Below, piece after piece: positions 1 through 64,000 of a stretch of DNA of 64,000 bases (its first letter is position 1; each line of letters starts with the position of its first letter). Source of the stretch: a virus; the IMG/VR virus record IMGVR_UViG_3300028920_000056, positions 25,629 to 89,628 of that record. The stretch is one strand, 5' to 3'. The position numbers and the translations under genes are program-made. Under the pieces are notes generated by a model, which saw nothing but the letters and a program-made list of their open reading frames with translations, was not told the DNA's origin and did not search any database.

Positions 1-264
1 AGCATAGTAGTTTTCTTGGCAATAATTGGCTTTCTTGGTTCTACACATTGGGGAATATTTGCAGAATTTAGCATGGATGATTTTACACAATTTATTAAAT
101 CATATGCAGGAATATTTATGATGCTTACAGGTATGATTGGGACTGGCGGAGCTGTTAAAAATGGCATTAAAGCTTTAGCAGATTATAAGAAAACTATAGC
201 TGGTGTAGAAGAAACTACTGCTAAAGCAGACGATGGTGAAAGTATAGTAAAGGGAAATAAATAA
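1..264 (+). CDS. Small membrane protein, 5' end outside window
   Basis: The frame is open from base 1, so the gene begins upstream; the TTG at 16 is probably not the start. The visible part has two hydrophobic stretches (SIVVFLAIIGFLG and GIFMMLTGMIG) separated by a short polar linker, then a charged tail. Two membrane segments followed by genes for a single-pass membrane protein (485-712) and an exported coiled-coil protein (709-1200) would fit a holin-like lysis gene, but no holin family signature is recognised. Its stop overlaps the next start by one base. Confidence 0.6.
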   Translation, partial: SIVVFLAIIGFLGSTHWGIFAEFSMDDFTQFIKSYAGIFMMLTGMIGTGGAVKNGIKALADYKKTIAGVEETTAKADDGESIVKGNK

Positions 265-488
265 TGTCAAGTTATCCTTATACATATTATGACATGCCAA
301 TTGATTATCCAGATTTTATAGGGAAAGAAGATATAAGACGCGCTGGTATTGAAGGTGAAAATGATGAAGCACATCTTGTACCTTCTACGCTAAATAATAC
401 AATAGAATTTAGCTCAAACAAATCTGGAAAGAGTAATAATAGTATTTCTGGAATAACAAAAAGTGGGAAGAGGAATAATTTAATATGA
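264..488 (+). CDS. Hypothetical 74-residue polar protein
   Basis: Starts at ATG 264 inside the stop of the preceding gene (TAATG) and overlaps the next gene by four bases, so it is translationally coupled in a tight operon. The N-terminus is rich in Tyr, Pro and Asp and the C-terminal third in Ser, Asn and Lys, suggesting a largely unstructured protein. No family is recognised. Confidence 0.55.
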   Translation: MSSYPYTYYDMPIDYPDFIGKEDIRRAGIEGENDEAHLVPSTLNNTIEFSSNKSGKSNNSISGITKSGKRNNLI

Positions 489-712
489 AATCAATAGGAA
501 TAATATTTATCGTTATAGCATTTGTAGCTGGCAGTGGGTTAGTATATATTTTTAACAAATTGAAAAGAAACAAAAAAACTGACGAAGCCAACAGATTAGT
601 TGGAGAAAGTAATGCTAATGACGAACAAAGAGCTAAAATTAAATCAAAAATTGAAGAGCGCATAAAAGAGAATGATAAACTAAGAGAAGAGTTGAAGGAC
701 AAGCTAAAATGA
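485..712 (+). CDS. Single-pass membrane protein with charged tail
   Basis: Residues 4-22 form one hydrophobic segment (IGIIFIVIAFVAGSGLVYIF), followed by a strongly charged Lys/Glu-rich region with helical, coiled-coil character. The start and stop overlap both neighbours (ATGA-type junctions). Size and topology resemble an inner-membrane spanin component, and the next gene encodes an exported coiled-coil protein, so a lysis role is possible. That role is an inference from topology and position only. Confidence 0.6.
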   Translation: MKSIGIIFIVIAFVAGSGLVYIFNKLKRNKKTDEANRLVGESNANDEQRAKIKSKIEERIKENDKLREELKDKLK

Positions 713-1200
713 AAAAAATAATAATTGTTTTATTGTTCTTCTTTTCTATGTTTATAGTATATACCGATGACATTTCTGATGCATTAGAAGAAAGCAATAA
801 ATTGTTGTCTGAAGCCAGTATAAAAATTGAGCAGTTAGAAAATCGCATTAAACAACTAGAAGAAGAGTTGCAAGCTAGTAATTCACTTATTGAAAAAGCT
901 GATAAAGCGCTACTTGAAAACAATAAAACGTTAAAAGCAGCAAACGAACGAATTGATAAAGATCAAGAAGAAATTGTTAAATTAAGAAATATGATAGGGG
1001 AATTAATTGATGCTGGTGTAGAGATTACAACTTATCACTGGAATATAATGTTTACTGGTGGATATCCAACAAACACAGGCCTTATGGTAGCATACAATTT
1101 CCACTTTTTTCCATCTATTGGGGTAGTAACTGGATTTACATATAATTGGGATGAGCACAAGCCTCTTATGTTGTTTGGAATCAAGATAAATCTAAAGTAA
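709..1200 (+). CDS. Exported coiled-coil protein
   Basis: The 163-residue product begins with a typical signal peptide (MKKIIIVLLFFFSMFIVY). Residues about 25-105 are a long heptad-rich coiled coil (repeated leucine, isoleucine, glutamate and lysine). The last 55 residues change character to alternating aromatic, glycine and hydrophobic residues, like outer-membrane or beta-sheet segments. No lipobox cysteine is visible. With the two preceding membrane proteins it may form an envelope or lysis module. An envelope-remodelling role is equally possible and no family is recognised. Confidence 0.6.
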   Translation: MKKIIIVLLFFFSMFIVYTDDISDALEESNKLLSEASIKIEQLENRIKQLEEELQASNSLIEKADKALLENNKTLKAANERIDKDQEEIVKLRNMIGELIDAGVEITTYHWNIMFTGGYPTNTGLMVAYNFHFFPSIGVVTGFTYNWDEHKPLMLFGIKINLK

Positions 1201-1215
1201 TTAGGGAGTACTATA

Positions 1216-1749
1216 ATGAGTGAAAAATTAGACAAAGTACTTAACAATATCTTTGAAGAAAAAAAAGAAAAGAAAAAAGCTAAGACTAACAAAAAGAAAG
1301 ATGGTGCTTTAGGAGATGTGGCTCCTATTGCTCTACAAGTTGGTTTCCCAGAGGTGCAAAAAACTGATATAAAACAAGATTTGAAAGACCAAGAATCTTG
1401 TGACATGCAGATGGAACCTATGGATAAAATAGCAACACAGATACAACACTTATTCATAAGTGGTGACTTTGATCAAGCTAATCAGTTAATCAAACAATAC
1501 AGTATTAGTTATACTAAAGGACAACCTAAGTTTTCTTGGCATCATTTGCAACTATTGATGGATTGGGTACGCAGCATATATAAATATACAAATATGAAAG
1601 ATCTTAGCAAAAACTATTATGATTATCAAATGAAACAAGAAATTGAAGGTGCTAAAGATCTTACTAAAGCAGCAGTAAAAGAAGCGACTATTGATAAGTT
1701 TGTAGAAGATGTTGAAAAAGTTTTAAAGAAAAAACTTAAAGCACATTAA
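1216..1749 (+). CDS. Hypothetical protein with Lys/Glu-rich N-terminus
   Basis: 177 residues. The N-terminal 35 residues are almost all Lys, Glu and Ala, followed by a linker and then a helical domain (residues about 75-177) rich in aromatic and charged residues. An SD-like GGGAG lies 9 bases before the ATG. The domain contains a WHHLQLLMDWVRSIYKY helix but no catalytic signature. Function unknown. Confidence 0.6.
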   Translation: MSEKLDKVLNNIFEEKKEKKKAKTNKKKDGALGDVAPIALQVGFPEVQKTDIKQDLKDQESCDMQMEPMDKIATQIQHLFISGDFDQANQLIKQYSISYTKGQPKFSWHHLQLLMDWVRSIYKYTNMKDLSKNYYDYQMKQEIEGAKDLTKAAVKEATIDKFVEDVEKVLKKKLKAH

Positions 1750-1768
1750 TATATTTTAGTGAGTTAAT

Positions 1769-2116
1769 ATGAATAAAACTAAACAAAATCTCATCAATAA
1801 ATTACCAGGTAATGTGAGTTCTAACAAGCGTGACTATAATATTGCATTAGAAAACTATCTTAGAGAAAAGGTTGCAAAATCAACTAAGCAAAGTGAAGCA
1901 CATAACAATAAAATTAAAGAAATAGAAAAGTGGACTTCTCGCAGAACAAAGATAGCAACAAAGAATACACTTAGAGATAAAACATGTGACAAATGTGAGC
2001 ACCATTTATATTGTAAATTAGCAAATAATAAATTCTTTTCATGCTATCTGTTCAAAGCAATTTCATATAAAGGAAAAATTTTATTGCAGCGAGTATATTA
2101 TAGTAAAGACGTTTAA
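1769..2116 (+). CDS. Small basic protein with Cys cluster
   Basis: 115 residues, very basic in the first 70. The C-terminal part carries a CDKCxxHLYC...C arrangement that could bind zinc. The sequence around it (RDKTCDKC) resembles the LLKDxTCDxC signature of the Cys-rich family at 21266-22031 and 25244-25996, so it may be a distant member. Function unknown. Confidence 0.55.
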   Translation: MNKTKQNLINKLPGNVSSNKRDYNIALENYLREKVAKSTKQSEAHNNKIKEIEKWTSRRTKIATKNTLRDKTCDKCEHHLYCKLANNKFFSCYLFKAISYKGKILLQRVYYSKDV

Positions 2117-2139
2117 TCTTCAAGGAAGGAGTAAATATT

Positions 2140-2601
2140 ATGTCAAAAGACGAAAAAATAAAAATACCTGATCCATTCAAAATAGATATGGATTTTACTT
2201 TATTTGCGGCAATTAAATACAATAGAAGCTTAAAAGACTATAAACATGAGTATGACACAAGAGAATTTACAAATTTTAAAAGATTGTTTAAAGAATTTTT
2301 AAAGAAGTTAAATGAAAACAATCCAACAGCTTTTTCAGATTTATCAACACTGATGTCTATGTGGGGTTATCATAGAAAATATTGTGGTATGTGTGGTAGA
2401 CCTGTCATAGGAAAAGTTTATAGAATGCAAGGTGGAAAGATTGTATGTGTCACATGTTATGGATCTTATAAAATAACTGAAAAGTTATTTGAAAAAGATG
2501 CTGATGAAGAAATAAAAGAAAAAGCAAGTGAAAAAACACTTGAACAAATTGATGTTGAAAATCTTCTTGAAACTAAATCCGAAAATGCAACAACTAAGTA
2601 G
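2140..2601 (+). CDS. Zinc-finger protein
   Basis: 153 residues with two CxxC pairs (CGMCGRP... and CVTCYGS) separated by about 20 residues, a standard treble-clef or zinc-ribbon spacing, between residues about 83 and 107. The N-terminal 80 residues are helical and the C-terminus is Lys/Glu rich. A good SD (AAGGAGG) precedes ATG 2140. It lies just upstream of the acidic protein and the late sigma factor gene. A nucleic-acid or RNA-polymerase partner is possible, but this is an inference. Confidence 0.6.
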   Translation: MSKDEKIKIPDPFKIDMDFTLFAAIKYNRSLKDYKHEYDTREFTNFKRLFKEFLKKLNENNPTAFSDLSTLMSMWGYHRKYCGMCGRPVIGKVYRMQGGKIVCVTCYGSYKITEKLFEKDADEEIKEKASEKTLEQIDVENLLETKSENATTK

Positions 2602-2609
2602 CAAATTCG

Positions 2610-2617
2610 CATAATTA
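2610..2617 (+). promoter_or_regulatory. CATAATTA box, possible late promoter
   Basis: GCATAATTA follows the stop of the zinc-finger gene, 44 bases before the start of the acidic protein gene at 2654. Unlike the other copies of this box it is not at the short fixed distance from a start codon, and the downstream gene has its own GGAGG SD. Confidence 0.3.
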
Positions 2618-2653
2618 ATTATAAAAGATTATTTAAAAATGGAGGTGTCTCCA

Positions 2654-3364
2654 ATGAAAAAAACTTATCGAGTAGATAAAGTACTTGAAAGGAATTTAAA
2701 TGAACAAGATCCCTTTCCCGAAGAAATAGATGATGAAGAAGATGAAGAACAAAAAAAGGGAAAACAAGAAAAATCTAAACAAGAAAAAGAGAAAGAAAAA
2801 GAACAAAAAGATATAAGCGATGTTGATAAAACTGATATGGAAGATGATGAAGATTCAGAAACAGTAGAAGATGAAGAAGTTGCTGTTTCTATTACAATGA
2901 ATGCAGATGCAGCTAGTGGAGGACAAATTAAACTAGTGCCATTCAAAAAATTAAGTTCGCTAGTTTCTATAGAATCAATTCTTAGGTTGTTCAACATAGA
3001 TCCTGAAAATATTGATGAGGGATTTAAAGACAGATTAGAAATTTCTATCAAATCTCCAATAACAGATTTTAAAGATGAAGAATATATAATTAGATTGATG
3101 GATATGATAGGAGAAATTTCTATACAAAAAGAAGGCTTTAGCAAAACACTAACTAAAAAATCAGCACCTAATACTAATCTTCAGCAAGCAGTTACTCAGC
3201 AAATTGGTACACCTGGAGAAGAAGGATCTGCTGAGATCGGTAGTGAAGAAGAAACTAAACCAGAAAAAGCTATAAATTTAGATTATCTGCCAGATCTGAA
3301 TTATGACTTTAAAAAGTCTGTTAAGAATGAATTCTTTGACAGAATTCTTTCGTCACAACAATAG
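2654..3364 (+). CDS. Acidic protein preceding the late sigma gene
   Basis: The ATG at 2654 is chosen because GGAGGTGT at 2641-2648 is correctly spaced from it; an in-frame ATG at 2639 overlaps that SD. About 235 residues: an acidic Glu/Asp/Lys tract (residues about 15-80), a compact domain (about 85-165), a Gln/Thr/Gly linker and a conserved-looking C-terminal helix. The stop overlaps the GTG start of the sigma-factor gene by one base, suggesting they work together. No family is recognised. Confidence 0.6.
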   Translation: MKKTYRVDKVLERNLNEQDPFPEEIDDEEDEEQKKGKQEKSKQEKEKEKEQKDISDVDKTDMEDDEDSETVEDEEVAVSITMNADAASGGQIKLVPFKKLSSLVSIESILRLFNIDPENIDEGFKDRLEISIKSPITDFKDEEYIIRLMDMIGEISIQKEGFSKTLTKKSAPNTNLQQAVTQQIGTPGEEGSAEIGSEEETKPEKAINLDYLPDLNYDFKKSVKNEFFDRILSSQQ

Positions 3365-4125
3365 TGGCAAAAAATAAAAAGACGCCGAAAGTACCAAAAA
3401 ATTATTATTTTATTGAACATGAGACGGCGCCTTTAATTCTAGAATGGCAGACAATATATTTAACACAGAAAGATTTAGAAAACAAAATAGAAGAAAATGA
3501 CAATGAAAAAGAGTTAGAAAAATTAAGATTAGATTTAAAAAAAGTTATTAAAACATCTAAAGAATACTTAGAAAAAATAATGGAACCAGTTTGTAAAATT
3601 ATCAAAGGAGTAATCTTTCAGCATCAATTTCATAAAAAAGAAAAATATGATACATGCTTTCAAATTGCAGTTGAAGCATGCATGAAAGCATTAAGAAGGT
3701 TTAATCCAGAACAGGGTACTGCTTTTAATTATTTAAGCTTAGCCGCAAAAAAATCTATCTTTTATTATTTGATAAAAAGAAACAAGAAAAAAGCATTATC
3801 TCTAGAATATGAATACTTAGGAGATGATAATTTAAAACTTAAAAATCTAATCAAACAAGAAGAAAAAATCTTAAGAAATTTGGAGATAGAAAATATAATT
3901 GATACAATATTTAATCTGATTTATGAAAATAATCAACAAGAAAGTTTGATTAATGTAACAAAAGAATTAAAAGATTATTTATTTTATCGTCAAGGTATAT
4001 ATGAAAAAAAAGATTTTTTCAAATGGGCAAAAGCAGATGGAATAAGCTCTAATCTTTTGCGTAAATTTGTAAAGTTTTTAAAAGAACATAAAGATGAATT
4101 GTATAAAGAAGTTGGCGTATACTAA
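3364..4125 (+). CDS. gp55: Late transcription sigma factor, T4 gp55-like
   Basis: 253 residues, GTG start overlapping the preceding TAG. The centre has a sigma-70 region-2-like block (FNPEQGTAFNYLSLAAKKSI near residue 114), preceded by the helix CFQIAVEACMKALRR, as in T4-type late sigma factors that direct host RNA polymerase to late promoters. Region 4 is not evident, as in gp55. A sigma factor of this kind would fit the TATAAATA-like boxes found upstream of many genes here. The family call rests on pattern recognition, not a search; another small ECF-like sigma is the alternative. Confidence 0.75.
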   Translation: MAKNKKTPKVPKNYYFIEHETAPLILEWQTIYLTQKDLENKIEENDNEKELEKLRLDLKKVIKTSKEYLEKIMEPVCKIIKGVIFQHQFHKKEKYDTCFQIAVEACMKALRRFNPEQGTAFNYLSLAAKKSIFYYLIKRNKKKALSLEYEYLGDDNLKLKNLIKQEEKILRNLEIENIIDTIFNLIYENNQQESLINVTKELKDYLFYRQGIYEKKDFFKWAKADGISSNLLRKFVKFLKEHKDELYKEVGVY

Positions 4126-4131
4126 TCGAAA

Positions 4132-4139
4132 GCTAACTA
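4132..4139 (+). promoter_or_regulatory. Degenerate GATAAATA-type box before 4143
   Basis: The stretch CGAAAGCTAACTATATATG closely matches CGAAAGATAATCATATATG upstream of the gene at 35371. The downstream gene has no SD and its ATG is 11 bases from the box. Confidence 0.3.
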
Positions 4140-4142
4140 TAT

Positions 4143-4418
4143 ATGAAGAAAGTATATATAAAAAAGAAAGCTGATGATACATTTACAAAATACATTGCCA
4201 TAAGAAAAAGCAAATATGTTCAGAAACAAGGTATTTATAAATTAGTACGAGTTGATAAAGCGCTGATTGGTAAATCATGGGATACTTCTAAATGGGCTAG
4301 AAATATAATAGATAGATTAGATATCTTAGATGATAAAACTACAGATTATATACCAACTTCAAATGAAGCACATGATATAATAAAATCATTATTTGAGGGG
4401 TATAAAGATGAAACTTAA
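4143..4418 (+). CDS. Hypothetical 91-residue basic protein
   Basis: Begins at ATG 4143 with no SD, directly after a GATAAATA-like box, so it is a candidate leaderless gene. The N-terminal half is basic and beta-rich (MKKVYIKKK...), the C-terminal half helical and acidic. It overlaps the next gene by 11 bases, and its last codons supply that gene's GAGGGG SD. No family is recognised. Confidence 0.55.
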   Translation: MKKVYIKKKADDTFTKYIAIRKSKYVQKQGIYKLVRVDKALIGKSWDTSKWARNIIDRLDILDDKTTDYIPTSNEAHDIIKSLFEGYKDET

Positions 4419-5208
4419 TGAATTTTTAAATGAAGCTAGAGGAAGTGGCTCATTCGACTATAGATTTTGGTTTTGGGCAAAAAAAGGCAGCCAATATGGT
4501 TTTGGTTATGCCAGACAAAATATCAAAGTAGACATAGAAAAACTAAATGCTCCTGCAGGAGAAGGTTCATCTGAGTTTGAAAAAATGCTTCATCCAACAG
4601 TACGCCAAGCAGTAGACGCATTAAACCAAATACAAAAAGCAAAAGAAGTAGAACAGAGTGATGAAGAGTATGAAGTAGTTGAAAAGAAAATAAAAGCAAA
4701 TACTAAACGAATACAAGGAGTTGCTGATTTATTTAGCTCACCTATTGTAATACATTGGTTAACAGATGATAAACCAACTCTTGTTACAATACCACATTAT
4801 AAGGATGGTGACGTAACAGATAGCGCTGGAAAACAAATTAAAGTTTTAGAAATCTTCAGAGATCCCGAAACTAGAGAATTTGTAACACACCATATTGATT
4901 GGAGCAAAGTAAATATAAATGATGAAAAGACTGGTGATACTCTAAATACTATTATGAGTAAATTCATACAAACAGTATTTGAAAGCGAGAGCAAAGGTAG
5001 CAAAAGAAAAGTTGCAAGATCAGCAGGACTTGAACAAATGAAAGATTTAAAATTTAAAACTGGTGATGTCGAAGTAATATCTTTTAAATCTGCAGATTAT
5101 AATTTGTTACCAAAAGATCTAATTGGTTCTAAAAAAATTATTGGCAAAATTAATGATATAAAAAAGAATTTTCAGAAGTTATTGCAAAAAGCAAGAGCTG
5201 CATTTTAA
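4408..5208 (+). CDS. Hypothetical 266-residue protein
   Basis: ATG 4408 is preferred over the upstream TTG because GAGGGG sits seven bases before it. The product starts MKLNEFLNEARG, has an aromatic segment (DYRFWFWAKKGSQYGFGYAR) and a mixed alpha/beta body ending in a basic helix. No conserved catalytic motif is seen. The ORF has the size and composition of a genuine phage protein of unknown role. Confidence 0.65.
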   Translation: MKLNEFLNEARGSGSFDYRFWFWAKKGSQYGFGYARQNIKVDIEKLNAPAGEGSSEFEKMLHPTVRQAVDALNQIQKAKEVEQSDEEYEVVEKKIKANTKRIQGVADLFSSPIVIHWLTDDKPTLVTIPHYKDGDVTDSAGKQIKVLEIFRDPETREFVTHHIDWSKVNINDEKTGDTLNTIMSKFIQTVFESESKGSKRKVARSAGLEQMKDLKFKTGDVEVISFKSADYNLLPKDLIGSKKIIGKINDIKKNFQKLLQKARAAF

Positions 5209-5417
5209 ATGAATCGTTTAATGCTTAAGCATCCAAACAAAGACATGTATGCATTCTTTCTAAGCAAACTATATGATAAAGCTATCTTTATGTTTTATAA
5301 CTCTAGAAAGAAAGCAATTTATTATGGTACTGAAGTTGTTAAAGGTGTTTATAAAGAACAAGTAAATGATTGCCTTCTGAGATGAAGCATGAGATTTTTA
5401 AGTGGTATTTTAAATGA
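5209..5417 (+). pseudogene. Frameshifted copy of the next gene
   Basis: ATG 5209 directly follows the preceding stop. The frame stops at TGA 5383-5385 after 58 codons. Adding one T near 5370 restores a frame ending ...EMKHEIFKWYF, nearly the C-terminus of the next gene (EMKHEIFKWYFNK), and its stop at 5415-5417 then makes the usual ATGA overlap with the start at 5414. This is a tandem paralogue broken by a one-base deletion, or a sequencing error in an AT-rich stretch. Confidence 0.6.
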
Positions 5418-5638
5418 ATATTCATAGAATGTATAAAAAACAAGAAGAAGAATCATATGCATTCATTTTAAAAAAAGATGAAAAAAATGCTTATCGCTGG
5501 TTGTTTTATGAGGGGGGAGGGATTTGCTTTTTGAAAAATATGCCAATTCATCCAATTACTAAAGTATATTCAGTAAAAGTGAATGATTTGCCGACTGAAA
5601 TGAAACATGAAATTTTTAAGTGGTACTTTAACAAATAA
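5414..5638 (+). CDS. Small family-B protein (C-terminal HEIFKWYF)
   Basis: 74 residues, an intact paralogue of the broken copy just upstream. It has the family-B layout used across this genome: a short beta-rich N-terminal domain and a C-terminal amphipathic stretch ending in x-I-F-K. It overlaps the repaired upstream frame by ATGA. Function unknown. Confidence 0.6.
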   Translation: MNIHRMYKKQEEESYAFILKKDEKNAYRWLFYEGGGICFLKNMPIHPITKVYSVKVNDLPTEMKHEIFKWYFNK

Positions 5639-5656
5639 TTATTTTAGGGAGTTAAT

Positions 5657-5851
5657 ATGAAAAAAGAATACAGCGCACATGAAAAGAAGATATTGAATCG
5701 TGTAAAAGACAAGATAAAGTTATCAGGCTCGCAGTGGCGTGCTTTATTAGAAGACATGAAAAATGGTGAAATTAAACGCGTTATATGTTTTAAATATAAC
5801 ATTCCACTAAAATATTATAAGTGGGTAAAAAGAATAGTTGGAGAAATGTAA
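5657..5851 (+). CDS. Small basic helical protein, HTH-like
   Basis: 64 residues, very basic and predicted helical. The segment from about residue 20 to 55 (GSQWRALLEDMKNGEIKRVICF...) has the helix-turn-helix feel of a small DNA-binding protein. A GGGAG SD lies upstream of ATG 5657. This is weak pattern evidence; it could be any small basic phage protein. Confidence 0.5.
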   Translation: MKKEYSAHEKKILNRVKDKIKLSGSQWRALLEDMKNGEIKRVICFKYNIPLKYYKWVKRIVGEM

Positions 5852-5853
5852 CT

Positions 5854-6156
5854 ATGAATACGAAATTAACTGTAAAAAAAAGTGGTGATACTAATTTTGT
5901 ACCAGTGAAATATGCTGTTATAGAAATGGCAATTGGTGCAGACGCTGCTAATACAAATGTTGTAATACAAGTTATGAAACCTGGATTTGATACAGAAGCT
6001 AATTATAATAAATGGAAATCTACTTGGCATGGTGATGAATCTTCATTGGTTGGTAGAGATCCAATTGGAATAGTTGGAACTATTGGTGCTCTTGAAGTTG
6101 TTGCATTAAATACATTAGTTGCTTACACAGTTGCGACACCAAGTATGGATCAATAA
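5854..6156 (+). CDS. Hypothetical 100-residue beta-rich protein
   Basis: ATG 5854 lies just after the preceding stop and gives a product without the odd basic extension that an upstream start would add. It is rich in Val, Ala, Thr and Gly and beta-like (VKYAVIEMAIGADAANTNVV), resembling small structural or decoration proteins. Stop and next start overlap by one base. No family is recognised. Confidence 0.55.
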   Translation: MNTKLTVKKSGDTNFVPVKYAVIEMAIGADAANTNVVIQVMKPGFDTEANYNKWKSTWHGDESSLVGRDPIGIVGTIGALEVVALNTLVAYTVATPSMDQ

Positions 6157-6419
6157 TGAAATGGTTGGCTTACGTTGGTAAAGATATTCTAAACAATCTA
6201 GAATTAGGGTTTGGTCCAATTTCAAGTTTGCACTCTGGGAATAGATCTGGTCGTTATGAAATTAACATAATACCAAATACTGGTGTATATTATCGTCAGA
6301 ATCGTGTAAAAGTTACAACTAATAGTAGGTCTAATCTTTGGTATGGGATGAAAGACAATAATATTTATGAAGATAAACATAAAGCTTTAGAATATTTGTT
6401 TACGGAATTATTTAAATGA
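6156..6419 (+). CDS. Small family-B protein (C-terminal LFTELFK)
   Basis: 87 residues, with a basic beta-rich body and the C-terminal signature ALEYLFTELFK. The codons for that tail (ACGGAATTATTTAAATGA) supply a GGA-type SD and the ATGA overlap for the next gene, the module arrangement seen repeatedly in this phage. Function unknown. Confidence 0.6.
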   Translation: MKWLAYVGKDILNNLELGFGPISSLHSGNRSGRYEINIIPNTGVYYRQNRVKVTTNSRSNLWYGMKDNNIYEDKHKALEYLFTELFK

Positions 6420-6664
6420 AGAAAGGTGATATAGTATATTCATTTGGTAATACTGATAGAACTGGTAAGCCAGAATCAATCATTATTTCTAAGTTCATAA
6501 AAGAGATTGATAATACTTTTTCAACTGTTATAACATTAAAAATAGTTGGCGAAAAATTACCAAGAATTCCAATTGGTAAAAAGAGAGAAACTATTAGCCA
6601 TGAATTAAAAGATAAATATAAATTGATAAAGTTTTTATTTTGGTATCTGGACAGAAAAAAATGA
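6416..6664 (+). CDS. Small family-B protein, SH3-like N-terminus
   Basis: 82 residues starting MKKGDIVYSFGN, typical of the family's small barrel-like N-terminus (G-D-x-hydrophobic-Y), and ending KLIKFLFWYLDRKK. It overlaps both neighbours by four bases. Function unknown. Confidence 0.6.
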   Translation: MKKGDIVYSFGNTDRTGKPESIIISKFIKEIDNTFSTVITLKIVGEKLPRIPIGKKRETISHELKDKYKLIKFLFWYLDRKK

Positions 6665-7014
6665 GTAAAGATTTAGAAAAAAAGAATAACAAAGAATTAA
6701 TCTTAATAGATGAAACAGCTCAAAAAGTTATTAATTATTCAGAAGATGATAGACGGAAAGCAGATGATCTATATACTTATTATAAAAGTTTAATTGAAGC
6801 TGGAGATAAAAAAGGTGAGACTAGAGAAGGTCTTGCTAAAGCTTTAGAATTAAGAGAAAAATCAGTACAGAATTTGATAGAAATATTAAAAATAAAAGCT
6901 AAAGTGATAGAAAAGAAAATACTAGCAGAGTCTAGAAAAAATAATCCAATAGATAATTTGAGGAATGTTGGTTCTGATAATAGTAATTTAATTAATGAAA
7001 TAGAGGATATATAA
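6661..7014 (+). CDS. Possible terminase small subunit (gp16-like)
   Basis: ATG 6661 overlaps the preceding stop by four bases. 117 residues, almost entirely helical and charged. The central part (DRRKADDLYTYYKSLIEAG then a long helix with LREKSVQNLIEILKIKAK) has the helical-hairpin pattern of T4 gp16-like small terminase subunits. It lies three genes upstream of the large terminase, as expected. No motif is decisive, and the genes at 7038 or 7462 are rival candidates. Confidence 0.4.
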   Translation: MSKDLEKKNNKELILIDETAQKVINYSEDDRRKADDLYTYYKSLIEAGDKKGETREGLAKALELREKSVQNLIEILKIKAKVIEKKILAESRKNNPIDNLRNVGSDNSNLINEIEDI

Positions 7015-7037
7015 TTATTAAAATAGGTGATAAAGAC

Positions 7038-7469
7038 ATGGATGATAAAGAAGTCAATGAACTAAAATTTTCAATGTATTCTCAGAGACCAGAATCAGAT
7101 CTTTCAAAAGATTTCTTAGATGAATGTTTGGGAATTTTAGATAATATTGAAGACAGTAAAAACACAGATTGCGTTAATTGGAAAGAAAGAGCAAAAATGG
7201 ATGAGGCCACTAAAAGAAGTGGAAATATGTTATATGATGCTGAAAGTAATTCTGATACTTATAAAATATTAAACAGTGATTATGATGTTGCGTCTAACTC
7301 TAATTCTAAAAAAAGCAAACCAAATGTAAAAGAAGCTAAACCAGCAAATGAAAAAGAAGAAGCTTTAATGAATGGTTTAGCAGATATAATGGGACAAATT
7401 GAAAAATTAGATGAAGCAGAAGTACAGCTTAAAGAATCTAAAAAGAAAGAGGTCAAAAAAGATGGCTAA
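7038..7469 (+). CDS. Hypothetical acidic protein in packaging cluster
   Basis: 143 residues, low in hydrophobics, rich in Asp, Glu, Ser and Asn, with a helical C-terminal third. It lies between the possible small terminase and the large terminase and overlaps the next gene by eight bases. A packaging or head-assembly accessory role is inferred from position only. Confidence 0.55.
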   Translation: MDDKEVNELKFSMYSQRPESDLSKDFLDECLGILDNIEDSKNTDCVNWKERAKMDEATKRSGNMLYDAESNSDTYKILNSDYDVASNSNSKKSKPNVKEAKPANEKEEALMNGLADIMGQIEKLDEAEVQLKESKKKEVKKDG

Positions 7470-7704
7470 TATCAACTATGATGATTTTGAAGAACAAATA
7501 AAGTTTATCGAAAATGGCAAGCATCTTAATGAATTAGAGATGACTGGTGTTGCAAATGTAAATCCAGCATTGATAACTCGCAAGCAACAATTAGAAAAAA
7601 AGCTAGCTAATTTAGAAAAAGAAAAAGCTAAAGTCACAGATGACTTGGCCGAAGTAGACAAAGCAATTGCTTTAGAGAAAGCTGCTAAAACAACAGGTGT
7701 TTAA
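7462..7704 (+). CDS. Small coiled-coil protein before terminase
   Basis: ATG 7462 is preferred over an upstream in-frame ATG because GAGGT lies about eight bases before it. 80 residues with a long C-terminal heptad helix (RKQQLEKKLANLEKEKAKV). It overlaps the terminase GTG start by eight bases. Function unknown, perhaps packaging related. Confidence 0.6.
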   Translation: MANINYDDFEEQIKFIENGKHLNELEMTGVANVNPALITRKQQLEKKLANLEKEKAKVTDDLAEVDKAIALEKAAKTTGV

Positions 7705-9610
7705 CAAAGATGATATGGATAAAGAAGAAATTCTTGCTAGTTTGCAAAACAAAATCGATGAATATACTCTCCCCGAAAAATTAGAAAACATACCGCTTTC
7801 TGGTGTAATAGTAACAACAAAATATAATGATGGCACAACTGAAAAAGTTGACAAAGTTGCAGAATTTTATTTATGCAAAAAACATTTTGTTTATTTTGCA
7901 GACAGATATGGTTTGTATAAAGATCAGAAAAATAAAAGAATATTTGCATTTAAATTACATGATTTCCAAAGAAATTTAATAGCTCCTGGATTTTTAAATA
8001 ATAGATTTATTATATTTAGAAAAGCTAGACAAGTTGGTATTTCAGTTATTTCTGGAATTTATGCAGTTTGGATATCTAACTTTAATATAGCGCAAGAAAT
8101 TCTTATAGTATCAAAAGGTAAAGCTGATGCGCAAAAGTTCAAAGCAAAAGCAATGCTTACTTATGATGCATTGCCAAATTTTTTAAAATGTAGAGCAACT
8201 AGAGATGGTCAAAATATGACTACTCTCAAATTAACTAATCATTCAGAAATTATAGTACGAGCTCAATCACCAGACTCTGGACGTGGGGGCACTTGGTCTT
8301 TAGTAATATTAGATGAAGCAGCATTCATGCCTTATGCGGAAGAGATATGGGATTCAATATTTCCAGCACTAAGCGAATCTGATGGACAAGCAATTGTAAT
8401 TTCTACAAGTAATGGAGTTGGCAATTGGTATCATAAAAAATGGGTCGAAGCTGAAGAAGAAGAAAATGATTTTTATCCTATTTATATTCCATGGTGGAAA
8501 TTTCCAAATAGAGATAATCCATGGCTTAAAAAAATAGAAATTGGAGATTATAATTGGATTGCTAATGAACTAGGTGAAAAGAAATGTAAAGAAATACGTA
8601 GAAAAATTACAAAAGATGCATTAGAAAGTGGTGAATTTGCTATATATAACAAGAGATTGTTAGAAGCTTTCATTAATGGAAAAGAAGAAGAAGCTCTTTC
8701 ATATGAAGGACCAAGAGAAAATAAACCATGGCTAAAAATACAACATGACAACGCATCTTCAGTTAGAAAATTTAATCAAGAGATTTTAGCTAAATTTTTA
8801 GGATCTGGAAATACTGTAATTTCTGCAAGAGCTCTAGAAAGACTACAAAATCAAACTACAGAGCCTATATATAAAGATCATTTGAATAAAGAAATACCAA
8901 TAAAAGGTTTATATATATTTCAAGAACCACAAGAAGGTATAACGTATACTCTTCTAAGTGATGTCATGTCTGGTTGTGGCACTGATTATAGTACTTTTTT
9001 AGTATTTAGAGATGACACTCTAGAACAAGTTGCTGAATATAAAAATCAATTAGACACAAAAGTATTTTCTAAACACATAAAGCAAGTTGCCGAGCATTAT
9101 CATTATGCTTATGTAGTTATAGAAACAAATCAAGGTATGTCAGTGTTTAATGAATTATTTTTACATGAGACTAAGCCATATTATAATATGTTTTATGAGT
9201 TCAAGAGAAAAGCTTATAGAGGATTACATACTGGACCGGCTAACAAGAAATTGATGATTGATGAATTTATGTATTGTTTGGACAATAATATTATTAAAAT
9301 ATATGGCAAAAGAACTTTAGGAGAGTTAGAAGTATATATATGGGATGACAAAGGTAGACCAAAAGCTTCTAAAGGATATAATGATGACTTAGTACTTCCT
9401 ATAATGTTTTTGGCTTATCTTTTAAAATATGGCAATCAAAAAATGCAAGGGTTGGGTTTTGCAACATCAGATCAGACTATTGGGAAAGAGAAAGATTGGG
9501 ATTTAGATGAAAAAGAAGAAGAAAAATATAGAAGAGAACAATATGCCATTGAAAGAGTAAAAGATAATTATGGAGTAGATTGGGAAACATATAAGGAGCT
9601 TATAAAATAA
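7697..9610 (+). CDS. terL: Terminase large subunit (gp17-like)
   Basis: 637 residues (GTG 7697; ATG 7715 is an alternative start). This is the ATP-driven DNA packaging motor with a headful nuclease. The ATPase domain shows a Walker-A-like KARQVGIS (residues 109-116) and Walker B LVILDEAA (D206, E207), then a coupling SAT-like STSNG. The C-terminal RNase-H-type nuclease has the expected acidic residues in LLSDVMSGCGTDYS, YVVIETNQG and YNDDLVLP. Length matches T4 gp17 (about 610). No intein or frameshift. Neighbouring portal and protease genes complete the packaging cluster. Confidence 0.95.
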   Translation: MFNKDDMDKEEILASLQNKIDEYTLPEKLENIPLSGVIVTTKYNDGTTEKVDKVAEFYLCKKHFVYFADRYGLYKDQKNKRIFAFKLHDFQRNLIAPGFLNNRFIIFRKARQVGISVISGIYAVWISNFNIAQEILIVSKGKADAQKFKAKAMLTYDALPNFLKCRATRDGQNMTTLKLTNHSEIIVRAQSPDSGRGGTWSLVILDEAAFMPYAEEIWDSIFPALSESDGQAIVISTSNGVGNWYHKKWVEAEEEENDFYPIYIPWWKFPNRDNPWLKKIEIGDYNWIANELGEKKCKEIRRKITKDALESGEFAIYNKRLLEAFINGKEEEALSYEGPRENKPWLKIQHDNASSVRKFNQEILAKFLGSGNTVISARALERLQNQTTEPIYKDHLNKEIPIKGLYIFQEPQEGITYTLLSDVMSGCGTDYSTFLVFRDDTLEQVAEYKNQLDTKVFSKHIKQVAEHYHYAYVVIETNQGMSVFNELFLHETKPYYNMFYEFKRKAYRGLHTGPANKKLMIDEFMYCLDNNIIKIYGKRTLGELEVYIWDDKGRPKASKGYNDDLVLPIMFLAYLLKYGNQKMQGLGFATSDQTIGKEKDWDLDEKEEEKYRREQYAIERVKDNYGVDWETYKELIK

Positions 9611-9611
9611 A

Positions 9612-9893
9612 ATGTTTGCTTGGAAAGATATAAAATTAAAAACTATTGACTCTAAACGTGGTTATTATAAAGCTTCTTTTGAATCGTTTGAACTTGTAGC
9701 ATTTAGTAGTAGGTGGATGAATAGAATTTGGTGGGAGTTGAGATTACAAATAAAAGATAAAAAATTTAATGTACCCCATAAAACTATATATCCCAGAGAA
9801 AAAGGATTCAGAGATTCTATAGCAAAATATTTTAATAATCAACCTGATAAGATAATACGCCACATTTTCGGTGAAGAAAGTCAAGATAAATAA
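9612..9893 (+). CDS. Small family-B-like protein
   Basis: 93 residues, Trp-rich and basic (a WMNRIWWELRLQIKDKKF segment), ending IIRHIFGEESQDK, which resembles the family-B tail (x-I-I-R-x-I-F). It begins one base after the terminase stop. Function unknown. Confidence 0.55.
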   Translation: MFAWKDIKLKTIDSKRGYYKASFESFELVAFSSRWMNRIWWELRLQIKDKKFNVPHKTIYPREKGFRDSIAKYFNNQPDKIIRHIFGEESQDK

Positions 9894-9913
9894 TAATACT
9901 TAAGGAGAACACT

Positions 9914-10228
9914 ATGGCTGAGAAAATGACATTACACAGTTTCTTCAAAAATTTAAATTATTCAATCAATGAAGAGACAAAGAATTATTTGAACAACTTA
10001 AGTGAAGTCAATCTCAAACTTTTGATCAAAAGAATATATGAGAACAATGATCTTATAAAGAATGAATTGAATAGACAAGTAAAATTGACTAAATTTAAAA
10101 CAGTTCAAGATGTAGTTACAAATCTTAATTGCGAAGAAACTCTTGGTTTCATTAGTTGGATGAGTGAGAATATTTTTGGAGCAAATCAAGCTATTGAAGA
10201 AGAATTAGAAAAAATACTTACTAAATAA
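9914..10228 (+). CDS. Hypothetical helical protein
   Basis: 104 residues, all-helical pattern rich in Asn, Leu, Glu and Lys. A strong AAGGAG SD precedes ATG 9914. It lies between the terminase and an HNH gene. No family is recognised. Confidence 0.6.
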   Translation: MAEKMTLHSFFKNLNYSINEETKNYLNNLSEVNLKLLIKRIYENNDLIKNELNRQVKLTKFKTVQDVVTNLNCEETLGFISWMSENIFGANQAIEEELEKILTK

Positions 10229-10245
10229 TAAATATTGGGGATAAT

Positions 10246-10590
10246 ATGCATTTAAATCACAAAGAAAAAGTCGCTTATAGACATACTAAAGTATGGAAAG
10301 AAAAGCGACTAGCTGTGTTGAAGCGAGATGGTAACATTTGCCAATTATGTAATAGGAAATTAAGTTCAAAAAAATTACATGTCCACCATATAGATGAGGA
10401 TAAATACAAAGACATTGATGAGATTGAATATTTAGTAACTTTATGTAAAGCTTGTCATCGTCAATTTATCGAAAGATGGATAGTAAAATTAAGAAGTAAA
10501 TCATATAAACCAAATAAATATACTTTGCTTATTGAGCAAATAGTTAAAGAGTTTACGGTTGAATTAGATAGAGAGAAAACAAATGGCTAG
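10246..10590 (+). CDS. HNH endonuclease
   Basis: 114 residues with a complete HNH core: C32/C35 and C67/C70 zinc pairs, the HVHHID catalytic block (H45-D50) and CKACH at the end. This is the fold of phage HNH nucleases and homing endonucleases that nick or cut DNA. It overlaps the portal start by eight bases and therefore sits immediately beside a gene that carries an intein. It may be a free-standing homing nuclease or a packaging-associated HNH protein, as known beside terminases in other phages. The family is clear, the exact role is not. Confidence 0.85.
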   Translation: MHLNHKEKVAYRHTKVWKEKRLAVLKRDGNICQLCNRKLSSKKLHVHHIDEDKYKDIDEIEYLVTLCKACHRQFIERWIVKLRSKSYKPNKYTLLIEQIVKEFTVELDREKTNG

Positions 10591-13500
10591 AAGAAAAAAT
10601 TCAGTAAACATTTCGCAAAGAGCTGCTGTCATACAAAGTTTTTTTAATAAAATCAATGTAACAAAAATACAAGATTTAGTAAGTGGACAACAGAATGTTG
10701 GAACTGAAAATACTTTTAGTATGCAGCGTAGTTCTTTTGAGAGCATTACTTCTATAGATCAAAGTAGAGTACAAAGATATCGTGAATATGAACAGATGTG
10801 TTATGTTCCAGAACTTAATGGTGGTTTAGAAATATATGCCGATGATGCTTCATTATATAATACAAATGATGAAGTAATTGAGTCTCTTTCCGACAATAAT
10901 GAGATAGCTGATAATTTGAGCGACTTATGGTTTAAAGCGTTAGATATGAATGCTAATCTTTGGCACATTATTTATAACACTTGTAAATATGGTGACGCTT
11001 TTTATGAAGTAATACCTGATGATTATACAAACCCTAAACGATTAAAATACATGAGATATATACCTCCCCAATATGTTACTAGAGAAGAGAAAGATGGTAA
11101 TTTAATACAATTTATTGTAAGAATTCCTGCTGAAGACACAAGAAGTAGTAATTATTCATATTATGCAAATGACCAAAATAGTGAAGAAGTTTTTTTAAAA
11201 CCATGGCAAATTGTTCATTTTAAATTAGATGACAAAGAATTTGAACCATATGGAAAATCTGTTTTAGAAACAGGTAGATTAGCATTTAAACAAATGAAAT
11301 TAGTTGAAGATGCTATGTTAATCTACAGAATAACTAGAGCCCCTGAGAGAAGAATATTCACTATACCAGTTGGTAACCTTCCATTTAGAGAAGCAATGAG
11401 AAAAGTAGAAGATTTTAAACAAAGATATAGAAAAACTCCATGGATTGATCCATTAACAGGTGAAATCAATTATAAAGCAAATCCTATGTGTTTAACTATG
11501 GACACTAAGATTGATTTATTAGATGGCAGGACTTTAGAACTACAAGAAATCATAAAGGAATTCGAAGAAGGCAAGGAGCTTTGGACTTATTCAATAGATC
11601 GCGAAAATGACAATCAAATAGTTCCAGGAAAAATCGAGTGGGCAGGACCAACTCGAAAAAATGCCGAGCTAGTAGAAGTATTTATAGACAACGAAAAATC
11701 TATACGATGTACACCAGATCATAAATTCTTGTTAAGAAATGGTGAATATAAAGAGGCCCAGTACCTAAAAGCAGGTGATTCTTTGATGCCTAAGTACACA
11801 AAAGAATCTTCTAAGGGTTATGAAATGGTGTATAATCCTAAAACTAGGAAATATATTCCAACTTATATGGTAGTTGCTAGACACACTCAAGAGAAAAAGT
11901 GGAACAGAAGATGGACCAAAAGAACAATACATCACAAAGATTTTAATAAAATAAATAATAATCCAGACAATCTTTTGATATTAGAAAATAAAGATCATGT
12001 AGGATTACATGGAGAATTAAGTAAAAGAAATTGGTCTAATCCAAAATATAGAAAAAAGCAATATGAGTCTAGGGTAAAAGCTTGGAGAAATAGTTCAGAC
12101 GAGAGAAGAAAGCTACAATCAGAATTAATAACTAAATATAATAAAAGCGAAAAGCATAAAAGAGTTACTATAAGTAGAAATAAAAGAATTTGGTCAGACG
12201 AGAAAACAAAAGAAAAAATATCTGCTAATATGAGAAAACCAAAATCTACTACTGAAAACATGAAGATTAAATTCGGTGAAAAATTTTGGTCTTTTATTGA
12301 TAACGCTATTATAAAATTACAAGAACAAAACAAAGTAGTTGAATATCTAAACTCAAACAAAGAATTTATATTTCATTTCAAAACTTTAACGCCAAGAAAC
12401 AACGAGTCTATTCACAGACACTTGTTAACTAAAGCTTTTAGACAAAAAGGTTATGACGGTTTTGAAGATTATAAGTATACCTTAATTGACGATAATAGAT
12501 TGTCATATGAAGATATTAAAGACGATCATGAAAATGGTTTGAGTCAAAAAAAGATTGCTAATAAATTTGATGTTTCAAGATCGGTTATCAAAAAGTTGCT
12601 CAGAAGAAATCATAAAGTTGTAAAAGTTGTTCGCTTAAATGAACGAGAAGATACAGGCTGTATTACTGTTGCAAAATACCACAACTTTGCAATATCAGAT
12701 ATCATCGTGAGAAATTCTATCAACGATGATTTCTTTTTTCCTAGAAGACCAGATGGTAGTGGTCCAGCAGTTGAAACTTTACCAGGTGGTATGCAATTAA
12801 GTGAAATAGATGATGCAAGATTTTTTAAAGAAAAAATTCTTAGAACTATGAGAATTCCGCTTGCTTATTTAACTGGAGAAATGACAGGTGATGTCGCAAA
12901 GACTTCATTATCTGCTATGGATACTAATTTTGCTAAAACTATAGAAAGAATTCAAAAGCAGATTATAAAAAGTTTAGAAAAAATAGCGATAATTGAATTA
13001 GCATTTAAACGTTTTACAATAGAAGATTTACATGATTTTAGATTAAATCTAACAGTTCCATCAAAGATTTATGAAATGCAAGAGTTAGAGACGTTTAATG
13101 CAAAATTGAGTGCTATTCAATCAGCAATAGCACTAGCCGACGTAGAAACAAATAAACCATTTTTACCAAGAGAATGGTTATATAAAAATATAATGAAATT
13201 TAATGAAGAAGAAATATCAACTATTAAGCTTATGCAACAAGCTGAAATGGCAGAAAAAGAGGAAGATAAAGCAAGAGCAGAAGCTACTGCCGGAGGCGAA
13301 ATGGGTGGAGGTATGATGCCAGGAGGAGGTATGCCACTAGGTGGTGGTATGCCACTAGGTGGTGAACTTGGAGCTGGTGAAATGGGAGCTGGCGAAATGG
13401 GAGCCGGTGAAATGGGAGCTCTAGAGGTTGCGCCAGGCGGCCCGGCTGCTGCTGGTGGTGAAGCTGGATTAGAAATAGCAAGTAAAATAATTAAAATAGC

Positions 13501-13717
13501 CGGAAGAGAATTTTTAGTTGAAAATGAGAATGATATTAGAGAAATAATAAAATTTGTTAAAGAATTCAAAGAAAACCAAAAGAACGCTAAAGATAACTTT
13601 AGAAAGAGGTCTAAGAAAAAGTTGTATGAAAATAAGTTTGATTTACTTTTCATCCAAGGTGAATTTAAAGGCCTCATAAGACGTGTGAAAAAGAACAAAA
13701 ATATGCTGAAAGATTAA
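10583..13717 (+). CDS. gp20: Portal protein gp20-like, interrupted by intein
   Basis: 1044 residues, made of an N-extein (1-302), an intein (303-711) and a C-extein (712-1044). The joined exteins (about 635 residues) match a T4-type portal: the dodecameric ring at the packaging vertex. Recognisable parts are YEQMCYVPELNGGLEIYADDAS near residue 70, KPWQIVHFKLDD, and after the intein the NDDFFFPRRPDGSG...ETLPGG block typical of gp20. The C-terminus carries a Gly/Met-rich low-complexity tract (residues about 905-960). The intein sits at the start of the highly conserved FFFPRR block. Confidence 0.92.
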   Translation: MARRKNSVNISQRAAVIQSFFNKINVTKIQDLVSGQQNVGTENTFSMQRSSFESITSIDQSRVQRYREYEQMCYVPELNGGLEIYADDASLYNTNDEVIESLSDNNEIADNLSDLWFKALDMNANLWHIIYNTCKYGDAFYEVIPDDYTNPKRLKYMRYIPPQYVTREEKDGNLIQFIVRIPAEDTRSSNYSYYANDQNSEEVFLKPWQIVHFKLDDKEFEPYGKSVLETGRLAFKQMKLVEDAMLIYRITRAPERRIFTIPVGNLPFREAMRKVEDFKQRYRKTPWIDPLTGEINYKANPMCLTMDTKIDLLDGRTLELQEIIKEFEEGKELWTYSIDRENDNQIVPGKIEWAGPTRKNAELVEVFIDNEKSIRCTPDHKFLLRNGEYKEAQYLKAGDSLMPKYTKESSKGYEMVYNPKTRKYIPTYMVVARHTQEKKWNRRWTKRTIHHKDFNKINNNPDNLLILENKDHVGLHGELSKRNWSNPKYRKKQYESRVKAWRNSSDERRKLQSELITKYNKSEKHKRVTISRNKRIWSDEKTKEKISANMRKPKSTTENMKIKFGEKFWSFIDNAIIKLQEQNKVVEYLNSNKEFIFHFKTLTPRNNESIHRHLLTKAFRQKGYDGFEDYKYTLIDDNRLSYEDIKDDHENGLSQKKIANKFDVSRSVIKKLLRRNHKVVKVVRLNEREDTGCITVAKYHNFAISDIIVRNSINDDFFFPRRPDGSGPAVETLPGGMQLSEIDDARFFKEKILRTMRIPLAYLTGEMTGDVAKTSLSAMDTNFAKTIERIQKQIIKSLEKIAIIELAFKRFTIEDLHDFRLNLTVPSKIYEMQELETFNAKLSAIQSAIALADVETNKPFLPREWLYKNIMKFNEEEISTIKLMQQAEMAEKEEDKARAEATAGGEMGGGMMPGGGMPLGGGMPLGGELGAGEMGAGEMGAGEMGALEVAPGGPAAAGGEAGLEIASKIIKIAGREFLVENENDIREIIKFVKEFKENQKNAKDNFRKRSKKKLYENKFDLLFIQGEFKGLIRRVKKNKNMLKD
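11489..12715 (+). other. Intein with HNH homing endonuclease in portal
   Basis: 409 residues from C303 to N711 of the portal frame, followed by Ser as the first C-extein residue. Splicing motifs are present: block A CLTMDTKI, block B TPDHKF, and a C-terminal DTGC...KYHNFAISDIIVRN ending in Asn before Ser. The middle has an HNH-type nuclease (IHHKDFNKINNNPDNLLILE...H...H), followed by basic DNA-binding repeats (NWSNPKYRKKQYES, then IWSDEKTKEKIS) of the kind found in intron- and intein-encoded HNH nucleases. It should therefore be able both to splice and to home. Confidence 0.92.
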
Positions 13718-13735
13718 GACTAGGAGGTCTTCTCT

Positions 13736-14995
13736 ATGGATTTAAAATATAGCCAAATGAGACAACTTACCAATTATAGCAATGATAAGATGGTAAATAT
13801 TATCAAAACTAAAATTGCTGAATCAGAAAACGCCGCTGTTGCTCTAGTATTTGATGATCAATTAATAATACTTGATGAAGATACAGATGAATTTCATGTT
13901 GCTAAATACAAAATCGACAACAGAGCTTTAAAGTTGACAAATTGGGAAAAAGTTAATTTAACTCCTGACAGTGATACTAAATTAGAATCTATTGCTAATA
14001 AATATTTCAACCCACTAAATGAAGAAGAAATTACTGTCAAAAATATGTTAGATGCTTTTAATTTGAAGTTTTCTGATGAACCAATTAAGGAGCTAATCAA
14101 CAATACTCACGTTGAAAAATGCGGTATAGTTTCATCAACACCAAAAATCAAAGCATTAAGAGAAGTCAGAAAAATACGTGGAGAGTTTTCAGATGATATA
14201 ACTGAATTATTTGAAGATGACAAAATTAAATCTTTGTTAGTTACTATTTCAGAAGATGGTCCAGTACAGAACACAATTTCTAAAATAGACTTTAAAAGAC
14301 CAGTTTCTGTTGCACTATTTGAATCTTCTTCAAATAAAGTAGTTAATTTATCAAAAGAAAAAGTCAACAAGCAACGTACAAAAAATATCAGAAGCAAAGT
14401 TAATAACTTGTGGACGTCACAATCATTCAAAAATGACTTCAGCGATTTGATTAAAGATATGAGTGAATCAGAAGATGTAAAAGAGACATTATCTAAATTT
14501 GTAAATCAACACAAAGAAATACTTCTAATTAGTGAAAGTGAATTAGAAGATTTAATTGTAAAAACTACACTTATGATTGGTGAAGCTCAGAATACTGAAG
14601 AACTAAGTGATATTTTTAAAGAATATATTAATATCGACGAAGTTCAACAAATGAAAAACGAATATATTAAAAGAAATAAAATCAATGAAGAAAATGAAAA
14701 AGAAGATGAAGAAGAAGAAATGCCACCTGAAGGGGAAGAAGAACCTGAGGAAAAAGATGAAAAAGAAAAAGAATCAACAATTGATGAAGATTCAATAAAT
14801 AAAATCTTAAAAGTTTTAAATAAAATCAAAGAACCCCTTGAAGATAAAACACTTGAAAGTAAATTTGTTAATGCTTTCATACAAAATTTAGAAGATGCAA
14901 AAGTCGGATCGATTGGGGAGGGAAAACTAAAAGAAGTTTTAGACTTCTTAAGTGCTATCTATGAAGATGCACAATCTAAAAAAGAGGAGGAATAA
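13736..14995 (+). CDS. Head-cluster protein, possible prohead core
   Basis: 419 residues with a strong AGGAGG SD. The N-terminal half is a compact alpha/beta region (NAAVALVFDDQLIILDEDTDEF). The C-terminal third contains a Glu/Asp-rich tract (residues about 318-350) and a final helical domain. It lies between portal and prohead protease, where T4 carries prohead-core genes 67/68, so an internal head or core role is inferred from position and acidity. No direct family match is recognised. Confidence 0.65.
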   Translation: MDLKYSQMRQLTNYSNDKMVNIIKTKIAESENAAVALVFDDQLIILDEDTDEFHVAKYKIDNRALKLTNWEKVNLTPDSDTKLESIANKYFNPLNEEEITVKNMLDAFNLKFSDEPIKELINNTHVEKCGIVSSTPKIKALREVRKIRGEFSDDITELFEDDKIKSLLVTISEDGPVQNTISKIDFKRPVSVALFESSSNKVVNLSKEKVNKQRTKNIRSKVNNLWTSQSFKNDFSDLIKDMSESEDVKETLSKFVNQHKEILLISESELEDLIVKTTLMIGEAQNTEELSDIFKEYINIDEVQQMKNEYIKRNKINEENEKEDEEEEMPPEGEEEPEEKDEKEKESTIDEDSINKILKVLNKIKEPLEDKTLESKFVNAFIQNLEDAKVGSIGEGKLKEVLDFLSAIYEDAQSKKEEE

Positions 14996-14997
14996 TT

Positions 14998-15378
14998 ATG
15001 GCATATAAATATGAAGAGTATAATGAAACTCTTAAAGAACAACTAGAATTGGCCGGCGTTCCTCTTGAAGAAGCTGAACCAACAGTTGATGTACCTGATG
15101 AAACTGATTTAGAAGGTGGTTTTGGAGCTAAAGAAACTCCAGAAGAAAAAGAAGAGCCAGAAAAGGATGAAAATGATGGAGAAATTAATGATGAATGGTC
15201 TTCTAAAATAAATAGTAAAGGTGAGTTTAAAATAGAATTTTACAACAATTTTGTTTATGTTTATTACAAAAATAGAAGAAGTCAAAGAATTTCTATAGAT
15301 CCTAAAGTAAAACCATATAAAAAAATAGTGAGTAAATTCGTAAACAAGATTTTTGATCATATTGAAAAAAAGAGTTAA
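14998..15378 (+). CDS. Acidic head-cluster protein with LAGV motif
   Basis: 126 residues. The N-terminus carries YNETLKEQLELAGV, similar to the C-terminus of the scaffold protein (YVNTLNEMLDLAGV). A central acidic tract follows, then a basic aromatic domain. It is spaced two bases from each neighbour within the head operon. Probably a prohead core or scaffold partner, inferred from position and the shared motif. Confidence 0.6.
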   Translation: MAYKYEEYNETLKEQLELAGVPLEEAEPTVDVPDETDLEGGFGAKETPEEKEEPEKDENDGEINDEWSSKINSKGEFKIEFYNNFVYVYYKNRRSQRISIDPKVKPYKKIVSKFVNKIFDHIEKKS

Positions 15379-15380
15379 TT

Positions 15381-16013
15381 ATGGAAAAACAATTACCTTT
15401 ATTACAAGAATATCAAGATTTTAATTATGAAGTACTCATTGAAGATGTTGGCAATAATATTAAGAAGACTTATCTTAAAGGTTTATTCCAACATGCTGGA
15501 GTTAAAAATGGTAATGGTAGAAGATATCCTTTTCGTATTTTAGAAAGAGAAGTTAATTCTAATCAAGACAAAATTAAAAATCGACAAATGGTTGGGGAGT
15601 TGGATCACCCTGAAGATGGAAAGATTCATTTAGATAGAGTTTCACATGCTATTCTAGAAGCTCAAATGGATTCAGATGGAAGAGTTTTTGGAAAAGCAGA
15701 AGTTTTTAATGGACAAGATGAATTAGGTGGCACACCACAAGGTAGGATTCTTGGTTCATTAATTAAGCGAAAAATTAAACTTGGTGTTTCATCAAGAGGC
15801 TTCGGTACTACCAGAAGAATTGAAGATGGAACAAATGAAGTTAATGAAGATTTTAAATTAATTACTTGGGATATGGTAGCAGATCCTTCTACACCTAAAG
15901 CTTATCCCGAAGCTGTGTATGAAGATAAAACATATACCGAAGATTCTTGGTATAAAGAAGAAGAAGACACAATGTCTTTTTCTGATGTATTAAGTGAGAG
16001 TTTGGAAAATTAG
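15381..16013 (+). CDS. gp21: Prohead protease (gp21-like)
   Basis: 210 residues, a serine protease of the T4 gp21 type that matures the prohead by cleaving scaffold and capsid proteins. The expected signatures are present: GELDHP with catalytic-type H76, and KLGVSSRGFG with S137/S138, followed by DMVADPSTP, typical of the fold. Size matches T4 gp21 (212). It ends in TAG, showing TAG is a normal stop in this genome. Scaffold and capsid genes, its substrates, follow directly. Confidence 0.92.
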   Translation: MEKQLPLLQEYQDFNYEVLIEDVGNNIKKTYLKGLFQHAGVKNGNGRRYPFRILEREVNSNQDKIKNRQMVGELDHPEDGKIHLDRVSHAILEAQMDSDGRVFGKAEVFNGQDELGGTPQGRILGSLIKRKIKLGVSSRGFGTTRRIEDGTNEVNEDFKLITWDMVADPSTPKAYPEAVYEDKTYTEDSWYKEEEDTMSFSDVLSESLEN

Positions 16014-16025
16014 GAGGTCAAATAA

Positions 16026-17003
16026 ATGAAAAATATATTGGCTGATATTGAACTTAATGACAAACAAGTTAGAGCCTTCAATGAAGAATTGAATTCTTGG
16101 AAAGACAAAAAAACAACACAAATAAAAGAAGAAGTAAAGTCTGAGTATGAAACAGAATATCAAGTCAAAAAAAGAGAACTTGAGGAAGAAAAAGCACAGT
16201 TTAAAGCTGAATGTGAGGCAATGGTTGAAGAAATAACAACTAAGATGCAGAAAGTAATGGTTGGTAGATTTACAACAGCTTTAAAAGGACTTTATGATGA
16301 ATTGAAAGTTCACGCAAGAAAAGATGTATTAAATGATCCTAGAATTCTTGCTCTAGAAGAAGTCAAGAAAGTTTGTTATCCACTAATGGGAGAAGATGTT
16401 ACTAAAGGATATGTTGATGAACTACAAAATGCTTTAACAATGTTAAATACTAAAGATGAAGAGATTGATAAACTTAAAGCACATTTGAAGTTAAAAGAAA
16501 TTACATCAGCATTATCTCCAAAGGTAGCAGAAGCTGTCCAAGTATTCGTAAGTGATGCCGGTACACCTGAAGAAGTCGTCGAAAGATACTCAAAATTAAG
16601 AAACATAGTAAAAGAAGCTAATGACGAAGATGAAGATGAAGAAGCATCATATGAAGACGAAGATAAAAAAGATAACAAGAAAAAAAAGAAGAAAAAAAGT
16701 AAAAAAGAAAAAGATGAAGACGAAGAAGATGATGAAGATGAAGAAGAAGACGACGACGAAGATTTAGAAGAATCTAAAAAGTCTAAAAAAGACAAAGATG
16801 AAGAAGATGATGAAGAAGACGACGAAGACGAAGACGAAGATGAAGATGAGGAAGAAGAAGAGGAAGAAGAGGAAGAAGAAGACCTCGAAGAAGACCTCGA
16901 AATTAAACCCTCTTTTCATATGAATCGAAAAGGCAATAAAAAAGAAGATTATGTTAACACCCTCAACGAGATGTTAGATCTCGCTGGTGTAGAAAGAGAT
17001 TAA
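16026..17003 (+). CDS. gp22: Prohead scaffold protein (gp22-like)
   Basis: 325 residues with the expected place and character of a T4-type scaffold core protein: long charged helices in residues 1-195, then an extreme Asp/Glu/Lys tract (about 196-295) and a short C-terminal peptide ending YVNTLNEMLDLAGVERD. It is made behind an AGGAGG SD between protease and major capsid gene and is presumably degraded by the protease during maturation. The acidic tract is longer than usual, and its coding repeats (GAAGAAGAC) are prone to length changes. Confidence 0.88.
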   Translation: MKNILADIELNDKQVRAFNEELNSWKDKKTTQIKEEVKSEYETEYQVKKRELEEEKAQFKAECEAMVEEITTKMQKVMVGRFTTALKGLYDELKVHARKDVLNDPRILALEEVKKVCYPLMGEDVTKGYVDELQNALTMLNTKDEEIDKLKAHLKLKEITSALSPKVAEAVQVFVSDAGTPEEVVERYSKLRNIVKEANDEDEDEEASYEDEDKKDNKKKKKKKSKKEKDEDEEDDEDEEEDDDEDLEESKKSKKDKDEEDDEEDDEDEDEDEDEEEEEEEEEEEDLEEDLEIKPSFHMNRKGNKKEDYVNTLNEMLDLAGVERD

Positions 17004-17033
17004 TAATCTTCATAAAAAATAGGAGGAACCTAA

Positions 17034-18656
17034 ATGCTTTTTGATTATAATAGGTTAAGAAAAGAGCAAAGACAAAAAATCATGAGTAAATGGACTCCAT
17101 TCCTTAAAGGAATTGAAAGTTCTAATTTACGTGAAAATACAGCAATGCTCTTAGAAAATGAAGCACAGTACTTAATGGAAGAACCAGCTGTTCAGGCATC
17201 TGATGTAGTTGGTATTCAGAAGATTCTTCTTCCTATAGTAAGACGTGTATTCCCAAATTTGGTAGCAAATAATCTCGTTTCAGTACAGCCACTTGCTGGT
17301 CCTACTGGAGTTATTTTCTACTTGAAGTACCAATTCGGTACAACTAAATCCGGCACAACTGCTCTTGATGAATATTCAATGTATTCAGAAAATCCATCTG
17401 ACACAAGTCAAGGATACAATCCATATTACTCTTCAGATGATGTATTAGTGTCAACTCTTACATTAGATGATACTGCCGACCAATTTTATTTCCAAACTGA
17501 CACAAACTTCAAAGATGGTATTACTGGAGCTGATTACACAGAAGCTACTAATGCATTATTGAAGAGAGTAAAAATAAGATTTAAGGCTGCTGTTACAGCT
17601 ACTCCAACAACTTATTCAACATTCTTAATTCAGTATGATGGAAGAGTTGGAAAAAATTACTGGCACATTAAAGAAACTGACAGAGGTGGAACTGGTGTTG
17701 CATTGTTTGCTAGCGCTACTTTAGCCGTATTTGGTAATGTAGCCGCTGCAGGTGAATATGATTCTGTTACAGGAAAACTTACAAATTGTGCTGTTACTTA
17801 TGATGACGCCGGTGGAACAGTTGATAGAATGATATCAGTCGACCCAATTAGTGCAGCTTTCACAGCTGGTTCTTCATTAACAATTACCGGAATTGAAGCA
17901 TTCTACGCTTACAAACAAGAAGCTACAACAGCTATTCCTGAGATGAAGATTTCTATTTCTCAGTTCCCAGTAACTGTTAAATCAAGAAAGCTTAAATCAA
18001 CATGGACAAATGAAGCTGAACAAGACTTGAAAGCATACCATGGCTTAAATGCTGATGCTGAGTTAACAGCTCTTGTTGCTAATGAAATGATCGCAGAAAT
18101 TGATAGGGAGATAGTTAAGAAATGTATGGATATTGTTCCTATTTCTTCTTTCCGCTACATTGACTGGGATGCTGATATTACCAACAACACATCTGGTAAC
18201 TACTTAGACAGACATCGTCACATGGTTCAGGTTCTTGTTGAGTTATCAAATGAAATTTACAGAAAATCAAAGATTGGTCCAGCTAACTGGATGGTAACAT
18301 CACCTAAAGTTGTTTCTTATCTTGAAGTTCTTGAAGGATTCATAGGATCTCCTGCTGCTGCACAAGGTGGATTAGGAATTGTCAAAGCTGGTGATTTCCG
18401 TGGCAATTTTACAGTTTATAAAGATCCTCTATTCCCAGCTAACAAGATTCTTATGGGACACAAATCACCTAACTCTCCATTCGGCGCTGGTGTTGTATAT
18501 GCTCCTTATGTTACACAAGTTACACCTACACTCTATGGACCAGAAGATTTCACACCAAGAAAAGGTTTCTTAGCAAGATACGGCTTAATAGAAGTGCCTC
18601 TGGGAGACCTTCTTTATGGCTTGGTAAGTATATCTGGACTTCCTGGAAGTGTATAA
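17034..18656 (+). CDS. gp23: Major capsid protein (gp23-like)
   Basis: 540 residues, HK97-fold capsid protein of the T4 type. Diagnostic blocks are LLPIVRRVFPNLVANNLVSV and the QPLAGPTGVIFYLKY motif (residues about 65-105), and the C-terminal GLIEVPLGDLLYGLVSISG. The N-terminal region contains LMEEPAVQ near residue 49, a plausible cleavage site for the prohead protease (consensus L/I-x-E), so the first 49 or so residues are probably removed. A strong AGGAGG SD precedes it and an intrinsic terminator follows, as expected for a highly expressed gene. Confidence 0.96.
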   Translation: MLFDYNRLRKEQRQKIMSKWTPFLKGIESSNLRENTAMLLENEAQYLMEEPAVQASDVVGIQKILLPIVRRVFPNLVANNLVSVQPLAGPTGVIFYLKYQFGTTKSGTTALDEYSMYSENPSDTSQGYNPYYSSDDVLVSTLTLDDTADQFYFQTDTNFKDGITGADYTEATNALLKRVKIRFKAAVTATPTTYSTFLIQYDGRVGKNYWHIKETDRGGTGVALFASATLAVFGNVAAAGEYDSVTGKLTNCAVTYDDAGGTVDRMISVDPISAAFTAGSSLTITGIEAFYAYKQEATTAIPEMKISISQFPVTVKSRKLKSTWTNEAEQDLKAYHGLNADAELTALVANEMIAEIDREIVKKCMDIVPISSFRYIDWDADITNNTSGNYLDRHRHMVQVLVELSNEIYRKSKIGPANWMVTSPKVVSYLEVLEGFIGSPAAAQGGLGIVKAGDFRGNFTVYKDPLFPANKILMGHKSPNSPFGAGVVYAPYVTQVTPTLYGPEDFTPRKGFLARYGLIEVPLGDLLYGLVSISGLPGSV

Positions 18657-18680
18657 GATATAGTTAAATAATGATTATTC

Positions 18681-18706
18681 AAGGCCATCTGAAGATGGCC
18701 TTTTTT
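18681..18706 (+). terminator. Intrinsic terminator after major capsid gene
   Basis: A perfect nine-base-pair stem, AAGGCCATC/GATGGCCTT, with a TGAA loop and a run of T, 25 bases after the capsid stop. Confidence 0.92.
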
Positions 18707-18770
18707 GTGTCAAAATCTTGCACATATATTCGATAATCGTACTTAGCATACATAAAGGAAAGGAATTATT

Positions 18771-18878
18771 ATGCCAGAATATAAACTAGATAAATACGAA
18801 ATAGTTAAATACAAATCAAGAGCTGATAATAATATTTTTTCAGGCGGCTTCGGCCGCTTTTTTTGTGTGATAGCGTAA
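18771..18878 (+). CDS. Possible 35-residue leader peptide over a terminator
   Basis: ATG 18771 has an AAAGGAAAGG SD. The 35-codon frame runs straight through the terminator hairpin at 18844-18864 and stops just beyond it (TAA 18876-18878). Ribosomes translating it would cover the hairpin, which is the geometry of a translational attenuator for the gene at 18925. It may equally be a chance frame within a small terminated RNA. Confidence 0.35.
   Translation: MPEYKLDKYEIVKYKSRADNNIFSGGFGRFFCVIA
18844..18864 (+). terminator. GCGGC-TTCG-GCCGC terminator
   Basis: A five-base-pair GC-only stem closed by a stable UUCG tetraloop and followed by seven T, inside a short ORF and upstream of the gene at 18925. 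Confidence 0.85.
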
Positions 18879-18883
18879 TAAGT

Positions 18884-18902
18884 TTCGACACGGAGATATA
18901 AT
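18884..18902 (+). promoter_or_regulatory. TTCGACA-N6-TATAAT promoter-like element
   Basis: TTCGACA at 18884-18890 and TATAAT at 18897-18902, followed by GAGGAGG at 18913. The same two blocks with the same six-base gap precede genes at 26037, 57508 and 58824. Confidence 0.55.
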
Positions 18903-18924
18903 TAAGTATAACGAGGAGGTAAAT

Positions 18925-19506
18925 ATGGCAAATTTTAGATCAGCTTTACAGGCTTCAAAAAAGGATAAAACAACTAAACCTAAATCTAATGTTGGAGTAA
19001 TATCTAATATACCAAACGAGATAGTAGAAAAGGCAAATAAATTCGTTAACCTTAAAAAAGATGAGAAAAGAATTCAAGCTGAAATGAATGAAATATATTC
19101 GGATATTGATCAATTTGTAACTAAAGAAAGAGATAAAGATGGCTTTTCAGGTAATTATCATAAATCATATCAAGTTACTGAAGAATTAAAACATGTCCAA
19201 AGTAATCGTTTTTCAATTAGTCCTAAAGATAAAGAAAATATAAAAAGAATGTTAGGAGATTCATTTGATGAACTAATTAAAGAAAAATTTACCGTAACTC
19301 TTAAAGAAGAAGTTTTTGAAGACGAAAAGAAACAAAAACAGTTGATGGAACTTCTTGGAGATAAATTCGAAGAATTCTTTGAAACAACTTCATCTCTTGT
19401 AGTCACAGAAGATTTTGATAAAAATATTTATAAAGTAACAAAGAATCAAAATAGCTTAGATGAAACTAGAGTTTTTATTAAACCCTATAAAGCTGCTTTA
19501 AAATAA
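18925..19506 (+). CDS. Hypothetical 193-residue charged protein
   Basis: Strong GAGGAGG SD, its own promoter-like element upstream and its own terminator downstream, so it forms a single-gene transcription unit. The protein is Lys/Glu rich with a helical N-terminal half and a mixed alpha/beta C-terminal half (repeated F-x-V-T strands such as EKFTVTLKEEVFED). No catalytic motif or family is recognised. It shares its promoter type with the RtcB and PARP genes. Confidence 0.7.
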   Translation: MANFRSALQASKKDKTTKPKSNVGVISNIPNEIVEKANKFVNLKKDEKRIQAEMNEIYSDIDQFVTKERDKDGFSGNYHKSYQVTEELKHVQSNRFSISPKDKENIKRMLGDSFDELIKEKFTVTLKEEVFEDEKKQKQLMELLGDKFEEFFETTSSLVVTEDFDKNIYKVTKNQNSLDETRVFIKPYKAALK

Positions 19507-19512
19507 ATTCTT

Positions 19513-19543
19513 AATAAGGTGGCTATAGTCCACCTTATTTTTT
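19513..19543 (+). terminator. Intrinsic terminator
   Basis: Ten-base-pair stem AATAAGGTGG/CCACCTTATT with a seven-base loop and a T run, immediately after the stop at 19506. Confidence 0.92.
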
Positions 19544-19553
19544 GGGAGGTAAT

Positions 19554-20150
19554 ATGCAACTAAATAACTTTACATATTTTTATCCAGAAAAGCCATTTTT
19601 AATGTCAATTGAGCAAGATTTATTTAACGAAATAAACAATAATAAAAATTGGATAGCAGAGAAGAAATATAATGGAATAAGATTGCAATTACATTATATT
19701 AACGGTCAGTTTATGTTTTGGAATAGACATGGAGCAAAAATAAAATATAATCCAGATTCAAATCTTTTAAAAGAGCTTAATAAAATAGAACTTAGTGGTT
19801 ATTGGCTATTTGATGGAGAGCTAAGAAATAATAAAATTAAAGGAATTAATAATAAAATAATGATATATGATGTATTTATTGCCAACAATGATTTATTGAT
19901 AAATAAGCCATTCATTGAGCGGAGGCAAATATTAGAAAGCATCTTTAAAGTTGATGCAGAACCGCTTGGTTTAACGCGTCAATATAATGGGGATTTTAAA
20001 GATTTATTTAATAAAGTAATTGTTGAAGAAGAAATTGAGGGTTTAGTTTTTAAAAAGTTAACCGGACTTTTAAAATTAAGTAGAAGAATTGGAAATAAAT
20101 CTAGTTGGATGTATAAAGTTAGAAAGCCGACAAAAAATTATAGATTTTAA
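19554..20150 (+). CDS. Minimal ATP-dependent ligase-like nucleotidyltransferase
   Basis: ATG 19554 follows a GGGAGG SD; a TTG at 19542 overlaps the terminator and is rejected. 198 residues covering only the adenylation domain of the DNA-ligase family: motif I EKKYNGIR (lysine nucleophile, but Asn replaces the usual Asp), motif III LFDGEL, IIIa MIYDVF, IV EGLVFKKL, and V in SSWMYKVRKP. The C-terminal OB domain of ordinary DNA ligases is missing, although the frame ends cleanly. It may seal nicks with a partner or act on another nucleic acid. Family good, substrate unknown. Confidence 0.8.
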   Translation: MQLNNFTYFYPEKPFLMSIEQDLFNEINNNKNWIAEKKYNGIRLQLHYINGQFMFWNRHGAKIKYNPDSNLLKELNKIELSGYWLFDGELRNNKIKGINNKIMIYDVFIANNDLLINKPFIERRQILESIFKVDAEPLGLTRQYNGDFKDLFNKVIVEEEIEGLVFKKLTGLLKLSRRIGNKSSWMYKVRKPTKNYRF

Positions 20151-20165
20151 ATTATGCTTTCGAAA

Positions 20166-20173
20166 GATAAACA
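20166..20173 (+). promoter_or_regulatory. GATAAACA box before a remnant gene
   Basis: CGAAAGATAAACATATG resembles the boxes before 4143 and 35371; the ATG is nine bases from the box start. Confidence 0.3.
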
Positions 20174-20174
20174 T

Positions 20175-20286
20175 ATGCACTTTAAACAAAATTTTAGTAT
20201 TAGTGATCTAAAAAAATGGGTTGTAATTGATAGTATATCATAGAGCAAAACATAGTTTAGTTAAACTTATATTCAGGAAACAATAA
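20175..20286 (+). pseudogene. Remnant of a family-B gene
   Basis: A short frame (MHFKQNFSISDLKKWVVI...) stops at TAG 20241-20243. Shortly downstream in another frame the typical family-B ending KHSLVKLIFRKQ runs to TAA 20284-20286, with AGGAA as SD for the GTG start at 20287. The middle of the gene has been deleted, leaving head and tail out of frame. Confidence 0.45.
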
Positions 20287-20568
20287 GTGGAAAAATATAA
20301 TAAATGGTTCAAACAACCAGGATCAATAATTTATTATTATATGACAAAAGCAAAAAAAGATGGAGCTGGATTAGGAGTTACTGCGCATTATAAAAATAGA
20401 GAAGTAACATATTATGATGTCCATTTTAATTTTGATGTTGAAATGGTTTTTGAGAATTGTGAGATGGTCAGAGACAAAAATATAATTAATGCGTTAGAGT
20501 CATATTTCTCTCCAAGAAGAGCATGTATTTTGTGGGTATTTTCAGGCCAACATTATTATCACATTTGA
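20287..20568 (+). CDS. Hypothetical 93-residue protein, family-B-like
   Basis: GTG start directly after the remnant's TAA, with AGGAA as SD. The N-terminus contains GSIIYYYMTKAK and the body is aromatic and beta-rich. It ends ALESYFSPRRACILWVF..., only loosely like the family-B tail. It precedes two further small genes of similar size. Function unknown. Confidence 0.55.
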   Translation: MEKYNKWFKQPGSIIYYYMTKAKKDGAGLGVTAHYKNREVTYYDVHFNFDVEMVFENCEMVRDKNIINALESYFSPRRACILWVFSGQHYYHI

Positions 20569-20576
20569 GGATATAA

Positions 20577-20882
20577 ATGCATTATTTAGTAGACATACAT
20601 TATAACACCACACAACAAGAGTATAATATACTATTTGCTAAATGTCATTTCAAAACAATAACTTGGCGTAGCAAAGGTGAAACAAAAGGCACCGATGTAT
20701 CAATTATTGATGAGACTTATTATAAATCTTCTGGCTATAAGTTTGATGGATATGTTGATGATGATGAAGCATATATAGAAGGTGGAGCCATACATTATGA
20801 GATAGACGAAGCCAAATTAGATTTTTTTGAAAGAATTTTTTGGCATGCAAAAATATCTAATAAATTTTCTATAGCAGGCTGA
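20577..20882 (+). CDS. Hypothetical acidic small protein
   Basis: 101 residues, beta-rich with many Tyr, Asp and Glu, ending DFFERIFWHAKIS, a variant of the family-B tail. TGAGGA at the preceding stop serves as SD. The neighbour at 20885 is similar in size and composition, suggesting an old duplication. Function unknown. Confidence 0.55.
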   Translation: MHYLVDIHYNTTQQEYNILFAKCHFKTITWRSKGETKGTDVSIIDETYYKSSGYKFDGYVDDDEAYIEGGAIHYEIDEAKLDFFERIFWHAKISNKFSIAG

Positions 20883-20884
20883 AA

Positions 20885-21256
20885 ATGAATTTACACATTA
20901 CAATAGATTATGATTATGGAGACGGACAAGCTCACGCAATATTTTGGTTAGATACAAGTACGTATATAAATTTTCAATTTGGAGCAGAGGCAAAAATACA
21001 AGATATAGATAGTTGGTATGAAGGCGAGGGCTCACTTTCAAAAGTAAAAATAGATTATAGAACATTCCATATAAGTAAATATTATATTGATTCTGAATAT
21101 GAAGAAGAAACATTTGAATATGAATTAGAAAACTGGAGAAATGAACCAGAGCATTGCACTACCTTTGACAATGTGCAATTTACTCCACAAATTATAAAAG
21201 CTCTTGTAAAGAATAGGAGTGCTATATTTTCATCAATATTTCTTTCTATAGCATAA
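20885..21256 (+). CDS. Hypothetical acidic small protein
   Basis: 123 residues, rich in Tyr, Asp and Glu. The N-terminal MNLHITIDYDYGDGQAHAIF parallels the start of its neighbour (MHYLVDIHYNTTQQEYNILF), pointing to paralogy. The tail reads ALVKNRSAIFSSIF. Function unknown. Confidence 0.55.
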   Translation: MNLHITIDYDYGDGQAHAIFWLDTSTYINFQFGAEAKIQDIDSWYEGEGSLSKVKIDYRTFHISKYYIDSEYEEETFEYELENWRNEPEHCTTFDNVQFTPQIIKALVKNRSAIFSSIFLSIA

Positions 21257-21259
21257 TTA
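21252..21259 (+). promoter_or_regulatory. CATAATTA box before 21266
   Basis: GCATAATTA begins 14 bases before ATG 21266, which has no SD. If it acts like a T4-type late promoter, the RNA would start about one base before the ATG. Confidence 0.4.
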
Positions 21260-21265
21260 TTCTTG

Positions 21266-21706
21266 ATGGATAAAGATGCCACTAAGAATTTACTAAAAGA
21301 TTATAAATGTGAAGATTGTGTTTTTAGAAAAACAAATTTTCCTTTTAGCAGCAATGGAATCAAGTGTTTTACAAATCAAGGGCCATGTGAACAATTTGCT
21401 AAAGATATAAAAATAACAGTTAATTCGCCCATAACTTTTTGGATTGAAGAAACAATAAAAGCAGAAGTAAATAACTCATCATCAGTGGTAATAAAACTAG
21501 ATCAAATAAATATTGAATCAACGTATAATGTTAGTGTTGGCTCATATAATTTAACTTCTTTTTGTGAATATGGTATTAAAGATGAGTGTGGTAATTACCC
21601 TCCTCTTGAATTACTTACAATTTTAGTTCCAATAATTATGAATTCAATTAAGTTTAAAAAAGCTATAATAGAAGGAGTTATAACAATTGAACTCGAAAGA
21701 GACTAA
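21266..21706 (+). CDS. Cys-rich LLKD-family protein
   Basis: ATG 21266 is preferred over TTG 21263. The first 50 residues contain TKNLLKDYKCEDC...KCF...PCEQF, a four-cysteine pattern shared with five other genes here (21687, 25244, 25504, 25656, 25820) and probably a zinc site. A beta-rich C-terminal domain of about 90 residues is unique to this copy. It overlaps the next paralogue by 20 bases. Function unknown. Confidence 0.6.
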   Translation: MDKDATKNLLKDYKCEDCVFRKTNFPFSSNGIKCFTNQGPCEQFAKDIKITVNSPITFWIEETIKAEVNNSSSVVIKLDQINIESTYNVSVGSYNLTSFCEYGIKDECGNYPPLELLTILVPIIMNSIKFKKAIIEGVITIELERD

Positions 21707-22031
21707 AAATTTACTAAAAGATAGAGTATGTAAAGATTGCATAATGTTTTTTAATAAGCCAATACTAAGTTGTAAAGATGGATTATTTTGCACTGCAGAA
21801 AATAATACTTGTAAAAATTGGGTATATGATTATATTGTTATAAATACAACTAATGATGATATATATTCTGATCATGGTTATGTTTTTATTCCTGGTGAGA
21901 CATACTCACTCCGTGAAATAATGGAAGAAAATGATGCTGAGAAAATTATGAAAAGCGAAGAATTAAAAATGCTTATAAATAATGGAGAGATTAAATTGAC
22001 TCCTGTATATAAGATAAAAAAAGATCTTTGA
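21687..22031 (+). CDS. Cys-rich LLKD-family protein
   Basis: TTG start with AAGGAG nine bases upstream inside the preceding gene. The N-terminus is KETKNLLKDRVCKDC...C...CKNW, clearly paralogous to 21266, followed by a distinct acidic C-terminal domain (YVFIPGETYSLREIMEE). Probable zinc-binding small protein, function unknown. Confidence 0.6.
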   Translation: MNSKETKNLLKDRVCKDCIMFFNKPILSCKDGLFCTAENNTCKNWVYDYIVINTTNDDIYSDHGYVFIPGETYSLREIMEENDAEKIMKSEELKMLINNGEIKLTPVYKIKKDL

Positions 22032-22065
22032 ATTTATTCTTTAATCTTTAAAGTTTAAATGTAAA

Positions 22066-22073
22066 GATAATAT
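22066..22073 (+). promoter_or_regulatory. GATAATAT box before a candidate RNA gene
   Basis: TGTAAAGATAATATCGATG resembles the GATAAATA boxes. Only a tiny frame (ATG 22076, eight codons) follows, then a GC-richer untranslated-looking segment that ends in a terminator. Confidence 0.3.
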
Positions 22074-22078
22074 CGATG

Positions 22079-22356
22079 GAAGAATTAAATAAAGTATTAT
22101 AGCTTATGGTAAAGCGGCGACAGTCGGCGTTTTATTTTGGAGCTCCAGCTGACATTAAGTCGCAGAAGCCGGAATCATTTCCCGGACATTACTTTTATGC
22201 TCTAATTCTACCTATCAGAATTTGTCATAGGGAGGTGAGCTTAGTGTTCATGACCAAGAGGCTAACAACCTCGTTTGCATTTCATAGACAAATTCATCCG
22301 AAAGGAGGCAAATTAACATTTCTGATATTACGCCCGTCATTAAGACGGGCTTTTTT
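22079..22356 (+). ncRNA. Candidate structured RNA
   Basis: About 280 bases between a promoter-like box and an intrinsic terminator, visibly less AT-rich than the surroundings. It contains several small inverted repeats: GGAGCTCC, CCGGAATCATTTCCCGG, GAGGCTAACAACCTC and a GAAA-capped CCGAAAGG. The only frame through it runs across the terminator and has no similarity to the phage's proteins. It matches no RNA class that I recognise. GGGAGGTG about 10 bases before a short ATG frame is an alternative small-peptide reading. Confidence 0.4.
22332..22356 (+). terminator. Intrinsic terminator of the candidate RNA
   Basis: Stem GCCCGTC/GACGGGC with an ATTAA loop and six T. Confidence 0.9.
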
Positions 22357-22475
22357 ATGCGAAAACATGAAATTCTTCCTTTAATTGCATAGATAATTAT
22401 GAAAACAAAAGTCGCTCGTTGAGGACTTTAATTATTTTATAAGCGATGTCGCATGAGTCGCAAAGGAGAAACATT

Positions 22476-22919
22476 ATGTCTAAAGATCTAACTATTTGGG
22501 ATGCGTTTGATAACATATTTGATAACTTTGAAAGTTCATTCTATCATATTGAACGTATAATTGAATCATATCCAGGATTCGCAAAATTTTATCCATCTTA
22601 TCCCCCTACAGATATCTACATAAAGAAAGACAAAACATTAATATTTGAGTTTGCAATTGCTGGGTATCCTGCAGAAAATATCAATTTAGAATGTGTTGGG
22701 GATCATCTTACTCTTACTTTAAAAGGTGATGATGTAGAAACTGTTCGTTATATTAAACAAGGTATTAAACATGCAGATGTCACTGCAAAATATGCAATTC
22801 CTTCTGACAGATATGATACTTCTAAGCTTGAAGCTAAAATTAATAGTGGAATACTTACAGTTACAATTCCTGCTAAAGAAAAAATAGAACCAACAAAAAT
22901 TGAAATTAAAAAAGAATAA
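22476..22919 (+). CDS. hsp20: Small heat-shock protein Hsp20
   Basis: ATG 22476 has AAAGGAG nine bases upstream. 147 residues with an alpha-crystallin domain: PPTDIYIKKDKTLIFEFAIAG, the ENINLECVGDHLTLTL strand pair, and GILTVTIPAKE near the end, which is the family's conserved G-x-L-x-V-x-I-P block. Such phage sHsps are ATP-independent holdases and occur in many T4-type phages, usually near structural genes. It has its own terminator. The roughly 90-base leader contains GTCGC repeats of unknown meaning. Confidence 0.9.
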   Translation: MSKDLTIWDAFDNIFDNFESSFYHIERIIESYPGFAKFYPSYPPTDIYIKKDKTLIFEFAIAGYPAENINLECVGDHLTLTLKGDDVETVRYIKQGIKHADVTAKYAIPSDRYDTSKLEAKINSGILTVTIPAKEKIEPTKIEIKKE

Positions 22920-22924
22920 TCGTT

Positions 22925-22953
22925 AAAGCCAGTACTTAAGTACTGGCTTTTTT
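22925..22953 (+). terminator. Intrinsic terminator after hsp20
   Basis: Stem AAAGCCAGTA/TACTGGCTTT with a CTTAAG loop and a T run. Confidence 0.92.
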
Positions 22954-22960
22954 GTGCTAA

Positions 22961-22968
22961 GATAAATG
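22961..22968 (+). promoter_or_regulatory. GATAAATG box after terminator
   Basis: GCTAAGATAAATGTATG directly follows the terminator and leads into the ATG at 22970, which lacks an SD. The layout is the same as at 29613. Confidence 0.4.
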
Positions 22969-22969
22969 T

Positions 22970-23266
22970 ATGAAAATTAAATTTTTAATTGGTGATAAAA
23001 AGTTAATAATAAAAAAGATATTTAAAGAATCTTCTGAAGAGTATGATAAATTTCTTTTACAAAAAAGAGATCTACTACGAGATACCATCTTCGATCTATA
23101 TGAAGACGGGTTCATTAAAACAATTGGTTATGGATTTGGATTTAGACTGCCAAATAGAGAAGATATATTTGGATGGTTTGAGCCAGAAACAAAAGAGGAC
23201 ATATTAAAAATAATTAATACTATTGAAGAAGAGTTAAAAGAAAAAATATATTTTACAAAGGAGTAA
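22970..23266 (+). CDS. Hypothetical 98-residue protein
   Basis: Starts without an SD immediately after a terminator and a GATAAAT box. Charged alpha/beta protein containing GYGFGFRLPNREDIFGWFEPE and a helical Lys/Glu tail. It is followed after three bases by a zinc-ribbon gene. Function unknown. Confidence 0.6.
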   Translation: MKIKFLIGDKKLIIKKIFKESSEEYDKFLLQKRDLLRDTIFDLYEDGFIKTIGYGFGFRLPNREDIFGWFEPETKEDILKIINTIEEELKEKIYFTKE

Positions 23267-23269
23267 ATA

Positions 23270-23437
23270 ATGCTTAAATGTCCAAAATGTGGTGGCACAA
23301 ACATAGGTCAATATAGAATGTTGACTGGAGCAATATGGTGCGAAGATTGTAAATTTGAAGCTCTAGAAAAAGAAAAAAATAATCCGTTTATTTATGAAGA
23401 AACTCGCATCAAATTATATAAAGAAAAAGAAAGATAA
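23270..23437 (+). CDS. Small zinc-ribbon protein
   Basis: 55 residues, too short for a length-filtered gene list but convincing: CPKCGGTNIGQYRM...WCEDC is a two-CxxC zinc ribbon, and AAAGGAG is well spaced from ATG 23270. It resembles ribbons of transcription-factor or ribosomal type. Function unknown. Confidence 0.65.
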   Translation: MLKCPKCGGTNIGQYRMLTGAIWCEDCKFEALEKEKNNPFIYEETRIKLYKEKER

Positions 23438-23470
23438 ATAAAACTATAGTTTTAAAAATGGAGGAAACAA

Positions 23471-24793
23471 ATGGACGATTTGACAAATGTAACTGTTGAT
23501 AATACTCCTACTAGATTTCCAAGGATTGCAAAACATTTAACTGAAGTTGATCCGGATCAGTTAAATGCATTGGATGCAACTAGCAAGACTTTTTATGATC
23601 ATTGTTATGATTTTTCTGCAGTGCCTACTAAACCTACTTCATTAGCTGGTGTAGACTCTAGCGAAAAAGAGGTTTGTAAACTAACTGTAACAGCACCTGT
23701 AGCTTCAGAATATGCTGTAAAAACTTTACAGGTACTTACTGGAAGTGATGCTGTATTAGAAGTTCAATCATTTACTGTTACTGCTGCTTGTTCAAGTAGT
23801 GGTGATTTAACTGTTGATGGAGATACAGTTGCTGTATTAGACACAGATGATGCAGCAGCGGTTGCTGGAAAAATAAGAGCTGCTAGTTTAACTAATTGGA
23901 CAACTTCTGGAAGTGGAGCAGATGTGATACTAACTGCAAAAACATATGATGACAAAGCAGAAGTTGTATTAAATGCTGGAGGAACTGGAACTACATTCAG
24001 TGCAATTTCAGAAGATACTAAAGGAACTACAACAGCAGGAAATATTACTATTACATTAGAAGGACCTGGAGCAGTTACTGTCGCTATTAGTGACGGTGAT
24101 GATGTCGCAACAGTAGTAGCATCAATTGATGGAGAAACATATACTGGATGGACAACATCAGTTGATGGAGATACTGTAACATTTACTTGTGACACTTATG
24201 GACCAAAAACAGGAAGTTTTGTTGACACAGATTCTACGGGAGTCACAGTGGCAACTGGAGATTTAGTGGATGATAATGTTGGAGTTGATGCAAGTGGTAA
24301 TGTAACAGTAACATTAGACGGTACTCCTTATGTAACTGCTTTGGCAATAGATGATGATACTGTTGAAAAAGTTGCAACTGCAATTGGAGCAACAAGCTAT
24401 GGAGCCGGATGGAGTGCTGGAGTAGTAGGAGATGTAGTTACTTTCACTGCTGTTGGATATGGTGACGCATCACCAGATATATCTTTTGCAGATACTGACA
24501 CAACTGGAGCAGCTGGAACAACATCTGTTGAAACACAAGGTCTTAATCAAGTTACTGTTACTTGGACAGATGTAGGACCTGCTTCAGATTCTTATAAAGT
24601 ATATTATAAAACTAGTGCGGCTGGGACAGAAACACAAGCAGATATATTAGGCGAAACAGAATTTACTGGAACTAAAAATCCACTTGGTACTGATATACCA
24701 GCGGCAGCAACAAAGATAGGTTTTGTAGTAGCTGGAGTTAATGAAGTTGGAACTGGAGAGTATACTGATCCTGTTTTTGTAGATATAGTATAA
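23471..24793 (+). CDS. Repeat-rich Ig/FnIII-like virion protein
   Basis: 440 residues, richer in Ala, Gly, Thr, Val and Asp than its neighbours. Residues about 110-350 contain three related repeats of about 75 residues (strand, D-D-x-x-x-V-A-x-x-I, W-x-x-x, V-x-F/L-T-x-x-x-Y-x-x-K/A). A C-terminal FnIII-like domain (NQVTVTWTDVGPASDSYKVYY) follows. A GGAGG SD and a strong terminator make it an independent unit. A capsid decoration (Hoc-like) or surface-binding role is likely but unproven. Similar repeats occur in the sheath insertion at 38027. Confidence 0.7.
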   Translation: MDDLTNVTVDNTPTRFPRIAKHLTEVDPDQLNALDATSKTFYDHCYDFSAVPTKPTSLAGVDSSEKEVCKLTVTAPVASEYAVKTLQVLTGSDAVLEVQSFTVTAACSSSGDLTVDGDTVAVLDTDDAAAVAGKIRAASLTNWTTSGSGADVILTAKTYDDKAEVVLNAGGTGTTFSAISEDTKGTTTAGNITITLEGPGAVTVAISDGDDVATVVASIDGETYTGWTTSVDGDTVTFTCDTYGPKTGSFVDTDSTGVTVATGDLVDDNVGVDASGNVTVTLDGTPYVTALAIDDDTVEKVATAIGATSYGAGWSAGVVGDVVTFTAVGYGDASPDISFADTDTTGAAGTTSVETQGLNQVTVTWTDVGPASDSYKVYYKTSAAGTETQADILGETEFTGTKNPLGTDIPAAATKIGFVVAGVNEVGTGEYTDPVFVDIV

Positions 24794-24813
24794 TCTTTAA
24801 TTTAGTAAATAAG

Positions 24814-24839
24814 AGGGCTAGTCAACTAGCCCTTTTTTG
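24814..24839 (+). terminator. Intrinsic terminator between convergent genes
   Basis: Nine-base-pair stem AGGGCTAGT/ACTAGCCCT and a T run, placed between the + strand gene ending at 24793 and the minus-strand gene ending at 24842. Confidence 0.92.
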
Positions 24840-24841
24840 TG

Positions 24842-25216
24842 TTAGTCAACGATTTCATATGGGACTTGTTTATCAAATTTTAAAGTAGGAATATCAAAAT
24901 AAATTATAAAACTAAAACCATAAACATTATCTATATCTTTTAATGGTATGTCGATATTTATATAAAGACTGTTATCATCTTCAATATAGTCTTCAATATA
25001 TATGATGGCGGTAGGAGATTCTTTTGATAATTTAAAGCCTTCATCTTTTATGAAAGGAATTAAATCTTGAGGAGCTAAATAATTCCAGAAATTTTTCAAT
25101 TTAATCTCTTGGTCTTCATAATATTCCGGATAAAATATTTTTTTAATAATAATACGAGAAAGTTCAGCTAATACATATTTCTTAATTTTTATCTCTAAAT
25201 TATCATGTTCATTCAT
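24842..25216 (-). CDS. Lone minus-strand gene, acidic protein
   Basis: 124 residues with a natural-looking composition: an N-terminal helix (KKYVLAELSRIIIKKIF), a mixed centre and a beta-rich acidic C-terminus (YGFSFIIYFDIPTLKF). Three facts support it: there is no competing + strand gene, its stop abuts a terminator, and GCAAAGATAATTCTATG on the minus strand is the same box-plus-start arrangement as on the + strand. No SD. Function unknown. Confidence 0.65.
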   Translation of the reverse strand: MNEHDNLEIKIKKYVLAELSRIIIKKIFYPEYYEDQEIKLKNFWNYLAPQDLIPFIKDEGFKLSKESPTAIIYIEDYIEDDNSLYINIDIPLKDIDNVYGFSFIIYFDIPTLKFDKQVPYEIVD

Positions 25217-25217
25217 A

Positions 25218-25225
25218 GAATTATC
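25218..25225 (-). promoter_or_regulatory. GATAATTC box for the minus-strand gene
   Basis: On the minus strand GCAAAGATAATTCTATG places the box directly before the start codon at 25216. It matches GCAAAGATAAATATATATG at 29611 on the + strand. Confidence 0.4.
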
Positions 25226-25229
25226 TTTG

Positions 25230-25237
25230 CATAATTG
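25230..25237 (+). promoter_or_regulatory. CATAATTG box, divergent partner
   Basis: GCATAATTG begins 14 bases before ATG 25244 and lies back to back with the minus-strand box, making a compact divergent control region. Confidence 0.35.
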
Positions 25238-25243
25238 ATTAAA

Positions 25244-25525
25244 ATGAATAAAAAAGAAACAACTAAAAAATTATTAAAAGATCAGACATGTGACTCATGT
25301 ATATACAGATGGAGTAGTGTTGGTAAATATCATTGCACTTCAAAAAATATGAAAAATAACACATGTAAACGCTATATAAATGATAGAGGACTAAGTGAAG
25401 AAGCTTATAACAAAATGCAAGAAATGAGAATGAGAGTAAGACTAGAAATAGAAAAATCATTAGAAGAAACTATAAAGTTAAATAGAGAAATAAGGAGTGG
25501 CAAATGGGATTACTCAAAAAAATAA
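25244..25525 (+). CDS. Cys-rich LLKD-family protein
   Basis: ATG 25244 is preferred over TTG 25235; no SD but a box upstream. KKETTKKLLKDQTCDSC...C...CKRY is the four-cysteine signature, followed by a helical charged tail of about 45 residues. It overlaps the next paralogue by 22 bases. First of four such genes in a row. Confidence 0.6.
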   Translation: MNKKETTKKLLKDQTCDSCIYRWSSVGKYHCTSKNMKNNTCKRYINDRGLSEEAYNKMQEMRMRVRLEIEKSLEETIKLNREIRSGKWDYSKK

Positions 25526-25683
25526 CTAAGCGACTATTAAAAGATCAGACATGTGATGACTGTTTTTGGTTTTGGAATCCATACAATTGGAGACATGTTC
25601 CCGGAGGTTTTTGCTGTTGGAAACATGTTAGACCCACAGAAGAAGGATGTTCTTCATGGAAAAAGAGAGAACAAAGAAAATAG
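25504..25683 (+). CDS. Cys-rich LLKD-family protein (59 residues)
   Basis: Short but clearly paralogous: ITKRLLKDQTCDDC, then CCWK and a final CSSW. AGGAG lies in the preceding gene at a usable distance. It consists of the Cys domain alone, which suggests that domain is the functional core of the family. Confidence 0.6.
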   Translation: MGLLKKITKRLLKDQTCDDCFWFWNPYNWRHVPGGFCCWKHVRPTEEGCSSWKKREQRK

Positions 25684-25823
25684 TTATTAATTTACTTAAA
25701 GAAAAAACATGTGATAATTGTGTGTGGAAAAATGAGCATACAACATCTTGGTGTGGAATACAAGGAAATAAGCCGTCAGCCGGAACATGTATATTTTGGA
25801 GAATGTGGTTACCAGAGAGATGA
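25656..25823 (+). CDS. Cys-rich LLKD-family protein (55 residues)
   Basis: Overlaps the preceding copy by 28 bases in another frame. KIVINLLKEKTCDNC...WC...TCIFW keeps the spacing CDxC - C - C-x2-W. Its stop makes the ATGA overlap with the next copy. Confidence 0.6.
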   Translation: MEKERTKKIVINLLKEKTCDNCVWKNEHTTSWCGIQGNKPSAGTCIFWRMWLPER

Positions 25824-25996
25824 TTAGCATGAATGAGTCACAAGAAGAAAGAAGAGAAAGAACTAAAAGATTGTTACATGATGCATCATGTGATAATTGT
25901 ATCTATCGTTTTAAAGCCCCTCATTATTGGAACTGTAGTTTTTACCGTGATAGACCAATGAAAAATTTGTGCATAAATTGGTCTCTCCAAAGATAG
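25820..25996 (+). CDS. Cys-rich LLKD-family protein (58 residues)
   Basis: ATG 25820 overlaps the preceding TGA (ATGA); a second ATG at 25829 is possible. RTKRLLHDASCDNC...NC...LCINW is the family pattern. Last member of the run; a TTCGACA promoter-like element begins two bases after its stop. Confidence 0.6.
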   Translation: MISMNESQEERRERTKRLLHDASCDNCIYRFKAPHYWNCSFYRDRPMKNLCINWSLQR

Positions 25997-25997
25997 C

Positions 25998-26016
25998 TTC
26001 GACATGGCATTATGAT
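25998..26016 (+). promoter_or_regulatory. TTCGACA-N6-TATGAT promoter-like element
   Basis: TTCGACA at 25998 and TATGAT at 26011 with the six-base gap, then AGGAGG at 26025 and ATG 26037. Confidence 0.55.
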
Positions 26017-26036
26017 AATATCATAGGAGGTAATAT

Positions 26037-26537
26037 ATGACAAAGACCCCACATGATAATAATTATATTTCTAATTCATTTCAAAATCGTATAGAAGTTA
26101 ATTTAGCTAATATAAGTCGCTCAAAAGATGATAAATTTATATTATTAGGTGTTCATTATATAATAAAGGGATTTAAATGTGAATTATGCAAACACCGTGA
26201 TTGTTTATATGCTTATACCATAAAAAATGTAGAAACTAATGCTGATATGGTAGTTGGCAGCGAATGTATTAAGCATTTTAAAGCTAAGGGTTGTAACATT
26301 GATTTAGCAGCTGGTCTAAAGAAAAGAGTTAAAAGCATCACAAGAAAAATGAAGCGTTATATGAAAAAATATTTAGACAAAGATGGTTATAAAGAAATGT
26401 CAGTAGAACAGAAGAGAGAGCTCACTGCTAAATTATTTGTTAAACAACAATTGAAAGAACAACTCAGAGGTGAAAGCAAAAAGAAAGTAATGTTATCAGA
26501 AGATGAAGTGTTAAAAATTCTTAAATATGAAGAATAG
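26037..26537 (+). CDS. Zinc-binding basic protein
   Basis: 166 residues. The N-terminal half has FKCELCKHRDC...VVGSECIKHF, with cysteines spaced as for a zinc site. The C-terminal half is a long Lys-rich helical region, giving a nucleic-acid-binding look. Strong AGGAGG SD and its own promoter-like element, of the type that also drives the RtcB and PARP genes. Function unknown; RNA binding is a guess from charge and zinc site. Confidence 0.65.
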   Translation: MTKTPHDNNYISNSFQNRIEVNLANISRSKDDKFILLGVHYIIKGFKCELCKHRDCLYAYTIKNVETNADMVVGSECIKHFKAKGCNIDLAAGLKKRVKSITRKMKRYMKKYLDKDGYKEMSVEQKRELTAKLFVKQQLKEQLRGESKKKVMLSEDEVLKILKYEE

Positions 26538-26539
26538 TT

Positions 26540-26800
26540 ATGGTTGTTGAACACTATTCACAAATTAAACTTAATAAGCTTTATTATTTTTGGTTTACTG
26601 CACAACCTACTAAAAGTGCATATATTATATTTCGTGAATTTGAAAAAGAAACGTATATTTTTTATGTAGAAGTTTATGATGATAACAATGGCAAATATAA
26701 TACTTTAGTCCCAATTGAAGTAATTAGCAAGGGACAACTTATAGAAGTAGTAGATGACAAGTTTAAACTTAAGTTGGCCCTTAAGGGTTTGACAGAATGA
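26540..26800 (+). CDS. Tandem relay family A, member 1
   Basis: 86 residues. The N-terminus is beta-rich and aromatic (KLNKLYYFWFTAQPT), like a small barrel, and the C-terminus is KLKLALKGLTE. The tail codons give AAGGG as SD and ATGA as start/stop overlap for member 2. It is the most divergent copy and heads an array of eight genes plus one remnant. Function unknown. Confidence 0.6.
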   Translation: MVVEHYSQIKLNKLYYFWFTAQPTKSAYIIFREFEKETYIFYVEVYDDNNGKYNTLVPIEVISKGQLIEVVDDKFKLKLALKGLTE

Positions 26801-27033
26801 AATTTGAAGATTTAAAAGTAGATATATTATATGTTGCTGATTATGATGGGCACTATCTCTATTTTATACCACGTAAACTACTCAGGGGTCAATTTTGGAG
26901 TATTAGTATGATTGACCATCAAAAGAATGTTGTTAGCTCGATGTTACATATAGATGTTTTTATGAAAGCAACTTCTGTGAGGAAAGCAACAAAAAAAGAA
27001 ATTACTACTCTAAGCTTGAAAGGGTTGTTGTGA
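26797..27033 (+). CDS. Tandem relay family A, member 2
   Basis: 78 residues, starting MKFEDLKVDILYVADYDGHYLYF and ending TTLSLKGLL. The tail sequence TTGAAAGGGTTGTTGTGA contains the SD and the GTGA overlap used by member 3. Confidence 0.6.
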   Translation: MKFEDLKVDILYVADYDGHYLYFIPRKLLRGQFWSISMIDHQKNVVSSMLHIDVFMKATSVRKATKKEITTLSLKGLL

Positions 27034-27287
27034 ACATAAAAATAAATTTTGAAGACTTAGAAGTTAATCATTTATATTGTTATGAGTGTGTTGATAATAA
27101 TTATCATTATAAAGGAGTTAGCAAATATTTTATAGTTCTTAAAAAGTTTATACGCAAAGAGAGTCATTTAGTAAGATGGTATAATGGTATGGGTGAAATA
27201 CATTATCAAGCATTATTCTCGGGATTTTTTCGTGAAGTTAAAGATATAAAAGAAAAGACTAAATTGATGCTGAAAGGATTGTTGTGA
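27030..27287 (+). CDS. Tandem relay family A, member 3
   Basis: GTG start within the preceding stop. 85 residues, with N-terminal FEDLEVNHLYCYECVD parallel to member 2 and the tail KLMLKGLL, whose codons (CTGAAAGGATTGTTGTGA) relay translation to member 4. Confidence 0.6.
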   Translation: MNIKINFEDLEVNHLYCYECVDNNYHYKGVSKYFIVLKKFIRKESHLVRWYNGMGEIHYQALFSGFFREVKDIKEKTKLMLKGLL

Positions 27288-27532
27288 GATTAAACGTAGA
27301 TGACTATTTGTTAGTAAGATATGGAGACCCTCGCAAAACATCATTTTTTTTAGTTACAAATCGCAGTGCAGCAGATGACAATGTCGTTTTTGGAATATAT
27401 ATGTCGACAGATAGAGTAATCAATGTTAATGCAGCAATCTCTATTTATGCAATTGAAAGAAGTGACATATTTGTTAGTAAAATAACAAATAAAAAACTTA
27501 TTACTAAACTACAACTAAGAGGTTTAGTATGA
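27284..27532 (+). CDS. Tandem relay family A, member 4
   Basis: GTG start. 82 residues, N-terminal MRLNVDDYLLVRYGDP and tail LITKLQLRGLV. Its last 30 bases are identical to those of member 5 (repeat 27503-27534 / 27787-27818). Confidence 0.6.
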   Translation: MRLNVDDYLLVRYGDPRKTSFFLVTNRSAADDNVVFGIYMSTDRVINVNAAISIYAIERSDIFVSKITNKKLITKLQLRGLV

Positions 27533-27534
27533 CA
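27503..27534 (+). repeat. 32-base direct repeat, copy 1 (copy 2 at 27787-27818)
   Basis: Identical 32-base segments cover the tail codons, the AGAGG SD, the ATGA junction and the first codon of the next gene in members 4/5 and 5/6. Looser versions end members 6, 7 and 8. Such a repeat could mediate recombination that adds or removes whole genes. Confidence 0.85.
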
Positions 27535-27816
27535 GAACTAGAAAAAGCAGTAAATACAAAGATTGGAGATTATTTAAAAATAGTAAACATTCCTAAATCT
27601 TTAAAGAGTGAATTATATTTTCTAGTTACTGAAATATATCCCGCTAAACCAACAACTAAAAACTTTATAAAACTTAGTGGAACTATGTTGTTAGAAGATG
27701 GCGACCTTGTAAATTTAGATTTGGCTGCTAGTTTTTTTGAAAAGAATTTTTTACGAATATTTCCAATAACTAAACAAACTTTAATAACTAAACTACAACT
27801 AAGAGGTTTAGTATGA
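27529..27816 (+). CDS. Tandem relay family A, member 5
   Basis: 95 residues; the body differs strongly from member 4 while the tail LITKLQLRGLV is identical at DNA level. This contrast shows that the ending is exchanged or conserved independently of the body. Confidence 0.6.
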   Translation: MTELEKAVNTKIGDYLKIVNIPKSLKSELYFLVTEIYPAKPTTKNFIKLSGTMLLEDGDLVNLDLAASFFEKNFLRIFPITKQTLITKLQLRGLV

Positions 27817-28052
27817 CAATATTTGACGATCTTAATGAAGAAGTTTATACAATACTAGATTCTGATGAAGAACTTAAAGGGCCCTTTTATTTAATAAAAA
27901 GAAAAGACACACATTTTTATTTTGGATCACTACTTACACTAAATAATAAAATTGAGCATGATATTGCAATACGAATAGATGGAAATATTGTTGTCAAAAA
28001 AATAATTAATAATAAGCTCATAACTAAACTTAAACTGAAAGGATTGGTATGA
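27813..28052 (+). CDS. Tandem relay family A, member 6
   Basis: 79 residues with a GPFYLIKRKDTHFYFGS strand pair and the tail LITKLKLKGLV. The embedded AAAGGA SD precedes the ATGA overlap with member 7. Confidence 0.6.
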   Translation: MTIFDDLNEEVYTILDSDEELKGPFYLIKRKDTHFYFGSLLTLNNKIEHDIAIRIDGNIVVKKIINNKLITKLKLKGLV

Positions 28053-28306
28053 TTAAAGGTGAGATTAAAATAAACGATTATCTTTATATTGATGACGATT
28101 TAGGAAGAAAATATTATTTAAAAGTTTCAAAATATCATTATCGTGAAGACACAGGTGAAATTTTTCTAATTAATGGAATAGGATATAATATTAAATATGA
28201 AAAATCAATTATAACTTTGTCCTTATGGATTAATGGAGACGCAACTGTAACTATCATAACCAATCTTAAACAAATAACTAAACTTAAACTGAAAGGAATA
28301 ATATGA
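28049..28306 (+). CDS. Tandem relay family A, member 7
   Basis: 85 residues with N-terminal IKINDYLYIDDDLGRKYYL, matching the family's D/N-x-Y-L-hydrophobic opening, and the tail ITKLKLKGII. It relays through AAAGGAATAATATGA. Confidence 0.6.
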   Translation: MIKGEIKINDYLYIDDDLGRKYYLKVSKYHYREDTGEIFLINGIGYNIKYEKSIITLSLWINGDATVTIITNLKQITKLKLKGII

Positions 28307-28572
28307 AGCCATTACAACTCAATGGATATTATATGTATCGAGTAACTTATAAAGAGTTTCATTATATTAATTATTTCTATATTTGTCATATTGTTTCTAT
28401 CCCTCCGGCACATTACATAATTAATATACTTACTCATAACATAATTAAAAATACAATAGTACTAAACGAACATTCACCATTTTCACATAGTTGGTTTGAA
28501 CGAAATATTACTAACTTAAAAAGGATAAATGATAATAAACTTATAACAAAACTGAAACTAAGAGGATTATGA
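28303..28572 (+). CDS. Tandem relay family A, member 8
   Basis: 89 residues, Tyr/His/Ile-rich body, tail LITKLKLRGL. The last intact member; its relay leads into a broken segment rather than a full gene. Confidence 0.6.
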   Translation: MKPLQLNGYYMYRVTYKEFHYINYFYICHIVSIPPAHYIINILTHNIIKNTIVLNEHSPFSHSWFERNITNLKRINDNKLITKLKLRGL

Positions 28573-28610
28573 TATGATTAAAATAATTTTAGAGATGTGG
28601 CCACATGGTT

Positions 28611-28709
28611 ATGAAAAATAAGTACAAGCTATGCGAAGGTAGAATCGGAAACGATAAAAAAATAATAACAAAATTAAACTTACTTGGACTTTTTTCTTTA
28701 AACTCATAA
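28611..28709 (+). pseudogene. Truncated ninth member of relay family A
   Basis: A 32-codon frame (MKNKYKLCEGRIGN...) ends KIITKLNLLGLFSLNS, retaining the family tail but lacking the barrel-like body. A separate 15-codon frame precedes it (28574). The structure is that of a gene reduced to its tail by deletion. Confidence 0.5.
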
Positions 28710-28717
28710 GATAAATA
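28710..28717 (+). promoter_or_regulatory. GATAAATA box upstream of the RHH gene
   Basis: CATAAGATAAATATATGG lies at the end of the relay array. Its predicted RNA start falls between or on the two TATGGCCATA palindromes. Confidence 0.4.
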
Positions 28718-28748
28718 TATGGCCATATACCTAGTTGGTATGGCCATA
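28718..28748 (+). promoter_or_regulatory. Two TATGGCCATA palindromes, candidate RHH operator
   Basis: Perfect 10-base palindromes at 28718-28727 and 28739-28748, 21 bases centre to centre (two helical turns), overlapping the box and lying just before the gene for a ribbon-helix-helix protein. This is the usual form of an autoregulatory operator. A 12-codon frame (ATG 28719) crosses the region and is probably incidental. Confidence 0.5.
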
Positions 28749-28761
28749 ATGGAGTAATACA

Positions 28762-29079
28762 ATGGGAAAAATAAAACCGGGCCTATCTATAGATGAAGAA
28801 ATCTGGAAACAATTTAAAGAAAAGTTTAGTTCTAATGCATCTAAAAAAGCAGAAGAATTATTCAAAGAAGCACTAGAAATAGAAATACCAAATATTTTAA
28901 ATGCATGTGAAATTAATAGTGTAACTATACCAAACAGTTCTGAATGGAGTTTTAAATATTCAGAAGGATCAATAAATTTAGATCATAATGTTTCATATTC
29001 TTGCGTAGATAATGGCAGTGATTTTGCAGATATAACTAGCTCATATACAACAGATTTAAAAGATATTATAATTGAGTAA
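28762..29079 (+). CDS. Ribbon-helix-helix DNA-binding protein
   Basis: 105 residues. The N-terminal 45 (KPGLSIDEEIWKQFKEKF...ASKKAEELFKEALE) have the strand-helix-helix layout of Arc/MetJ-type repressors, which dimerise and insert a beta ribbon into the major groove. The remaining 60 residues are Ser/Asn/Asp-rich beta and may bind a ligand or partner. A GGAG SD lies upstream. Paired palindromes directly upstream suggest autoregulation. Alternatively it is an antitoxin-like protein, but no toxin partner is evident. Confidence 0.65.
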   Translation: MGKIKPGLSIDEEIWKQFKEKFSSNASKKAEELFKEALEIEIPNILNACEINSVTIPNSSEWSFKYSEGSINLDHNVSYSCVDNGSDFADITSSYTTDLKDIIIE

Positions 29080-29089
29080 GGAGGTTATT

Positions 29090-29569
29090 ATGAGTGTTGG
29101 GGAACCAGATTTAACTTTAAATAATATTACTATTACCACAGAACATACAAGTTGGCCATATGTTACTAACGAAATATATTCAACTGGCACATATTACCCA
29201 TATTTTGATCATATTTGGATAGGTGACCCATTACCAGAAAAGTGGGAGCCTTTACCTGGATGTGTTCCATGGGATGGTCCACTTGTTAATGAAAACAAAT
29301 TACCAAACAATGTTGAAGAAATTTTAGAACAATTAAAAATACATATGGAGGGAAATAAAATGACTATGAATATTTATGAGGTTTTAGTAATAGATCGCAA
29401 AGAATGCACAGTTCTAACAAAGCAAGATAACATTATTGCTAAAGATGAAAAATCTGCAATGTTAGAACTTGACCTTAGCAAAGAAATTAAAGCTAAAGTT
29501 AAAAAGGACGAAATCGTATTTATCTTTACTAAAAAAGGCTCATTTGAGAAACTAGAAGATAAAGAATAA
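29090..29569 (+). CDS. Hypothetical two-part protein with internal start
   Basis: ATG 29090 has AAGGAGG upstream. 159 residues. The N-terminal 90 are rich in Trp, Tyr and Pro (DHIWIGDPLPEKWEPLPGCVP). The last 70 (MTMNIYEVLVIDRKECTVL...) look like a complete small alpha/beta domain. GGAGGG stands eight bases before the internal ATG at 29360, so the C-terminal domain may also be made alone. It ends at an intrinsic terminator. Function unknown. Confidence 0.6.
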   Translation: MSVGEPDLTLNNITITTEHTSWPYVTNEIYSTGTYYPYFDHIWIGDPLPEKWEPLPGCVPWDGPLVNENKLPNNVEEILEQLKIHMEGNKMTMNIYEVLVIDRKECTVLTKQDNIIAKDEKSAMLELDLSKEIKAKVKKDEIVFIFTKKGSFEKLEDKE

Positions 29570-29579
29570 TTATTCAATT

Positions 29580-29606
29580 GGTAGTCTCTTAAGACTACCT
29601 TTTTTG
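29580..29606 (+). terminator. Intrinsic terminator
   Basis: Stem GGTAGTCT/AGACTACC, CTTA loop, seven T. Confidence 0.92.
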
Positions 29607-29612
29607 TGCAAA

Positions 29613-29620
29613 GATAAATA
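29613..29620 (+). promoter_or_regulatory. GATAAATA box after terminator
   Basis: GCAAAGATAAATATATATG follows the terminator and leads into ATG 29624, which has no SD; box to ATG is 11 bases. Confidence 0.45.
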
Positions 29621-29623
29621 TAT

Positions 29624-29824
29624 ATGACAAGTGTGACTTACTATTATATAATAAAAACCTATAAAGCTGGTGATTGGAAAGCAACATTTAGAATTACTAA
29701 TAAAGTACTAGATGAAACTTGGATATGTGAAAAATTAAAAAACAAAAATGACATTTTTAAATTTATATTTAATGATTATATAATAGACAATAAAATAGAG
29801 ATTAAAGTAGAAATTAAAATATGA
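29624..29824 (+). CDS. Small family-B protein
   Basis: 66 residues, candidate leaderless gene. Beta-rich start (TYYYIIKTYKAGDWKATF) and a family-B type segment NDIFKFIFNDY near residue 47, followed by a basic extension. It overlaps the minigene at 29821 by ATGA. Confidence 0.55.
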   Translation: MTSVTYYYIIKTYKAGDWKATFRITNKVLDETWICEKLKNKNDIFKFIFNDYIIDNKIEIKVEIKI

Positions 29825-29865
29825 AATATTATTATAAGTTGATAAAGGTAATATTTAATGACTAG
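29821..29865 (+). pseudogene. Minigene: family-B tail only
   Basis: A 14-codon frame, MKYYYKLIKVIFND, that is essentially the family start plus the tail. Its AAAGG and ATG serve the next gene (29858). It looks like a module collapsed by deletion to its translation-relay part. Confidence 0.45.
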
Positions 29866-30430
29866 AGAGCAAATAAAGAAAAAATTAAATTTAAGTAGTA
29901 TTGGCGATTTTCTTGAAGGCAGAGCTTGGGTCCAGAAAAATGGTAAATTTGGTCATGTTGACAAAAATGGCAATATTACAACGCCAATAGTTTATGATGA
30001 CGTTGGCAATTTCAAAGAAGGCAGAACTTGGGTTGAGAAAAATGGTAAATGCGGTCATGTTGATCTAAATAGTAAAGTAACAACGCCTATAATTTATGAT
30101 AACGTTGGCAATTTCAAAGAAGGCAGAGCTCGAGTTAAGAAAAATGGTAAATGGGGTCATGTTGATAAAAATGGCAATATAACAACGCCTATAATCTATG
30201 ATGATGTTGGCTCTTTCCAAGAAGGCAAAGCTTGGGTCCAGAAAAACAATAAATATGGCCATGTTGATCTAAATGGCAAAGTGACAACGCCAATAATTTA
30301 TGACGATATTGGTTATTTCCAAGAAGGCAAAGGATGGGCGGAAATTAACAAAGTATATATTGATATAAATAAAAATGGTATACCAATTAAACATAAAGAT
30401 TTTTATAATTTAATAAAAGGATTATTCTAA
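29858..30430 (+). CDS. WG-repeat protein
   Basis: 190 residues with five tandem copies of a roughly 31-residue WG/KWG repeat: F-x-E-G-R/K-A-W-V-x-K-N-G-K-x-G-H-V-D-x-N-G, then x-T-T-P-I-I-Y-D-D-V-G. These repeats form beta-sheet surfaces and occur in bacterial proteins that bind partners or cell surfaces. The final 10 residues, FYNLIKGLF, are the phage's relay-type tail and supply AAAGGA for the next gene, so an unrelated domain has acquired that tail. Cytoplasmic (no signal peptide). Function unknown. Confidence 0.8.
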   Translation: MTREQIKKKLNLSSIGDFLEGRAWVQKNGKFGHVDKNGNITTPIVYDDVGNFKEGRTWVEKNGKCGHVDLNSKVTTPIIYDNVGNFKEGRARVKKNGKWGHVDKNGNITTPIIYDDVGSFQEGKAWVQKNNKYGHVDLNGKVTTPIIYDDIGYFQEGKGWAEINKVYIDINKNGIPIKHKDFYNLIKGLF

Positions 30431-30876
30431 TGAAATATTTAGTTTGCATAAATCATGAAGGTATACAATGTAAAATGCAACTTGGGCATGAGCCTGAGAG
30501 GACAGAACTAGAAATTAAGAGTGCACAAAACAGAAATTTAATAAAAGAGATTTTCTTTAGAAAAGAAGATCCAAGAACAGATATATCTTTCATAAATGAT
30601 CAAAAAGAGATAGCGGCTGAAATAATGAAGAAATATGATGTTAGCACTGGCTATTATGGATATCAAATACGCAAGACTACAATAGGTAAACATATTGAAG
30701 TAGTAGTTGACATGCCTGAAAAAGAGTTTAATAAATCACAAGGTAGTTTAGAAGGGGCAATCAATATTTTACATCATACTACAAAGTTGATGTCTCCTAA
30801 AGCAAAAACAAAAGATGCAGCAAAGATTGTATTGAAGTGGATCAACAGATTAGAGTCTGAGAAGGAGATTGATTAA
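30430..30876 (+). CDS. Hypothetical 148-residue protein
   Basis: Starts in the preceding stop (TAATG). An internal NLIKEIFFRKE near residue 37 resembles the family-B tail, as though a small module had been fused to a downstream alpha/beta domain (GYYGYQIRKTTIGKHIEVVVDM). It ends with GAAGGAG serving the next gene. Function unknown. Confidence 0.55.
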   Translation: MKYLVCINHEGIQCKMQLGHEPERTELEIKSAQNRNLIKEIFFRKEDPRTDISFINDQKEIAAEIMKKYDVSTGYYGYQIRKTTIGKHIEVVVDMPEKEFNKSQGSLEGAINILHHTTKLMSPKAKTKDAAKIVLKWINRLESEKEID

Positions 30877-31143
30877 ATGCTATGGGATGAATTCAAAGAA
30901 GGTGATATTGTTGAATATAAAGGATTACATGTTTTTAAAACATTTTTCTGGATAAGAAGAAAATTTAAGTCTGCTGAAAGGGCACTAGTTGTTGAGCTCA
31001 TTAAGTGGAATAAAAACTCTAGATTTCATATTCATAAAATAAAATCTTACTGGGGAAAAAATTGGTTTAATGAAGAATGGAGACACAAACAATATACGAC
31101 GTCAAGTAGAAAAGAATTATTTGATGAGATATTTAAGTCATGA
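30877..31143 (+). CDS. Small family-B protein (tail ELFDEIFKS)
   Basis: 88 residues. Opens with MLWDEFKEGDIVEYKGL, the family's barrel-like start (F-K-E-G-D-I-V), is basic and aromatic in the middle, and ends SRKELFDEIFKS. ATGA overlap with the next gene. Confidence 0.6.
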   Translation: MLWDEFKEGDIVEYKGLHVFKTFFWIRRKFKSAERALVVELIKWNKNSRFHIHKIKSYWGKNWFNEEWRHKQYTTSSRKELFDEIFKS

Positions 31144-31400
31144 AAAAAGTAATAATTTATGGCATAATAAAAAAACCGTTTCAGATATTAATAGCAAAAG
31201 CGTTTTATTCTTTTGATATTGGAGAAACTTCTGTTTCTGGTGAGAGATATGAATTTGTAGAAGATGATGTTATAATTGATGTTAACTGGGGATTTTATGG
31301 AGATTATGAAAATGGGGAGTTTGAAGAAATTCCTGATAATGTTAATGAAGCTGACACAATTGAAGAAGCTTATAGAGAAATAATAATGAGAATTATTTAA
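31140..31400 (+). CDS. Small acidic protein (tail AYREIIMRII)
   Basis: 86 residues with an acidic C-terminal half; the tail is a relaxed form of the family-B ending. Overlaps the preceding gene by four bases. Function unknown. Confidence 0.55.
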   Translation: MKKVIIYGIIKKPFQILIAKAFYSFDIGETSVSGERYEFVEDDVIIDVNWGFYGDYENGEFEEIPDNVNEADTIEEAYREIIMRII

Positions 31401-31421
31401 TGAAATATTTGGAGGCTAATT

Positions 31422-31718
31422 ATGGTTAAACCACGAATTCTTGGAAAGTGGTATATAAACAATAAAAAAGATTATATGAATTTTGTTTTAGCTGTTGATA
31501 TTCGGGGTGGATATATTACTATTGGAATTAAGCCTCCATATACAGAAATTAATATGTATCATCTTGTTGATAAAAATGGTAGTGGCTACCTAACCAAACT
31601 TATTGATGCAGACGAATCAGAAATAAGTAGATTAAATAGTTTAATAATTAAATATATTTTTGAAGATTTAGTCGAGTTTAACTACTTTAGAGACTATTTG
31701 GAGAATTATGGAGGCTAA
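31422..31718 (+). CDS. Small family-B-like protein
   Basis: 98 residues preceded by TTGGAGG. Beta-rich body (FVLAVDIRGGYITIGIKPP) and a LNSLIIKYIFEDL segment near the end, followed by an extension that carries the GGAGG SD of the neck gene. It lies directly upstream of the gp13-like gene. Confidence 0.55.
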   Translation: MVKPRILGKWYINNKKDYMNFVLAVDIRGGYITIGIKPPYTEINMYHLVDKNGSGYLTKLIDADESEISRLNSLIIKYIFEDLVEFNYFRDYLENYGG

Positions 31719-31720
31719 TT

Positions 31721-32425
31721 ATGTCTTATGAAAATTTAAAAAACTTTGTAATGAGAAGAATGGGCTTTCCCAGAATTAAAATATACTTAACTCCTGAACA
31801 AATAGAAGATTGTCTATGGGAGGCACTGAACAGATATTATGAATATATAGAAGGCGACATGAAAGAAACTTATCTTACTGGTTTTTCTGGTCAGGGGACA
31901 TTTGATATACCTGCAACTATTGTCCCTAGATATATTCATGAAGTAATTTTTAAACCGTCTGATCCATTACTTTCTCTAACAGGTGTAATGCAAGATGTTT
32001 ATGTTTTGTACTACTTACAGAATGCCGGCGGAGCTTCAAATTTCATAGTTGATTACTGGCTAACTCTTGCAAGCTATGAAGAATATGTAAGAGTTCTTGG
32101 TAATCAACCACATTGGCAGATTATAGATGGCGACAAAATAAAGTTAGATCCAGTTCCGTCTATAGATTTTACTATTGGTATAAAATATATGGCTCTTCCT
32201 TCTGAAACAGTTATTGAAAATATAAGGTGGATTAGACTATATACACTTGCACTTGCTAAAGGAGTTGAAGGAGAAATTAGAAGTAAATTCTCTTCTTTCT
32301 CTGCAGGATCAGGTGAGATTTCATTAAATGGTGACGCATTAAAAGCAGAATCACAAGCAGAACTACAAAAACTAGAAGATGAGTTATTCTCAAAACAAGA
32401 TCCGCTCTATGGAATTTACGGTTAG
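31721..32425 (+). CDS. gp13: Neck protein (gp13-like)
   Basis: 234 residues with a GGAGG SD. The opening (FVMRRMGFPRIKIYLTPEQIEDCLWEALNRYYEY) and the LTLASYEEYVRVLGNQPHWQI and IKYMALPSE blocks are typical of the T4/cyanophage gp13 neck (head-completion) protein that seals the packaged head beneath the portal. The C-terminus has a long helix that includes GVEGEIRSKFSSF. It ends in TAG. Assigned from recognised sequence style and position before gp15/gp18-type genes. Confidence 0.75.
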   Translation: MSYENLKNFVMRRMGFPRIKIYLTPEQIEDCLWEALNRYYEYIEGDMKETYLTGFSGQGTFDIPATIVPRYIHEVIFKPSDPLLSLTGVMQDVYVLYYLQNAGGASNFIVDYWLTLASYEEYVRVLGNQPHWQIIDGDKIKLDPVPSIDFTIGIKYMALPSETVIENIRWIRLYTLALAKGVEGEIRSKFSSFSAGSGEISLNGDALKAESQAELQKLEDELFSKQDPLYGIYG

Positions 32426-32563
32426 TTGATCACCAAATTTCTAAACAAAAGCCGCTATAACTCGCTAAAAGAATATAACGATTATGAATATTGGATTATA
32501 AAAGAGGACACTTTAGAGGTTAAGAAATATAATGAAACTAACAGAATTAATAAAAACAAATAG
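32426..32563 (+). CDS. Possible 45-residue ORF after the neck gene
   Basis: A TTG-started frame immediately after the neck stop, rich in Tyr, Asn, Lys and Glu (NKSRYNSLKEYNDYEYW). No SD. It may be the degraded body of another small gene. Weak support. Confidence 0.25.
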   Translation: MITKFLNKSRYNSLKEYNDYEYWIIKEDTLEVKKYNETNRINKNK

Positions 32564-32679
32564 ATTGAAAGCAGGAATGCTATTCTATCATACATTTCAA
32601 AGCGTGGAAGGTATATATTATTTAGTCATAAAAGTTAATAGAAAAGCTTAAATTAATTGAAAATATATTTGACAAGTGA
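32532..32679 (+). pseudogene. Family-B gene with internal deletion
   Basis: ATG 32532 begins LTELIKTNRLKAGMLFYHTF, clearly the family's N-terminal domain (compare FKELKSGMILYDSI at 33899). The frame stops at 32651. In another frame the usual tail KLKLIENIFDK runs to TGA 32677-32679, which overlaps the GTG of the next gene. The middle has been lost. Confidence 0.55.
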
Positions 32680-33086
32680 GATTTTTAGAAGAAATGATTG
32701 GAATTGAAGAGAAAAAATTATTTAGAAAACTACTCCAAAGATATGGTTCATACATAAGAGATGTAGAAACTGTTGACTATATTCCAGGTATTAAGCCACT
32801 TTTTATTTTTCATTGGCTTGCAGAACACAAATATGTTATGTGCAGAAAGTGGCATATTGATTTAAATCAATCTCAATCAGGATTTAATATTTATGTGCCA
32901 AAATTTTATGACTTGTTGGAGAAAAAATGGTTCGGTGGAATGTATTTTACATCAGCCGCAGTTGTTAATAATAAAACGACATTTAAAAAAATATTAAATT
33001 ATTTAGCTGATGGAAATGTTGAAGAGGCAAACAAATTGTTTTATAAACCCAGACGAATAATAAGGAATATATTTAATGAAAGATAA
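32676..33086 (+). CDS. Hypothetical protein with family-B tail
   Basis: GTG start overlapping the remnant's stop. 136 residues, larger than its neighbours, with an aromatic, helical body (KPLFIFHWLAEHKYVMCRKWHIDL) that is not the small barrel. The tail RRIIRNIFNER encodes AAGGAATATATTTAATG, the SD and start of the next gene. Confidence 0.6.
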   Translation: MRFLEEMIGIEEKKLFRKLLQRYGSYIRDVETVDYIPGIKPLFIFHWLAEHKYVMCRKWHIDLNQSQSGFNIYVPKFYDLLEKKWFGGMYFTSAAVVNNKTTFKKILNYLADGNVEEANKLFYKPRRIIRNIFNER

Positions 33087-33375
33087 TGAAATAGTAGTAG
33101 GCGATTTATTATATTATCTCGATCGAGATAATATGAATTTTAATTATCTTTATTGTCGAGCTATTAATAAAAATAAATTATACTTTATACAATTTAAATT
33201 CTTAGTGAATATAAAAAAGTTAATTATTAGAGAAAGATATATCCTGACTAGAGTTGAGTGGAACGACAAACATCTTATTTTTAAATATTTCATAAAAGAT
33301 GATGAAGCTAAGCACCAACTAGTTGAGCGTATTTTTAAAGTGGAAATAGAAGATATAAGGTATTTTGATAAATGA
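33076..33375 (+). CDS. Small family-B protein
   Basis: 99 residues opening EIVVGDLLYYLDRDN (barrel-like start) with a family segment HQLVERIFKVE near residue 82 and a short extension whose codons (ATAAGGT) form the next SD. Confidence 0.6.
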   Translation: MKDNEIVVGDLLYYLDRDNMNFNYLYCRAINKNKLYFIQFKFLVNIKKLIIRERYILTRVEWNDKHLIFKYFIKDDEAKHQLVERIFKVEIEDIRYFDK

Positions 33376-33659
33376 AATATTTTGTAGTTGTACCAAATTT
33401 AAAGCCTCAAGTTATAATCTTTTTTGAATTTATAAAAGAATTGTCAGAAGCTCATAAATATCGTATAGGAAGACGGTGGTATACTAAAAAGATAGTAAAA
33501 TATAAAGCACGAGAAAATGGTGTCTATTTTGAAATACATATCTACTCACTTATTAAACGAGAGTCTGGCTATAAATTTATAAGACCACCAATAAATGGAG
33601 AAATATTTGATTCATTTTCAAAAGCAGCTAGATATCTTATTGTTAGGTTGTTTAAATAA
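33372..33659 (+). CDS. Small family-B protein (tail LIVRLFK)
   Basis: 95 residues, basic, ending ARYLIVRLFK; ATGA overlap upstream and TAATG junction downstream. The tail codons contain TTAGGT as a possible SD. Confidence 0.6.
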   Translation: MKYFVVVPNLKPQVIIFFEFIKELSEAHKYRIGRRWYTKKIVKYKARENGVYFEIHIYSLIKRESGYKFIRPPINGEIFDSFSKAARYLIVRLFK

Positions 33660-33896
33660 TGAAAAATGGAATTTGGTATGAAATAGATCAAAAAAACTTT
33701 TTTAGTATCGCACACCAGTATTAATACATTTTTCTAATGAAAGATAAAGTGTTTGGATTTGATTGGCCTTCTAATAAATTTAGAACATATTCTAGAGCAG
33801 CATTAGAACCTGTATCAAAAGGGTTCAATATGGACTAAAATAGGTACTGACCTTATAAGTAGAGAATTAATAAAATTTATATTTGGATGTAGGTAA
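33660..33896 (+). pseudogene. Decayed family-B gene
   Basis: Broken pieces in order: MKNGIWYEIDQKNFFSI (stop 33723-33725), a second frame MKDKVFGFDWPSNKF..., and in a third frame the intact tail ISRELIKFIFGCR ending at 33896, with TAGGT as SD for ATG 33899. At least two frameshifts separate them. Confidence 0.5.
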
Positions 33897-33898
33897 AC

Positions 33899-34165
33899 AT
33901 GACATTTAAAGAACTAAAATCTGGAATGATTCTATATGACTCTATTGGAGAAAAAATAATGTTTATTATTAATGTTAAGAATGAGAATACAACTGTTGAA
34001 TATGTGAGTGCACTTATTTTTTCTCCAATTATAACTACTTTAACATCTTATTTTATTGACATAATAACATGGCATGATCGTTATAGCAAAAGCTGCAAGC
34101 TTGCCACAAGTAAACAACTAAGAAAAGAAATAATGAAAATGTATGGGGCAACAACAAGTGATTAA
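33899..34165 (+). CDS. Small family-B protein
   Basis: 88 residues opening FKELKSGMILYDSIGEKIMFI, the clearest example of the family's N-terminal barrel motif, and ending KQLRKEIMKMYGATTSD. Function unknown. Confidence 0.6.
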   Translation: MTFKELKSGMILYDSIGEKIMFIINVKNENTTVEYVSALIFSPIITTLTSYFIDIITWHDRYSKSCKLATSKQLRKEIMKMYGATTSD

Positions 34166-34448
34166 GTTTAAAGAAGTAAAAAGAGGGATGTTTTTATGGC
34201 ACATACTTGATGATGAATATACTGCATATTTTTATGTCCAAGAAAAATCAACCGAAGGAGTTACTGGATTATGGGTTATATATAATACTTCAGATCGTAT
34301 ATTTGTTTATATACCAAATAGATTCTTCTCGAAGCGAACTTTTAGTATAAAATTAGATAAATGGAGTATTTTGTGGCGCATGAAATTGCAAGAAAGAAAA
34401 CACTTGTTCAGAATTATTTTTGATGCAAAAGAGTTTCATAAAGAATAA
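34158..34448 (+). CDS. Small family-B protein (tail LFRIIFDAK)
   Basis: GTG 34158 gives MIKFKEVKRGMFLWHIL, which aligns with the preceding paralogue; ATG 34143 would add five residues. About 96 residues ending KHLFRIIFDAKEFHKE. Confidence 0.6.
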   Translation: MIKFKEVKRGMFLWHILDDEYTAYFYVQEKSTEGVTGLWVIYNTSDRIFVYIPNRFFSKRTFSIKLDKWSILWRMKLQERKHLFRIIFDAKEFHKE

Positions 34449-34450
34449 CG

Positions 34451-34458
34451 CATAATTA
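34451..34458 (+). promoter_or_regulatory. CATAATTA box before 34466
   Basis: GCATAATTATATT begins 15 bases before GTG 34466, which lacks an SD. The 13 bases are identical to those before the gp47 gene. Confidence 0.4.
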
Positions 34459-34465
34459 TATTAAA

Positions 34466-34741
34466 GTGGCAACAATGAATAGACAACAAGAAATATTAAA
34501 CGAAATTGAAAAAAAAGAACGTGATAAAAGAATAGAAAAGCATTTAAAGAAACGTGATTTATTTGTTTCTTTAATAGCTGCAATAAAGAGTGGAAATAAA
34601 CTTTTGACTACCGAGCTAACGAATAAAGTACCAAAATATAAAATTAAAGATTTTATTTGGAAGCTGGGACGTTATAAATTTAAACAATATCCACTTACTA
34701 AAATGGCTATTAGTCAATTGAGGTGGAGAAAAGGGGGTTAA
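34466..34741 (+). CDS. Hypothetical basic helical protein
   Basis: 91 residues, Lys/Arg/Glu-rich helices (NEIEKKERDKRIEKHLKKRD) and a basic C-terminus. GTG 34466 or ATG 34475 may be the start. The tail codons include AGGTGG and AAAGGGGG, serving the next gene. Function unknown. Confidence 0.55.
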   Translation: MATMNRQQEILNEIEKKERDKRIEKHLKKRDLFVSLIAAIKSGNKLLTTELTNKVPKYKIKDFIWKLGRYKFKQYPLTKMAISQLRWRKGG

Positions 34742-34742
34742 A

Positions 34743-35318
34743 ATGCACCCGCATAACATTCTCCTATTAGATGTAGACAATACAATAGTTATTGCAAAAG
34801 ACAATTATATTTACAAAATCATCAATGGAAAAGAAATAGCATTGACGCCTGCCGAATTTGCCCAAGAAGATATACACAATAATAGATATGATTTCAGAGA
34901 TTTTGAAGACCCAGATAGAATAAAAAGCGCAATTATGCATGGGCAACCAATAGTCTATGTACTAGATTTTATGAGAGATAAACTAGACAATGGTTGGGAA
35001 GTTGGAATCTTAACAGCTAGACCAAGAGGAAAGCTTATTAAGAAAATATTGCGAACATGGCTTTTTTGTAGAGATGAAGAAGGAAAATGGACACAAATTG
35101 GCGATAAACTTAAAAGAGTGTTTGCAATTGGTGAAGTCGGTGGTACTTGTTCTTCTAATGTAGAAAAGAAAATAGCAGTATTAAAAAGAATGTGTAAAGA
35201 ATATGAACATGTAATGTTCATAGATGATGATCAAAGTAATATAGAAGCAGCAAGACAATTAAAATTAGATAATCTTATTGCTATCAACACAAACGATTTA
35301 AAATTTATTGTTAGGTAA
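34743..35318 (+). CDS. HAD-superfamily phosphatase
   Basis: 191 residues with the HAD motifs in order: I LLLDVDNTIV (D10, D12), II ILTARPRG (Thr), a lysine after the cap segment, and IV MFIDDDQSN. Such phage enzymes dephosphorylate nucleotides or 3' ends of RNA and DNA; T4 Pnkp's phosphatase domain belongs here. No kinase domain is attached. Given the three ligase-like proteins in this window (19554, 57508, 61220), a nucleic-acid end-processing role is attractive but unproven; a nucleotidase role fits equally. Confidence 0.75.
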   Translation: MHPHNILLLDVDNTIVIAKDNYIYKIINGKEIALTPAEFAQEDIHNNRYDFRDFEDPDRIKSAIMHGQPIVYVLDFMRDKLDNGWEVGILTARPRGKLIKKILRTWLFCRDEEGKWTQIGDKLKRVFAIGEVGGTCSSNVEKKIAVLKRMCKEYEHVMFIDDDQSNIEAARQLKLDNLIAINTNDLKFIVR

Positions 35319-35359
35319 ATAAAATACTATCCTTAAAATTAACTACTCATAATGCGAAA

Positions 35360-35367
35360 GATAATCA
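35360..35367 (+). promoter_or_regulatory. GATAATCA box before 35371
   Basis: GCGAAAGATAATCATATATG runs straight into the ATG at 35371; no SD. It closely matches the sequence before 4143. Confidence 0.4.
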
Positions 35368-35370
35368 TAT

Positions 35371-35652
35371 ATGAGATTTAACGAAGTAAATAGTTCCGAA
35401 ATGTTATTTTGCACATATACTAATGTAGATATTTTTTCTTACATTATTAATAAATATAAAGGTAGTTGTGATTTATTAATAATAAAATTTTGGGATAACA
35501 TGTCTAAAGTATATGTAGTTAGACTCAGCAGTATTTCTAAAGTAGTTTTTGATAGTAAAAAATATATTTATATTAGAACACACAAAATCAATAAAAAAGT
35601 TTTATTTCAAAAAATATTTAGTAAAAAATGGAAGTATGTAGATGAGCGATAA
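35371..35652 (+). CDS. Small family-B protein (tail LFQKIFSKK)
   Basis: 93 residues, beginning MRFNEVNSSEMLFCTY and ending NKKVLFQKIFSKKWKYVDER. Candidate leaderless gene. Its last codons (TGGAAG) lie before the ATG of the neck-type gene at 35642, which it overlaps by 11 bases. Confidence 0.6.
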   Translation: MRFNEVNSSEMLFCTYTNVDIFSYIINKYKGSCDLLIIKFWDNMSKVYVVRLSSISKVVFDSKKYIYIRTHKINKKVLFQKIFSKKWKYVDER

Positions 35653-36154
35653 ATTTGAATTATACGATGATTTAAATAATTTTGAGATAGATTTATTTAA
35701 CGAAGTTGATCAAGAAAAAATTAATATTGAAGGCGCACCATTTACTATTTGGAAATTTGATTTGGCAGCAACAAAAGAGACTGATGATTCTATACCAGAT
35801 GATGGCTTAGATCTAAATCTACTATATGGCGAAGCACTTCCTGAAAATTTTGTATATGAAAAAGCGCCACAAAAATTAAAAGGTAGTTATTTAGAACCTA
35901 CATGGACTCAAGATTTAATGGCTTTTGGTATTACTGAACCTGAAGAGATAAATATAAAATTTAATAAACAACAAGTAATTGATTTACTTGGTAGAACATT
36001 TCTTATTGGCGACATTATTAAAACATTTCATGAAAAACATTATATAATAGAAGATACATATGTTAGTGAAGAAACTGGTATTTGGGAATATATCCATATT
36101 AATGTAATAGCAAGAAAAGTAGATGTTTCACAAGTAAATTTGCCCGAGGCTTAA
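35642..36154 (+). CDS. Probable neck or connector protein (gp14 position)
   Basis: 170 residues, acidic. The C-terminal half (FNKQQVIDLLGRTFLIGDIIKTFHEKHYIIEDTYVSE) has the look of a head-tail connector that binds the tail end of the neck, and the gene lies between gp13-like and gp15-like genes, where T4 has gene 14. Assignment is by position and general character; the sequence itself is not diagnostic. Confidence 0.5.
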   Translation: MSDKFELYDDLNNFEIDLFNEVDQEKINIEGAPFTIWKFDLAATKETDDSIPDDGLDLNLLYGEALPENFVYEKAPQKLKGSYLEPTWTQDLMAFGITEPEEINIKFNKQQVIDLLGRTFLIGDIIKTFHEKHYIIEDTYVSEETGIWEYIHINVIARKVDVSQVNLPEA

Positions 36155-36155
36155 T

Positions 36156-36359
36156 TTGAAAGATTATATTTATCTATATAATGACAAATTAAGAGTACGA
36201 ACATTTCTTAGATGCACAAAGCATTCTAGAGGTAGATTACAAGTTTTAGATATTTTTATTGATGAAGCTGGTGTTTTTGAATTTGGAGAAATATTTGTTC
36301 CCAATCCAAATATGTTATATGACAAATACAGTTTAGTTCACAGGATATTTAAAGAATAA
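36156..36359 (+). CDS. Small family-B protein (tail LVHRIFKE)
   Basis: TTG start with GAGG nine bases upstream. 67 residues opening MKDYIYLYNDKLRVRTFL and ending YSLVHRIFKE, with AGGA as SD for the following remnant. Confidence 0.55.
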   Translation: MKDYIYLYNDKLRVRTFLRCTKHSRGRLQVLDIFIDEAGVFEFGEIFVPNPNMLYDKYSLVHRIFKE

Positions 36360-36406
36360 TGAAAGATTTAAAAATGGCTTAATTTGAAAGAGGTTAGAGT
36401 TAAAAA
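36359..36406 (+). pseudogene. Remnant junction of a family-B module
   Basis: A seven-codon frame (MKDLKMA) followed by TTTGAAAGAGG. The segment GATTTAAAAATGGCTTAATTT closely repeats the tail/start junction at 36615-36637, indicating leftover duplication ends. Confidence 0.35.
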
Positions 36407-36631
36407 ATGAAATTCTTTTATCTTGTAGATGAAACTAAAAAAACAGATATACATTACTTATTTCAAATTGAATTGAGTGGTAAAATTGATCCTGATGGTC
36501 GCCATGAAGTAAAAATTATAAAAATTATACATTGTGAAGGATTTTACAAATATGAGCCTGGCGAAATTATTCATATTAAAAATGCTTTGAATGAGAAAGA
36601 ATTATTAAGAGAAATATTTAAAAATGGCTGA
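36407..36631 (+). CDS. Small family-B protein (tail LLREIFKNG)
   Basis: 74 residues with FYLVDETKKTDIHYLFQIEL as first strands and NEKELLREIFKNG as tail. GAGG precedes the ATG. Overlaps the next gene by eight bases. Confidence 0.6.
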   Translation: MKFFYLVDETKKTDIHYLFQIELSGKIDPDGRHEVKIIKIIHCEGFYKYEPGEIIHIKNALNEKELLREIFKNG

Positions 36632-37055
36632 ATTTGAAACTACAATAAAACTAGATTTTTCAGATGATAAATTAAACACTAAAATAGATAAAATAATAGC
36701 AGATTATTTTAAAGGTAAGATGACGCCTGAATTAAATAAAATTTTAAAAAAAGCATTGTTTTTAAAAAGTAAGCCAGCAAAACAAACTTCGTTGAAAAAT
36801 TTTAGAAATAAAAATGCTGGACTTTTTACTAAATTGTTGTTAGAAGACATGAAGAATGAAAATGCTATAGTTACATATAATGAGGAAGCTGAAAAAGAAT
36901 CTTTAAGCATTACTGTTGAATTAAGCAAAGAAGAGCAAAAACAGTTTATTAATTATCCAGATGATTTAATATTAAAAAAGATAGCAAAACTAGATGATAA
37001 CGAAAGTAAGAAAAAGTTTAATGTTGCCATCGAAAAAGGAGATTTTGAAGAATAA
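36624..37055 (+). CDS. Hypothetical helical protein
   Basis: 143 residues, Lys-rich helices with a KKALFLKSKPAKQTSLKNFR basic patch and an acidic end. It starts within the tail of the preceding module. It lies next to the tail-terminator gene, so it may be a tail assembly factor; this is an inference from position. Confidence 0.55.
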   Translation: MAEFETTIKLDFSDDKLNTKIDKIIADYFKGKMTPELNKILKKALFLKSKPAKQTSLKNFRNKNAGLFTKLLLEDMKNENAIVTYNEEAEKESLSITVELSKEEQKQFINYPDDLILKKIAKLDDNESKKKFNVAIEKGDFEE

Positions 37056-37134
37056 TGTTAAAAAGAAATATTGCAACTAAAAATAAATTAAATTATATAG
37101 AATTTTTTAGTTTTTGTGAAGAGGAGGTGTTAAA

Positions 37135-37827
37135 ATTTTAACAACGTACCCAATTTTTGCCGAATATCACTTTTATATTAAGCAGTGGCTAAAAACTATA
37201 ATGACTTTACCAAGATTAGAAGCAATGAGCCCAGCTCCAGTAATTCCAGTAGTTTATTCTTCACCACGAAGAGCTTGGGCCACTGGCAGTTCTGCAGTGG
37301 CCGGTGGTGATGCTGGGGGAGGAATATTATACGCCCCACCTAGTCAAGGAAATAATTTTTTACCCATTGTGTTTTTTAATTATACAAATGCTACACCTAT
37401 TTTAGATAGAACAATTCCTTATGAGCACATTTTCAGAAAAAAAATGCAAGATAATAATAATAGTGTACAATACAAGCTTAATAAACCAATGCTTGTATAT
37501 GAGCTTACATACACTGCATCATTGTATTGTGCGTTAATGCAAGATTGTGATATATTAGTATTTAGGTTTATGACTGAATTCAGACCACAATCACATTTAT
37601 GGATTGGAGATAAAGGCGATGCTGGTGATCGAACTAAAGGATTATATGCACATATGGTATTAGATAGTGTAACTGATGCAACTGAATATGAGCCTGGAGA
37701 TATAGGAGAAAGAGTGGTAAGAAAAGATTTTAGTTGGAAAATCACAGAAGCTTATGTTCCAACTATTCCATATCAGATTGACGAAAAGATAATTAGAGAT
37801 GTATATATTACTATAAATGAAGGATAA
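37135..37827 (+). CDS. gp15: Tail terminator/sheath stabiliser (gp15-like), AUU start
   Basis: The frame is open upstream of ATG 37201 back to 37135, and the added residues (LTTYPIFAEYHFYIKQWLKT) correspond to the conserved opening of gp15 proteins. GGAGG at 37123-37127 is seven bases from the ATT codon at 37135, so AUU initiation is likely. The product has about 231 residues and includes PRLEAMSPAPVIPVVYSSPRRA and MLVYELTYTASLYCALMQD, the YEL-x-hydrophobic block of T4 gp15. It caps the tail under the neck. A 28-codon frame (37055-37141) precedes it. Confidence 0.7.
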   Translation: MLTTYPIFAEYHFYIKQWLKTIMTLPRLEAMSPAPVIPVVYSSPRRAWATGSSAVAGGDAGGGILYAPPSQGNNFLPIVFFNYTNATPILDRTIPYEHIFRKKMQDNNNSVQYKLNKPMLVYELTYTASLYCALMQDCDILVFRFMTEFRPQSHLWIGDKGDAGDRTKGLYAHMVLDSVTDATEYEPGDIGERVVRKDFSWKITEAYVPTIPYQIDEKIIRDVYITINEG

Positions 37828-37830
37828 TAT

Positions 37831-38022
37831 ATGAAATACTTAATAAAAAATAAAACCAGCAAAAATATAGTATTACTAGTTGATGGTTGTACTACTTTTT
37901 TGTATCCAAGAGGGAAAAAAAGAGATTTTAAAATAGTGGATGCATTAACACCACAATTAAAAAATTTGAAAAAGTTAAAATTTATTCAAATTACGAAAAT
38001 AGACAAAAACAAGGAGGCTTAA
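37831..38022 (+). CDS. Hypothetical 63-residue basic protein
   Basis: Short basic protein (KYLIKNKTSKNIVLLVDGCTT) between the gp15-like and sheath genes. Its 3' end carries the AAGGAGG SD of the sheath gene. Such small genes before the sheath are common in T4-type phages. Function unknown. Confidence 0.6.
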   Translation: MKYLIKNKTSKNIVLLVDGCTTFLYPRGKKRDFKIVDALTPQLKNLKKLKFIQITKIDKNKEA

Positions 38023-38026
38023 GAAG

Positions 38027-40747
38027 ATGGCTCACAATTTAAAAAGTCCAGGTGTCTCATTAGATATCAAAGATAATTCAGAATATGTAGTTGGGTCACA
38101 GGGAACAGTAGCCGCAGCTGTTGGATTTGCTGAAAGAGGGCCAATTGGAGAACCAACTCTCATATTATCAGAAGAAGATTGGATTAATACATTTGGAAAT
38201 CCAATTGAAGACAATTGTTATTTTGGTATGTTTGCCAAATTATTCTTAGATTATTCTGTAGGATATTTCACTAGAATTGCAAAAGCAAGTGAATATGAAG
38301 CAGTAACAGGTACAGTAGCACCTGATTTTACTGCTTTCCCCGCTGCTGGAGTTATGTGGATTGAATTAGAAGATTTCCCAATTCCAAACAATGGAATATT
38401 TAGAGTTGAATTAGCTTCTGCCGCAACAGATCTAGATGATTTAGTTACTAAAATAAATACAGCAATGGCATTAGTTGATTTACCAGATGGTACTACTAAA
38501 TTAGGTACATATCTAACAGCTCAAGCAGATGATACTGAAACTTACTTAGAAATTAAATCTGATAATTATTTAAACGTTGTAATTACAATTCATGCTGATG
38601 GTGGAGTAAATAATATAGTTGGAATTAGTACTAATCAAATTGGTATTGCTGATGAAGCTGCTTCTACAGATACTAATTCTTACAAATATGCTTGGAATAG
38701 AATCCCAATAAATGAAACAGATGCCACAGCTGCTGCTATAGTTGGTGCTACAATTACAACAGAAGATCTGAATAGATTATCAGCATTCAATAAAGTAAAC
38801 ATTGCAGTAGATGGAAATTCAACAAATCAATACAAAGTATATGAAGATGTTAATATTACTCCTGCAACTGGTAATCCAGCAACATTTGCAATTTTAGAGG
38901 CTGCTAATGCTGCAACTTATACGTTAGACATAGATGGTGATACATTTGATATTACATTAGCTGGATTCTATCATTTCATGACTGGTGACGTAACTGGAGA
39001 TGTTAATACTACTCATACTATTACTACAGCTGGTGCTGCACTTGCTGATGCTGCTGCGTTAGTAGCGGCACTTAACACAGCACTTTCTAATGTTGCAATC
39101 AACGCTAACGCATTAGATGATTATATCAAATTTGAAGTTTATGATACTAATAAAATAAGAATAATTGAAGGAAATGGTGCTAAAAAAAATTACGGTTCGC
39201 AATGCTCAGTAACTATTGCTGATAATACTGGTACTATAGCTTCTCTTGGTTATACAACTACTACAAATGATAGTGCTTCAGGTGGTGATTCAACTTATAC
39301 AGCTGATGGTGTTGCAACTAAGATTAATGCTGCTATTGCTGAAGCAAGTATAACATCAGCAACAAACATTATAACAATGACAAGTAATAGAACAGGAACA
39401 ACATCTTATATAATTATTAATGATGCAACAACTACTACTGAAAATGCTATTGATATTATACACTTTACTGATGGTGATGATGACACTGGAACAAATTTAT
39501 TAACTGATGCTGTTGTTAATTTTGTTGCAAAAGAAGCTGGTACATGGGGAAATACTTTAAAAGTTATAACATCAACTTCAACTAATCCTGTATCAGGTGC
39601 AACAGAATATAACATTGAAGTTTTTGAAGATGACAATTCTGTTGAATATTGGAGCAATGTTAGTTGGACAGATGATACTGCAACAAACTATGTAAAAACT
39701 GTATTGGCTAATTCAAGTTATGTCGATGTTGATTTTGGTGAAACTGTTCAGTATCCAAATACAGATACTGGAACAGCTCCTTCAGCAGCACCACCAAATA
39801 ATGCTGATACTGGCAATCCAGAATACTGGGAATTAGCAGGTGGTAATGATGGAATTCCAACAGTAGCAACTGAAACTGATGCCCTGGCAGTAACTGCATT
39901 AGATGATTACAGTGACAAAGAACAATATGTTATTGACATACTTTTGGCACCAGGTTTAACTGGTAATGCAGTAGTTTCTAAACTTCAAACAGTTGCTGAT
40001 GCAAGAAAGGATATTTTAGCAATTGCAGATCCACCATATGCATTGACATGGAAAGAAATTATTGATTGGCATAATGGAGATTATCCAACTGCTGATGGCT
40101 CAACAAGTCTTAGCTCAAAATATATTACATTTGCTTGGGGGTGGCAGAAAGATTATGACGCAGCTAATGAACAATATGTTGATTTACCACCATCAATCTA
40201 CCATGCTGTCGCAATGGCTTATACAGAAAAAGAAGCTAATATTTGGGATGCACCAGCTGGTCCTACTAATGGTATTGTTAGATCAATATCATCTTATACA
40301 AAACCTACTTCTACTCAAAGAGAATATCTAAACAATGATGTAGACCCTGCATGTGTTAATCCTATTGTTAGTTTTCCAAACGAAGGAATAACGATATATG
40401 GACAGAAAACATGTCTAAGACAAAATAAAGCTATGAACAGAATTAATGTCGTAAGACTTGTTAATTCTATAGCAAGAAATATAGAAAGAATTTCTAGAGC
40501 ATACGTTTTCAGATTAAATAATGAAACAACTTGGGGAGATTTAACAAGAGCAATAAGATCTTATCTTTCTAATATAGCAGAAAGAGGTGGATTAACAAGC
40601 TATGGAGTTACAATTGAACCAAGTGATACAGAAATAGATCAGTTGATAATTTCTGGTAAAGTATTCATTCAACCAGTAAAAGTTGCTGAAAAAATATATT
40701 TAGATCTTACTATCCAGAATACGGGAGCTTCAGTAGCAGTGGCTTAA
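38027..40747 (+). CDS. gp18: Tail sheath protein (gp18-like)
   Basis: 906 residues, the contractile sheath subunit. The N-terminus (MAHNLKSPGVSLDIKDNSEYV...GTVAAAVGFAERGPIGEP) and C-terminus (GLTSYGVTIEPSDTEIDQLIISGKVFIQPVKVAEKIYLDL) are classic. It is longer than T4 gp18 (659). The extra material (residues about 100-560) is Ala/Thr/Asp-rich with two or more repeats of the type TLDIDGDTFDITL...ALVAALNTAL, like those in the protein at 23471, and probably decorates the outside of the tail. Confidence 0.95.
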   Translation: MAHNLKSPGVSLDIKDNSEYVVGSQGTVAAAVGFAERGPIGEPTLILSEEDWINTFGNPIEDNCYFGMFAKLFLDYSVGYFTRIAKASEYEAVTGTVAPDFTAFPAAGVMWIELEDFPIPNNGIFRVELASAATDLDDLVTKINTAMALVDLPDGTTKLGTYLTAQADDTETYLEIKSDNYLNVVITIHADGGVNNIVGISTNQIGIADEAASTDTNSYKYAWNRIPINETDATAAAIVGATITTEDLNRLSAFNKVNIAVDGNSTNQYKVYEDVNITPATGNPATFAILEAANAATYTLDIDGDTFDITLAGFYHFMTGDVTGDVNTTHTITTAGAALADAAALVAALNTALSNVAINANALDDYIKFEVYDTNKIRIIEGNGAKKNYGSQCSVTIADNTGTIASLGYTTTTNDSASGGDSTYTADGVATKINAAIAEASITSATNIITMTSNRTGTTSYIIINDATTTTENAIDIIHFTDGDDDTGTNLLTDAVVNFVAKEAGTWGNTLKVITSTSTNPVSGATEYNIEVFEDDNSVEYWSNVSWTDDTATNYVKTVLANSSYVDVDFGETVQYPNTDTGTAPSAAPPNNADTGNPEYWELAGGNDGIPTVATETDALAVTALDDYSDKEQYVIDILLAPGLTGNAVVSKLQTVADARKDILAIADPPYALTWKEIIDWHNGDYPTADGSTSLSSKYITFAWGWQKDYDAANEQYVDLPPSIYHAVAMAYTEKEANIWDAPAGPTNGIVRSISSYTKPTSTQREYLNNDVDPACVNPIVSFPNEGITIYGQKTCLRQNKAMNRINVVRLVNSIARNIERISRAYVFRLNNETTWGDLTRAIRSYLSNIAERGGLTSYGVTIEPSDTEIDQLIISGKVFIQPVKVAEKIYLDLTIQNTGASVAVA

Positions 40748-40835
40748 TCTGCTGCTACTTTCCCTAAAAAATGAATATTATCTTAATTTTCAAAAAGATA
40801 TATTTATATGATTCTAAAACGGAGGAAAACTAGTT

Positions 40836-41465
40836 ATGTCTATTAGTTTAAGTCATTCAATATCTGGTAAAAGAGAACCAAAAAGACAGAATAGATGGGT
40901 ACTTAAGTTTGAAAATGTTCCATATTTTTCTGGTGATAACATAGATACTTATAGCAATGGCGCTGTTAATATGTCTGAGTCATTAGCTTTTGATTTAGTC
41001 AGTGCTTCAAGACCAACATTAAACTATAATTCAGCTGAACTTTCAAGAATGAATGAAAAATGGAAATTTGCTCAAAACCCAACTTGGGAACCTATTTCAG
41101 TAGTATTCTATGATTTTGATTCTGGTAAATCATCAGCTTCACAAATTATGTGGAGATGGATGAAAGTTATATATGATGTTTTAAATGGAACAATGGGTTA
41201 TGCAGCCACTTATAAAGTTGATGCTAGCTTAATATTATTAGGCCCAGGACAAACTTCTGAATCAGGAGTTGCAAGTACAGAAATAGAGATTGTAGAAGCT
41301 TGGGATCTATTTGGAATGTTCCCCAATCAAATGAATAATGGTGATTTGTCTTATGAAAGTACAGATGCACTAAGGGTTACAGTAGAATTTAATTATGATT
41401 TTGCTAATTTACACACAGGTGATGATTTTGGTTCACCAGGTGGTAGATGGAGCACAATATCATAA
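40836..41465 (+). CDS. gp19: Tail tube protein (gp19-like)
   Basis: 209 residues with CGGAGG SD. Position after the sheath gene and the blocks RQNRWVLKFENVPYFSGDN, NPTWEPISVVFYDF and TEIEIVEAWDLFGMFPNQ are typical of T4-type tube subunits that stack as hexamers inside the sheath. Length is slightly above T4 gp19 (163). Confidence 0.9.
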   Translation: MSISLSHSISGKREPKRQNRWVLKFENVPYFSGDNIDTYSNGAVNMSESLAFDLVSASRPTLNYNSAELSRMNEKWKFAQNPTWEPISVVFYDFDSGKSSASQIMWRWMKVIYDVLNGTMGYAATYKVDASLILLGPGQTSESGVASTEIEIVEAWDLFGMFPNQMNNGDLSYESTDALRVTVEFNYDFANLHTGDDFGSPGGRWSTIS

Positions 41466-41475
41466 TAAATGCATA

Positions 41476-41483
41476 TATAAATA
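41476..41483 (+). promoter_or_regulatory. Exact T4-type late promoter box TATAAATA
   Basis: GCATATATAAATAATATT, 32 bases before ATG 41515, contains a perfect TATAAATA. A similar GCATATATAAAAATA stands at 46080 before uvsX. It fits the presence of a gp55-like sigma factor. Confidence 0.5.
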
Positions 41484-41514
41484 ATATTAAAAGTATTTAA
41501 TACAAGGAGCAAAC

Positions 41515-42435
41515 ATGACAGATAAACCCTCTAAGAAAAAAGACGAAATTATAATACCAGAACCTATAAACAGACCAAAAGAGAATAAAGTTCCAACAGC
41601 TGATCATCCACAGCAAGAGACTAAAATTACAACTAATGAAAAAAGTATAAATCGTTTTAAAACTGATTCTAGGTTCGCGCCAAAAGCTTTTCCAGTTGAA
41701 GTCCCATCAAAAGGTTTTTTATATCAAAATTTAACAAATGATCCTGAAGTAAAAAAAGGTGTCATTCGTTTGGCACAGATGACTTCTGCAGAAGAAAAAA
41801 TATTAACTACACAAAGATTCGTTGAACAAGGTGTCGCACTAGACATGATACTAGAAAATTGTATCAAATCTGATGTTGATCCATATGATTTATTATCTTC
41901 TGATAGATTATATCTATTATTTTATTTACGTGGTATGTCATATGATTTATCATATGATTTTAATGTAAAGTGTTATTATTGTGGTCAAAATTTTATACAG
42001 AATGTTAAAATTGACAAATTACCTATTACAACATGGGAATCTCCAGAAGAAGCCAAGGAACCAATTGTAGTCAAACTTCCACTTACTAGAGCTACAGCAG
42101 AAGCTCATTTTATGCGTGGCAAAGAAGAAAAAGAAATGATGATTAAATCAAGAAAACTTAAATCCTTCAATGAACCAGATGATTCAGCCACTGATTCATT
42201 AATCTATTTAATTGATAAAGTAATACTTGAAGACGGTGAAGTACTTGGTCCTCGCGATAGATTAGATTTTATAAATCATTTAGTTGCCGGTGATTGTGAT
42301 GAATTCCGAACTAAAATGTTAGAACGCGAATGTGGAATTCAACAGCTTGAAAACATTTATTGTCCTAGATGTAATTCAATATTACAATTTGGTGTACCAC
42401 TAGGCCGCAACTTTTTTCGTCGACAAGGACGTTGA
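41515..42435 (+). CDS. gp26: gp26-like hub/tail-assembly chaperone, zero frame
   Basis: 306 residues. The centre (KKGVIRLAQMTSAEEKILTT...LYLLFYLRGMSYDLSYDF) and two cysteine pairs (CYYCGQ, CPRC) are typical of T4-type baseplate-hub assembly proteins annotated gp26. The gene follows the tube gene, where other phages place frameshifted tail-assembly chaperones. The frame ends RNFFRRQGR at TGA 42433. TTT TTT CGT C at 42412-42421 is a potential +1 slip site that opens a downstream frame without its own start codon (next entry). Confidence 0.8.
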   Translation: MTDKPSKKKDEIIIPEPINRPKENKVPTADHPQQETKITTNEKSINRFKTDSRFAPKAFPVEVPSKGFLYQNLTNDPEVKKGVIRLAQMTSAEEKILTTQRFVEQGVALDMILENCIKSDVDPYDLLSSDRLYLLFYLRGMSYDLSYDFNVKCYYCGQNFIQNVKIDKLPITTWESPEEAKEPIVVKLPLTRATAEAHFMRGKEEKEMMIKSRKLKSFNEPDDSATDSLIYLIDKVILEDGEVLGPRDRLDFINHLVAGDCDEFRTKMLERECGIQQLENIYCPRCNSILQFGVPLGRNFFRRQGR

Positions 42436-42691
42436 CAGGAATCGACGTCGTTTATACAAGTTAATAGAAGAACAATTTAATATTGCTTATTATTCAAATG
42501 GTGCAATCACATATGAAAGTGTGGGTCAACTGACTACTGAAGAAAGAAATACAGTTACAGAAATTTTAGCAGATATTAAAAAGAAAGAAAAAGAAGAAAT
42601 GGAAAAAACTAAAAAAGGTAATGCAGCACCTCCAGCTCCTTCTAAATATAGTAGTGTTAAATCAAGAGTACCAAATATCCCAAAAATGTAA
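42416..42691 (+). CDS. +1 frame extension of the gp26-like protein
   Basis: After a stop at 42401-42403 this frame is open for 95 codons to TAA 42689-42691, but has no ATG or SD until far inside (GTG near 42520, ATG 42599). The peptide (VDKDVDRNRRRLYKLIEEQF...AITYESVGQLTTEERNTV) looks genuine and resembles the C-terminal domain of tail-assembly chaperones. Slipping UUU to UUC at 42416-42418 would give a 391-residue fusion. Internal initiation or a sequence error are the alternatives. Confidence 0.6.
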   Translation, partial: FVDKDVDRNRRRLYKLIEEQFNIAYYSNGAITYESVGQLTTEERNTVTEILADIKKKEKEEMEKTKKGNAAPPAPSKYSSVKSRVPNIPKM

Positions 42692-42694
42692 AGG

Positions 42695-42702
42695 CATAAT
42701 TA
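42695..42702 (+). promoter_or_regulatory. CATAATTA box before gp47 gene
   Basis: GCATAATTATATT begins 15 bases before ATG 42709; no SD. The predicted RNA start is within a base of the ATG. Confidence 0.45.
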
Positions 42703-42708
42703 TATTCA

Positions 42709-43746
42709 ATGATAATATTAATATACGCCGATCTACACCTCTATAATCATCATAGATTATTAGTAAATTCAGAAACTGCATTAAATAATTTAACTTATTT
42801 TAAAAATTACGCCCTATCTAATAACATCAACACTATTATATGTGCAGGTGATTTTTTTCATACTAAGGCAAGAGCCTATGCTCCACATGTGATTCAAGCA
42901 AGATTACGTCTTAAAGATTGGTTTAAAGCTGGCTTAAATCACTATATGATCATAGGTAATCATGATATGGCAAATCAAAACAATAGCATGAATTCTATTG
43001 TATTTGCTTTCAATGAATATGCAAAAATAATACCAGATTATTTCTTTATAGATATTGGACAAACTCGTCTACATTTAATGAGCTACACAAAAAGTTTATT
43101 CCCTCATTTTATTATGGCAAAAAATAGAAAGAATGTACTAATAACTCACTTAGATATTGTTGGATTTACAATGTCAAATGGATTTAGAGCTGCAAATGGA
43201 TTTAAGATGAGTGATTTAGCTGATTTTGATTTAGTCATTACTGGTCATTACCATAAGCATCAAGAAAAAGACAATATTGTTTATATAGGAAGCACGCATC
43301 AAACTAGTTTCGCAGAAAGAGATCAAACTCATGGGTTTTTAGTTTTTGATACTGATACTCTGAAATATCAATTTATCGAAAACACTGATGCTCCAAAATA
43401 TAAAGAACTTCTTATTAAAAAATATGAAGAAATAAAAGATGATGATGTATATAATAATTTCTTACGTATTAAATTGTTAACTAATCGAATAAGTTCTAGC
43501 AGACTTAAAGATTTATTGTTCGAAAAAGGCGCTCTAAGTGTTGACATCACTCCATTCGAAGATGCAAAAGAAATAAGTAAATATTATGATAAAAAGCTTA
43601 GCGATATACCTATAGAAATAGCAGCTGCTTATATAAAAAGTTTAAAGAGACTTCCTTGTAGCGAACAAAAACTTTTAGCATATTTTAATAAAATAGAAGA
43701 AGTGGCTACTCGCATATCAGATATTGAATTTGACGATATAAATTAA
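42709..43746 (+). CDS. gp47: Recombination nuclease subunit (gp47, SbcD/Mre11-like)
   Basis: 345 residues, calcineurin-like phosphoesterase: YADLHLYNHH (motif I, D-x-H), CAGDFFHTKA (II), IIGNHDMANQ (III, GNHD), ITHLDIVG and VITGHYHKHQ (metal-binding histidines). With gp46 it forms the Mre11-Rad50-type complex that resects DNA ends for recombination-dependent replication. No SD, but a CATAATTA box directly upstream. Eight bases separate it from the gp46 gene. Confidence 0.95.
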   Translation: MIILIYADLHLYNHHRLLVNSETALNNLTYFKNYALSNNINTIICAGDFFHTKARAYAPHVIQARLRLKDWFKAGLNHYMIIGNHDMANQNNSMNSIVFAFNEYAKIIPDYFFIDIGQTRLHLMSYTKSLFPHFIMAKNRKNVLITHLDIVGFTMSNGFRAANGFKMSDLADFDLVITGHYHKHQEKDNIVYIGSTHQTSFAERDQTHGFLVFDTDTLKYQFIENTDAPKYKELLIKKYEEIKDDDVYNNFLRIKLLTNRISSSRLKDLLFEKGALSVDITPFEDAKEISKYYDKKLSDIPIEIAAAYIKSLKRLPCSEQKLLAYFNKIEEVATRISDIEFDDIN

Positions 43747-43753
43747 GGAATAA

Positions 43754-45580
43754 ATGAGATTTAACTACATAAAATTAAAAAATTTTTTATGTTATGGTGA
43801 AGATCTAATTACTCTTCCGCTGTATAAAATAGGAATAACTTTTATTACAGGTGAAAACAAAAAAGATGGTGGATCTAACGGTAGCGGTAAGAGTGCCTTA
43901 ATAGTTGACTCAATAGTTTATGCTTTGTTTGGCAAGACAACTAAAAGATTCAAAGCAGACAAAGTGATCAATAATATTAATGATAAAGATTGTTTTGTTG
44001 AATTGTCATTTAACATTCGAGATGATGTGTATATCATCAGACGATATAGAAAACACACACAATTTGAAAACGATTTAGTAATAGAAAAAAATGGTGCAGT
44101 GTTAAATGATTCAGATCAAAAACGAAGTACACAAAAATTAATAGAAAATATCATAAAAATAAGCTTTAAATCTTTTGTCTTGTCAATTGTTTTAAGTCAA
44201 GAAAAAGTTGCAAATTTTGCAGAAGTTGATCCTCTTGAGCGAAAGAGAATTATTGAAAACCTTCTTATGTATGACTTCATTTCGAAATATCATAGAGCTG
44301 ACAAACAAATAATGCGAAAAATAAAACCAATAATAGAAAGATTAACTAATCAACATACAGATAAAAAAGAAGTTGTTAAAACTTTGACCAATAACTTATT
44401 AAAATATATAGACACTTGGGGAAATAATATTGAATTAAAGAAGAATAAAATCACAAGTTTAAAAAAAGAAATCAGAGAATGGAAAAATTTAAACTTGACT
44501 GAAGAATTAAAAAATCGTAATTTATTAAAGAAGAGAATTGAAGAAAAAGAAACGCTTAGAGATAAAATTTCTGGTTTAACAGAATATATAGATGAGATTC
44601 TCGAAAAAATAAATAGCGCAAGAAAAAATAAAACTTTAAAATCTTCAAAGATCGATAAATATCTATTAAGCCCAGAAGATTGTCCAGTGTGTGGAAATAG
44701 TATAAATAGTGGGAAGTTTCAAAAATTCATTTCTAGTGAAAGAGAAGAAGTTAAGAAATTGACTAAAGAAATTGATGAATTAATTGAAAAAGAAAAAGAA
44801 TTAAAAAAGAAATTAAACCGTAAAGAAAAAAGATTAAAGAGTAAAGGTGAAGAAATTAGCCAACTAAGAGAATCAATAAATGATGACTTAAATGAAGATG
44901 ACATACAAAATATTAATGACAAAATAACAAGTAACGAATCTGAGATAAAAGTGTTGCAAGAACAAATTAATGTAGACATTGAAAAAGATGAATATGTTGT
45001 TAACACACAAAAAGAAATAGACAAAGTGAAATTAGAATCCAAACATCTTAGAAGAAAAATTAGAAAACATGAAGAAGAACTCAGTTATTTTGAATGGTGG
45101 AAAGATGCATTAAGTAATTCACCAAATTCAATGAAGTCATTTTGCATTAATCATATTTTGAAATCACTAAATAAATATATTAATTATTATTTATCGTTTT
45201 TTAAATTTGATATCCAATATAAACTAGATGAAAATTTAGACGACAATTTGATTAAAGATGGAAAAGAATATACATTTGGACAATTAAGCCGTGGTGAAAA
45301 AAGAGCAGTAGAAATAAGTTTGTTGTTTGCTTTGTATGAAACAATACGTCTAAAGATGCCAGATGAAATCAATTTAATAGTGTTAGATGAGTTGCTTTCT
45401 AACTTTTTAGATGATATTAGAATTGAAGGAGCTCTTAATATCTTGCAAGAGTTAGAAGAAAGAGGTTTTGATATATTTGTAATTGAACACAAGGAAATTA
45501 TAAAAGAATCTTTAATGTGCAATACATTAAATGTAATTAAAGATCAAAAAGGATTCTCTATTTTAGAAGCAACAAACTAA
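43754..45580 (+). CDS. gp46: Recombination ATPase subunit (gp46, SbcC/Rad50-like)
   Basis: 608 residues, SMC/Rad50-type ATPase. Walker A GSNGSGKS (residues 40-47), a long antiparallel coiled coil with a zinc hook CPVC (C310, C313) at its tip, ABC signature LSRGEKRAVEIS and Walker B LIVLDELL near the C-terminus, followed by an H-loop EHKE. Partner of gp47; the gene pair has the usual T4-type order 47-46. Length is close to T4 gp46 (560). Confidence 0.95.
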   Translation: MRFNYIKLKNFLCYGEDLITLPLYKIGITFITGENKKDGGSNGSGKSALIVDSIVYALFGKTTKRFKADKVINNINDKDCFVELSFNIRDDVYIIRRYRKHTQFENDLVIEKNGAVLNDSDQKRSTQKLIENIIKISFKSFVLSIVLSQEKVANFAEVDPLERKRIIENLLMYDFISKYHRADKQIMRKIKPIIERLTNQHTDKKEVVKTLTNNLLKYIDTWGNNIELKKNKITSLKKEIREWKNLNLTEELKNRNLLKKRIEEKETLRDKISGLTEYIDEILEKINSARKNKTLKSSKIDKYLLSPEDCPVCGNSINSGKFQKFISSEREEVKKLTKEIDELIEKEKELKKKLNRKEKRLKSKGEEISQLRESINDDLNEDDIQNINDKITSNESEIKVLQEQINVDIEKDEYVVNTQKEIDKVKLESKHLRRKIRKHEEELSYFEWWKDALSNSPNSMKSFCINHILKSLNKYINYYLSFFKFDIQYKLDENLDDNLIKDGKEYTFGQLSRGEKRAVEISLLFALYETIRLKMPDEINLIVLDELLSNFLDDIRIEGALNILQELEERGFDIFVIEHKEIIKESLMCNTLNVIKDQKGFSILEATN

Positions 45581-45581
45581 A

Positions 45582-45589
45582 GATAAATA
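45582..45589 (+). promoter_or_regulatory. GATAAATA box before 45594
   Basis: CTAAAGATAAATACATCATG, 12 bases from box to ATG; no SD. Confidence 0.4.
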
Positions 45590-45593
45590 CATC

Positions 45594-46064
45594 ATGAATA
45601 TAAAGATTGGAAGAAAATTGGCTTTAATAAATGAGGCTTTAAATAATTTAAATGTTGAAAAAATAGATAATGTTTTTGAAATAACAGTAGTAACTGACAA
45701 TGCTGTTAATGTTAAAAACATTTATAATCATCAACATTATACACTTAGTATACAAAATTTTGAAAAATCAATAAAAACATTTTTAACAGACGAAATATTA
45801 GCAAGAAGAAGCAAGAAACAAGTAAAACAAATTGGGAAAATTATGCCGGTTGAAACTCAACCCATAGAGAAAGTAGAGAAAACAGAAGAACCATCAATTA
45901 CAAATGAGCCAAGCTCAACTACAAATAATATACCTACCTTTATTAAGATAGCACGCGATCCTATTGGTAAAGTTGTATTTAGAAAATCAAATAGCAAAGT
46001 TGTTTTCTATAGTAATGCTGATCCTTATGCAAATGATCCATACAATGATCTGTATGGCGGCTAA
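45594..46064 (+). CDS. Hypothetical 156-residue protein between gp46 and UvsX
   Basis: Alpha/beta N-terminal 75 residues (NIKIGRKLALINEALNNL), a Pro/Thr/Glu linker (residues about 85-115), and a short aromatic C-terminal part (FRKSNSKVVFYSNADPYANDPYNDL). No SD; a GATAAATA box is directly upstream. The linker and acidic tail suggest a protein-protein adaptor within the recombination cluster. Function unknown. Confidence 0.6.
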   Translation: MNIKIGRKLALINEALNNLNVEKIDNVFEITVVTDNAVNVKNIYNHQHYTLSIQNFEKSIKTFLTDEILARRSKKQVKQIGKIMPVETQPIEKVEKTEEPSITNEPSSTTNNIPTFIKIARDPIGKVVFRKSNSKVVFYSNADPYANDPYNDLYGG

Positions 46065-46119
46065 TTTCTTAATTTAAAAGCATATATAAAAATAGATAGT
46101 AAAAGGAGTATAGCAAGAA

Positions 46120-47280
46120 ATGTCAGAAAACAAAGAATTAAGCGTGTTAGAAAAAAGTTTATTAGAAAACATCAATAAAAAATTTGGAAAGAGTAATCCT
46201 ATGGTTAGATTAAGCGATTCTGAGTATGGCACACCGAGAGGGTGGATAGATACTGGTATATTAGCACTTAATTGGCTTATTTCAGGTAAATTTGATGGAG
46301 GATATCCAGTTGGCCGTATCACTGAACTAGATGGAGATCCTGGTACTGGTAAATCATTATTATGTCAGATGGCCATAGTTGATCCCACAATTGGATTAAC
46401 TGTTTATTTTGATACAGAAGCAGCATTGAATCAAGAATTTCTTCAATTCTTAGGAGTTGATCCGTCTAAAATCTTGTATGAGCCAATTGACACAGTAGAA
46501 CAATTGATTGAAATCTGTCAAGAAGTTTTAGATACGATTGTAATGAACAAGCAAACAGAAAAGAAGGTTTTAATGCTCATTGATTCTGTCGCTCTTGCCT
46601 CAACAGAAAAAGAGATGGATCCAGAAGCTGGTAGTGACATGGGTTATAAAGCTAGACTATTAAGAAAATTCTTCAGAGTGTATGCCAGAAAGATTGAGAA
46701 ATATAACATAGCACTTTTAGTTACTAATCATTATACTCAGAAGATTGGTATGGTATTTGGCAATCCAAAAACTACTACAGGTGGTACAGCACTTCCTTAT
46801 GCCGCATCAGTAAGAATAGATCTTAAAATAGCTAAAACAGACATAGCAGATAAAAAGCTAGAATCACTTGGTGCATCATCTGTAACATTAAAAGCAAAAA
46901 CAGAAAAGAATAGATGTTTTTCCCCAAAAAGAAAGGTCACATTTGTTTTAGATTTTGAAAAGGGAGTACATCGTTATTCAGGTCTTTTTAATATATTAAA
47001 AGAATTTGGTATAGCTGAAAAAAATGGTGCATGGTGTAAACTTCCACAGTGGAGTACTGAAGAAAAATTTTATGAAAAAGATTTTCCAAAAATAGCTGAG
47101 GAGAATAATTTACTTCCATTGATTGAAAGTTTACTTACTAAAAAAATAAAGAATGTTGATATTGAACTACAAGCTGCAATAGAATCTGAAGCAATTAGTG
47201 AAGCAGAGGTAAATGAAGAAACACTTGATACAATTAAATCAAAAAAGAAAAGAAATAAAAAACTTATAATAGAAAATTAA
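46120..47280 (+). CDS. uvsX: UvsX, RecA-type recombinase
   Basis: 386 residues with AAAGGAG SD. RecA core: Walker A GDPGTGKS (72-79), catalytic-type FDTEAALN, Walker B MLIDSVALAS, L2-like TTGGTALPYAAS. It forms filaments on single-stranded DNA for strand exchange and replication restart. Length matches T4 UvsX (391). The Lys-rich C-terminus is usual. It lies with gp46/gp47, UvsW, primase and helicase genes. Confidence 0.95.
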   Translation: MSENKELSVLEKSLLENINKKFGKSNPMVRLSDSEYGTPRGWIDTGILALNWLISGKFDGGYPVGRITELDGDPGTGKSLLCQMAIVDPTIGLTVYFDTEAALNQEFLQFLGVDPSKILYEPIDTVEQLIEICQEVLDTIVMNKQTEKKVLMLIDSVALASTEKEMDPEAGSDMGYKARLLRKFFRVYARKIEKYNIALLVTNHYTQKIGMVFGNPKTTTGGTALPYAASVRIDLKIAKTDIADKKLESLGASSVTLKAKTEKNRCFSPKRKVTFVLDFEKGVHRYSGLFNILKEFGIAEKNGAWCKLPQWSTEEKFYEKDFPKIAEENNLLPLIESLLTKKIKNVDIELQAAIESEAISEAEVNEETLDTIKSKKKRNKKLIIEN

Positions 47281-47285
47281 TTTAT

Positions 47286-47504
47286 ATGAAAAAAAGAGAT
47301 ATTGAAGACATTGTATTTGAAATATTTTTTGAATTATGTTTAACTGAAGAAATACCAGATGATGTATATTCACAATTGGTTAGAATACGAGATAGAATTA
47401 AAGAAATATATAAAGCTGTTAATGGAACAATAATTTATAAATTGCCAGAAAGTCAAAAGAGGTCTGCAGACAAAAATAAAGGAGAAAAAAATGACAGAAT
47501 ATGA
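47286..47504 (+). CDS. Hypothetical 72-residue helical protein
   Basis: Six bases after uvsX. Acidic N-terminal helix (KKRDIEDIVFEIFFELCL) and a basic C-terminus whose last codons carry the AAAGGAG SD of the next gene. Overlaps it by 14 bases. Function unknown. Confidence 0.6.
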   Translation: MKKRDIEDIVFEIFFELCLTEEIPDDVYSQLVRIRDRIKEIYKAVNGTIIYKLPESQKRSADKNKGEKNDRI

Positions 47505-47949
47505 AATGAAAATTAGAGAAGCTGCAAATGACATTAAATATATGAGATCAACATCTGGTGCGATGTATAGTCAAATGATATTTAGTTTGATATCAATCTT
47601 ACTAGCAAAAAAGAAAATAAGTCATGAAGATTTAGAGGTTATATTAGAAGCTGAGCGTGGAGCAATTCGAGATTCTGTGAAAAGTTATGCAGAATCTGCA
47701 TATGGTCAAGAGAATTCAGCAATTAATAGAACAGAAGATCTGAATGAAATTGAAAAACTTTGTCTGCAGTATGTTGAAAAAATTAAGAAAGTAATAATAG
47801 AAGTTTCTAAACAAATAGCGCCAGCTAAAAAAGTGCGCAAAAAAAGACCAAGACATATAGTACCAAAAGCTGATGTTGATGTTATTATATCACAGCCACC
47901 GGCACCGCCGCCTCAATTCCCAAAAGGTAAAAATAGAAACAAAACATAG
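47491..47949 (+). CDS. Hypothetical helical protein with Pro-rich tail
   Basis: 152 residues: a helical body with a central KAESAYGQENSAINRTEDL-like segment, a Lys/Arg patch (KKVRKKRPRH) and a proline-rich end (SQPPAPPPQFPKGK). Such tails often mediate protein binding. It is placed in the replication-recombination operon; exact role unknown. Confidence 0.6.
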   Translation: MTEYEMKIREAANDIKYMRSTSGAMYSQMIFSLISILLAKKKISHEDLEVILEAERGAIRDSVKSYAESAYGQENSAINRTEDLNEIEKLCLQYVEKIKKVIIEVSKQIAPAKKVRKKRPRHIVPKADVDVIISQPPAPPPQFPKGKNRNKT

Positions 47950-47978
47950 TATAAAATAATATTAATAAGGAGAATAAT

Positions 47979-48383
47979 ATGAATGTAAGAAAATTTTCTT
48001 ATCGAAAGAAAAAAGACGAACAAGAAAAAACTTATATCGTTTTATTATTAGATCCACCTGATAACAAACCAGATTTAATTGGTGGTCTTGATTTAACTAA
48101 ATTAAATGACACTGAAATTGCTGAAATAATAAAACTAGTTAATGAATATGAAACTGATATTCGTATATTACAAACTGATGCACTAAAAAGAAAAATGAGT
48201 TTTGATGAAATGGTCAATGGCTCAGACTATCTTAAAATGTCTGAGTATTATAAAGAAAAAACACAACCATTTATCAAAAAAGCTTATCGTCTTTATATTC
48301 GTGATAGAATTACTAACAACTATGATCTTGATGATATTGATCATTTTATTGAGAAAATTATTAGAGAAAAGAATAGTCTATGA
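47979..48383 (+). CDS. Hypothetical protein before UvsW
   Basis: 134 residues with AAGGAG SD; beta-strand start (TYIVLLLDPPDNKPDLIGGLD) then helices. It overlaps uvsW by four bases, suggesting linked expression. No motif recognised. Confidence 0.6.
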   Translation: MNVRKFSYRKKKDEQEKTYIVLLLDPPDNKPDLIGGLDLTKLNDTEIAEIIKLVNEYETDIRILQTDALKRKMSFDEMVNGSDYLKMSEYYKEKTQPFIKKAYRLYIRDRITNNYDLDDIDHFIEKIIREKNSL

Positions 48384-49786
48384 TAGTGTTAGTACTTAGA
48401 AATAGTTTTTTAATTCTAAGCAGCGACGATGAAGACTTACTTGAAAATATTTATAATACTCTTACTTTTAATGACACATCAAAAGCATACAACTATTACA
48501 AAGGTTTTGATAAAGACAAAATTAAAAAAGTAAGATTTGCAAAATTTATAGATGGTTTAGATTTACCAAGTTTAAGAATTCCAATTGGATTTGAATATTT
48601 CATAAAATCAGTTTTAGAAGATTATGAACATACTGTTATAGATGAAAGACCAGAATTGTCAAAGATTGACATAAACAACATTAAATTAAATGGGATTGAT
48701 TTTTGGGAACATCAAATAGAAGAAATTCGAACAGCTTTAAATAATAGAAGAGGGATTATAAAAGCTCCAACAGGTAGTGGAAAAACAGAAACTTTCTTAG
48801 CAATATTAAAACTTCTTAATTCACCATCTTTAGTAGTGTTTAATAGAGTTCAAATAACACATCAGACTAGACAGAGAGCTGAAGATCGTGGATTAGAAGC
48901 TGGCATAATACAGGGTAGTAATGTATTAGAAAAAAATATAACAATGGCAACAATCAACAGTATAAAAAAAATAGATAAGATTGAAAAATACAAAAATTTG
49001 ATATTGGACGAGTGTCATGGCTGTAGTGCGGATAACTATCAAAAGTTAATCAAATTAAAACATTGGGAACGAATTTATGGATTTTCTGCGACACCAATAC
49101 ACCCAACTAAATTTACATTAAAGACTGCAAAGATTGTTTCAAATATTGGGAATATTATATTTGAAGAAAAACCCAAAGCTTTGATTGATAAAGGTATAAT
49201 TGCTAAACCAAAAATAATATTTTTACCTGTTACACAACCAGAAGATATTGATGGTTTTGATTACAGAAATGCCGAAGCACTTGGCATTGTTAATAACCCA
49301 TATCGTAATAATTTAATAAAGCTTATATCTGAAAAACACTCTGATGAAAAAAGGCTGATTCTCACTAAATATGTTAAACAGGGAGAAATTATAAGCAATT
49401 TATTAGAAGCACCATTCATTTGGCATGAGACCAAATTAAATGACAGGTTAAAAATTTTAGATCAATTTGATAATGGAGATTTAAATTTATTAGTAGCCTC
49501 AAGAATATTAGATGAAGGCATTGATATAAAAAATTTTACAGTTTTAATTATTGCCAGTGCTGGAACATCTTTTACAAAAACTATTCAAAGATTAGGTAGA
49601 GGATTAAGAATCACTAAAAAGAAAAAATATATAACTGTATATGATTTCTGGGATGAAACACATAATATATTATTAAAATGGTCAAAAAATCGTAAGAAAG
49701 ATTACGCTTCTTTTGGATATAAAGACATACTTAATATTAAGGAGGAAGAAGACATTGACTTATATTTACGTTTGCGATCCATGTAA
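48380..49786 (+). CDS. uvsW: UvsW-type SF2 DNA helicase
   Basis: 468 residues. Helicase motifs: I APTGSGKT (129-136), II LDECHG, III FSATP, and V/VI LDEGIDIKNF and QRLGRGLR. The N-terminal roughly 95 residues match the small extra domain of UvsW. The enzyme remodels branched DNA and R-loops and helps the switch from origin- to recombination-dependent replication in T4. Slightly shorter than T4 UvsW (about 503). Confidence 0.92.
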   Translation: MIVLVLRNSFLILSSDDEDLLENIYNTLTFNDTSKAYNYYKGFDKDKIKKVRFAKFIDGLDLPSLRIPIGFEYFIKSVLEDYEHTVIDERPELSKIDINNIKLNGIDFWEHQIEEIRTALNNRRGIIKAPTGSGKTETFLAILKLLNSPSLVVFNRVQITHQTRQRAEDRGLEAGIIQGSNVLEKNITMATINSIKKIDKIEKYKNLILDECHGCSADNYQKLIKLKHWERIYGFSATPIHPTKFTLKTAKIVSNIGNIIFEEKPKALIDKGIIAKPKIIFLPVTQPEDIDGFDYRNAEALGIVNNPYRNNLIKLISEKHSDEKRLILTKYVKQGEIISNLLEAPFIWHETKLNDRLKILDQFDNGDLNLLVASRILDEGIDIKNFTVLIIASAGTSFTKTIQRLGRGLRITKKKKYITVYDFWDETHNILLKWSKNRKKDYASFGYKDILNIKEEEDIDLYLRLRSM

Positions 49787-50027
49787 AATTAAATATGAAA
49801 AAACACATGGTATGAATGAGACACCAACTTATAAATGCAAAAAATGCCACAAGAAACTCAGAAGAGTTATAACAGGTGGAAGTGGTGTAATTTATCGAGG
49901 TGATGGTTGGAGTCATGCAGGAAAAAAAGATAAAAATTATAACCGAGATAGAAAAATGGAATCTATAAGAGAACATCCAGAAACAGATCCTTATTCAGGA
50001 TATCGAAATTGGAATGAAGAAAAATAA
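49755..50027 (+). CDS. FmdB-like zinc-ribbon protein
   Basis: TTG 49755 is chosen because GGAGG at 49741 is at SD distance and the product then starts MTYIYVCDPC, as FmdB-type ribbons do. 90 residues: CDPC...CKKC zinc ribbon, then RRVITGGSGVIYRGDGW, the usual FmdB continuation. It overlaps uvsW by 32 bases. Probably a small regulatory or structural zinc protein; exact role unknown. Confidence 0.7.
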   Translation: MTYIYVCDPCKIKYEKTHGMNETPTYKCKKCHKKLRRVITGGSGVIYRGDGWSHAGKKDKNYNRDRKMESIREHPETDPYSGYRNWNEEK

Positions 50028-50368
50028 TGGCAAAAGTAACAATTATTTTTGATGACAAAAAATCTGCAGAATATGAAGTTTCTCAAAAAGTAGCATTAAC
50101 TATTGACAATTTTATTATTGATATAATGCAAAAGGAGTCAGAATTTGAAAGTGCTGAAGAGCTTTTGATTGATTATGATATAACAGATGTTCAATCTTCG
50201 GCACCTGAAATAGGAGATTTAGAAATTGCAATAGATGAAGCTAACTCTTCAGGTTATGATAATCCAGCAAATGTTGCCGAAGTTAATGAACTTAAGAAGA
50301 AAAGAGAGAAAGATGGCAAGAAAACCGCTAAGAAGAAAAAAAGAAATAGTAAATCATCCAGTAAATAA
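50027..50368 (+). CDS. Hypothetical protein with Lys-rich tail
   Basis: 113 residues; acidic alpha/beta N-terminal 85 (KVTIIFDDKKSAEYEVSQKV) and a tail almost all Lys, Arg and Ser. Overlaps the preceding stop by one base and the next gene by 56. Function unknown. Confidence 0.55.
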   Translation: MAKVTIIFDDKKSAEYEVSQKVALTIDNFIIDIMQKESEFESAEELLIDYDITDVQSSAPEIGDLEIAIDEANSSGYDNPANVAEVNELKKKREKDGKKTAKKKKRNSKSSSK

Positions 50369-50870
50369 AGAAACTGTTAGAAAAATTATAGAAGAATCTA
50401 CTGTTCTTAAAAGTGCATTTAAAAAGAATTCTAACGAAAAAGATGAGTGGTTTATTGACTATTTTGTTACAGAAAAAAAGAGAGTCACTGAAGAAATAAA
50501 AAGATGTGGCGATATTGCAAAAACAATCGAAAAAGCTAATAATTGGCTCAATGCAAATTTAAGTAATGTAGAAAAATTAGCTGTTTTTATATATACAACT
50601 AGAACAGCCAAAAATAAACCACTATATTGTTATCCACTATTTGCTTCTGATATAAGTAATCGTAATCTTGAACTAGACAGCTGGCTAGCTTCTATAGTAG
50701 AAAACTATAAAGATCGTGCAAAAAATTTATTAAAAGATAAAGATATTTGGGAATCTGCAGATCATAAAGAATATTATAACTTAGCAAACAATATTATTAG
50801 TATATGTGGTAATGATCTAGAGAAATCTAAGAAAATTGCTACTTTAATAATAAATACTAATAATATATAG
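50313..50870 (+). CDS. Triplet family D, member 1
   Basis: ATG 50313 is preferred (AGAGAG upstream); an upstream extension is only a shadow of the preceding gene. 185 residues: a basic leader then the family domain with LSNVEKLAVFIYTTRTA and DRAKNLLKDKDIWES and a C-terminal helix ending DLEKSKKIATLI. Two paralogues follow. Helical, function unknown. Confidence 0.6.
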   Translation: MARKPLRRKKEIVNHPVNKETVRKIIEESTVLKSAFKKNSNEKDEWFIDYFVTEKKRVTEEIKRCGDIAKTIEKANNWLNANLSNVEKLAVFIYTTRTAKNKPLYCYPLFASDISNRNLELDSWLASIVENYKDRAKNLLKDKDIWESADHKEYYNLANNIISICGNDLEKSKKIATLIINTNNI

Positions 50871-50891
50871 AGAGTTATTAAAAGGATAAAT

Positions 50892-51311
50892 ATGTTTAAT
50901 CTACTTAAAAACCAAATTGATATTGCAGAAAGAAAAAAGATTGAATGTCAAAATGAAATCAGAATACAAAATGAAATTCAGAAATATTGTCAATTTCTTA
51001 GTAAGTGGATGATAGACAATCTAACTGATGTTGAAAAATTAACAATTTATTTGTTCACTTCTAATGAATATGGTGGAGATATTCATATTAGATATGATAG
51101 CAGTAATTTTGAATGTCATACTAATAGTACTACGCTTAATAGATTATTAAAACACTTTGAAAATAGAAAAGAAATGACTAAAGATTTATTAAAAGATGAA
51201 GAAAACATCTGGGAAAATTTGGGTATTAGTCATCATCATGAACGCGCTTGTCAATTGCTTAAAAGAGCAAAAAGCTTAGAAGATGCTATAGAAATTCACA
51301 AACTATATTGA
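50892..51311 (+). CDS. Triplet family D, member 2
   Basis: 139 residues. Shares LTDVEKLTIYLFTSNEY, TKDLLKDEENIWEN and a final ...LEDAIEIHKL with its neighbours. No basic leader. Function unknown. Confidence 0.6.
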   Translation: MFNLLKNQIDIAERKKIECQNEIRIQNEIQKYCQFLSKWMIDNLTDVEKLTIYLFTSNEYGGDIHIRYDSSNFECHTNSTTLNRLLKHFENRKEMTKDLLKDEENIWENLGISHHHERACQLLKRAKSLEDAIEIHKLY

Positions 51312-51327
51312 AAAGAAAGGTAAATTT

Positions 51328-51726
51328 ATGATTAATTATTTTATTGATGAAAAAGAAATACTTGAAACAAAAATTAGCCAGGCTAATGATGGATTAAATT
51401 TAATTAATAAAACAAATAATATTATAAACAGTAAGTTTGATAATATTGTAAAATTAGCAATATATATGTTTATTGCACATCGGGAGAAACAATATGAAAA
51501 TTCTATAATATATTGGGTCGAAGATGAAAATAAATATATATTAGATAGTAACATAATTACAATATTAGAAGATGTGAAACATCAAACAAAAAATTTATTA
51601 AAAGATAAAGTTGTCTGGCAAATTAAAGGATTTGATAAGTATTATGAAAAAGCAAAAGAAGTTTTAAAACTAACAGAAAATGATTTAGAGAAAGCAATTG
51701 AATTAGTGAAAGTCATGAATAAATGA
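51328..51726 (+). CDS. Triplet family D, member 3
   Basis: 132 residues with FDNIVKLAIYMFIAHRE, TKNLLKDKVVWQI and NDLEKAIELVKVM. GAAAGG precedes the ATG. The stop overlaps the primase start by four bases, placing the triplet in the replication operon. Confidence 0.6.
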   Translation: MINYFIDEKEILETKISQANDGLNLINKTNNIINSKFDNIVKLAIYMFIAHREKQYENSIIYWVEDENKYILDSNIITILEDVKHQTKNLLKDKVVWQIKGFDKYYEKAKEVLKLTENDLEKAIELVKVMNK

Positions 51727-52754
51727 AAATAAAATACCACTTCAATACAATTGAACGTCTCATAAAAGAATTAGTTGGTGATTATAAAATAACAGGTGAT
51801 GGTGAGATTGCTATTAATTCACCATTTATAAAAGACACTACATATGATTGTCGGATAAGTATTGACAAACAATGTTGGCATGATTTTGAAAGTGATGAAG
51901 GTGGTAACTTAATTTCTCTTATTGCCACACTTGCAAATATAGACAAAGAAGCAGCTGAGCAGATGCTACTAGAATATGCTTTGAAAGATGGTAAGCTAGT
52001 TGAGCATAAAATTGAAAAAAAGAAATCGCTAATACAAGAACTTAAAACAATTAAGTTACCACCTGGATCACATACATTTAATAAGACTGAACAATTTGGC
52101 TCAATAAGTGGTAGAAAACAGGCAATGAGATTTTTAATAAAAAAGCTTGTCTCTGCAAAATTATCAAAAAAATATAATTTACGTTGGACTGATTGTTCAT
52201 ATATAGATTATCCAAATGTCAAAAACAAAAAATTAAATTTAAGCAATAGGATAATTATTCCTTCTTATGAAAACAATAAATTAGTTTATTATCAAGCAAG
52301 AGATTTTACAGAGAGAAGTGAATTTCGTTGGAAAAATCCTCCCAAAGATATTCAGCCAAAAAATATTGTATTACCATTTTATGACACTATAAAAGTTGGA
52401 GAAATATTATTTATTAGTGAAGGGCCTTGGGAAGCAATACAATATGGTGGTACCTATATGATTGGTAATGTTTTATCGGACGCTCAAATTTTAAAAATAA
52501 AGAAAAAGAATCCAGAAGCAATATATATCATTCCCGATAATGATGAAACAGCTAGAAGAAAATTAGTGAGAAACGTAACTTATTTGAGATCATATTTGGG
52601 TTGTCCCATAATTATAGTAAAATGGTGGATTGGAAAATATTCTAAATTTAAAGATCCTATTGATGCTAGTATAAATTACAACGAATTATTAAATTCTGAA
52701 TTTATCGAAGCAGATAGAAATATTGAACTTAATATGAAAATGGGTATATTATGA
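51723..52754 (+). CDS. gp61: DNA primase (gp61-like)
   Basis: 343 residues. The C-terminal half is a Toprim domain (LFISEGPWEAIQYGG with the catalytic-type Glu, and YIIPDNDETARRKL with the D-x-D pair). The N-terminal part (DCRISIDKQCWHDFESDEGGNLISLI) matches the zinc-binding domain of DnaG/gp61 primases in layout, but only two cysteines are visible, so the usual zinc site seems to be missing. It works with the gp41-type helicase encoded nearby. Length equals T4 gp61 (342). Confidence 0.85.
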   Translation: MKIKYHFNTIERLIKELVGDYKITGDGEIAINSPFIKDTTYDCRISIDKQCWHDFESDEGGNLISLIATLANIDKEAAEQMLLEYALKDGKLVEHKIEKKKSLIQELKTIKLPPGSHTFNKTEQFGSISGRKQAMRFLIKKLVSAKLSKKYNLRWTDCSYIDYPNVKNKKLNLSNRIIIPSYENNKLVYYQARDFTERSEFRWKNPPKDIQPKNIVLPFYDTIKVGEILFISEGPWEAIQYGGTYMIGNVLSDAQILKIKKKNPEAIYIIPDNDETARRKLVRNVTYLRSYLGCPIIIVKWWIGKYSKFKDPIDASINYNELLNSEFIEADRNIELNMKMGIL

Positions 52755-53116
52755 TAACAAATACACTTTATGATTTATTAATTAAACGATTAGAATATGA
52801 ATTTGCCGGACACAACTTTATAATAAAAGCAGAGTTAGCAGAGTGGCAAACTATATTAATTGTTGATCATGCTTATGCTATTAAGTTTTGTGTTTCAATT
52901 ATCGATGATGATTGCAAATTAGAACCCTTGATTACAGCTATTGAACACCACTTAGGTATTAAGAGTACTACTCATATTGAAAAAATGGAAAGATTAGATT
53001 GGAGAGTAGACTATAATAATGCAATCAAGGAAATTGATGATAAAATTGAAGAAGCAAAAAGAAAAGAGCAACAAGAATGGGAAACAGATTATAAAGAGGC
53101 TTTTGAAGATTTATGA
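52751..53116 (+). CDS. Hypothetical protein, replication operon
   Basis: 121 residues; alpha/beta start and a charged helical end (DDKIEEAKRKEQQEWETDYKEA). Four-base overlaps with both neighbours. Function unknown. Confidence 0.6.
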   Translation: MITNTLYDLLIKRLEYEFAGHNFIIKAELAEWQTILIVDHAYAIKFCVSIIDDDCKLEPLITAIEHHLGIKSTTHIEKMERLDWRVDYNNAIKEIDDKIEEAKRKEQQEWETDYKEAFEDL

Positions 53117-53466
53117 CATCAATAGAAGAAATGAAGAGAACGGTAAACCAATCAAATATCTCTATAGAAAACAAGAAAGAGATTTGCGAAAGATTGCATG
53201 AGTTATATGGCAAAAAGAATAATACAAAATCTTTACTAAGAAATAAAAAACTTATTGAGGTTGATGATTATATGACTGTCCAACCAATAGATGTGAGTGC
53301 TGAAGTCGAAACACAGGATGTAACTTATTTTAATCAAAAAATTAGTATTCCGATTAGTTCAATGTATACTATAACTATGAAATTTACACTGCCAGATTCT
53401 TTTAAAATAGAAAAACTAATGGAAGCTGCGCAAAGTGGGATAGTAATTATAGGAATTGATAAATGA
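53113..53466 (+). CDS. Hypothetical protein, replication operon
   Basis: 117 residues; helical N-terminus and a beta C-terminal half (ISIPISSMYTITMKFTLP). Overlaps both neighbours by four bases. Function unknown. Confidence 0.6.
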   Translation: MTSIEEMKRTVNQSNISIENKKEICERLHELYGKKNNTKSLLRNKKLIEVDDYMTVQPIDVSAEVETQDVTYFNQKISIPISSMYTITMKFTLPDSFKIEKLMEAAQSGIVIIGIDK

Positions 53467-53969
53467 TCAATAATATAAATGTTAAATTGAGACATATAAT
53501 TACTCATGCTTTTTTTGGCAAAGTGATTGAGGGAATAAGTGTATATGCTCAAAATGTTTTATTAGATTTTATAATATTTAAAACACAAGATGAAGATGAA
53601 AAATTTCCATTTAAAACAACAAGAATTAAAAATGATAAATTAGCTAATATAATTACTCCAATTGGTGAAGAAGTTTTAAATTTATATTTAGTCAGAACAG
53701 ATGATAATTTTCGAAAAAAATTTAAGCATTCATATGATCTCATAAAGTTTGAAACAGAAAATTATGTACTTACATTTGGGGCTTATTGTGACCATGCTTT
53801 TCCAATGACTGCTGACAATTTGTACTTACAGTGCACTATTGATTTTATAAACTTATTGACAGATGCTACTAAAATAGAATCATCAGAGCAATTAAAAGAT
53901 ACACCGTTCGAACCATTAGCTTGTATCTTCGATAAAAAAGAATTAGCTAAAGAATTATTAAGAGAATAA
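53463..53969 (+). CDS. Hypothetical protein before DnaB helicase
   Basis: 168 residues, mixed alpha/beta (KVIEGISVYAQNVLLDFIIF). Four-base overlap upstream and 37 bases before the helicase gene. It could be a helicase-loading or primosome accessory protein by position (T4 gene 59-type proteins are similar in size), but the sequence does not show this. Confidence 0.55.
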   Translation: MINNINVKLRHIITHAFFGKVIEGISVYAQNVLLDFIIFKTQDEDEKFPFKTTRIKNDKLANIITPIGEEVLNLYLVRTDDNFRKKFKHSYDLIKFETENYVLTFGAYCDHAFPMTADNLYLQCTIDFINLLTDATKIESSEQLKDTPFEPLACIFDKKELAKELLRE

Positions 53970-54006
53970 GTTATCAGCATATTTATTTTAAATAGGAGAA
54001 TTGTAG

Positions 54007-55758
54007 ATGGATGAAAAACTAACTCTTGGAAAATTAGAATATCTCATTTTAAATTTTTCACTACGTGATCGACCTTTCTGGTTAAAAATATTTGAAACAA
54101 TCAAGAAAGATTATTTTGAAAATAAGAATAATCAAATTATTTTTGAATTTTTCAAAAATTATTTTTCTAAATATAATGAGCTACCAGATTACCAAATAAC
54201 AGAAAACAAACTTAATAGTAAAGTAGAAGACAAAATTTTAAAATCAATTTATGAGCCAGCAGTTGATACAATTCAGCCACAATTTATATATGATGAGACG
54301 CACAATTTTATTATTGAAAATATGATGCGCAAAAAGCTTCTCAAATCAATTGATTTATTAAAGAATAAAAAGTTCGACGATATTTATCATGAGATTAGAG
54401 AGGTAATGAAATTCAATTTTGATAGTTCATTAGGTTTGAGTTTATTAGATGTTGATGGAAGATATGAAAAAATCAAAGCACTTGAAAAAGAAAAAATAGA
54501 AACAGGTTTTCCAGTATTTAATTCTATATTAAATGGTGGTTGGGCTAAAAAAGAATTATATGCAGTTGCAGCCCCACCGGGAATTGGCAAATGTCAAACT
54601 TATGATACAGAAATTGAAATAGAAATAGACGAAAACGACCCTGTTTATAAAAAAATATCAAAATTTTTATATGATAAAGATCAAACAGTAGTAATGGCAA
54701 CAATAAAAGCTAAAATAAAAATAGGTGATCTTGTAGAAGCATTGGGGGCTATAGTGCCTGAACAAGAAGTAGACATATCTTCTTCCAGCCTAAAAATTAA
54801 TACACCATATGGATATAAAAAAATAATGGGAATACGTAAAACAAAAAAATTGCCTATTGCAAAATTATCGACTGATAGCTATATCTTAAGATGCGCAACA
54901 GAACATAGGGTAGAAACTAACAGCGGATTCAAATTTGTAACCGAAGCAAAAGAAGTTGTAACAAAAGATGGTGTTAAAAAGTGTAAAGTTAAAATTGAAT
55001 CTAAAAAAGAAAATTGTTATGATGTACAAGTTGAAGATTGTCATAGTTATTGGTCTAATAATATACATAGCCACAATTCTATCTTCTTAGCTAATTGGGG
55101 AGTTAATGCAATTAAATTAGGATATAATGTTTTAGTATATACACTAGAAATTTCAGAAGAAAGATATTCACAAAGACATGATGCTATATTAACTAAGATA
55201 CCAACGGATGAGTTGCTATTTGATATCAATAAAATAATAAAGAAATATGAATTATTTAAGAAAACAAGCAAAGCAAATTTATGGATAAAAGAATTTCCAA
55301 CTAAGCTTGCTTCTATCAATACATTACGATCGCATTATGAACAGCTTAAGCTATATGAAAATTTCATACCAGATATTATTTTCGTTGATTATGCTGGTTT
55401 AATGAAACCAAGCTATAGAGTTGGTAATGATTATGACGATTTAAAAACTATCTATGAAGATCTTAGGGGTTGGGCTGTTGAATTAGATTTACCCATTGTT
55501 ACTGCTGCTCAAACAAATAGAAAATCTTTAAATGACAAAGGTGGTACAAAAGAAATTATAACACAAGCACAAGTTGCTGAATCTCTTGGTATTACTCAAA
55601 CTCTAGATTTATTTATGACAATAACACAAAGTAAAAATGAAAAAACAGATGGTTTAATTAACTTATATATTGACAAACATAGACATGGTGAATCTTCAAA
55701 ATTATTAAAGTACTCAATAGATTATAGAAACTTTTTTTTAGAAGAGTATGATCTTTAA
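54007..55758 (+). CDS. gp41: Replicative DNA helicase (gp41/DnaB-like) with mini-intein
   Basis: 583 residues: N-extein 1-195, intein 196-357, C-extein 358-583. Joined exteins give about 421 residues, a normal RecA-fold hexameric helicase size. The P-loop APPGIGK | S is cut by the intein between Lys and Ser. Later motifs are intact: YTLEISEERY, DIIFVDYAGL (Walker B), TAAQTNRKS and IDKHRHGESSK (arginine-finger region). Without splicing the enzyme cannot bind ATP. It unwinds the replication fork and partners the gp61-type primase. TAGGAG SD. Confidence 0.93.
   Translation: MDEKLTLGKLEYLILNFSLRDRPFWLKIFETIKKDYFENKNNQIIFEFFKNYFSKYNELPDYQITENKLNSKVEDKILKSIYEPAVDTIQPQFIYDETHNFIIENMMRKKLLKSIDLLKNKKFDDIYHEIREVMKFNFDSSLGLSLLDVDGRYEKIKALEKEKIETGFPVFNSILNGGWAKKELYAVAAPPGIGKCQTYDTEIEIEIDENDPVYKKISKFLYDKDQTVVMATIKAKIKIGDLVEALGAIVPEQEVDISSSSLKINTPYGYKKIMGIRKTKKLPIAKLSTDSYILRCATEHRVETNSGFKFVTEAKEVVTKDGVKKCKVKIESKKENCYDVQVEDCHSYWSNNIHSHNSIFLANWGVNAIKLGYNVLVYTLEISEERYSQRHDAILTKIPTDELLFDINKIIKKYELFKKTSKANLWIKEFPTKLASINTLRSHYEQLKLYENFIPDIIFVDYAGLMKPSYRVGNDYDDLKTIYEDLRGWAVELDLPIVTAAQTNRKSLNDKGGTKEIITQAQVAESLGITQTLDLFMTITQSKNEKTDGLINLYIDKHRHGESSKLLKYSIDYRNFFLEEYDL
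54592..55077 (+). other. Mini-intein in helicase P-loop
   Basis: 162 residues, C196 to N357, then Ser. Block A CQTYDTEIEIEI, block B LRCATEHRVETNSG (T-x-x-H), C-terminal blocks ENCYDVQVEDCHSYWSNNIHSHN. Too short for a homing endonuclease and none is visible, so it is a splicing-only element, or a formerly mobile one. Insertion inside the Walker A motif is a classic intein position. Confidence 0.93.
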
Positions 55759-55788
55759 TACAATAAAAATAATTGGAGGTATTATAAT

Positions 55789-56076
55789 ATGACTGTTTCA
55801 GGTTTATTTAAAAAGCATATTATTAATCAATGGTTCAAAAAGTTTGATAATCGCACAAAAACATATCATTATTATTATATCACCAAATTTGATGATGTTG
55901 TAGAATTTATAGTGTTTCATATATACAAAAATAAAAAACCAAAAATAACAGAAGATTATATGCATCTTTCATATTTTATGCAAAAAACAAATGAATTCTT
56001 ATGTTTAACTGCTGGAGATGAGCATATAAAAATAGACTTCATTAAAGAATTTACAAAATATAGACTGAGATCTTAA
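55789..56076 (+). CDS. Family C small protein, member 1
   Basis: 95 residues with TTGGAGG SD. Pattern: helix, WFKKFDNRTKTYHYYYITK strand pair, final FTKYRLRS. Two or three paralogues follow (56078, 56606, remnant 56941). Function unknown. Confidence 0.6.
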   Translation: MTVSGLFKKHIINQWFKKFDNRTKTYHYYYITKFDDVVEFIVFHIYKNKKPKITEDYMHLSYFMQKTNEFLCLTAGDEHIKIDFIKEFTKYRLRS

Positions 56077-56077
56077 A

Positions 56078-56383
56078 ATGTTTAATGCAAGAGAATTATT
56101 AGAAAAAGCAATTTTAAATCGATGGTTTAGAAGACGCAATGGAAGAAGAAAAGACAAAACTTTATTTGATTATTACTATTTTACTAAAATAACTAATGAA
56201 CATGTCTGTGGTATAATATTTCGACCACACGCTGTCACAGCTAAAACATTTGAAGAATACTACATTAATTCAACATATTACTTTCTTTATAGACTAGAAA
56301 AGTTTATACTATGTGGACCTATGGACTCTGATTATATAAAACAAGCTGAAAAAGAATGGACAAAATTTAAATTAAGAGATTAG
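56078..56383 (+). CDS. Family C small protein, member 2
   Basis: 101 residues; RWFRRRNGRRKDKTLFDYYYFTK and final EWTKFKLRD align with member 1. Starts one base after its stop. Function unknown. Confidence 0.6.
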   Translation: MFNARELLEKAILNRWFRRRNGRRKDKTLFDYYYFTKITNEHVCGIIFRPHAVTAKTFEEYYINSTYYFLYRLEKFILCGPMDSDYIKQAEKEWTKFKLRD

Positions 56384-56420
56384 CTTTACAAGATAACTAA
56401 AATTCATTTCGGAGCTTAGC

Positions 56421-56576
56421 ATGAAACTTAATGATACAATAAAAAATCTAATAGAAGAATTTGTCATGGGGACCTTTAAGTGTCCAATATGTGGCACAAA
56501 AGTATCTAAAAACAGCAACTATTGTCTCAAATGTAAGAAGAAAGTAAAACCACCCAACAACGACAAAAAAGAATAA
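56421..56576 (+). CDS. Small zinc-ribbon protein
   Basis: 51 residues: helical start, then CPICGTKVSKNSNYCLKC, a complete four-cysteine ribbon, and a Lys/Pro tail. CGGAG precedes ATG 56421. Inserted between members of family C. Confidence 0.65.
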   Translation: MKLNDTIKNLIEEFVMGTFKCPICGTKVSKNSNYCLKCKKKVKPPNNDKKE

Positions 56577-56592
56577 CTTATCAAATTAATCA

Positions 56593-56600
56593 CATAATTA
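56593..56600 (+). promoter_or_regulatory. CATAATTA box before 56606
   Basis: CACATAATTAATTTTATGG; 13 bases from box to ATG 56606, which has no SD. Confidence 0.4.
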
Positions 56601-56605
56601 ATTTT

Positions 56606-56938
56606 ATGGATTTATTTCATGATTTTATTGAATCTATTAAAGGTGTATGGTTTGAACTAGACTTTAAAAATAGACGAAATAAAACATATTGTACACTCTA
56701 TGAGGTTCATGGTGATTATGCTTTTAAAAATGCATATAATCGCGTACACTTCATAACTTATTACCCACATAAAAATCGCTTTGACACACTTCACGCAAAT
56801 AATATTTTTGTATTAAAAAGAATGCATAGAGTTAATGATCCGGCAATCAATAGAATGTTGCAAGGAAAATATACTCAATACATTCTTAGAAACGGATTGG
56901 GCGAAGGTGAAAAACTTTCTAATCAATTTAACCATTAA
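56606..56938 (+). CDS. Family C small protein, member 3
   Basis: 110 residues; GVWFELDFKNRRNKTYCTLYEV and the final-helix signature KYTQYILRNG correspond to members 1 and 2, with a C-terminal extension. Candidate leaderless gene. Confidence 0.6.
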   Translation: MDLFHDFIESIKGVWFELDFKNRRNKTYCTLYEVHGDYAFKNAYNRVHFITYYPHKNRFDTLHANNIFVLKRMHRVNDPAINRMLQGKYTQYILRNGLGEGEKLSNQFNH

Positions 56939-56940
56939 CA

Positions 56941-57075
56941 ATAAACCCTCTTACACCTGAACAATTTAAAGCTTTTAAAGATAGTTATGCTAAATATCTA
57001 CTCAGAGAAGGTGGTGCAACACTAAAAGATGATCAATTTCCGAAGGTAAGCAATGGGAACAAATTATTACATTAG
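56941..57075 (+). pseudogene. Remnant of a family C gene
   Basis: An open frame without a start codon reads LTPEQFKAFKDSYAKYLLREG, matching the C-terminal family signature (K-Y-x-x-x-L-R). It continues to a TAG at 57073, overlapping the next gene's start at 57053. Only the tail of a fourth copy is left. Confidence 0.4.
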
Positions 57076-57466
57076 ATATAATATATGTAATTGCTGTAAA
57101 AGATATGATGAAATTCATATGGGTAAACAATCTATGGGCTGGAAATTTAACTTCCATGTAATAGAAGAACAATTTCCTATTAATGAGTGGGAAAATAATG
57201 CCAAAGAATTATTAAAAAATAATATTTATATTAATGTTAAACTTGATTCTTATAAAAAGACGAAAAATTTTTTATTAAAATATTCTAAATATGTTAAAAT
57301 TTTTAGTGAATATGATAGAGAAATTTTGATAGAAGATTTCTTAAAGATTGTAGAGTCTAATCAACATAATCTAAGTTTTTATAATTACTGTGTAGTTCAT
57401 AATTGTTTACAAAGTGAATATATGGACAGCGACAATTATGAGTTTTCACCAAATAATTTTTCATAG
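57053..57466 (+). CDS. MGTNYY-family zinc-binding protein
   Basis: 137 residues. The opening MGTNYYIRYNICNCCKRYDEIHMGKQSMGWKF-type block (quoted in part: CNCCKRYDEIHMGKQSMGW) belongs to a widespread phage/bacterial family of unknown function that starts M-G-T-N-Y-Y with C-x-C-C and H-x-G-K-x-S. Probably a metal site. AAGG before the ATG. A TTCGATT-TATAAT element follows. Confidence 0.65.
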   Translation: MGTNYYIRYNICNCCKRYDEIHMGKQSMGWKFNFHVIEEQFPINEWENNAKELLKNNIYINVKLDSYKKTKNFLLKYSKYVKIFSEYDREILIEDFLKIVESNQHNLSFYNYCVVHNCLQSEYMDSDNYEFSPNNFS

Positions 57467-57467
57467 C

Positions 57468-57486
57468 TTCGATTCACAATTATAAT
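57468..57486 (+). promoter_or_regulatory. TTCGATT-N6-TATAAT element before rtcB
   Basis: TTCGATT at 57468 and TATAAT at 57481, six bases apart, then AGGAGG at 57495. ACAATTATAATTGT here is also a palindrome and could be an operator. Confidence 0.5.
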
Positions 57487-57507
57487 TGTAATTTAGGAGG
57501 TAAAATC

Positions 57508-58785
57508 ATGGAGATTAATGGTAAATATGGTAGTGCTATTGTTTATAATGATACAATAGAACAGGAAGCAATTTCTCAAATAATCAATCTATTAAACCAA
57601 GAAATGGCAAAAGATGCTCATGTAAGAATAATGCCAGATGTTCATGCTGGTGCCGGTTGTGTAATTGGTTATACTGCAAAATTAACTGAAAAAGTAGTGC
57701 CTAATTTAATAGGTGTTGATATTGGTTGTGGTGTAACTGCTTGGAAATTAGGTCCGGCACATATAATAAAATCTAAATTTGATAAATTAGATAAATTCAT
57801 AAGAAAAAATATTCCATCAGGTAGAAATATTCACACAATTGCAAATTGGCATTTAGAATCAGCTGGTTGTTTTTCTAATAGATTGGCCATGAATATGAAA
57901 ATATCTGATTTCTTTAATCATATAAAAGAAGTTTGTTCTAGAACTAAACAAGAATATTCTTATGTTGAAAGCTCTCTTGGAACTCTTGGTGGTGGCAATC
58001 ATTTTATTGAAATTGATAAAGATTATGATAACAATTACTGGTTAATTATACATTCAGGCTCAAGAAATTTTGGCTTGAAAGTTGCTAAATATCACCAGAG
58101 CTTAGCCCAATTAAATCAAAATATGGATAAAGAAGAATATCAAAAAAGAATTGAAATAATCAAGAAAACAAAAAAAGGTAAAGGTATTGAAGTTGCAATT
58201 AATGCATTAAGAAAAGAAATGCAAAAACCACATACAATTACTGGTCTAGAATATTTAGAAGGTGATTATATTACTGATTATTTAAATGACATGCAAATTG
58301 CACAATTATATGCTAAACTCAACAGAAGACTAATGGGTTATAGAATAATTACTAAATTTTATAAATTAAAATATAAAGATATACAGTGTGTTGAATCAGT
58401 ACATAATTATATCAATTTAACAGATAGAATAATACGTAAAGGTGCTATTTCTGCACATGAAAATGAAATGGTAATTATTCCACTAAATATGGCTGATGGT
58501 TGTATAGTTGGTACTGGTAAAGGTAATAGTGAATGGAATAATTCAGCTCCGCATGGTGCAGGCAGAAAAATGAGTCGAAATGCAGCAAAAGCAAATATTG
58601 ATTTGAGTGATTATCAGAAGATAATGCAGAAGAATAAAGTTTGGACAAGTTGCATTTCTAAACACACTCTTGATGAGGCACCACAAGCATATAAAAAAGC
58701 TTCTCATATTATAGAATATTTAAAAGATACTGTAGAAATATATTGTCACATGAAACCTGTTTATAATTTTAAAGCTGACTCATAA
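57508..58785 (+). CDS. rtcB: RtcB RNA ligase
   Basis: 425 residues, GTP/Mn-dependent ligase joining 2',3'-cyclic phosphate or 3'-phosphate RNA ends to 5'-OH ends. Metal and active-site blocks: MPDVHAGAGCVIGY, GVDIGCGVTAW, GGGNHFIEID, IIHSGSRNFG and the guanylated-His block NSAPHGAGRKMSR. Length fits the short bacterial/phage RtcB class. The enzyme could repair tRNAs cut by host anticodon nucleases. It has its own promoter-like element, shared with the PARP gene immediately downstream. Confidence 0.95.
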   Translation: MEINGKYGSAIVYNDTIEQEAISQIINLLNQEMAKDAHVRIMPDVHAGAGCVIGYTAKLTEKVVPNLIGVDIGCGVTAWKLGPAHIIKSKFDKLDKFIRKNIPSGRNIHTIANWHLESAGCFSNRLAMNMKISDFFNHIKEVCSRTKQEYSYVESSLGTLGGGNHFIEIDKDYDNNYWLIIHSGSRNFGLKVAKYHQSLAQLNQNMDKEEYQKRIEIIKKTKKGKGIEVAINALRKEMQKPHTITGLEYLEGDYITDYLNDMQIAQLYAKLNRRLMGYRIITKFYKLKYKDIQCVESVHNYINLTDRIIRKGAISAHENEMVIIPLNMADGCIVGTGKGNSEWNNSAPHGAGRKMSRNAAKANIDLSDYQKIMQKNKVWTSCISKHTLDEAPQAYKKASHIIEYLKDTVEIYCHMKPVYNFKADS

Positions 58786-58789
58786 AAGA

Positions 58790-58808
58790 ATCGACAGGGC
58801 TCTATAAT
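58790..58808 (+). promoter_or_regulatory. ATCGACA-N6-TATAAT element before PARP gene
   Basis: ATCGACA at 58790 and TATAAT at 58803, six bases apart, then AGGAGG at 58814 and ATG 58824. Confidence 0.55.
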
Positions 58809-58823
58809 TATCTAGGAGGTCAA

Positions 58824-60053
58824 ATGGAAAATAAAGGTACTAAAAAACTTATAATGGTGACCGCTGATAATAATAACAAATTTTATAATATGAAAGATAA
58901 TGGTGATGGTACTTTTAAAGTTGAATGGGGTAGAGTAGGAGTTACTTCTAGTGAAACAACTTATCCAATTTCCAAATGGGATAGTATTTATAGACAAAAA
59001 ACCAAGAAAGGTTATAAAGATATAACAGAAATTTTTGTAGAAGCTGGCATTGATGAAGAAACAAGTTTTGCTGATATAACCAATACACAAATATCTAAAT
59101 TGGTTAATGCATTGCAATCTTATGCAAAAGGCTCTGTAAAGAAAAATTATTTAGTAACTTCTGAGAATGTTACTCAAAAACAAGTTGATGAAGCTCAAAA
59201 CATAATAGATCAAATAACTTCTGAGAGTAGTCAAAAAAATGTAGTAGTCGAGAATATAAATGATCTACTTACAGACTTATATTCTATAATTCCTCGAAGA
59301 ATGTCAAATGTTCGCATGCATCTTTTCAATACTACTGAGGGAATGAATTTTAGTTCTGACAATGTCAACCATTTAATTGCAAATGAACAAGCAACTTTAG
59401 ATGTTATGGCTGGACAAGTCTCAACTATTGCAAAGACTAAAACTGTTGATCACAAAGAAGAAAAAACATTACTAGATGCAATGGGTATTACCATCGAGCA
59501 AATCGATGCTAAAGATAAAGAAACAATCATGCAGCTTCTTGGATCGAATGCTAGACAATTTCGCAACGCATACAGAGTTACTAATCTTGCGACTCAAAGT
59601 CGCTATGACAAATGGGTAGAGAAGTCAAAAGACAAAAGAGCATTCTATTTTTGGCATGGATCTAGGAATGAAAATTGGTGGTCAATTTTAGATACAGGCT
59701 TAGTGCTTAGACCATCAAATGCAGTAATTACTGGTAAGATGTTTGGTTATGGACTTTACTTTGCAGACAAAGCTCAGAAGTCAATTGGATATACTTCACT
59801 AAGAGGTTCTTATTGGGCATCTGGCTCTGCCAATAAAGCTTATTTAGCTGTATTCCAAGTTCACACTGGAAATTGGTTACATTTTAAAACTCATGAATAT
59901 TGGATGTATGATCTTAATGAAAAGAATCTAAAGAGTAGAGGCTCTTATGATTCACTATTTGCTGAAGGCGGAGCTGATCTTAGAAACAATGAATATATAG
60001 TTTATAACCAAGCACAATGTTCAGTAAAATATTTAGTTGAGATAGGAGATTAA
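58824..60053 (+). CDS. WGR-domain poly(ADP-ribose) polymerase
   Basis: 409 residues. WGR domain at about 8-75 (FKVEWGRVGV, W35-G36-R37), a helical regulatory-type region at about 125-225 (LLTDLYSIIPRRMSN), and a PARP catalytic domain from about 265. The NAD-binding triad is complete: H278 in FWHGSRNENWWSIL, Y312 in GYGLYFAD, E390 in NNEYIVYN. E390 is the residue needed for chain elongation in PARP1-type enzymes. It should transfer ADP-ribose from NAD+ to DNA-break-associated proteins, itself or nucleic acid. The role in infection is unknown: DNA-end signalling, host take-over or counter-defence. Confidence 0.93.
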   Translation: MENKGTKKLIMVTADNNNKFYNMKDNGDGTFKVEWGRVGVTSSETTYPISKWDSIYRQKTKKGYKDITEIFVEAGIDEETSFADITNTQISKLVNALQSYAKGSVKKNYLVTSENVTQKQVDEAQNIIDQITSESSQKNVVVENINDLLTDLYSIIPRRMSNVRMHLFNTTEGMNFSSDNVNHLIANEQATLDVMAGQVSTIAKTKTVDHKEEKTLLDAMGITIEQIDAKDKETIMQLLGSNARQFRNAYRVTNLATQSRYDKWVEKSKDKRAFYFWHGSRNENWWSILDTGLVLRPSNAVITGKMFGYGLYFADKAQKSIGYTSLRGSYWASGSANKAYLAVFQVHTGNWLHFKTHEYWMYDLNEKNLKSRGSYDSLFAEGGADLRNNEYIVYNQAQCSVKYLVEIGD

Positions 60054-60054
60054 T

Positions 60055-60273
60055 ATGTTAGAAGCATTACAATTTATTTTTAAAAATATTTGGCATTTTC
60101 TTGGAGTTTAGTTATTATTAACAGTAATATTTTCTGGAATAGGTCACATTGGAAACAAAAAATATAAAACATATAATTGTCCTTATATAGATGAATGCGA
60201 AAAATTTAAAGAGAAGAAAGAAAAAGAGAGTAAAAAAAGTCCTTGGGATACTCATGATCCTAGATTTTTATAA
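60055..60273 (+). pseudogene. Small membrane protein interrupted by in-frame TAG
   Basis: From ATG 60055 (AGGAG upstream) 18 codons lead to TAG 60109-60111; the same frame continues for 53 codons to TAA 60271. The stop lies inside one hydrophobic segment (FHFLGV * LLLTVIFSGIG), followed by a charged tail with CPYIDEC. Either a recent nonsense mutation or stop-codon readthrough. Confidence 0.45.
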
Positions 60274-60283
60274 GGAAGAATAT

Positions 60284-60337
60284 ATGAAATTGTTTGTTAT
60301 ATGATTTTTTGTATATTCTTTTGGCTTGAAGAAATAA
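60284..60337 (+). pseudogene. Short hydrophobic frame with in-frame TGA
   Basis: MKLFVI, TGA, then FFVYSFGLKK and TAA. Preceded by AAGGAAGA. Too short to be sure; it looks like a decayed membrane peptide. An 11-codon frame with good SD (60369) follows. Confidence 0.2.
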
Positions 60338-60397
60338 TTGTTTCGATAAGTTGGATAAGGAGAAAGATATGGAAAAGAAAAAATTAGGAAATTGTGC

Positions 60398-60805
60398 ATG
60401 GTAAGAAAAGCAAAGAAATATTCGGTTGAAGAAGTATTACAACATGTTCGCATACCCAATAATGATTCAGATGTTGAAAGAAGAGATTTTGATGGTGATC
60501 TTATTAAAATTTCTTCACTGCGTCTTGCCACTTTCAAATATAAAGGTTGTAAATGTATTAAATGTGGTACTGAAGGTACATATTTCTTTAAAGAAAAACA
60601 TAATAGAAAAGGAAAAATTTATCACTTTAATCTTTATGGAATTAATGCAGAAGGTATAGAAGTACTCATGACTAAAGACCACATTATTCCAAAAAGTAAA
60701 GGTGGTAAAAACTATATAGATAACATGCAAACAATGTGCCAATATTGTAATTGTGAAAAGGGCAATAAAGTGAAAGGAGAAGAAGATGATAAGGAATCTG
60801 TTTGA
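60398..60805 (+). CDS. HNH endonuclease
   Basis: ATG 60398 is chosen over TTG 60392. 135 residues with zinc pairs C53/C56 and C114/C117 and the catalytic TKDHIIPKSKGGKN block (D94-H95). A free-standing HNH nuclease, possibly of homing type, close to PARP and RNA-ligase genes. Overlaps the next gene by 20 bases. Confidence 0.85.
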   Translation: MVRKAKKYSVEEVLQHVRIPNNDSDVERRDFDGDLIKISSLRLATFKYKGCKCIKCGTEGTYFFKEKHNRKGKIYHFNLYGINAEGIEVLMTKDHIIPKSKGGKNYIDNMQTMCQYCNCEKGNKVKGEEDDKESV

Positions 60806-61079
60806 TGAGTTTTGTGAGAAACATAAATGCCCAAGAGAAAAAGCAAAATCTCTGATTGAAGACTTAAAAGCAACATATAATTACAGTAAACATAGTGCAA
60901 TAGATATTGATGATAGTTGTGTAAATTGTCAACATTTAAAATTTTGTGATTATGATGATATTACTTTTGAAAAAGTTCTACAGTGTGAAATGATGTATGA
61001 AATGTATGGGACACACTATTGCCATGATGAACTAAAACATTGTGCATGTAATAAATTTAGAGCTAAAATTATAGCATAA
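60786..61079 (+). CDS. Cys-rich small protein
   Basis: 97 residues with GAAGGAG-like SD within the HNH gene. Helical N-terminus, then DSCVNCQHLKFC...C...HYC...CAC, a dense cysteine pattern that may bind zinc or an Fe-S cluster. Distantly like the LLKD Cys family (D-x-C-x-N-C). Function unknown. Confidence 0.6.
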   Translation: MIRNLFDEFCEKHKCPREKAKSLIEDLKATYNYSKHSAIDIDDSCVNCQHLKFCDYDDITFEKVLQCEMMYEMYGTHYCHDELKHCACNKFRAKIIA

Positions 61080-61082
61080 TTA
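61075..61082 (+). promoter_or_regulatory. CATAATTA box before 61089
   Basis: GCATAATTAAATATAATGG; 14 bases from box to ATG 61089; no SD. Confidence 0.4.
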
Positions 61083-61088
61083 AATATA

Positions 61089-61244
61089 ATGGATAGATTT
61101 GAAGAAGTGTACTGTTGGTATTGTGGCAAGTGCATTAAATTACAACATTGGTTAAATTTTAAAAAGACTAAAAAATATTGTAATTTATTTTGTTGGTTAA
61201 AATATAATTTGGAGAAATTATGGAAAGGAAACTTGCGTCATTAG
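61089..61244 (+). CDS. Small CxxC protein overlapping RNA ligase
   Basis: 51 residues (MDRFEEVYCWYCGKCIKLQH...YCNLFC): five or more cysteines in a zinc-finger-like order. Candidate leaderless gene; its 3' end overlaps the ligase start by 25 bases and contains that gene's TTGGAG SD. Confidence 0.5.
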   Translation: MDRFEEVYCWYCGKCIKLQHWLNFKKTKKYCNLFCWLKYNLEKLWKGNLRH

Positions 61245-62272
61245 AAGTTATTAAAAGTTTAAGACCAATACCAGGTGCTGACAATATTGAAGTTGCAACT
61301 GTAAAAGGTTGGCATTGTGTTGTTAAAAAAGGTGATTTTAAAATTGGTGATTGGTGTATATATTTTGAAGTTGATTCAGTTTTACCAGAATTAGAACCTT
61401 TTGAATTCTTAAGAAAAAATTGTTGGATTGAACGCTACAAAGGTTTCAGAATTAAAACTGTCAAACTTCGTGGCCAAGTGTCGCAAGGTTTAGTAATGCC
61501 ACTTACAATATTCTTATCTTTAAAAAGACATATTGAGCCGGCTTATTTAGAACCTGGAATAGATTTAACTAATACTTTTAATGTTCAAAAATATGTACCA
61601 GAAATTCCAAGTTGTTTGTCTGGTAAAGTAGTTGCACCTTTCCCAACTAATATAATTCCCAAAACAGATGAAGAACGTGTCGAAAATTTATCAGACACTT
61701 TAGAACAACTACATGGTACTTCAATTTATATAACAGAAAAACTAGATGGTTCCTCTTGTACTTTTTATTTATATGATGATCATTTTGGAGTGTGTGGTCG
61801 AAATTGGGAGTGGGAAGAAGATAACAAAAATATGAACTGGGAAATAGCTCGTAAGTATGATATAGAAAATAAGCTGCGTTATTATAAATTACAAACCGGT
61901 TGTGAGATTGCATTACAAGGTGAAATAATCGGACCTGGTATACAAAAGAATAAATATAATTTAGATAAAGTGACAGTAAGATTTTTTACTTCTCATGATT
62001 TAACAAAACATCAACAAGATACATTTGCTAGACTATTAAGCATCTTGAGATATTTAAATTTGAAACCAGTACCAATAGTAGATAAATATTCTATTCTAGA
62101 AAAAGATTCTGATTATTGGATTGAGAAATCAAAAGGATTTAGTACTTTAAATTCAAGAATTAAACGTGAAGGTATAGTTGTTAAGACATTAGAAAACAAG
62201 ACGTGGCCAGGTCTTGGAATAATTTCATTCAAAGCAATCAATCCAGAATATTTATTGAAATATGGAGAATAA
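61220..62272 (+). CDS. RNA ligase, Rnl5/DraRnl type
   Basis: 350 residues, the layout of Deinococcus DraRnl: N-terminal OB-like module (KLASLEVIKSLRPIPGADNIEVATV, G-D-W-C-I-Y-F-E-V-D) followed by a nucleotidyltransferase core. Motif I EKLDGSS with nucleophile K174, then CGRNWEW, motif III/IIIa LQGEIIGPG, IV EGIVVKT and V FKAINPEYL. It seals 3'-OH/5'-PO4 RNA ends, a chemistry complementary to RtcB. All catalytic motifs are intact. Confidence 0.9.
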   Translation: MERKLASLEVIKSLRPIPGADNIEVATVKGWHCVVKKGDFKIGDWCIYFEVDSVLPELEPFEFLRKNCWIERYKGFRIKTVKLRGQVSQGLVMPLTIFLSLKRHIEPAYLEPGIDLTNTFNVQKYVPEIPSCLSGKVVAPFPTNIIPKTDEERVENLSDTLEQLHGTSIYITEKLDGSSCTFYLYDDHFGVCGRNWEWEEDNKNMNWEIARKYDIENKLRYYKLQTGCEIALQGEIIGPGIQKNKYNLDKVTVRFFTSHDLTKHQQDTFARLLSILRYLNLKPVPIVDKYSILEKDSDYWIEKSKGFSTLNSRIKREGIVVKTLENKTWPGLGIISFKAINPEYLLKYGE

Positions 62273-62273
62273 A

Positions 62274-62405
62274 ATGATAAAATTATTTTTGTTAAGAATA
62301 TATTGTTTTTTTAAAAATAAAGGAAAACACGATTGGGTAATGGGTGGCGATTATAATATGTGTTGGACTTGTAAAAAAATAGTAGAAGCAAAATTGACAG
62401 AATAA
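62274..62405 (+). CDS. Small CxxC peptide
   Basis: 43 residues; basic hydrophobic start (MIKLFLLRIYCFF), then HDWVMGGDYNMCWTC. Overlaps or abuts the ligase stop. Could be a tiny membrane-associated or zinc protein; modest support. Confidence 0.4.
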   Translation: MIKLFLLRIYCFFKNKGKHDWVMGGDYNMCWTCKKIVEAKLTE

Positions 62406-62415
62406 GGAGTAGATA

Positions 62416-62499
62416 GTGACAGACGCACAGTTTAAAAAAGAAGCAAAAGATAGAAAAGAATTAATGAATGTTGAAATTCAACCTTCGAGTTTGGAGTGA
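62416..62499 (+). CDS. 27-residue peptide
   Basis: GTG 62416 with AAGGAG seven bases upstream gives MTDAQFKKEAKDRKELMNVE..., a charged helical peptide. Its stop is four bases before the next gene. The SD and composition favour a real small gene. Confidence 0.35.
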   Translation: MTDAQFKKEAKDRKELMNVEIQPSSLE

Positions 62500-62502
62500 T
62501 TA

Positions 62503-62703
62503 ATGGCTATTATAACTTTTACTTGTCAATGTGGAAAGACAACTAAAATCGATATTAAAACTATTGATGAGCTTCGCAAAGAAAATAAACGATTAACAGA
62601 AGAAGCGAAGGATTTGAAAGCAAAAATAGCCGCACTTGAATATATGAAAAAGAATAAAAATAATTTTAATATGGATGATATATTTAAAGGATTTAATCTT
62701 TAA
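62503..62703 (+). CDS. Small CxC/coiled-coil protein
   Basis: 66 residues: TFTCQCGKTTKI at the start, possibly half a zinc ribbon, then a coiled coil (LRKENKRLTEEAKDLKAKI). Likely a dimeric zinc-bridged protein. Function unknown. Confidence 0.6.
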   Translation: MAIITFTCQCGKTTKIDIKTIDELRKENKRLTEEAKDLKAKIAALEYMKKNKNNFNMDDIFKGFNL

Positions 62704-62713
62704 GAGGTAACAA

Positions 62714-62908
62714 ATGGACTTAGTAATTAAAACTGGAAAAGAGTGGCATGAAAAATATAAGAAAGAAACAGGTATGCAAGTTTATGATCCGGACGGATGG
62801 AGAAATGATGGGCTTGATCTTGATATTTACATGTGTTCTTGGAAAGAATTCAAAAAAAGAGCTTTATATTCTACATTAATTCCTATAGAGCGTAATGAAA
62901 AAATCTGA
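62714..62908 (+). CDS. Hypothetical 64-residue protein
   Basis: MDLVIKTGKEWHEKYKKETG followed by YDPDGWRN and an MCSWKEFKKRALYST segment. The D-P-D-G-W-R plus E-F-x-x-R combination resembles a small family seen in several phages, of unknown function. GAGG SD; overlaps the next gene by 14 bases. Confidence 0.6.
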   Translation: MDLVIKTGKEWHEKYKKETGMQVYDPDGWRNDGLDLDIYMCSWKEFKKRALYSTLIPIERNEKI

Positions 62909-63182
62909 AAAACTGTTACTTAGAATAAGAAAATTATTCCCTGATTTATATATACCAAAAGATGCAAAAATACAAAGGACAAGGGCTAAATATAACCAAT
63001 TAGTTATGGGATCATTTAAATCTTTTTATCGGTCTGAGAGTGAATATTGGAACGGTTTGGGTTTGTATTCAACAGCTAATGAGTTGTTAAAATGCCCAAA
63101 TCTAGTTTTAGGTACTTTTTATGGAGATATTTATATTGATTGTGGATGCATAGGTAAATGTAAAGGAATAAAAGATGGATAA
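62895..63182 (+). CDS. Hypothetical 95-residue protein
   Basis: Basic helical start, then an aromatic middle (SFKSFYRSESEYWNGLGLYS) and a CGCIGKC cluster at the end. Function unknown. Confidence 0.55.
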   Translation: MKKSEKLLLRIRKLFPDLYIPKDAKIQRTRAKYNQLVMGSFKSFYRSESEYWNGLGLYSTANELLKCPNLVLGTFYGDIYIDCGCIGKCKGIKDG

Positions 63183-63279
63183 GCTAATGAAACATATAAT
63201 GAGTCTTTGCACAAGAAATTTAAATTCAAAAAGAGTTAAATGCTGTGCTGAATGTCCTTTTGAAGAATCAATATTATGA
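63175..63279 (+). CDS. 34-residue Cys peptide
   Basis: MDKLMKHIMSLCTRNLNSK then CCAECPFEE; overlaps the preceding stop by eight bases (ATGGATAA junction). Possibly a small metal-binding peptide. Confidence 0.4.
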   Translation: MDKLMKHIMSLCTRNLNSKRVKCCAECPFEESIL

Positions 63280-63309
63280 TAAAAACCTTACAAAAGGAGA
63301 AGACAAAAA

Positions 63310-64000
63310 ATGAGTTACATGAAAAAACCATATTTTGAAAATCCAAAAACAAAAGGTAGTGGAATAATTTGTGCAATACCTCAAGAAGGTAAATGCCCTG
63401 TAGGTTGTAAAGATTGTTTTTTCCAATCTGGTAGATCTTATTTAGAGCCATTGTCAGACAATCTTCCCAACATGCCATCTATAGAAATGGCAAAAAATCG
63501 AGTTGTCAGAATTAACGATGGAAACGATAGCAATATTGATAAAGAGGCCGTAATTAAAGCAACTCAGATATATCCAAATAAATTTTATAATACATCTATA
63601 CCTGACTTACGGTTATTTGATGCTCCTGTCGTATTAACAATTAATCCTGGAAATATAACAGATACTGATTTTAATGTAGTTACTCAAATACCAAAAAATT
63701 TAATGTTTGTAAGAATTCGTGTTAACACTTGGAATTTAGATAAAGTAGTATGGCCGGCAACACATCTTTATACTTCTAAAGGAGTTCCAGTAGTATTTAC
63801 TTTTATGGCTTATTATAATGAAATGGTTCCAGCAGAACACAAGTCTAATTATGATTTTAGAAAAAGAACACTGAATTCATATTGGTGCATAAGACCAGAA
63901 GCTTGGAAAAGAATTATGGACATGTATAAAAATAATAAATTAGTTTATTCATGTGGAGCCAATTATACTGGTACTATTTCATGTAAGAATTGCGGAAACT
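63310..64000 (+). CDS. Radical-SAM protein, 3' end outside window
   Basis: ATG 63310 with AAAGGAG SD; 230 codons are visible. CPVGCKDC (C-x3-C-x2-C, starting near residue 27) is the radical-SAM iron-sulfur motif, followed by FFQSGRSYL. Further on VVLTINPGNIT and LMFVRIRVNTWN fit the beta strands of the partial TIM barrel, and a second cysteine region (CGANYTGTISCKNC) begins near the window end, perhaps a further cluster. Phage radical-SAM enzymes modify nucleotides, RNA or peptides; the substrate cannot be told here. Confidence 0.82.
   Translation, partial: MSYMKKPYFENPKTKGSGIICAIPQEGKCPVGCKDCFFQSGRSYLEPLSDNLPNMPSIEMAKNRVVRINDGNDSNIDKEAVIKATQIYPNKFYNTSIPDLRLFDAPVVLTINPGNITDTDFNVVTQIPKNLMFVRIRVNTWNLDKVVWPATHLYTSKGVPVVFTFMAYYNEMVPAEHKSNYDFRKRTLNSYWCIRPEAWKRIMDMYKNNKLVYSCGANYTGTISCKNCGN

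Follow-up and report, generated by a model that had tools for sequence, protein, structure and literature searches.

Introduction

Intragenic Shine-Dalgarno (SD) sequences are found at most overlapping gene pairs in most prokaryote groups, and in E. coli removal of the SD lowered reinitiation in four of the five overlapping pairs tested (PMC6728339). The ATGA/TGATG pairs of that study resemble the phage locus analyzed here in having a 4 nt overlap and an SD that lies in the upstream gene, at its 3′ end. The phage array differs in that its SD lies within the conserved peptide of a paralogous family, so that each duplicate carries its own relay site, through which translation would be coupled.

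A second, tentative point of reference is the SPO1-type host-takeover cluster of myoviruses, which comprises 26 genes (PMC6873191). Compared by description, the array is likewise a dense run of small unnamed phage genes. The SPO1 takeover genes are mostly not related to each other, whereas all members of the array appear to belong to one family. The open-licence literature that we searched contained general work on overlaps and described no array of this form.

We analyzed a 64,000 nt stretch of DNA (the window) corresponding to bases 25,629–89,628 of the record of an uncultured virus (89.6 kb). The results given below on homology, synteny, variation in copy number, the predicted helix, SD energies, and codon choice were all computed in this study. 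We conclude that the array is a phage gene family in tandem whose intragenic ribosome sites are ordinary, and that it is made somewhat special by the position of the site within a conserved helix, as predicted by modeling.

The Array and Its Setting

The window virus is a distant T4-like myovirus, as judged by its genes for terminase, portal, maturation protease, major head protein, Ad2 adaptor, and tail sheath. Its MCP lies far out among those of T4-like phages, and the best match in phage records (37%) belongs to a 595-kb uncultured phage, from whose MCP region the array is absent.

The original prediction described eight small genes and a truncated ninth that share an L-K/R-G-L/I ending, and the open reading frames, overlaps, and tails that we found match this description. 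The array consists of eight ORFs of 78–95 codons on the + strand (26540–28572) and the remnant of a broken ninth. W1 (26540–26800, 86 aa, tail KLALKGLTE) and W2 (26797–27033, 78 aa, tail TTLSLKGLL) are followed by two genes with GTG start codons, W3 (27030–27287, 85 aa, tail TKLMLKGLL) and W4 (27284–27532, 82 aa, tail TKLQLRGLV), and then by W5 (27529–27816, 95 aa, tail TKLQLRGLV), W6 (27813–28052, 79 aa, tail TKLKLKGLV), W7 (28049–28306, 85 aa, tail TKLKLKGII), and W8 (28303–28572, 89 aa, tail TKLKLRGL). The TGA stop codon of W8 does not overlap the next ATG, at 28574. From there the ninth copy (28574–28709, + strand) comprises a 15-codon ORF and then a C-terminal remnant (28605–28709) that ends IITKLNLLGLFSLNS (...IITKLNLLGLF) and has no K/R-G.

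The protein bodies have diverged, with 16–27% identity to W1, and the predicted C-terminal helix is kept, which bears out the claim that the bodies differ strongly while the ends stay similar. The tail pattern exceeds chance: [LIVMF][KR]G[LIVMF] lies within the last eight residues of all eight array genes, as compared with 1 of the 83 other window genes, whose 17,606 residues contain it 12 times in all.

The left anchor of the locus is the upstream neighbor (26037–26537, + strand), which encodes a Cys-rich protein with 52%–57% identity in relatives. The right anchor is formed by two small genes 3′ of the array (28762–29569, + strand) whose homologs lie just after the array in relatives. A search of phage records gave no match for the array DNA or for the protein of the left-anchor gene, a PHROG and phage-record search of the array region likewise gave none, and the anchor gene was not found in bacterial genomes. 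A promoter and terminator scan of the 25–30 kb region of the window gave signal at chance level.

Two further features of the locus were noted. The homologs of the right-anchor genes are on the − strand in L005, L007, L008, L010, L011, L012, L013, and L014 (relatives are designated by L numbers), and the strand switch is a block inversion or re-insertion in the window lineage. Upstream of the array lies a second tandem family (25235–25996) of four small Cys-motif proteins in overlapping frames, which carry LLKDQTCDSCIYRW, LLKDQTCDDCFWFW, LLKEKTCDNCVWKN, and LLHDASCDNCIYRF; this site holds one similar ORF in L005 and similar ORFs in L010.

Array Junctions Carry Intragenic SD Sites

Stop and start codons overlap by 4 nt at all seven junctions between intact copies (ATGA at five, GTGA at two), and the K/R-G codons at these junctions read AAGGG once, AAAGG four times, and AGAGG twice. 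On the + strand, W2 is preceded by AAGGG within W1 (26783–26787) at a spacing of 9 nt. The other six sites all have a spacing of 6 nt: AAAGG within W2 for W3 (27019–27023) and within W3 for W4 (27273–27277), AGAGG within W4 for W5 (27518–27522) and within W5 for W6 (27802–27806), and AAAGG within W6 for W7 (28038–28042) and within W7 for W8 (28292–28296). The originally described spacing of 5–6 bases before RTGA fits six junctions; it is longer at W1>W2, because W1 has one extra residue there (tail LKGLTE).

Anti-SD duplex energies at the array junctions range from −4.5 to −6.8 kcal/mol, as compared with a median of −4.6 for other gene starts and −1.0 for random sites; the strength of the array SDs is typical to good for this phage. 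The anatomy of overlap coupling (a start codon overlapping the stop codon, and an SD at workable spacing inside the upstream coding sequence) was found at all seven junctions. From this anatomy and from work on other organisms, we infer that translation is coupled along the array.

A codon preference was also observed at the array tails (26540–28572). The Leu before K/R-G is never TTA (0 of 8), although TTA makes up about half of all Leu codons here and 59% of the Leu codons before Lys, and three of the eight are the rare CTG (about 2%). The SD is no explanation for this bias, which perhaps reflects shared descent.

Array Proteins Probably Share Ancestry beyond the Tail

In an alignment of the family, the members have in common an N-terminal pattern (L....LYxV......YFxV) and a C-terminal one ((K)KExTKxxLKGL). 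Among sequences outside its own set, an HMM built from the relatives alone recovered seven of the eight array genes: W1, the best window match (E = 1.5e-4), W3 (E = 0.01), W2 (E = 0.022), W4 (E = 0.029), W8, W7, and W6. Conversely, an HMM built from the window genes alone detected L018-1 (E = 1.5e-5), L022-2 (E = 1.6e-5), L022-1 (E = 1.4e-4), and L014 (E = 0.0066) among 1,595 ORFs. When the tails were removed, body-only profiles linked the window genes and the relatives weakly (best E values 0.036–0.15). As this body-only signal is marginal, the tail accounts for much of what links the lineages.

AlphaFold models were obtained for W5 (pLDDT 82, pTM 0.71) and for the single copy in L014 (pLDDT 87) from shallow input alignments of 19–20 diverse sequences. 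The two proteins are 21% identical, and both are predicted to contain four main strands, a helix, a short strand, and a C-terminal helix; the W5 model has one extra short helix at the N terminus. The C-terminal helix spans residues 83–91 in W5 (block pLDDT 91–95) and residues 77–85 in L014 (pLDDT about 92). The array tail is thus confidently modeled as the best-predicted helix of the fold, and its conserved Gly, which falls at the predicted helix end, presumably serves as a helix C-cap. Structure prediction of the bodies had been suggested as a check of the original prediction; the two models share the order of main elements, with the tail as the final helix.

One alternative, which we consider improbable, is convergence: unrelated small genes would have acquired the same ending because K-G codons serve well as an SD where stop and start overlap. 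The weakness of body-only homology across lineages is consistent with convergence, and all four other window genes with K/R-G in their last six residues, including the repeat protein at 29858–30430 (NLIKGLF), precede a nearby start. Against it, whole-protein profiles and shared synteny point to one family, the N-terminal pattern LxxxxLYxV...YFxV is common to the members, two distant members share the predicted order of main elements, and the KExT..L portion of the tail plays no part in the SD. Whole-length cross-detection and the same predicted element order argue that the array members share ancestry beyond the tail.

The family is without a named relative in the sequence libraries searched. 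No member scored above the cut-off or with a convincing E value in Pfam, PHROG, NCBIfam, or PADLOC; scattered weak matches each involved one member only, the best having E values of 0.0013 (PADLOC) and 0.005 (Pfam). A solved-structure profile search of the family returned only chance matches (E at least 0.66). In structure comparisons of the predicted barrel, the best VIA Z scores (6.6 and 6.4) were within the background for unmatched models, and Foldseek E values for predicted models were at least 2e-3, inside the tool's stated noise. The predicted models may resemble FeoA, the CarD N-terminal domain, the UvrD C-terminal Tudor domain, and unnamed phage proteins of about 80 residues in BFVD in being small curled beta barrels, with no sequence link to any of these.

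A second cluster of overlapping small genes follows the Ad2 gene, both in the window (33064–34448 and 35365–35652) and in relatives (L007, 10706–12170; L010, 10840–12438). Many of its genes start GxxYxV...YF and end in a helix-like [IV][KR]xIF. The body-only window HMM matched one ORF of this cluster in L007 (10706–11071, E = 8e-5), and a profile-profile comparison of the array with the cluster gave a weak signal (P = 0.038, as compared with 0.78 for reversed sequences). The cluster possibly belongs to the same superfamily as the array.

Copy Number Varies at One Syntenic Site

We located the same site in uncultured viral contigs through the anchor genes. A search of viral contigs for the exact tail DNA pattern found none, and a relative was not found with the single array protein W6 as query. 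Alignments of the array and of the small anchor proved too poorly conserved to serve as queries. Between the same anchors there are no copies in L013 and L017, one in L007, L010, L012, and L014, two in L005 and L018, four in L021/L022, and eight in the window. A count of gene number in related phages, which had been suggested as a check, thus gives 0, 1, 2, 4, and 8 copies at one syntenic site, in keeping with a variable module. Some sites carry other genes, in addition to the copies or in their place; named by eye, these include a phosphoesterase-like ORF in L012 and a response-regulator-like ORF in L013.

The tails of the two copies are IIAALRGLYENSDY and EVTMTLLLGL in L005, and EITKAILKGISI and EITMCLLKDLI in L018. 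Those of L022 are ERTKVALKGLI..., EKTMVGLRGLMP, EKTLIALKTGLS..., and EDLQSCIKSIF...; this fourth tail and that of the L012 copy are degenerate. In L005, L018, and the window, the SD is present in the inner copies and has been lost from the last one, which has no K/R-G (LLLGL in L005, LKDL in L018, and LNLLGL in the window remnant). The third copy of L022 (LKTGL) fits less neatly, in that a gene follows and yet there is almost no SD (−0.9).

The single copies in L010 and L014 are followed by no co-oriented gene. L010 has the tail EKTILNLKGLF, in which K-G is written AAA GGC. L014 has the tail EHTKSALRGLI, in which Arg is written CGC, and therefore no SD is left.

The first array genes of L022 (6522–6842) and L012 (7970–8257) have no ATG, GTG, or TTG at the expected place; their translation may begin at a non-standard codon (ATT?) or be coupled to that of the gene upstream.

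Protein Constraint and the Ribosome Site

The original prediction held that the ending is partly kept as a translation relay. In its strongest form, this would make the relay the chief reason for keeping the shared ending, and the protein tail a by-product of it. The tail SD serves every one of the seven inner junctions, and the K/R-G is lost in the last members of L005, L018, and the window, as a relay would have it. The single copies speak against it: L010 and L014 keep the tail with no gene after, and L014 keeps the peptide SALRGLI with an SD destroyed by CGC, the kind of tail that the original prediction had named as telling against it. Moreover, KExT.. and the spaced Leu are conserved outside K/R-G, where they have no SD role.

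We also compared codons. Over the 28 pairs of window tails, identical residues are written with identical codons in 100 of 216 cases, with 103 expected from codon usage. Tail codons thus differ freely, and the codon-level conservation that had been suggested as a check is no higher than codon usage predicts. The same comparison bears on the possibility that recombination or gene conversion takes place at the tail DNA, homogenizing gene ends and letting bodies swap. The adjacent pairs W4/W5 and W6/W7 share codons at 8 of 10 and 9 of 10 identical residues, respectively, as such exchange might produce. However, both are neighboring copies, as simple duplication would leave, and the match between observed and expected identity over all pairs makes homogenization very unlikely. 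We rejected DNA-level conservation of the tails on the same grounds.

Any K-G dipeptide has to be encoded by an SD-like AARGG, so the protein sequence alone accounts for most of the SD. The twelve inner tails nevertheless have a summed SD energy of −71.0, stronger than the −59.9 ± 4.3 obtained by synonymous recoding, with P about 0.004 for the full set, about 0.011 for the window tails, and 0.064 for those of the relatives, and the four last or only copies have a weaker SD energy than their recodings (−9.6 versus −17.5 ± 2.8, P = 0.004); these tests rest on 12 and 4 tails with an energy window chosen in the present analysis, and the P values are indicative only because the tails are related to one another. 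At 35 other overlapping junctions in these phages, the SD energy is −163.5, as compared with −105.4 ± 8.9 for synonymous recodings. Ordinary overlapping genes are more strongly codon-tuned, and the device used in the array is therefore standard; unrelated endings at other overlaps give equal or stronger SDs.

The relay as the main cause of the tail is largely refuted by L010 and L014, and we regard it as very unlikely. The tail, as judged from the alignments and models, is mainly a conserved protein helix rather than mainly a translation relay. What stands of the original claim is that tails carry the SD of the next gene, and a weaker relay survives in that inner copies use codons that give somewhat stronger SDs than random synonymous ones; what is not supported is the view that the tail is kept for the sake of the relay.

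A Proposed Origin of the Array

We consider it probable (roughly 80%) that the array arose by lineage-specific tandem expansion of a fast-diverging accessory gene whose conserved helix doubles as a portable intragenic SD. One ancestral small accessory gene would have been duplicated in tandem in an uncultured T4-like myovirus. The predicted fold of each product (about 80–95 residues) is a small beta barrel of SH3/Tudor-like type, which an amphipathic helix, (K)KExTKxxLK/RGL, closes at the C terminus; the glycine sits at the end of this helix. The bodies would have diverged fast while the helix stayed, and we propose that it was kept because it is part of the fold or of a binding surface. Since the only codons for Lys-Gly are AARGGN, and Arg-Gly is mostly AGAGGN, an SD-like site precedes the stop codon of almost every copy. 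These codons lie so close to the stop that ribosomes finishing one copy could go on to read the next, and the SD together with the ATGA/GTGA overlaps would allow termination-reinitiation from copy to copy. Inner copies would be mildly codon-tuned for this relay, and last copies, once released, would tend to lose the site.

A stronger version, in which the helix is truly dual-purpose, is conceivable but doubtful. Joint selection on the K/R-G codons would mean that unequal crossing-over between tails adds or removes genes and leaves translation unbroken, and portability would drive both the expansion and the loss of the site in last copies. As for function, the array proteins may, with low confidence, be diversified accessory binders of host or other targets, a candidate role that fits their rapid divergence, their dispensability (two relatives have no copies), and their small barrel shape.

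Under the tandem-expansion reading, the array is a small phage protein family, not represented in the libraries searched, with 0–8 tandem copies at one site. It offers a clean natural test of dual coding, as three lineages (L005, L018, and the window) have lost the SD from their last copy and retain it in the inner ones, and L014 separates protein from RNA constraint within one short motif by keeping the peptide while its codons abolish the SD. It is also a warning that a ribosome site embedded in a shared ending does not by itself mean that the ending arose as a translation signal.

Other Features of the Window

Two other genes of the window were noted. The repeat protein encoded at 29858–30430 has WG-type repeats (KNGKWGHVDKNGN...), and AAAGGA in its ending precedes the next ATG; the gene is unrelated to the array and uses the same ending-as-SD solution. 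The portal-like ORF at 10583–13717 (1044 aa) contains an HNH endonuclease-like stretch (approximately residues 404–586) after its portal-like part, which is likely an intein or an inserted homing endonuclease.

Follow-up and report, generated by a model that had tools for sequence, protein, structure and literature searches.

The locus analysed here raises the question of why a phage should carry a PARP with a DNA-break-sensing domain, and what such an enzyme might do for it. The gene lies in a stretch of 64,000 nucleotides (hereafter the window) of IMG/VR virus record IMGVR_UViG_3300028920_000056. An earlier note on this DNA had assigned it to a phage, in agreement with the genes for terminase, portal, major head protein, tail sheath and T4-like replication proteins that identify the carrier as a T4-like myovirus. 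A scan of the window for open reading frames returned the PARP gene at exactly the coordinates and on the strand proposed (58824-60053, +), as an ATG-initiated, uninterrupted frame of 409 aa with a Shine-Dalgarno sequence, AGGAGG (58814-58819, +), four bases 5' of the start codon. In comparison with the four closest relatives, pS is near or beyond saturation (0.67-0.91) while pN amounts to 0.24-0.26, which marks the frame as a real gene under strong purifying selection.

Profile searches and structural modeling both suggest that the protein shares the WGR-HD-ART domain order of human PARP1, PARP2 and PARP3. The Pfam PARP family matches residues 250-407 (E 9.5e-23) and the WGR family residues 14-67, the latter barely over the cut-off (E 6.3e-5), and the profile of the phage family PHROG 23333 covers almost the full length (residues 14-407 of 409, E 2.5e-63). 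When aligned to human PARP2, this phage-family profile extends from the WGR domain through the HD into the ART domain (E 1.6e-31); the Pfam model for the PARP regulatory domain (HD) has no match in the window protein. Accordingly, an AlphaFold2 model built on an alignment of 60 phage sequences (pLDDT 89.7, pTM 0.83) predicts a WGR domain consisting of a beta domain and a helix (residues 6-71; 58839-59036, +), a helical domain (residues 88-206; 59085-59441, +) that is missed by Pfam and recovered by the model and the profile alignment, and a mixed alpha/beta ART catalytic domain (residues 222-408; 59487-60047, +). In Foldseek, the model is matched best by break-bound structures of human PARP1 and PARP2 in the PDB (E ~1e-21 to 1e-20, ~20% identity), and PARP3 is matched as well; in contrast to the human proteins, the phage protein is devoid of zinc fingers, a BRCT domain and the N-terminal tail of PARP2. 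The block between WGR and ART is HD-like in the predicted structure and represents a candidate autoinhibitory domain. Similarly, in clade 1 bacterial PARPs (Cytophagales, Clostridiales) the HD is invisible to Pfam but seen in models (PMC5966428). The earlier note had read a WGR domain, a helical regulatory-like region and a PARP1-like catalytic domain from the letters, and this architecture is upheld by Pfam, the PARP2 profile alignment and the AlphaFold2 model it had called for; the loss of NAD+ binding that it named as counter-evidence was not found, as judged by the conserved residues and the predicted fold.

Alignments place the catalytic triad at His278 (59655-59657, +), Tyr312 (59757-59759, +) and Glu390 (59991-59993, +), corresponding to H862, Y896 and E988 of PARP1. 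The H-Y-E triad is complete, as had been claimed, and invariant among 60 phage relatives; across 109 sequences from phages and bacteria, His and Tyr are invariant and Glu is present in 108. A PARP of [Clostridium] citroniae (L130:4980-6128) has Leu at the position of the catalytic Glu, and its shortened ORF is perhaps degenerate or frameshifted. The intact glutamate had also been taken to permit chain formation. Glu390 is permissive in this sense but does not prove that chains are formed, since human PARP3 has been described as restricted to mono-ADP-ribosylation (PMC8150716) and PARP4 is named a mono-ADP-ribosyltransferase in the PDB. Within the WGR domain, alignment and residue counting match N16, N18, K19, R37 and K59 to N127, N129, K130, R153 and K183 of PARP2, and all five are invariant across the 60 phage proteins; W35 aligns with PARP2 W151, and the counterpart of Y201 is uncertain. 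In PARP2, the 5'-phosphorylated break is read by W151, K130, K183 and Y201, while R153 and N127 bridge to the HD; an N129A variant shows no activity, and DNA-dependent activity is lost when R153 or N127 is mutated (PMC8190142). The conserved WGR residues provide the best computational evidence obtained here for a predicted dependence on DNA breaks. We consider it quite likely that the window protein is a DNA-break-activated ADP-ribosyltransferase of the PARP1/2/3 type, both its activity and its DNA dependence being predicted from sequence and model.

Such an enzyme had been thought to be rare in phages, a view that can no longer be held. Relatives were identified in 15 GenBank phage records and, by a single-protein query, in about 90 IMG/VR contigs or stretches; Cellulophaga phage phi4:1, Klebsiella phage vB_KpM_FBKp34 and Xanthomonas phage XacN1 (BBA65562.1) already carry a PARP annotation in GenBank, phage PARPs with the triad were listed by Perina et al. 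2014 (PMC4245714), and phage PARPs were also discussed by Iyer et al. 2021 and 2022 (PMC7824862, PMC9503650). The window PARP is a further member of this phage family known from surveys. The PHROG 23333 proteins of phi4:1, FBKp34 and XacN1 resemble it in full-length homology, the combination of WGR and ART, and the triad, but GenBank phage proteins are only 23-44% identical to it and have other neighbour genes. Its closest kin are encoded by metagenomic phages (62-69% identity), and the nearest chromosomal proteins, from Bacteroidota (50-53%), are cellular clade 1 PARPs which likewise combine WGR and ART with a Pfam-invisible HD (PMC5966428). The phylogeny with bacterial PARPs that had been proposed as a check was computed as a quick maximum-likelihood tree with SH-aLRT support only and contains long branches; it places the window PARP in a five-member phage clade (support 98), with the chromosomal Bacteroidota PARPs forming a clade of their own (99) in the same region and a third clade (97) in which Clostridia and phages are mixed. 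Two bacterial relatives, HaPARP and CdPARP, are DNA-dependent PARPs by biochemical analysis (PMC5966428, PMC4245714). T4 Alt, ModA and ModB are also phage NAD+-dependent ADP-ribosyltransferases, as is predicted for the window protein, but they belong to the R-S-E clade of the ART superfamily and possess neither WGR nor HD (PMC9503650), so that the distinction drawn in the earlier note is well founded.

The window PARP stands at the end of a run of recombination and replication genes that are all oriented in the same direction (+). The run starts with a gp47/SbcD-like (Mre11-type) nuclease (42709-43746) and continues with a gp46/SbcC-like (Rad50-type) subunit (43754-45580), a UvsX-like recombinase of the RecA family (46120-47280), a superfamily 2 helicase that is UvsW-like by position and domains (48380-49786), a DNA primase (51723-52754) and a DnaB-like helicase with an intein-like insert (54007-55758). 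Small ORFs and an RtcB RNA ligase (57508-58785), which ends 38 bases 5' of the PARP ATG, come next, and the PARP is followed by an HNH endonuclease ORF, possibly a free-standing homing endonuclease (60392-60805), and a DRB0094-type RNA ligase (61220-62272). The insert in the DnaB-like helicase comprises about 160 aa after the Walker A lysine and has intein-like ends (Cys start, His-Asn/Ser end); a similar insert occurs in the related locus L006, and the L002 gene is in two parts with a separate ORF between them. RtcB and the RNA ligase were considered as functional partners of the PARP and dropped as a general rule, as in non-redundant phage loci RtcB is found near the PARP in 0/54 and relatives of the DRB0094-type ligase in 8/54; as RtcB does not neighbour the PARP in these relatives, RNA repair is not a common theme.

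A different partner emerges in a related clade of phage PARPs. Here, at least 23 phage loci out of a non-redundant set of 54 encode a macrodomain protein of about 140 aa, of the TARG1/OARD1 type, whose gene ends at most 60 bp before the PARP start; five others have the gene no more than 1.5 kb upstream, at least one of them with a homing-endonuclease-like ORF in between. A Pfam search adds several more macrodomain loci to this count, and we list the gene directly 5' of the PARP at L031:7553-7990, L023:7551-7988, L036:7527-7964 and in roughly 25 further phage loci. Adjacency to the PARP is seen in 23 of the 29 loci with a macrodomain, compared to about 2 expected at random gene order, a rough expectation which takes the loci as independent of shared descent. 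The paired macrodomain matches human TARG1/OARD1 with an E-value of 5e-25 and, weakly, DarG. Some copies (e.g. L024 and L028) have Asn instead of Asp in the GLD motif, and these macrodomains may therefore bind rather than cleave. At several loci a DNA ligase of the ATP or NAD+ type or an ERCC4 nuclease is encoded just 5' of the macrodomain-PARP pair, and in Cellulophaga phage phi4:1 a DNA ligase is located one gene from the PARP. A macrodomain is encoded somewhere in each of the five GenBank PARP records that were examined; this genome-wide presence was rejected as evidence, and only adjacency was counted, because 40-56% of medium and jumbo phages carry a macrodomain anyway (PMC9503650). The pairing belongs to this other clade: no macrodomain adjoins the PARP in the window or in its closest relatives, and the 89.6-kb record of the window, which is a fragment, contains no macrodomain, ADP-ribosylhydrolase or NADAR gene. 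An ADP-ribosyltransferase next to a macrodomain is reminiscent of DarT/DarG, a likeness confined to the related clade; DarT is of another ART family, and the partner of the phage PARPs is closest to TARG1/OARD1. The window PARP does not form a DarTG-type system, as it matches no family in PADLOC (or in NCBIfam) and lacks a macrodomain partner.

In Bacteroidota-type loci, a small protein with the motif TTTLEVK..LR..G.xA.Q is encoded directly 3' of the PARP in 26 of 36 cases (L101:6264-6527, L108:6261-6557, L096:6304-7257 and 23 more), a gene that is absent from the window record. It is also present in 7 of 54 phage loci from the wider clade of the window, among them L076:7411-7956, L003:2202-2669, L006:12626-13075, L010:11671-12222 and L016:10579-11400. 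The model of the small protein adopts a winged helix (pLDDT 89.9) whose Foldseek matches are weak and confined to winged-helix repressors, the domain has no Pfam family above the cut-off, and a single-protein search retrieved only the protein itself. A WGR domain is fused to the C-terminus of some copies, and among GenBank phages the protein was found only in LR756500, which has a PARP as well. The TTTLEVK-motif proteins constitute an undescribed winged-helix family linked to PARP.

Genes for NAD+ supply recur in phages that encode a PARP. An NAPRTase gene adjoins the PARP in two of the nearest relatives of the window (L002, L006), and in a third (L004/L005) an NAD synthase is encoded about 2 kb away. 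Among PARP records of 100 kb or more, 15 of the 28 of IMG/VR type and 3 of 4 additional ones from GenBank (together 18/32) carry an NAPRTase/NAMPT-family gene, compared to 0 of 8 PARP-less DnaE relatives (Fisher p 0.011, for records that are related to each other); major-head-protein relatives were rejected as a control set, as they are mostly short fragments. The tie between NAD+-supply genes and phage PARPs is suggestive, given the kinship of the records and a published base rate of 22-33% in medium and jumbo phages. No NAPRTase/NAMPT gene was found in the window record, an 89.6-kb fragment. To the left of the window, the same record encodes a HIGH-type nucleotidyltransferase (L199:10568-11746; CTP_transf_like, GRFQP motif), possibly an NMN adenylyltransferase.

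What, then, might the enzyme do for the phage? Expressed probably together with the recombination and replication genes whose run it closes, the PARP would act on breaks and nicks in replicating phage DNA. Through N16, N18, K19, R37 and K59, the WGR domain may dock on a nick or a double-strand end bearing a 5' phosphate; DNA binding would destabilise the helical domain obstructing the NAD+ site, and the ART domain, using H278, Y312 and E390, would then ADP-ribosylate the enzyme itself, proteins in its vicinity or the DNA end. The ADP-ribose might serve as a transient mark that is removed by a macrodomain, an ADP-ribosylhydrolase or another eraser. The earlier note had suggested that the enzyme could mark breaks in host DNA, alter NAD+ or oppose defence. 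Since the PARP ends the gp47/gp46-UvsX-UvsW-primase-DnaB run, gene context favours the phage's own DNA metabolism, but such genes are common in T4-like phages and their proximity is weak evidence. On balance, we favour a break-activated ADP-ribosyltransferase for which DNA metabolism is the foremost candidate role; the specific assignment to repair or replication of the phage's own DNA is put forward tentatively.

Gene context also bears on the proposal that phage PARPs take over the host (PMC7824862). In that case the enzyme would ADP-ribosylate host RNA polymerase, translation or nucleoid proteins in the manner of T4 Alt and ModA, with host DNA breaks serving as the switch only. Phage ADP-ribosyltransferases are enriched in myoviruses, which is in line with this proposal, but many of them are encoded with head and packaging genes (PMC9503650), whereas the window PARP is part of a replication and repair run; moreover, constitutive modification of the host needs neither a break-sensing domain nor a paired eraser, and we regard this role as unlikely. 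Modification of nucleic-acid ends is rated slightly lower still. Capping of DNA (or RNA) ends with ADP-ribose at their 5' or 3' phosphates might protect these ends or mark them for phage ligases, and there is precedent in PARP3, which places single ADP-ribose units on terminal phosphates at breaks (PMC8150716), and in PARP2, which modifies DNA ends (PMC8190142). The RNA ligases flanking the window PARP and the ligases adjoining the PARP-macrodomain pair of several relatives would fit this activity, but the RNA-ligase adjacency is not conserved. In addition, the eraser resembles TARG1, which is best known for acting on protein Glu/Asp-ADP-ribose.

At a similarly low and marginally smaller probability, the PARP might be a counter-defence or superinfection effector fired by DNA ends that arise from defence nucleases or a rival phage, with the adjacent macrodomain acting as its antitoxin, as DarG does for DarT. 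The weak match of the paired macrodomain to DarG points in this direction, as do the ART-hydrolase and sirtuin-macro toxin-antitoxin pairs known in phages (PMC9503650), but the missing PADLOC assignment, the lack of an adjacent macrodomain in the window and its closest relatives, and the characterization of the bacterial relatives as DNA-damage PARPs (PMC5966428, PMC4245714) argue against it. Finally, a bacterial gene acquired recently and without a selected function in the phage would be compatible with the nearby branch of Bacteroidota PARPs at 50-53% identity; the well-supported five-member phage clade, the strong purifying selection and the invariant functional residues render this highly improbable.

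Extending the favoured role in DNA metabolism beyond the window, it might be speculated, with more reserve than for the window gene itself, that large phages possess an ADP-ribosylation cycle of their own, reversible and triggered by breaks, for the repair or replication of their DNA, composed of a PARP2-like writer, a TARG1-like eraser (encoded directly 5' in one clade), ligases or nucleases and often an NAD+ supply, and that in the Bacteroidota branch the winged-helix partner replaces the eraser. Surveys have recorded phage PARPs for over a decade, and our literature search, with most subscription journals outside its scope, found no experimental or biochemical study of any of them. The window PARP is a good subject for direct assays, as it offers a complete gene with the triad, five PARP2-matched residues and a position in a T4-like recombination/replication run, and the TARG1-like eraser encoded beside the PARP in the related clade makes for a testable writer/eraser pair. 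Such a phage pair represents a simple system for the effects of break-induced ADP-ribosylation without chromatin.

Two minor observations concern other parts of the record. The portal protein (10583-13717, 1044 aa) contains an internal HNH-endonuclease-like segment (~404-590), perhaps an intein or an in-frame homing element. To the left of the window, small ORFs (L200:2413-3344 and 9373-10217) encode WVxKNGKxGHVDxxGxxTTPIIYD repeats and are probably WG-repeat proteins.
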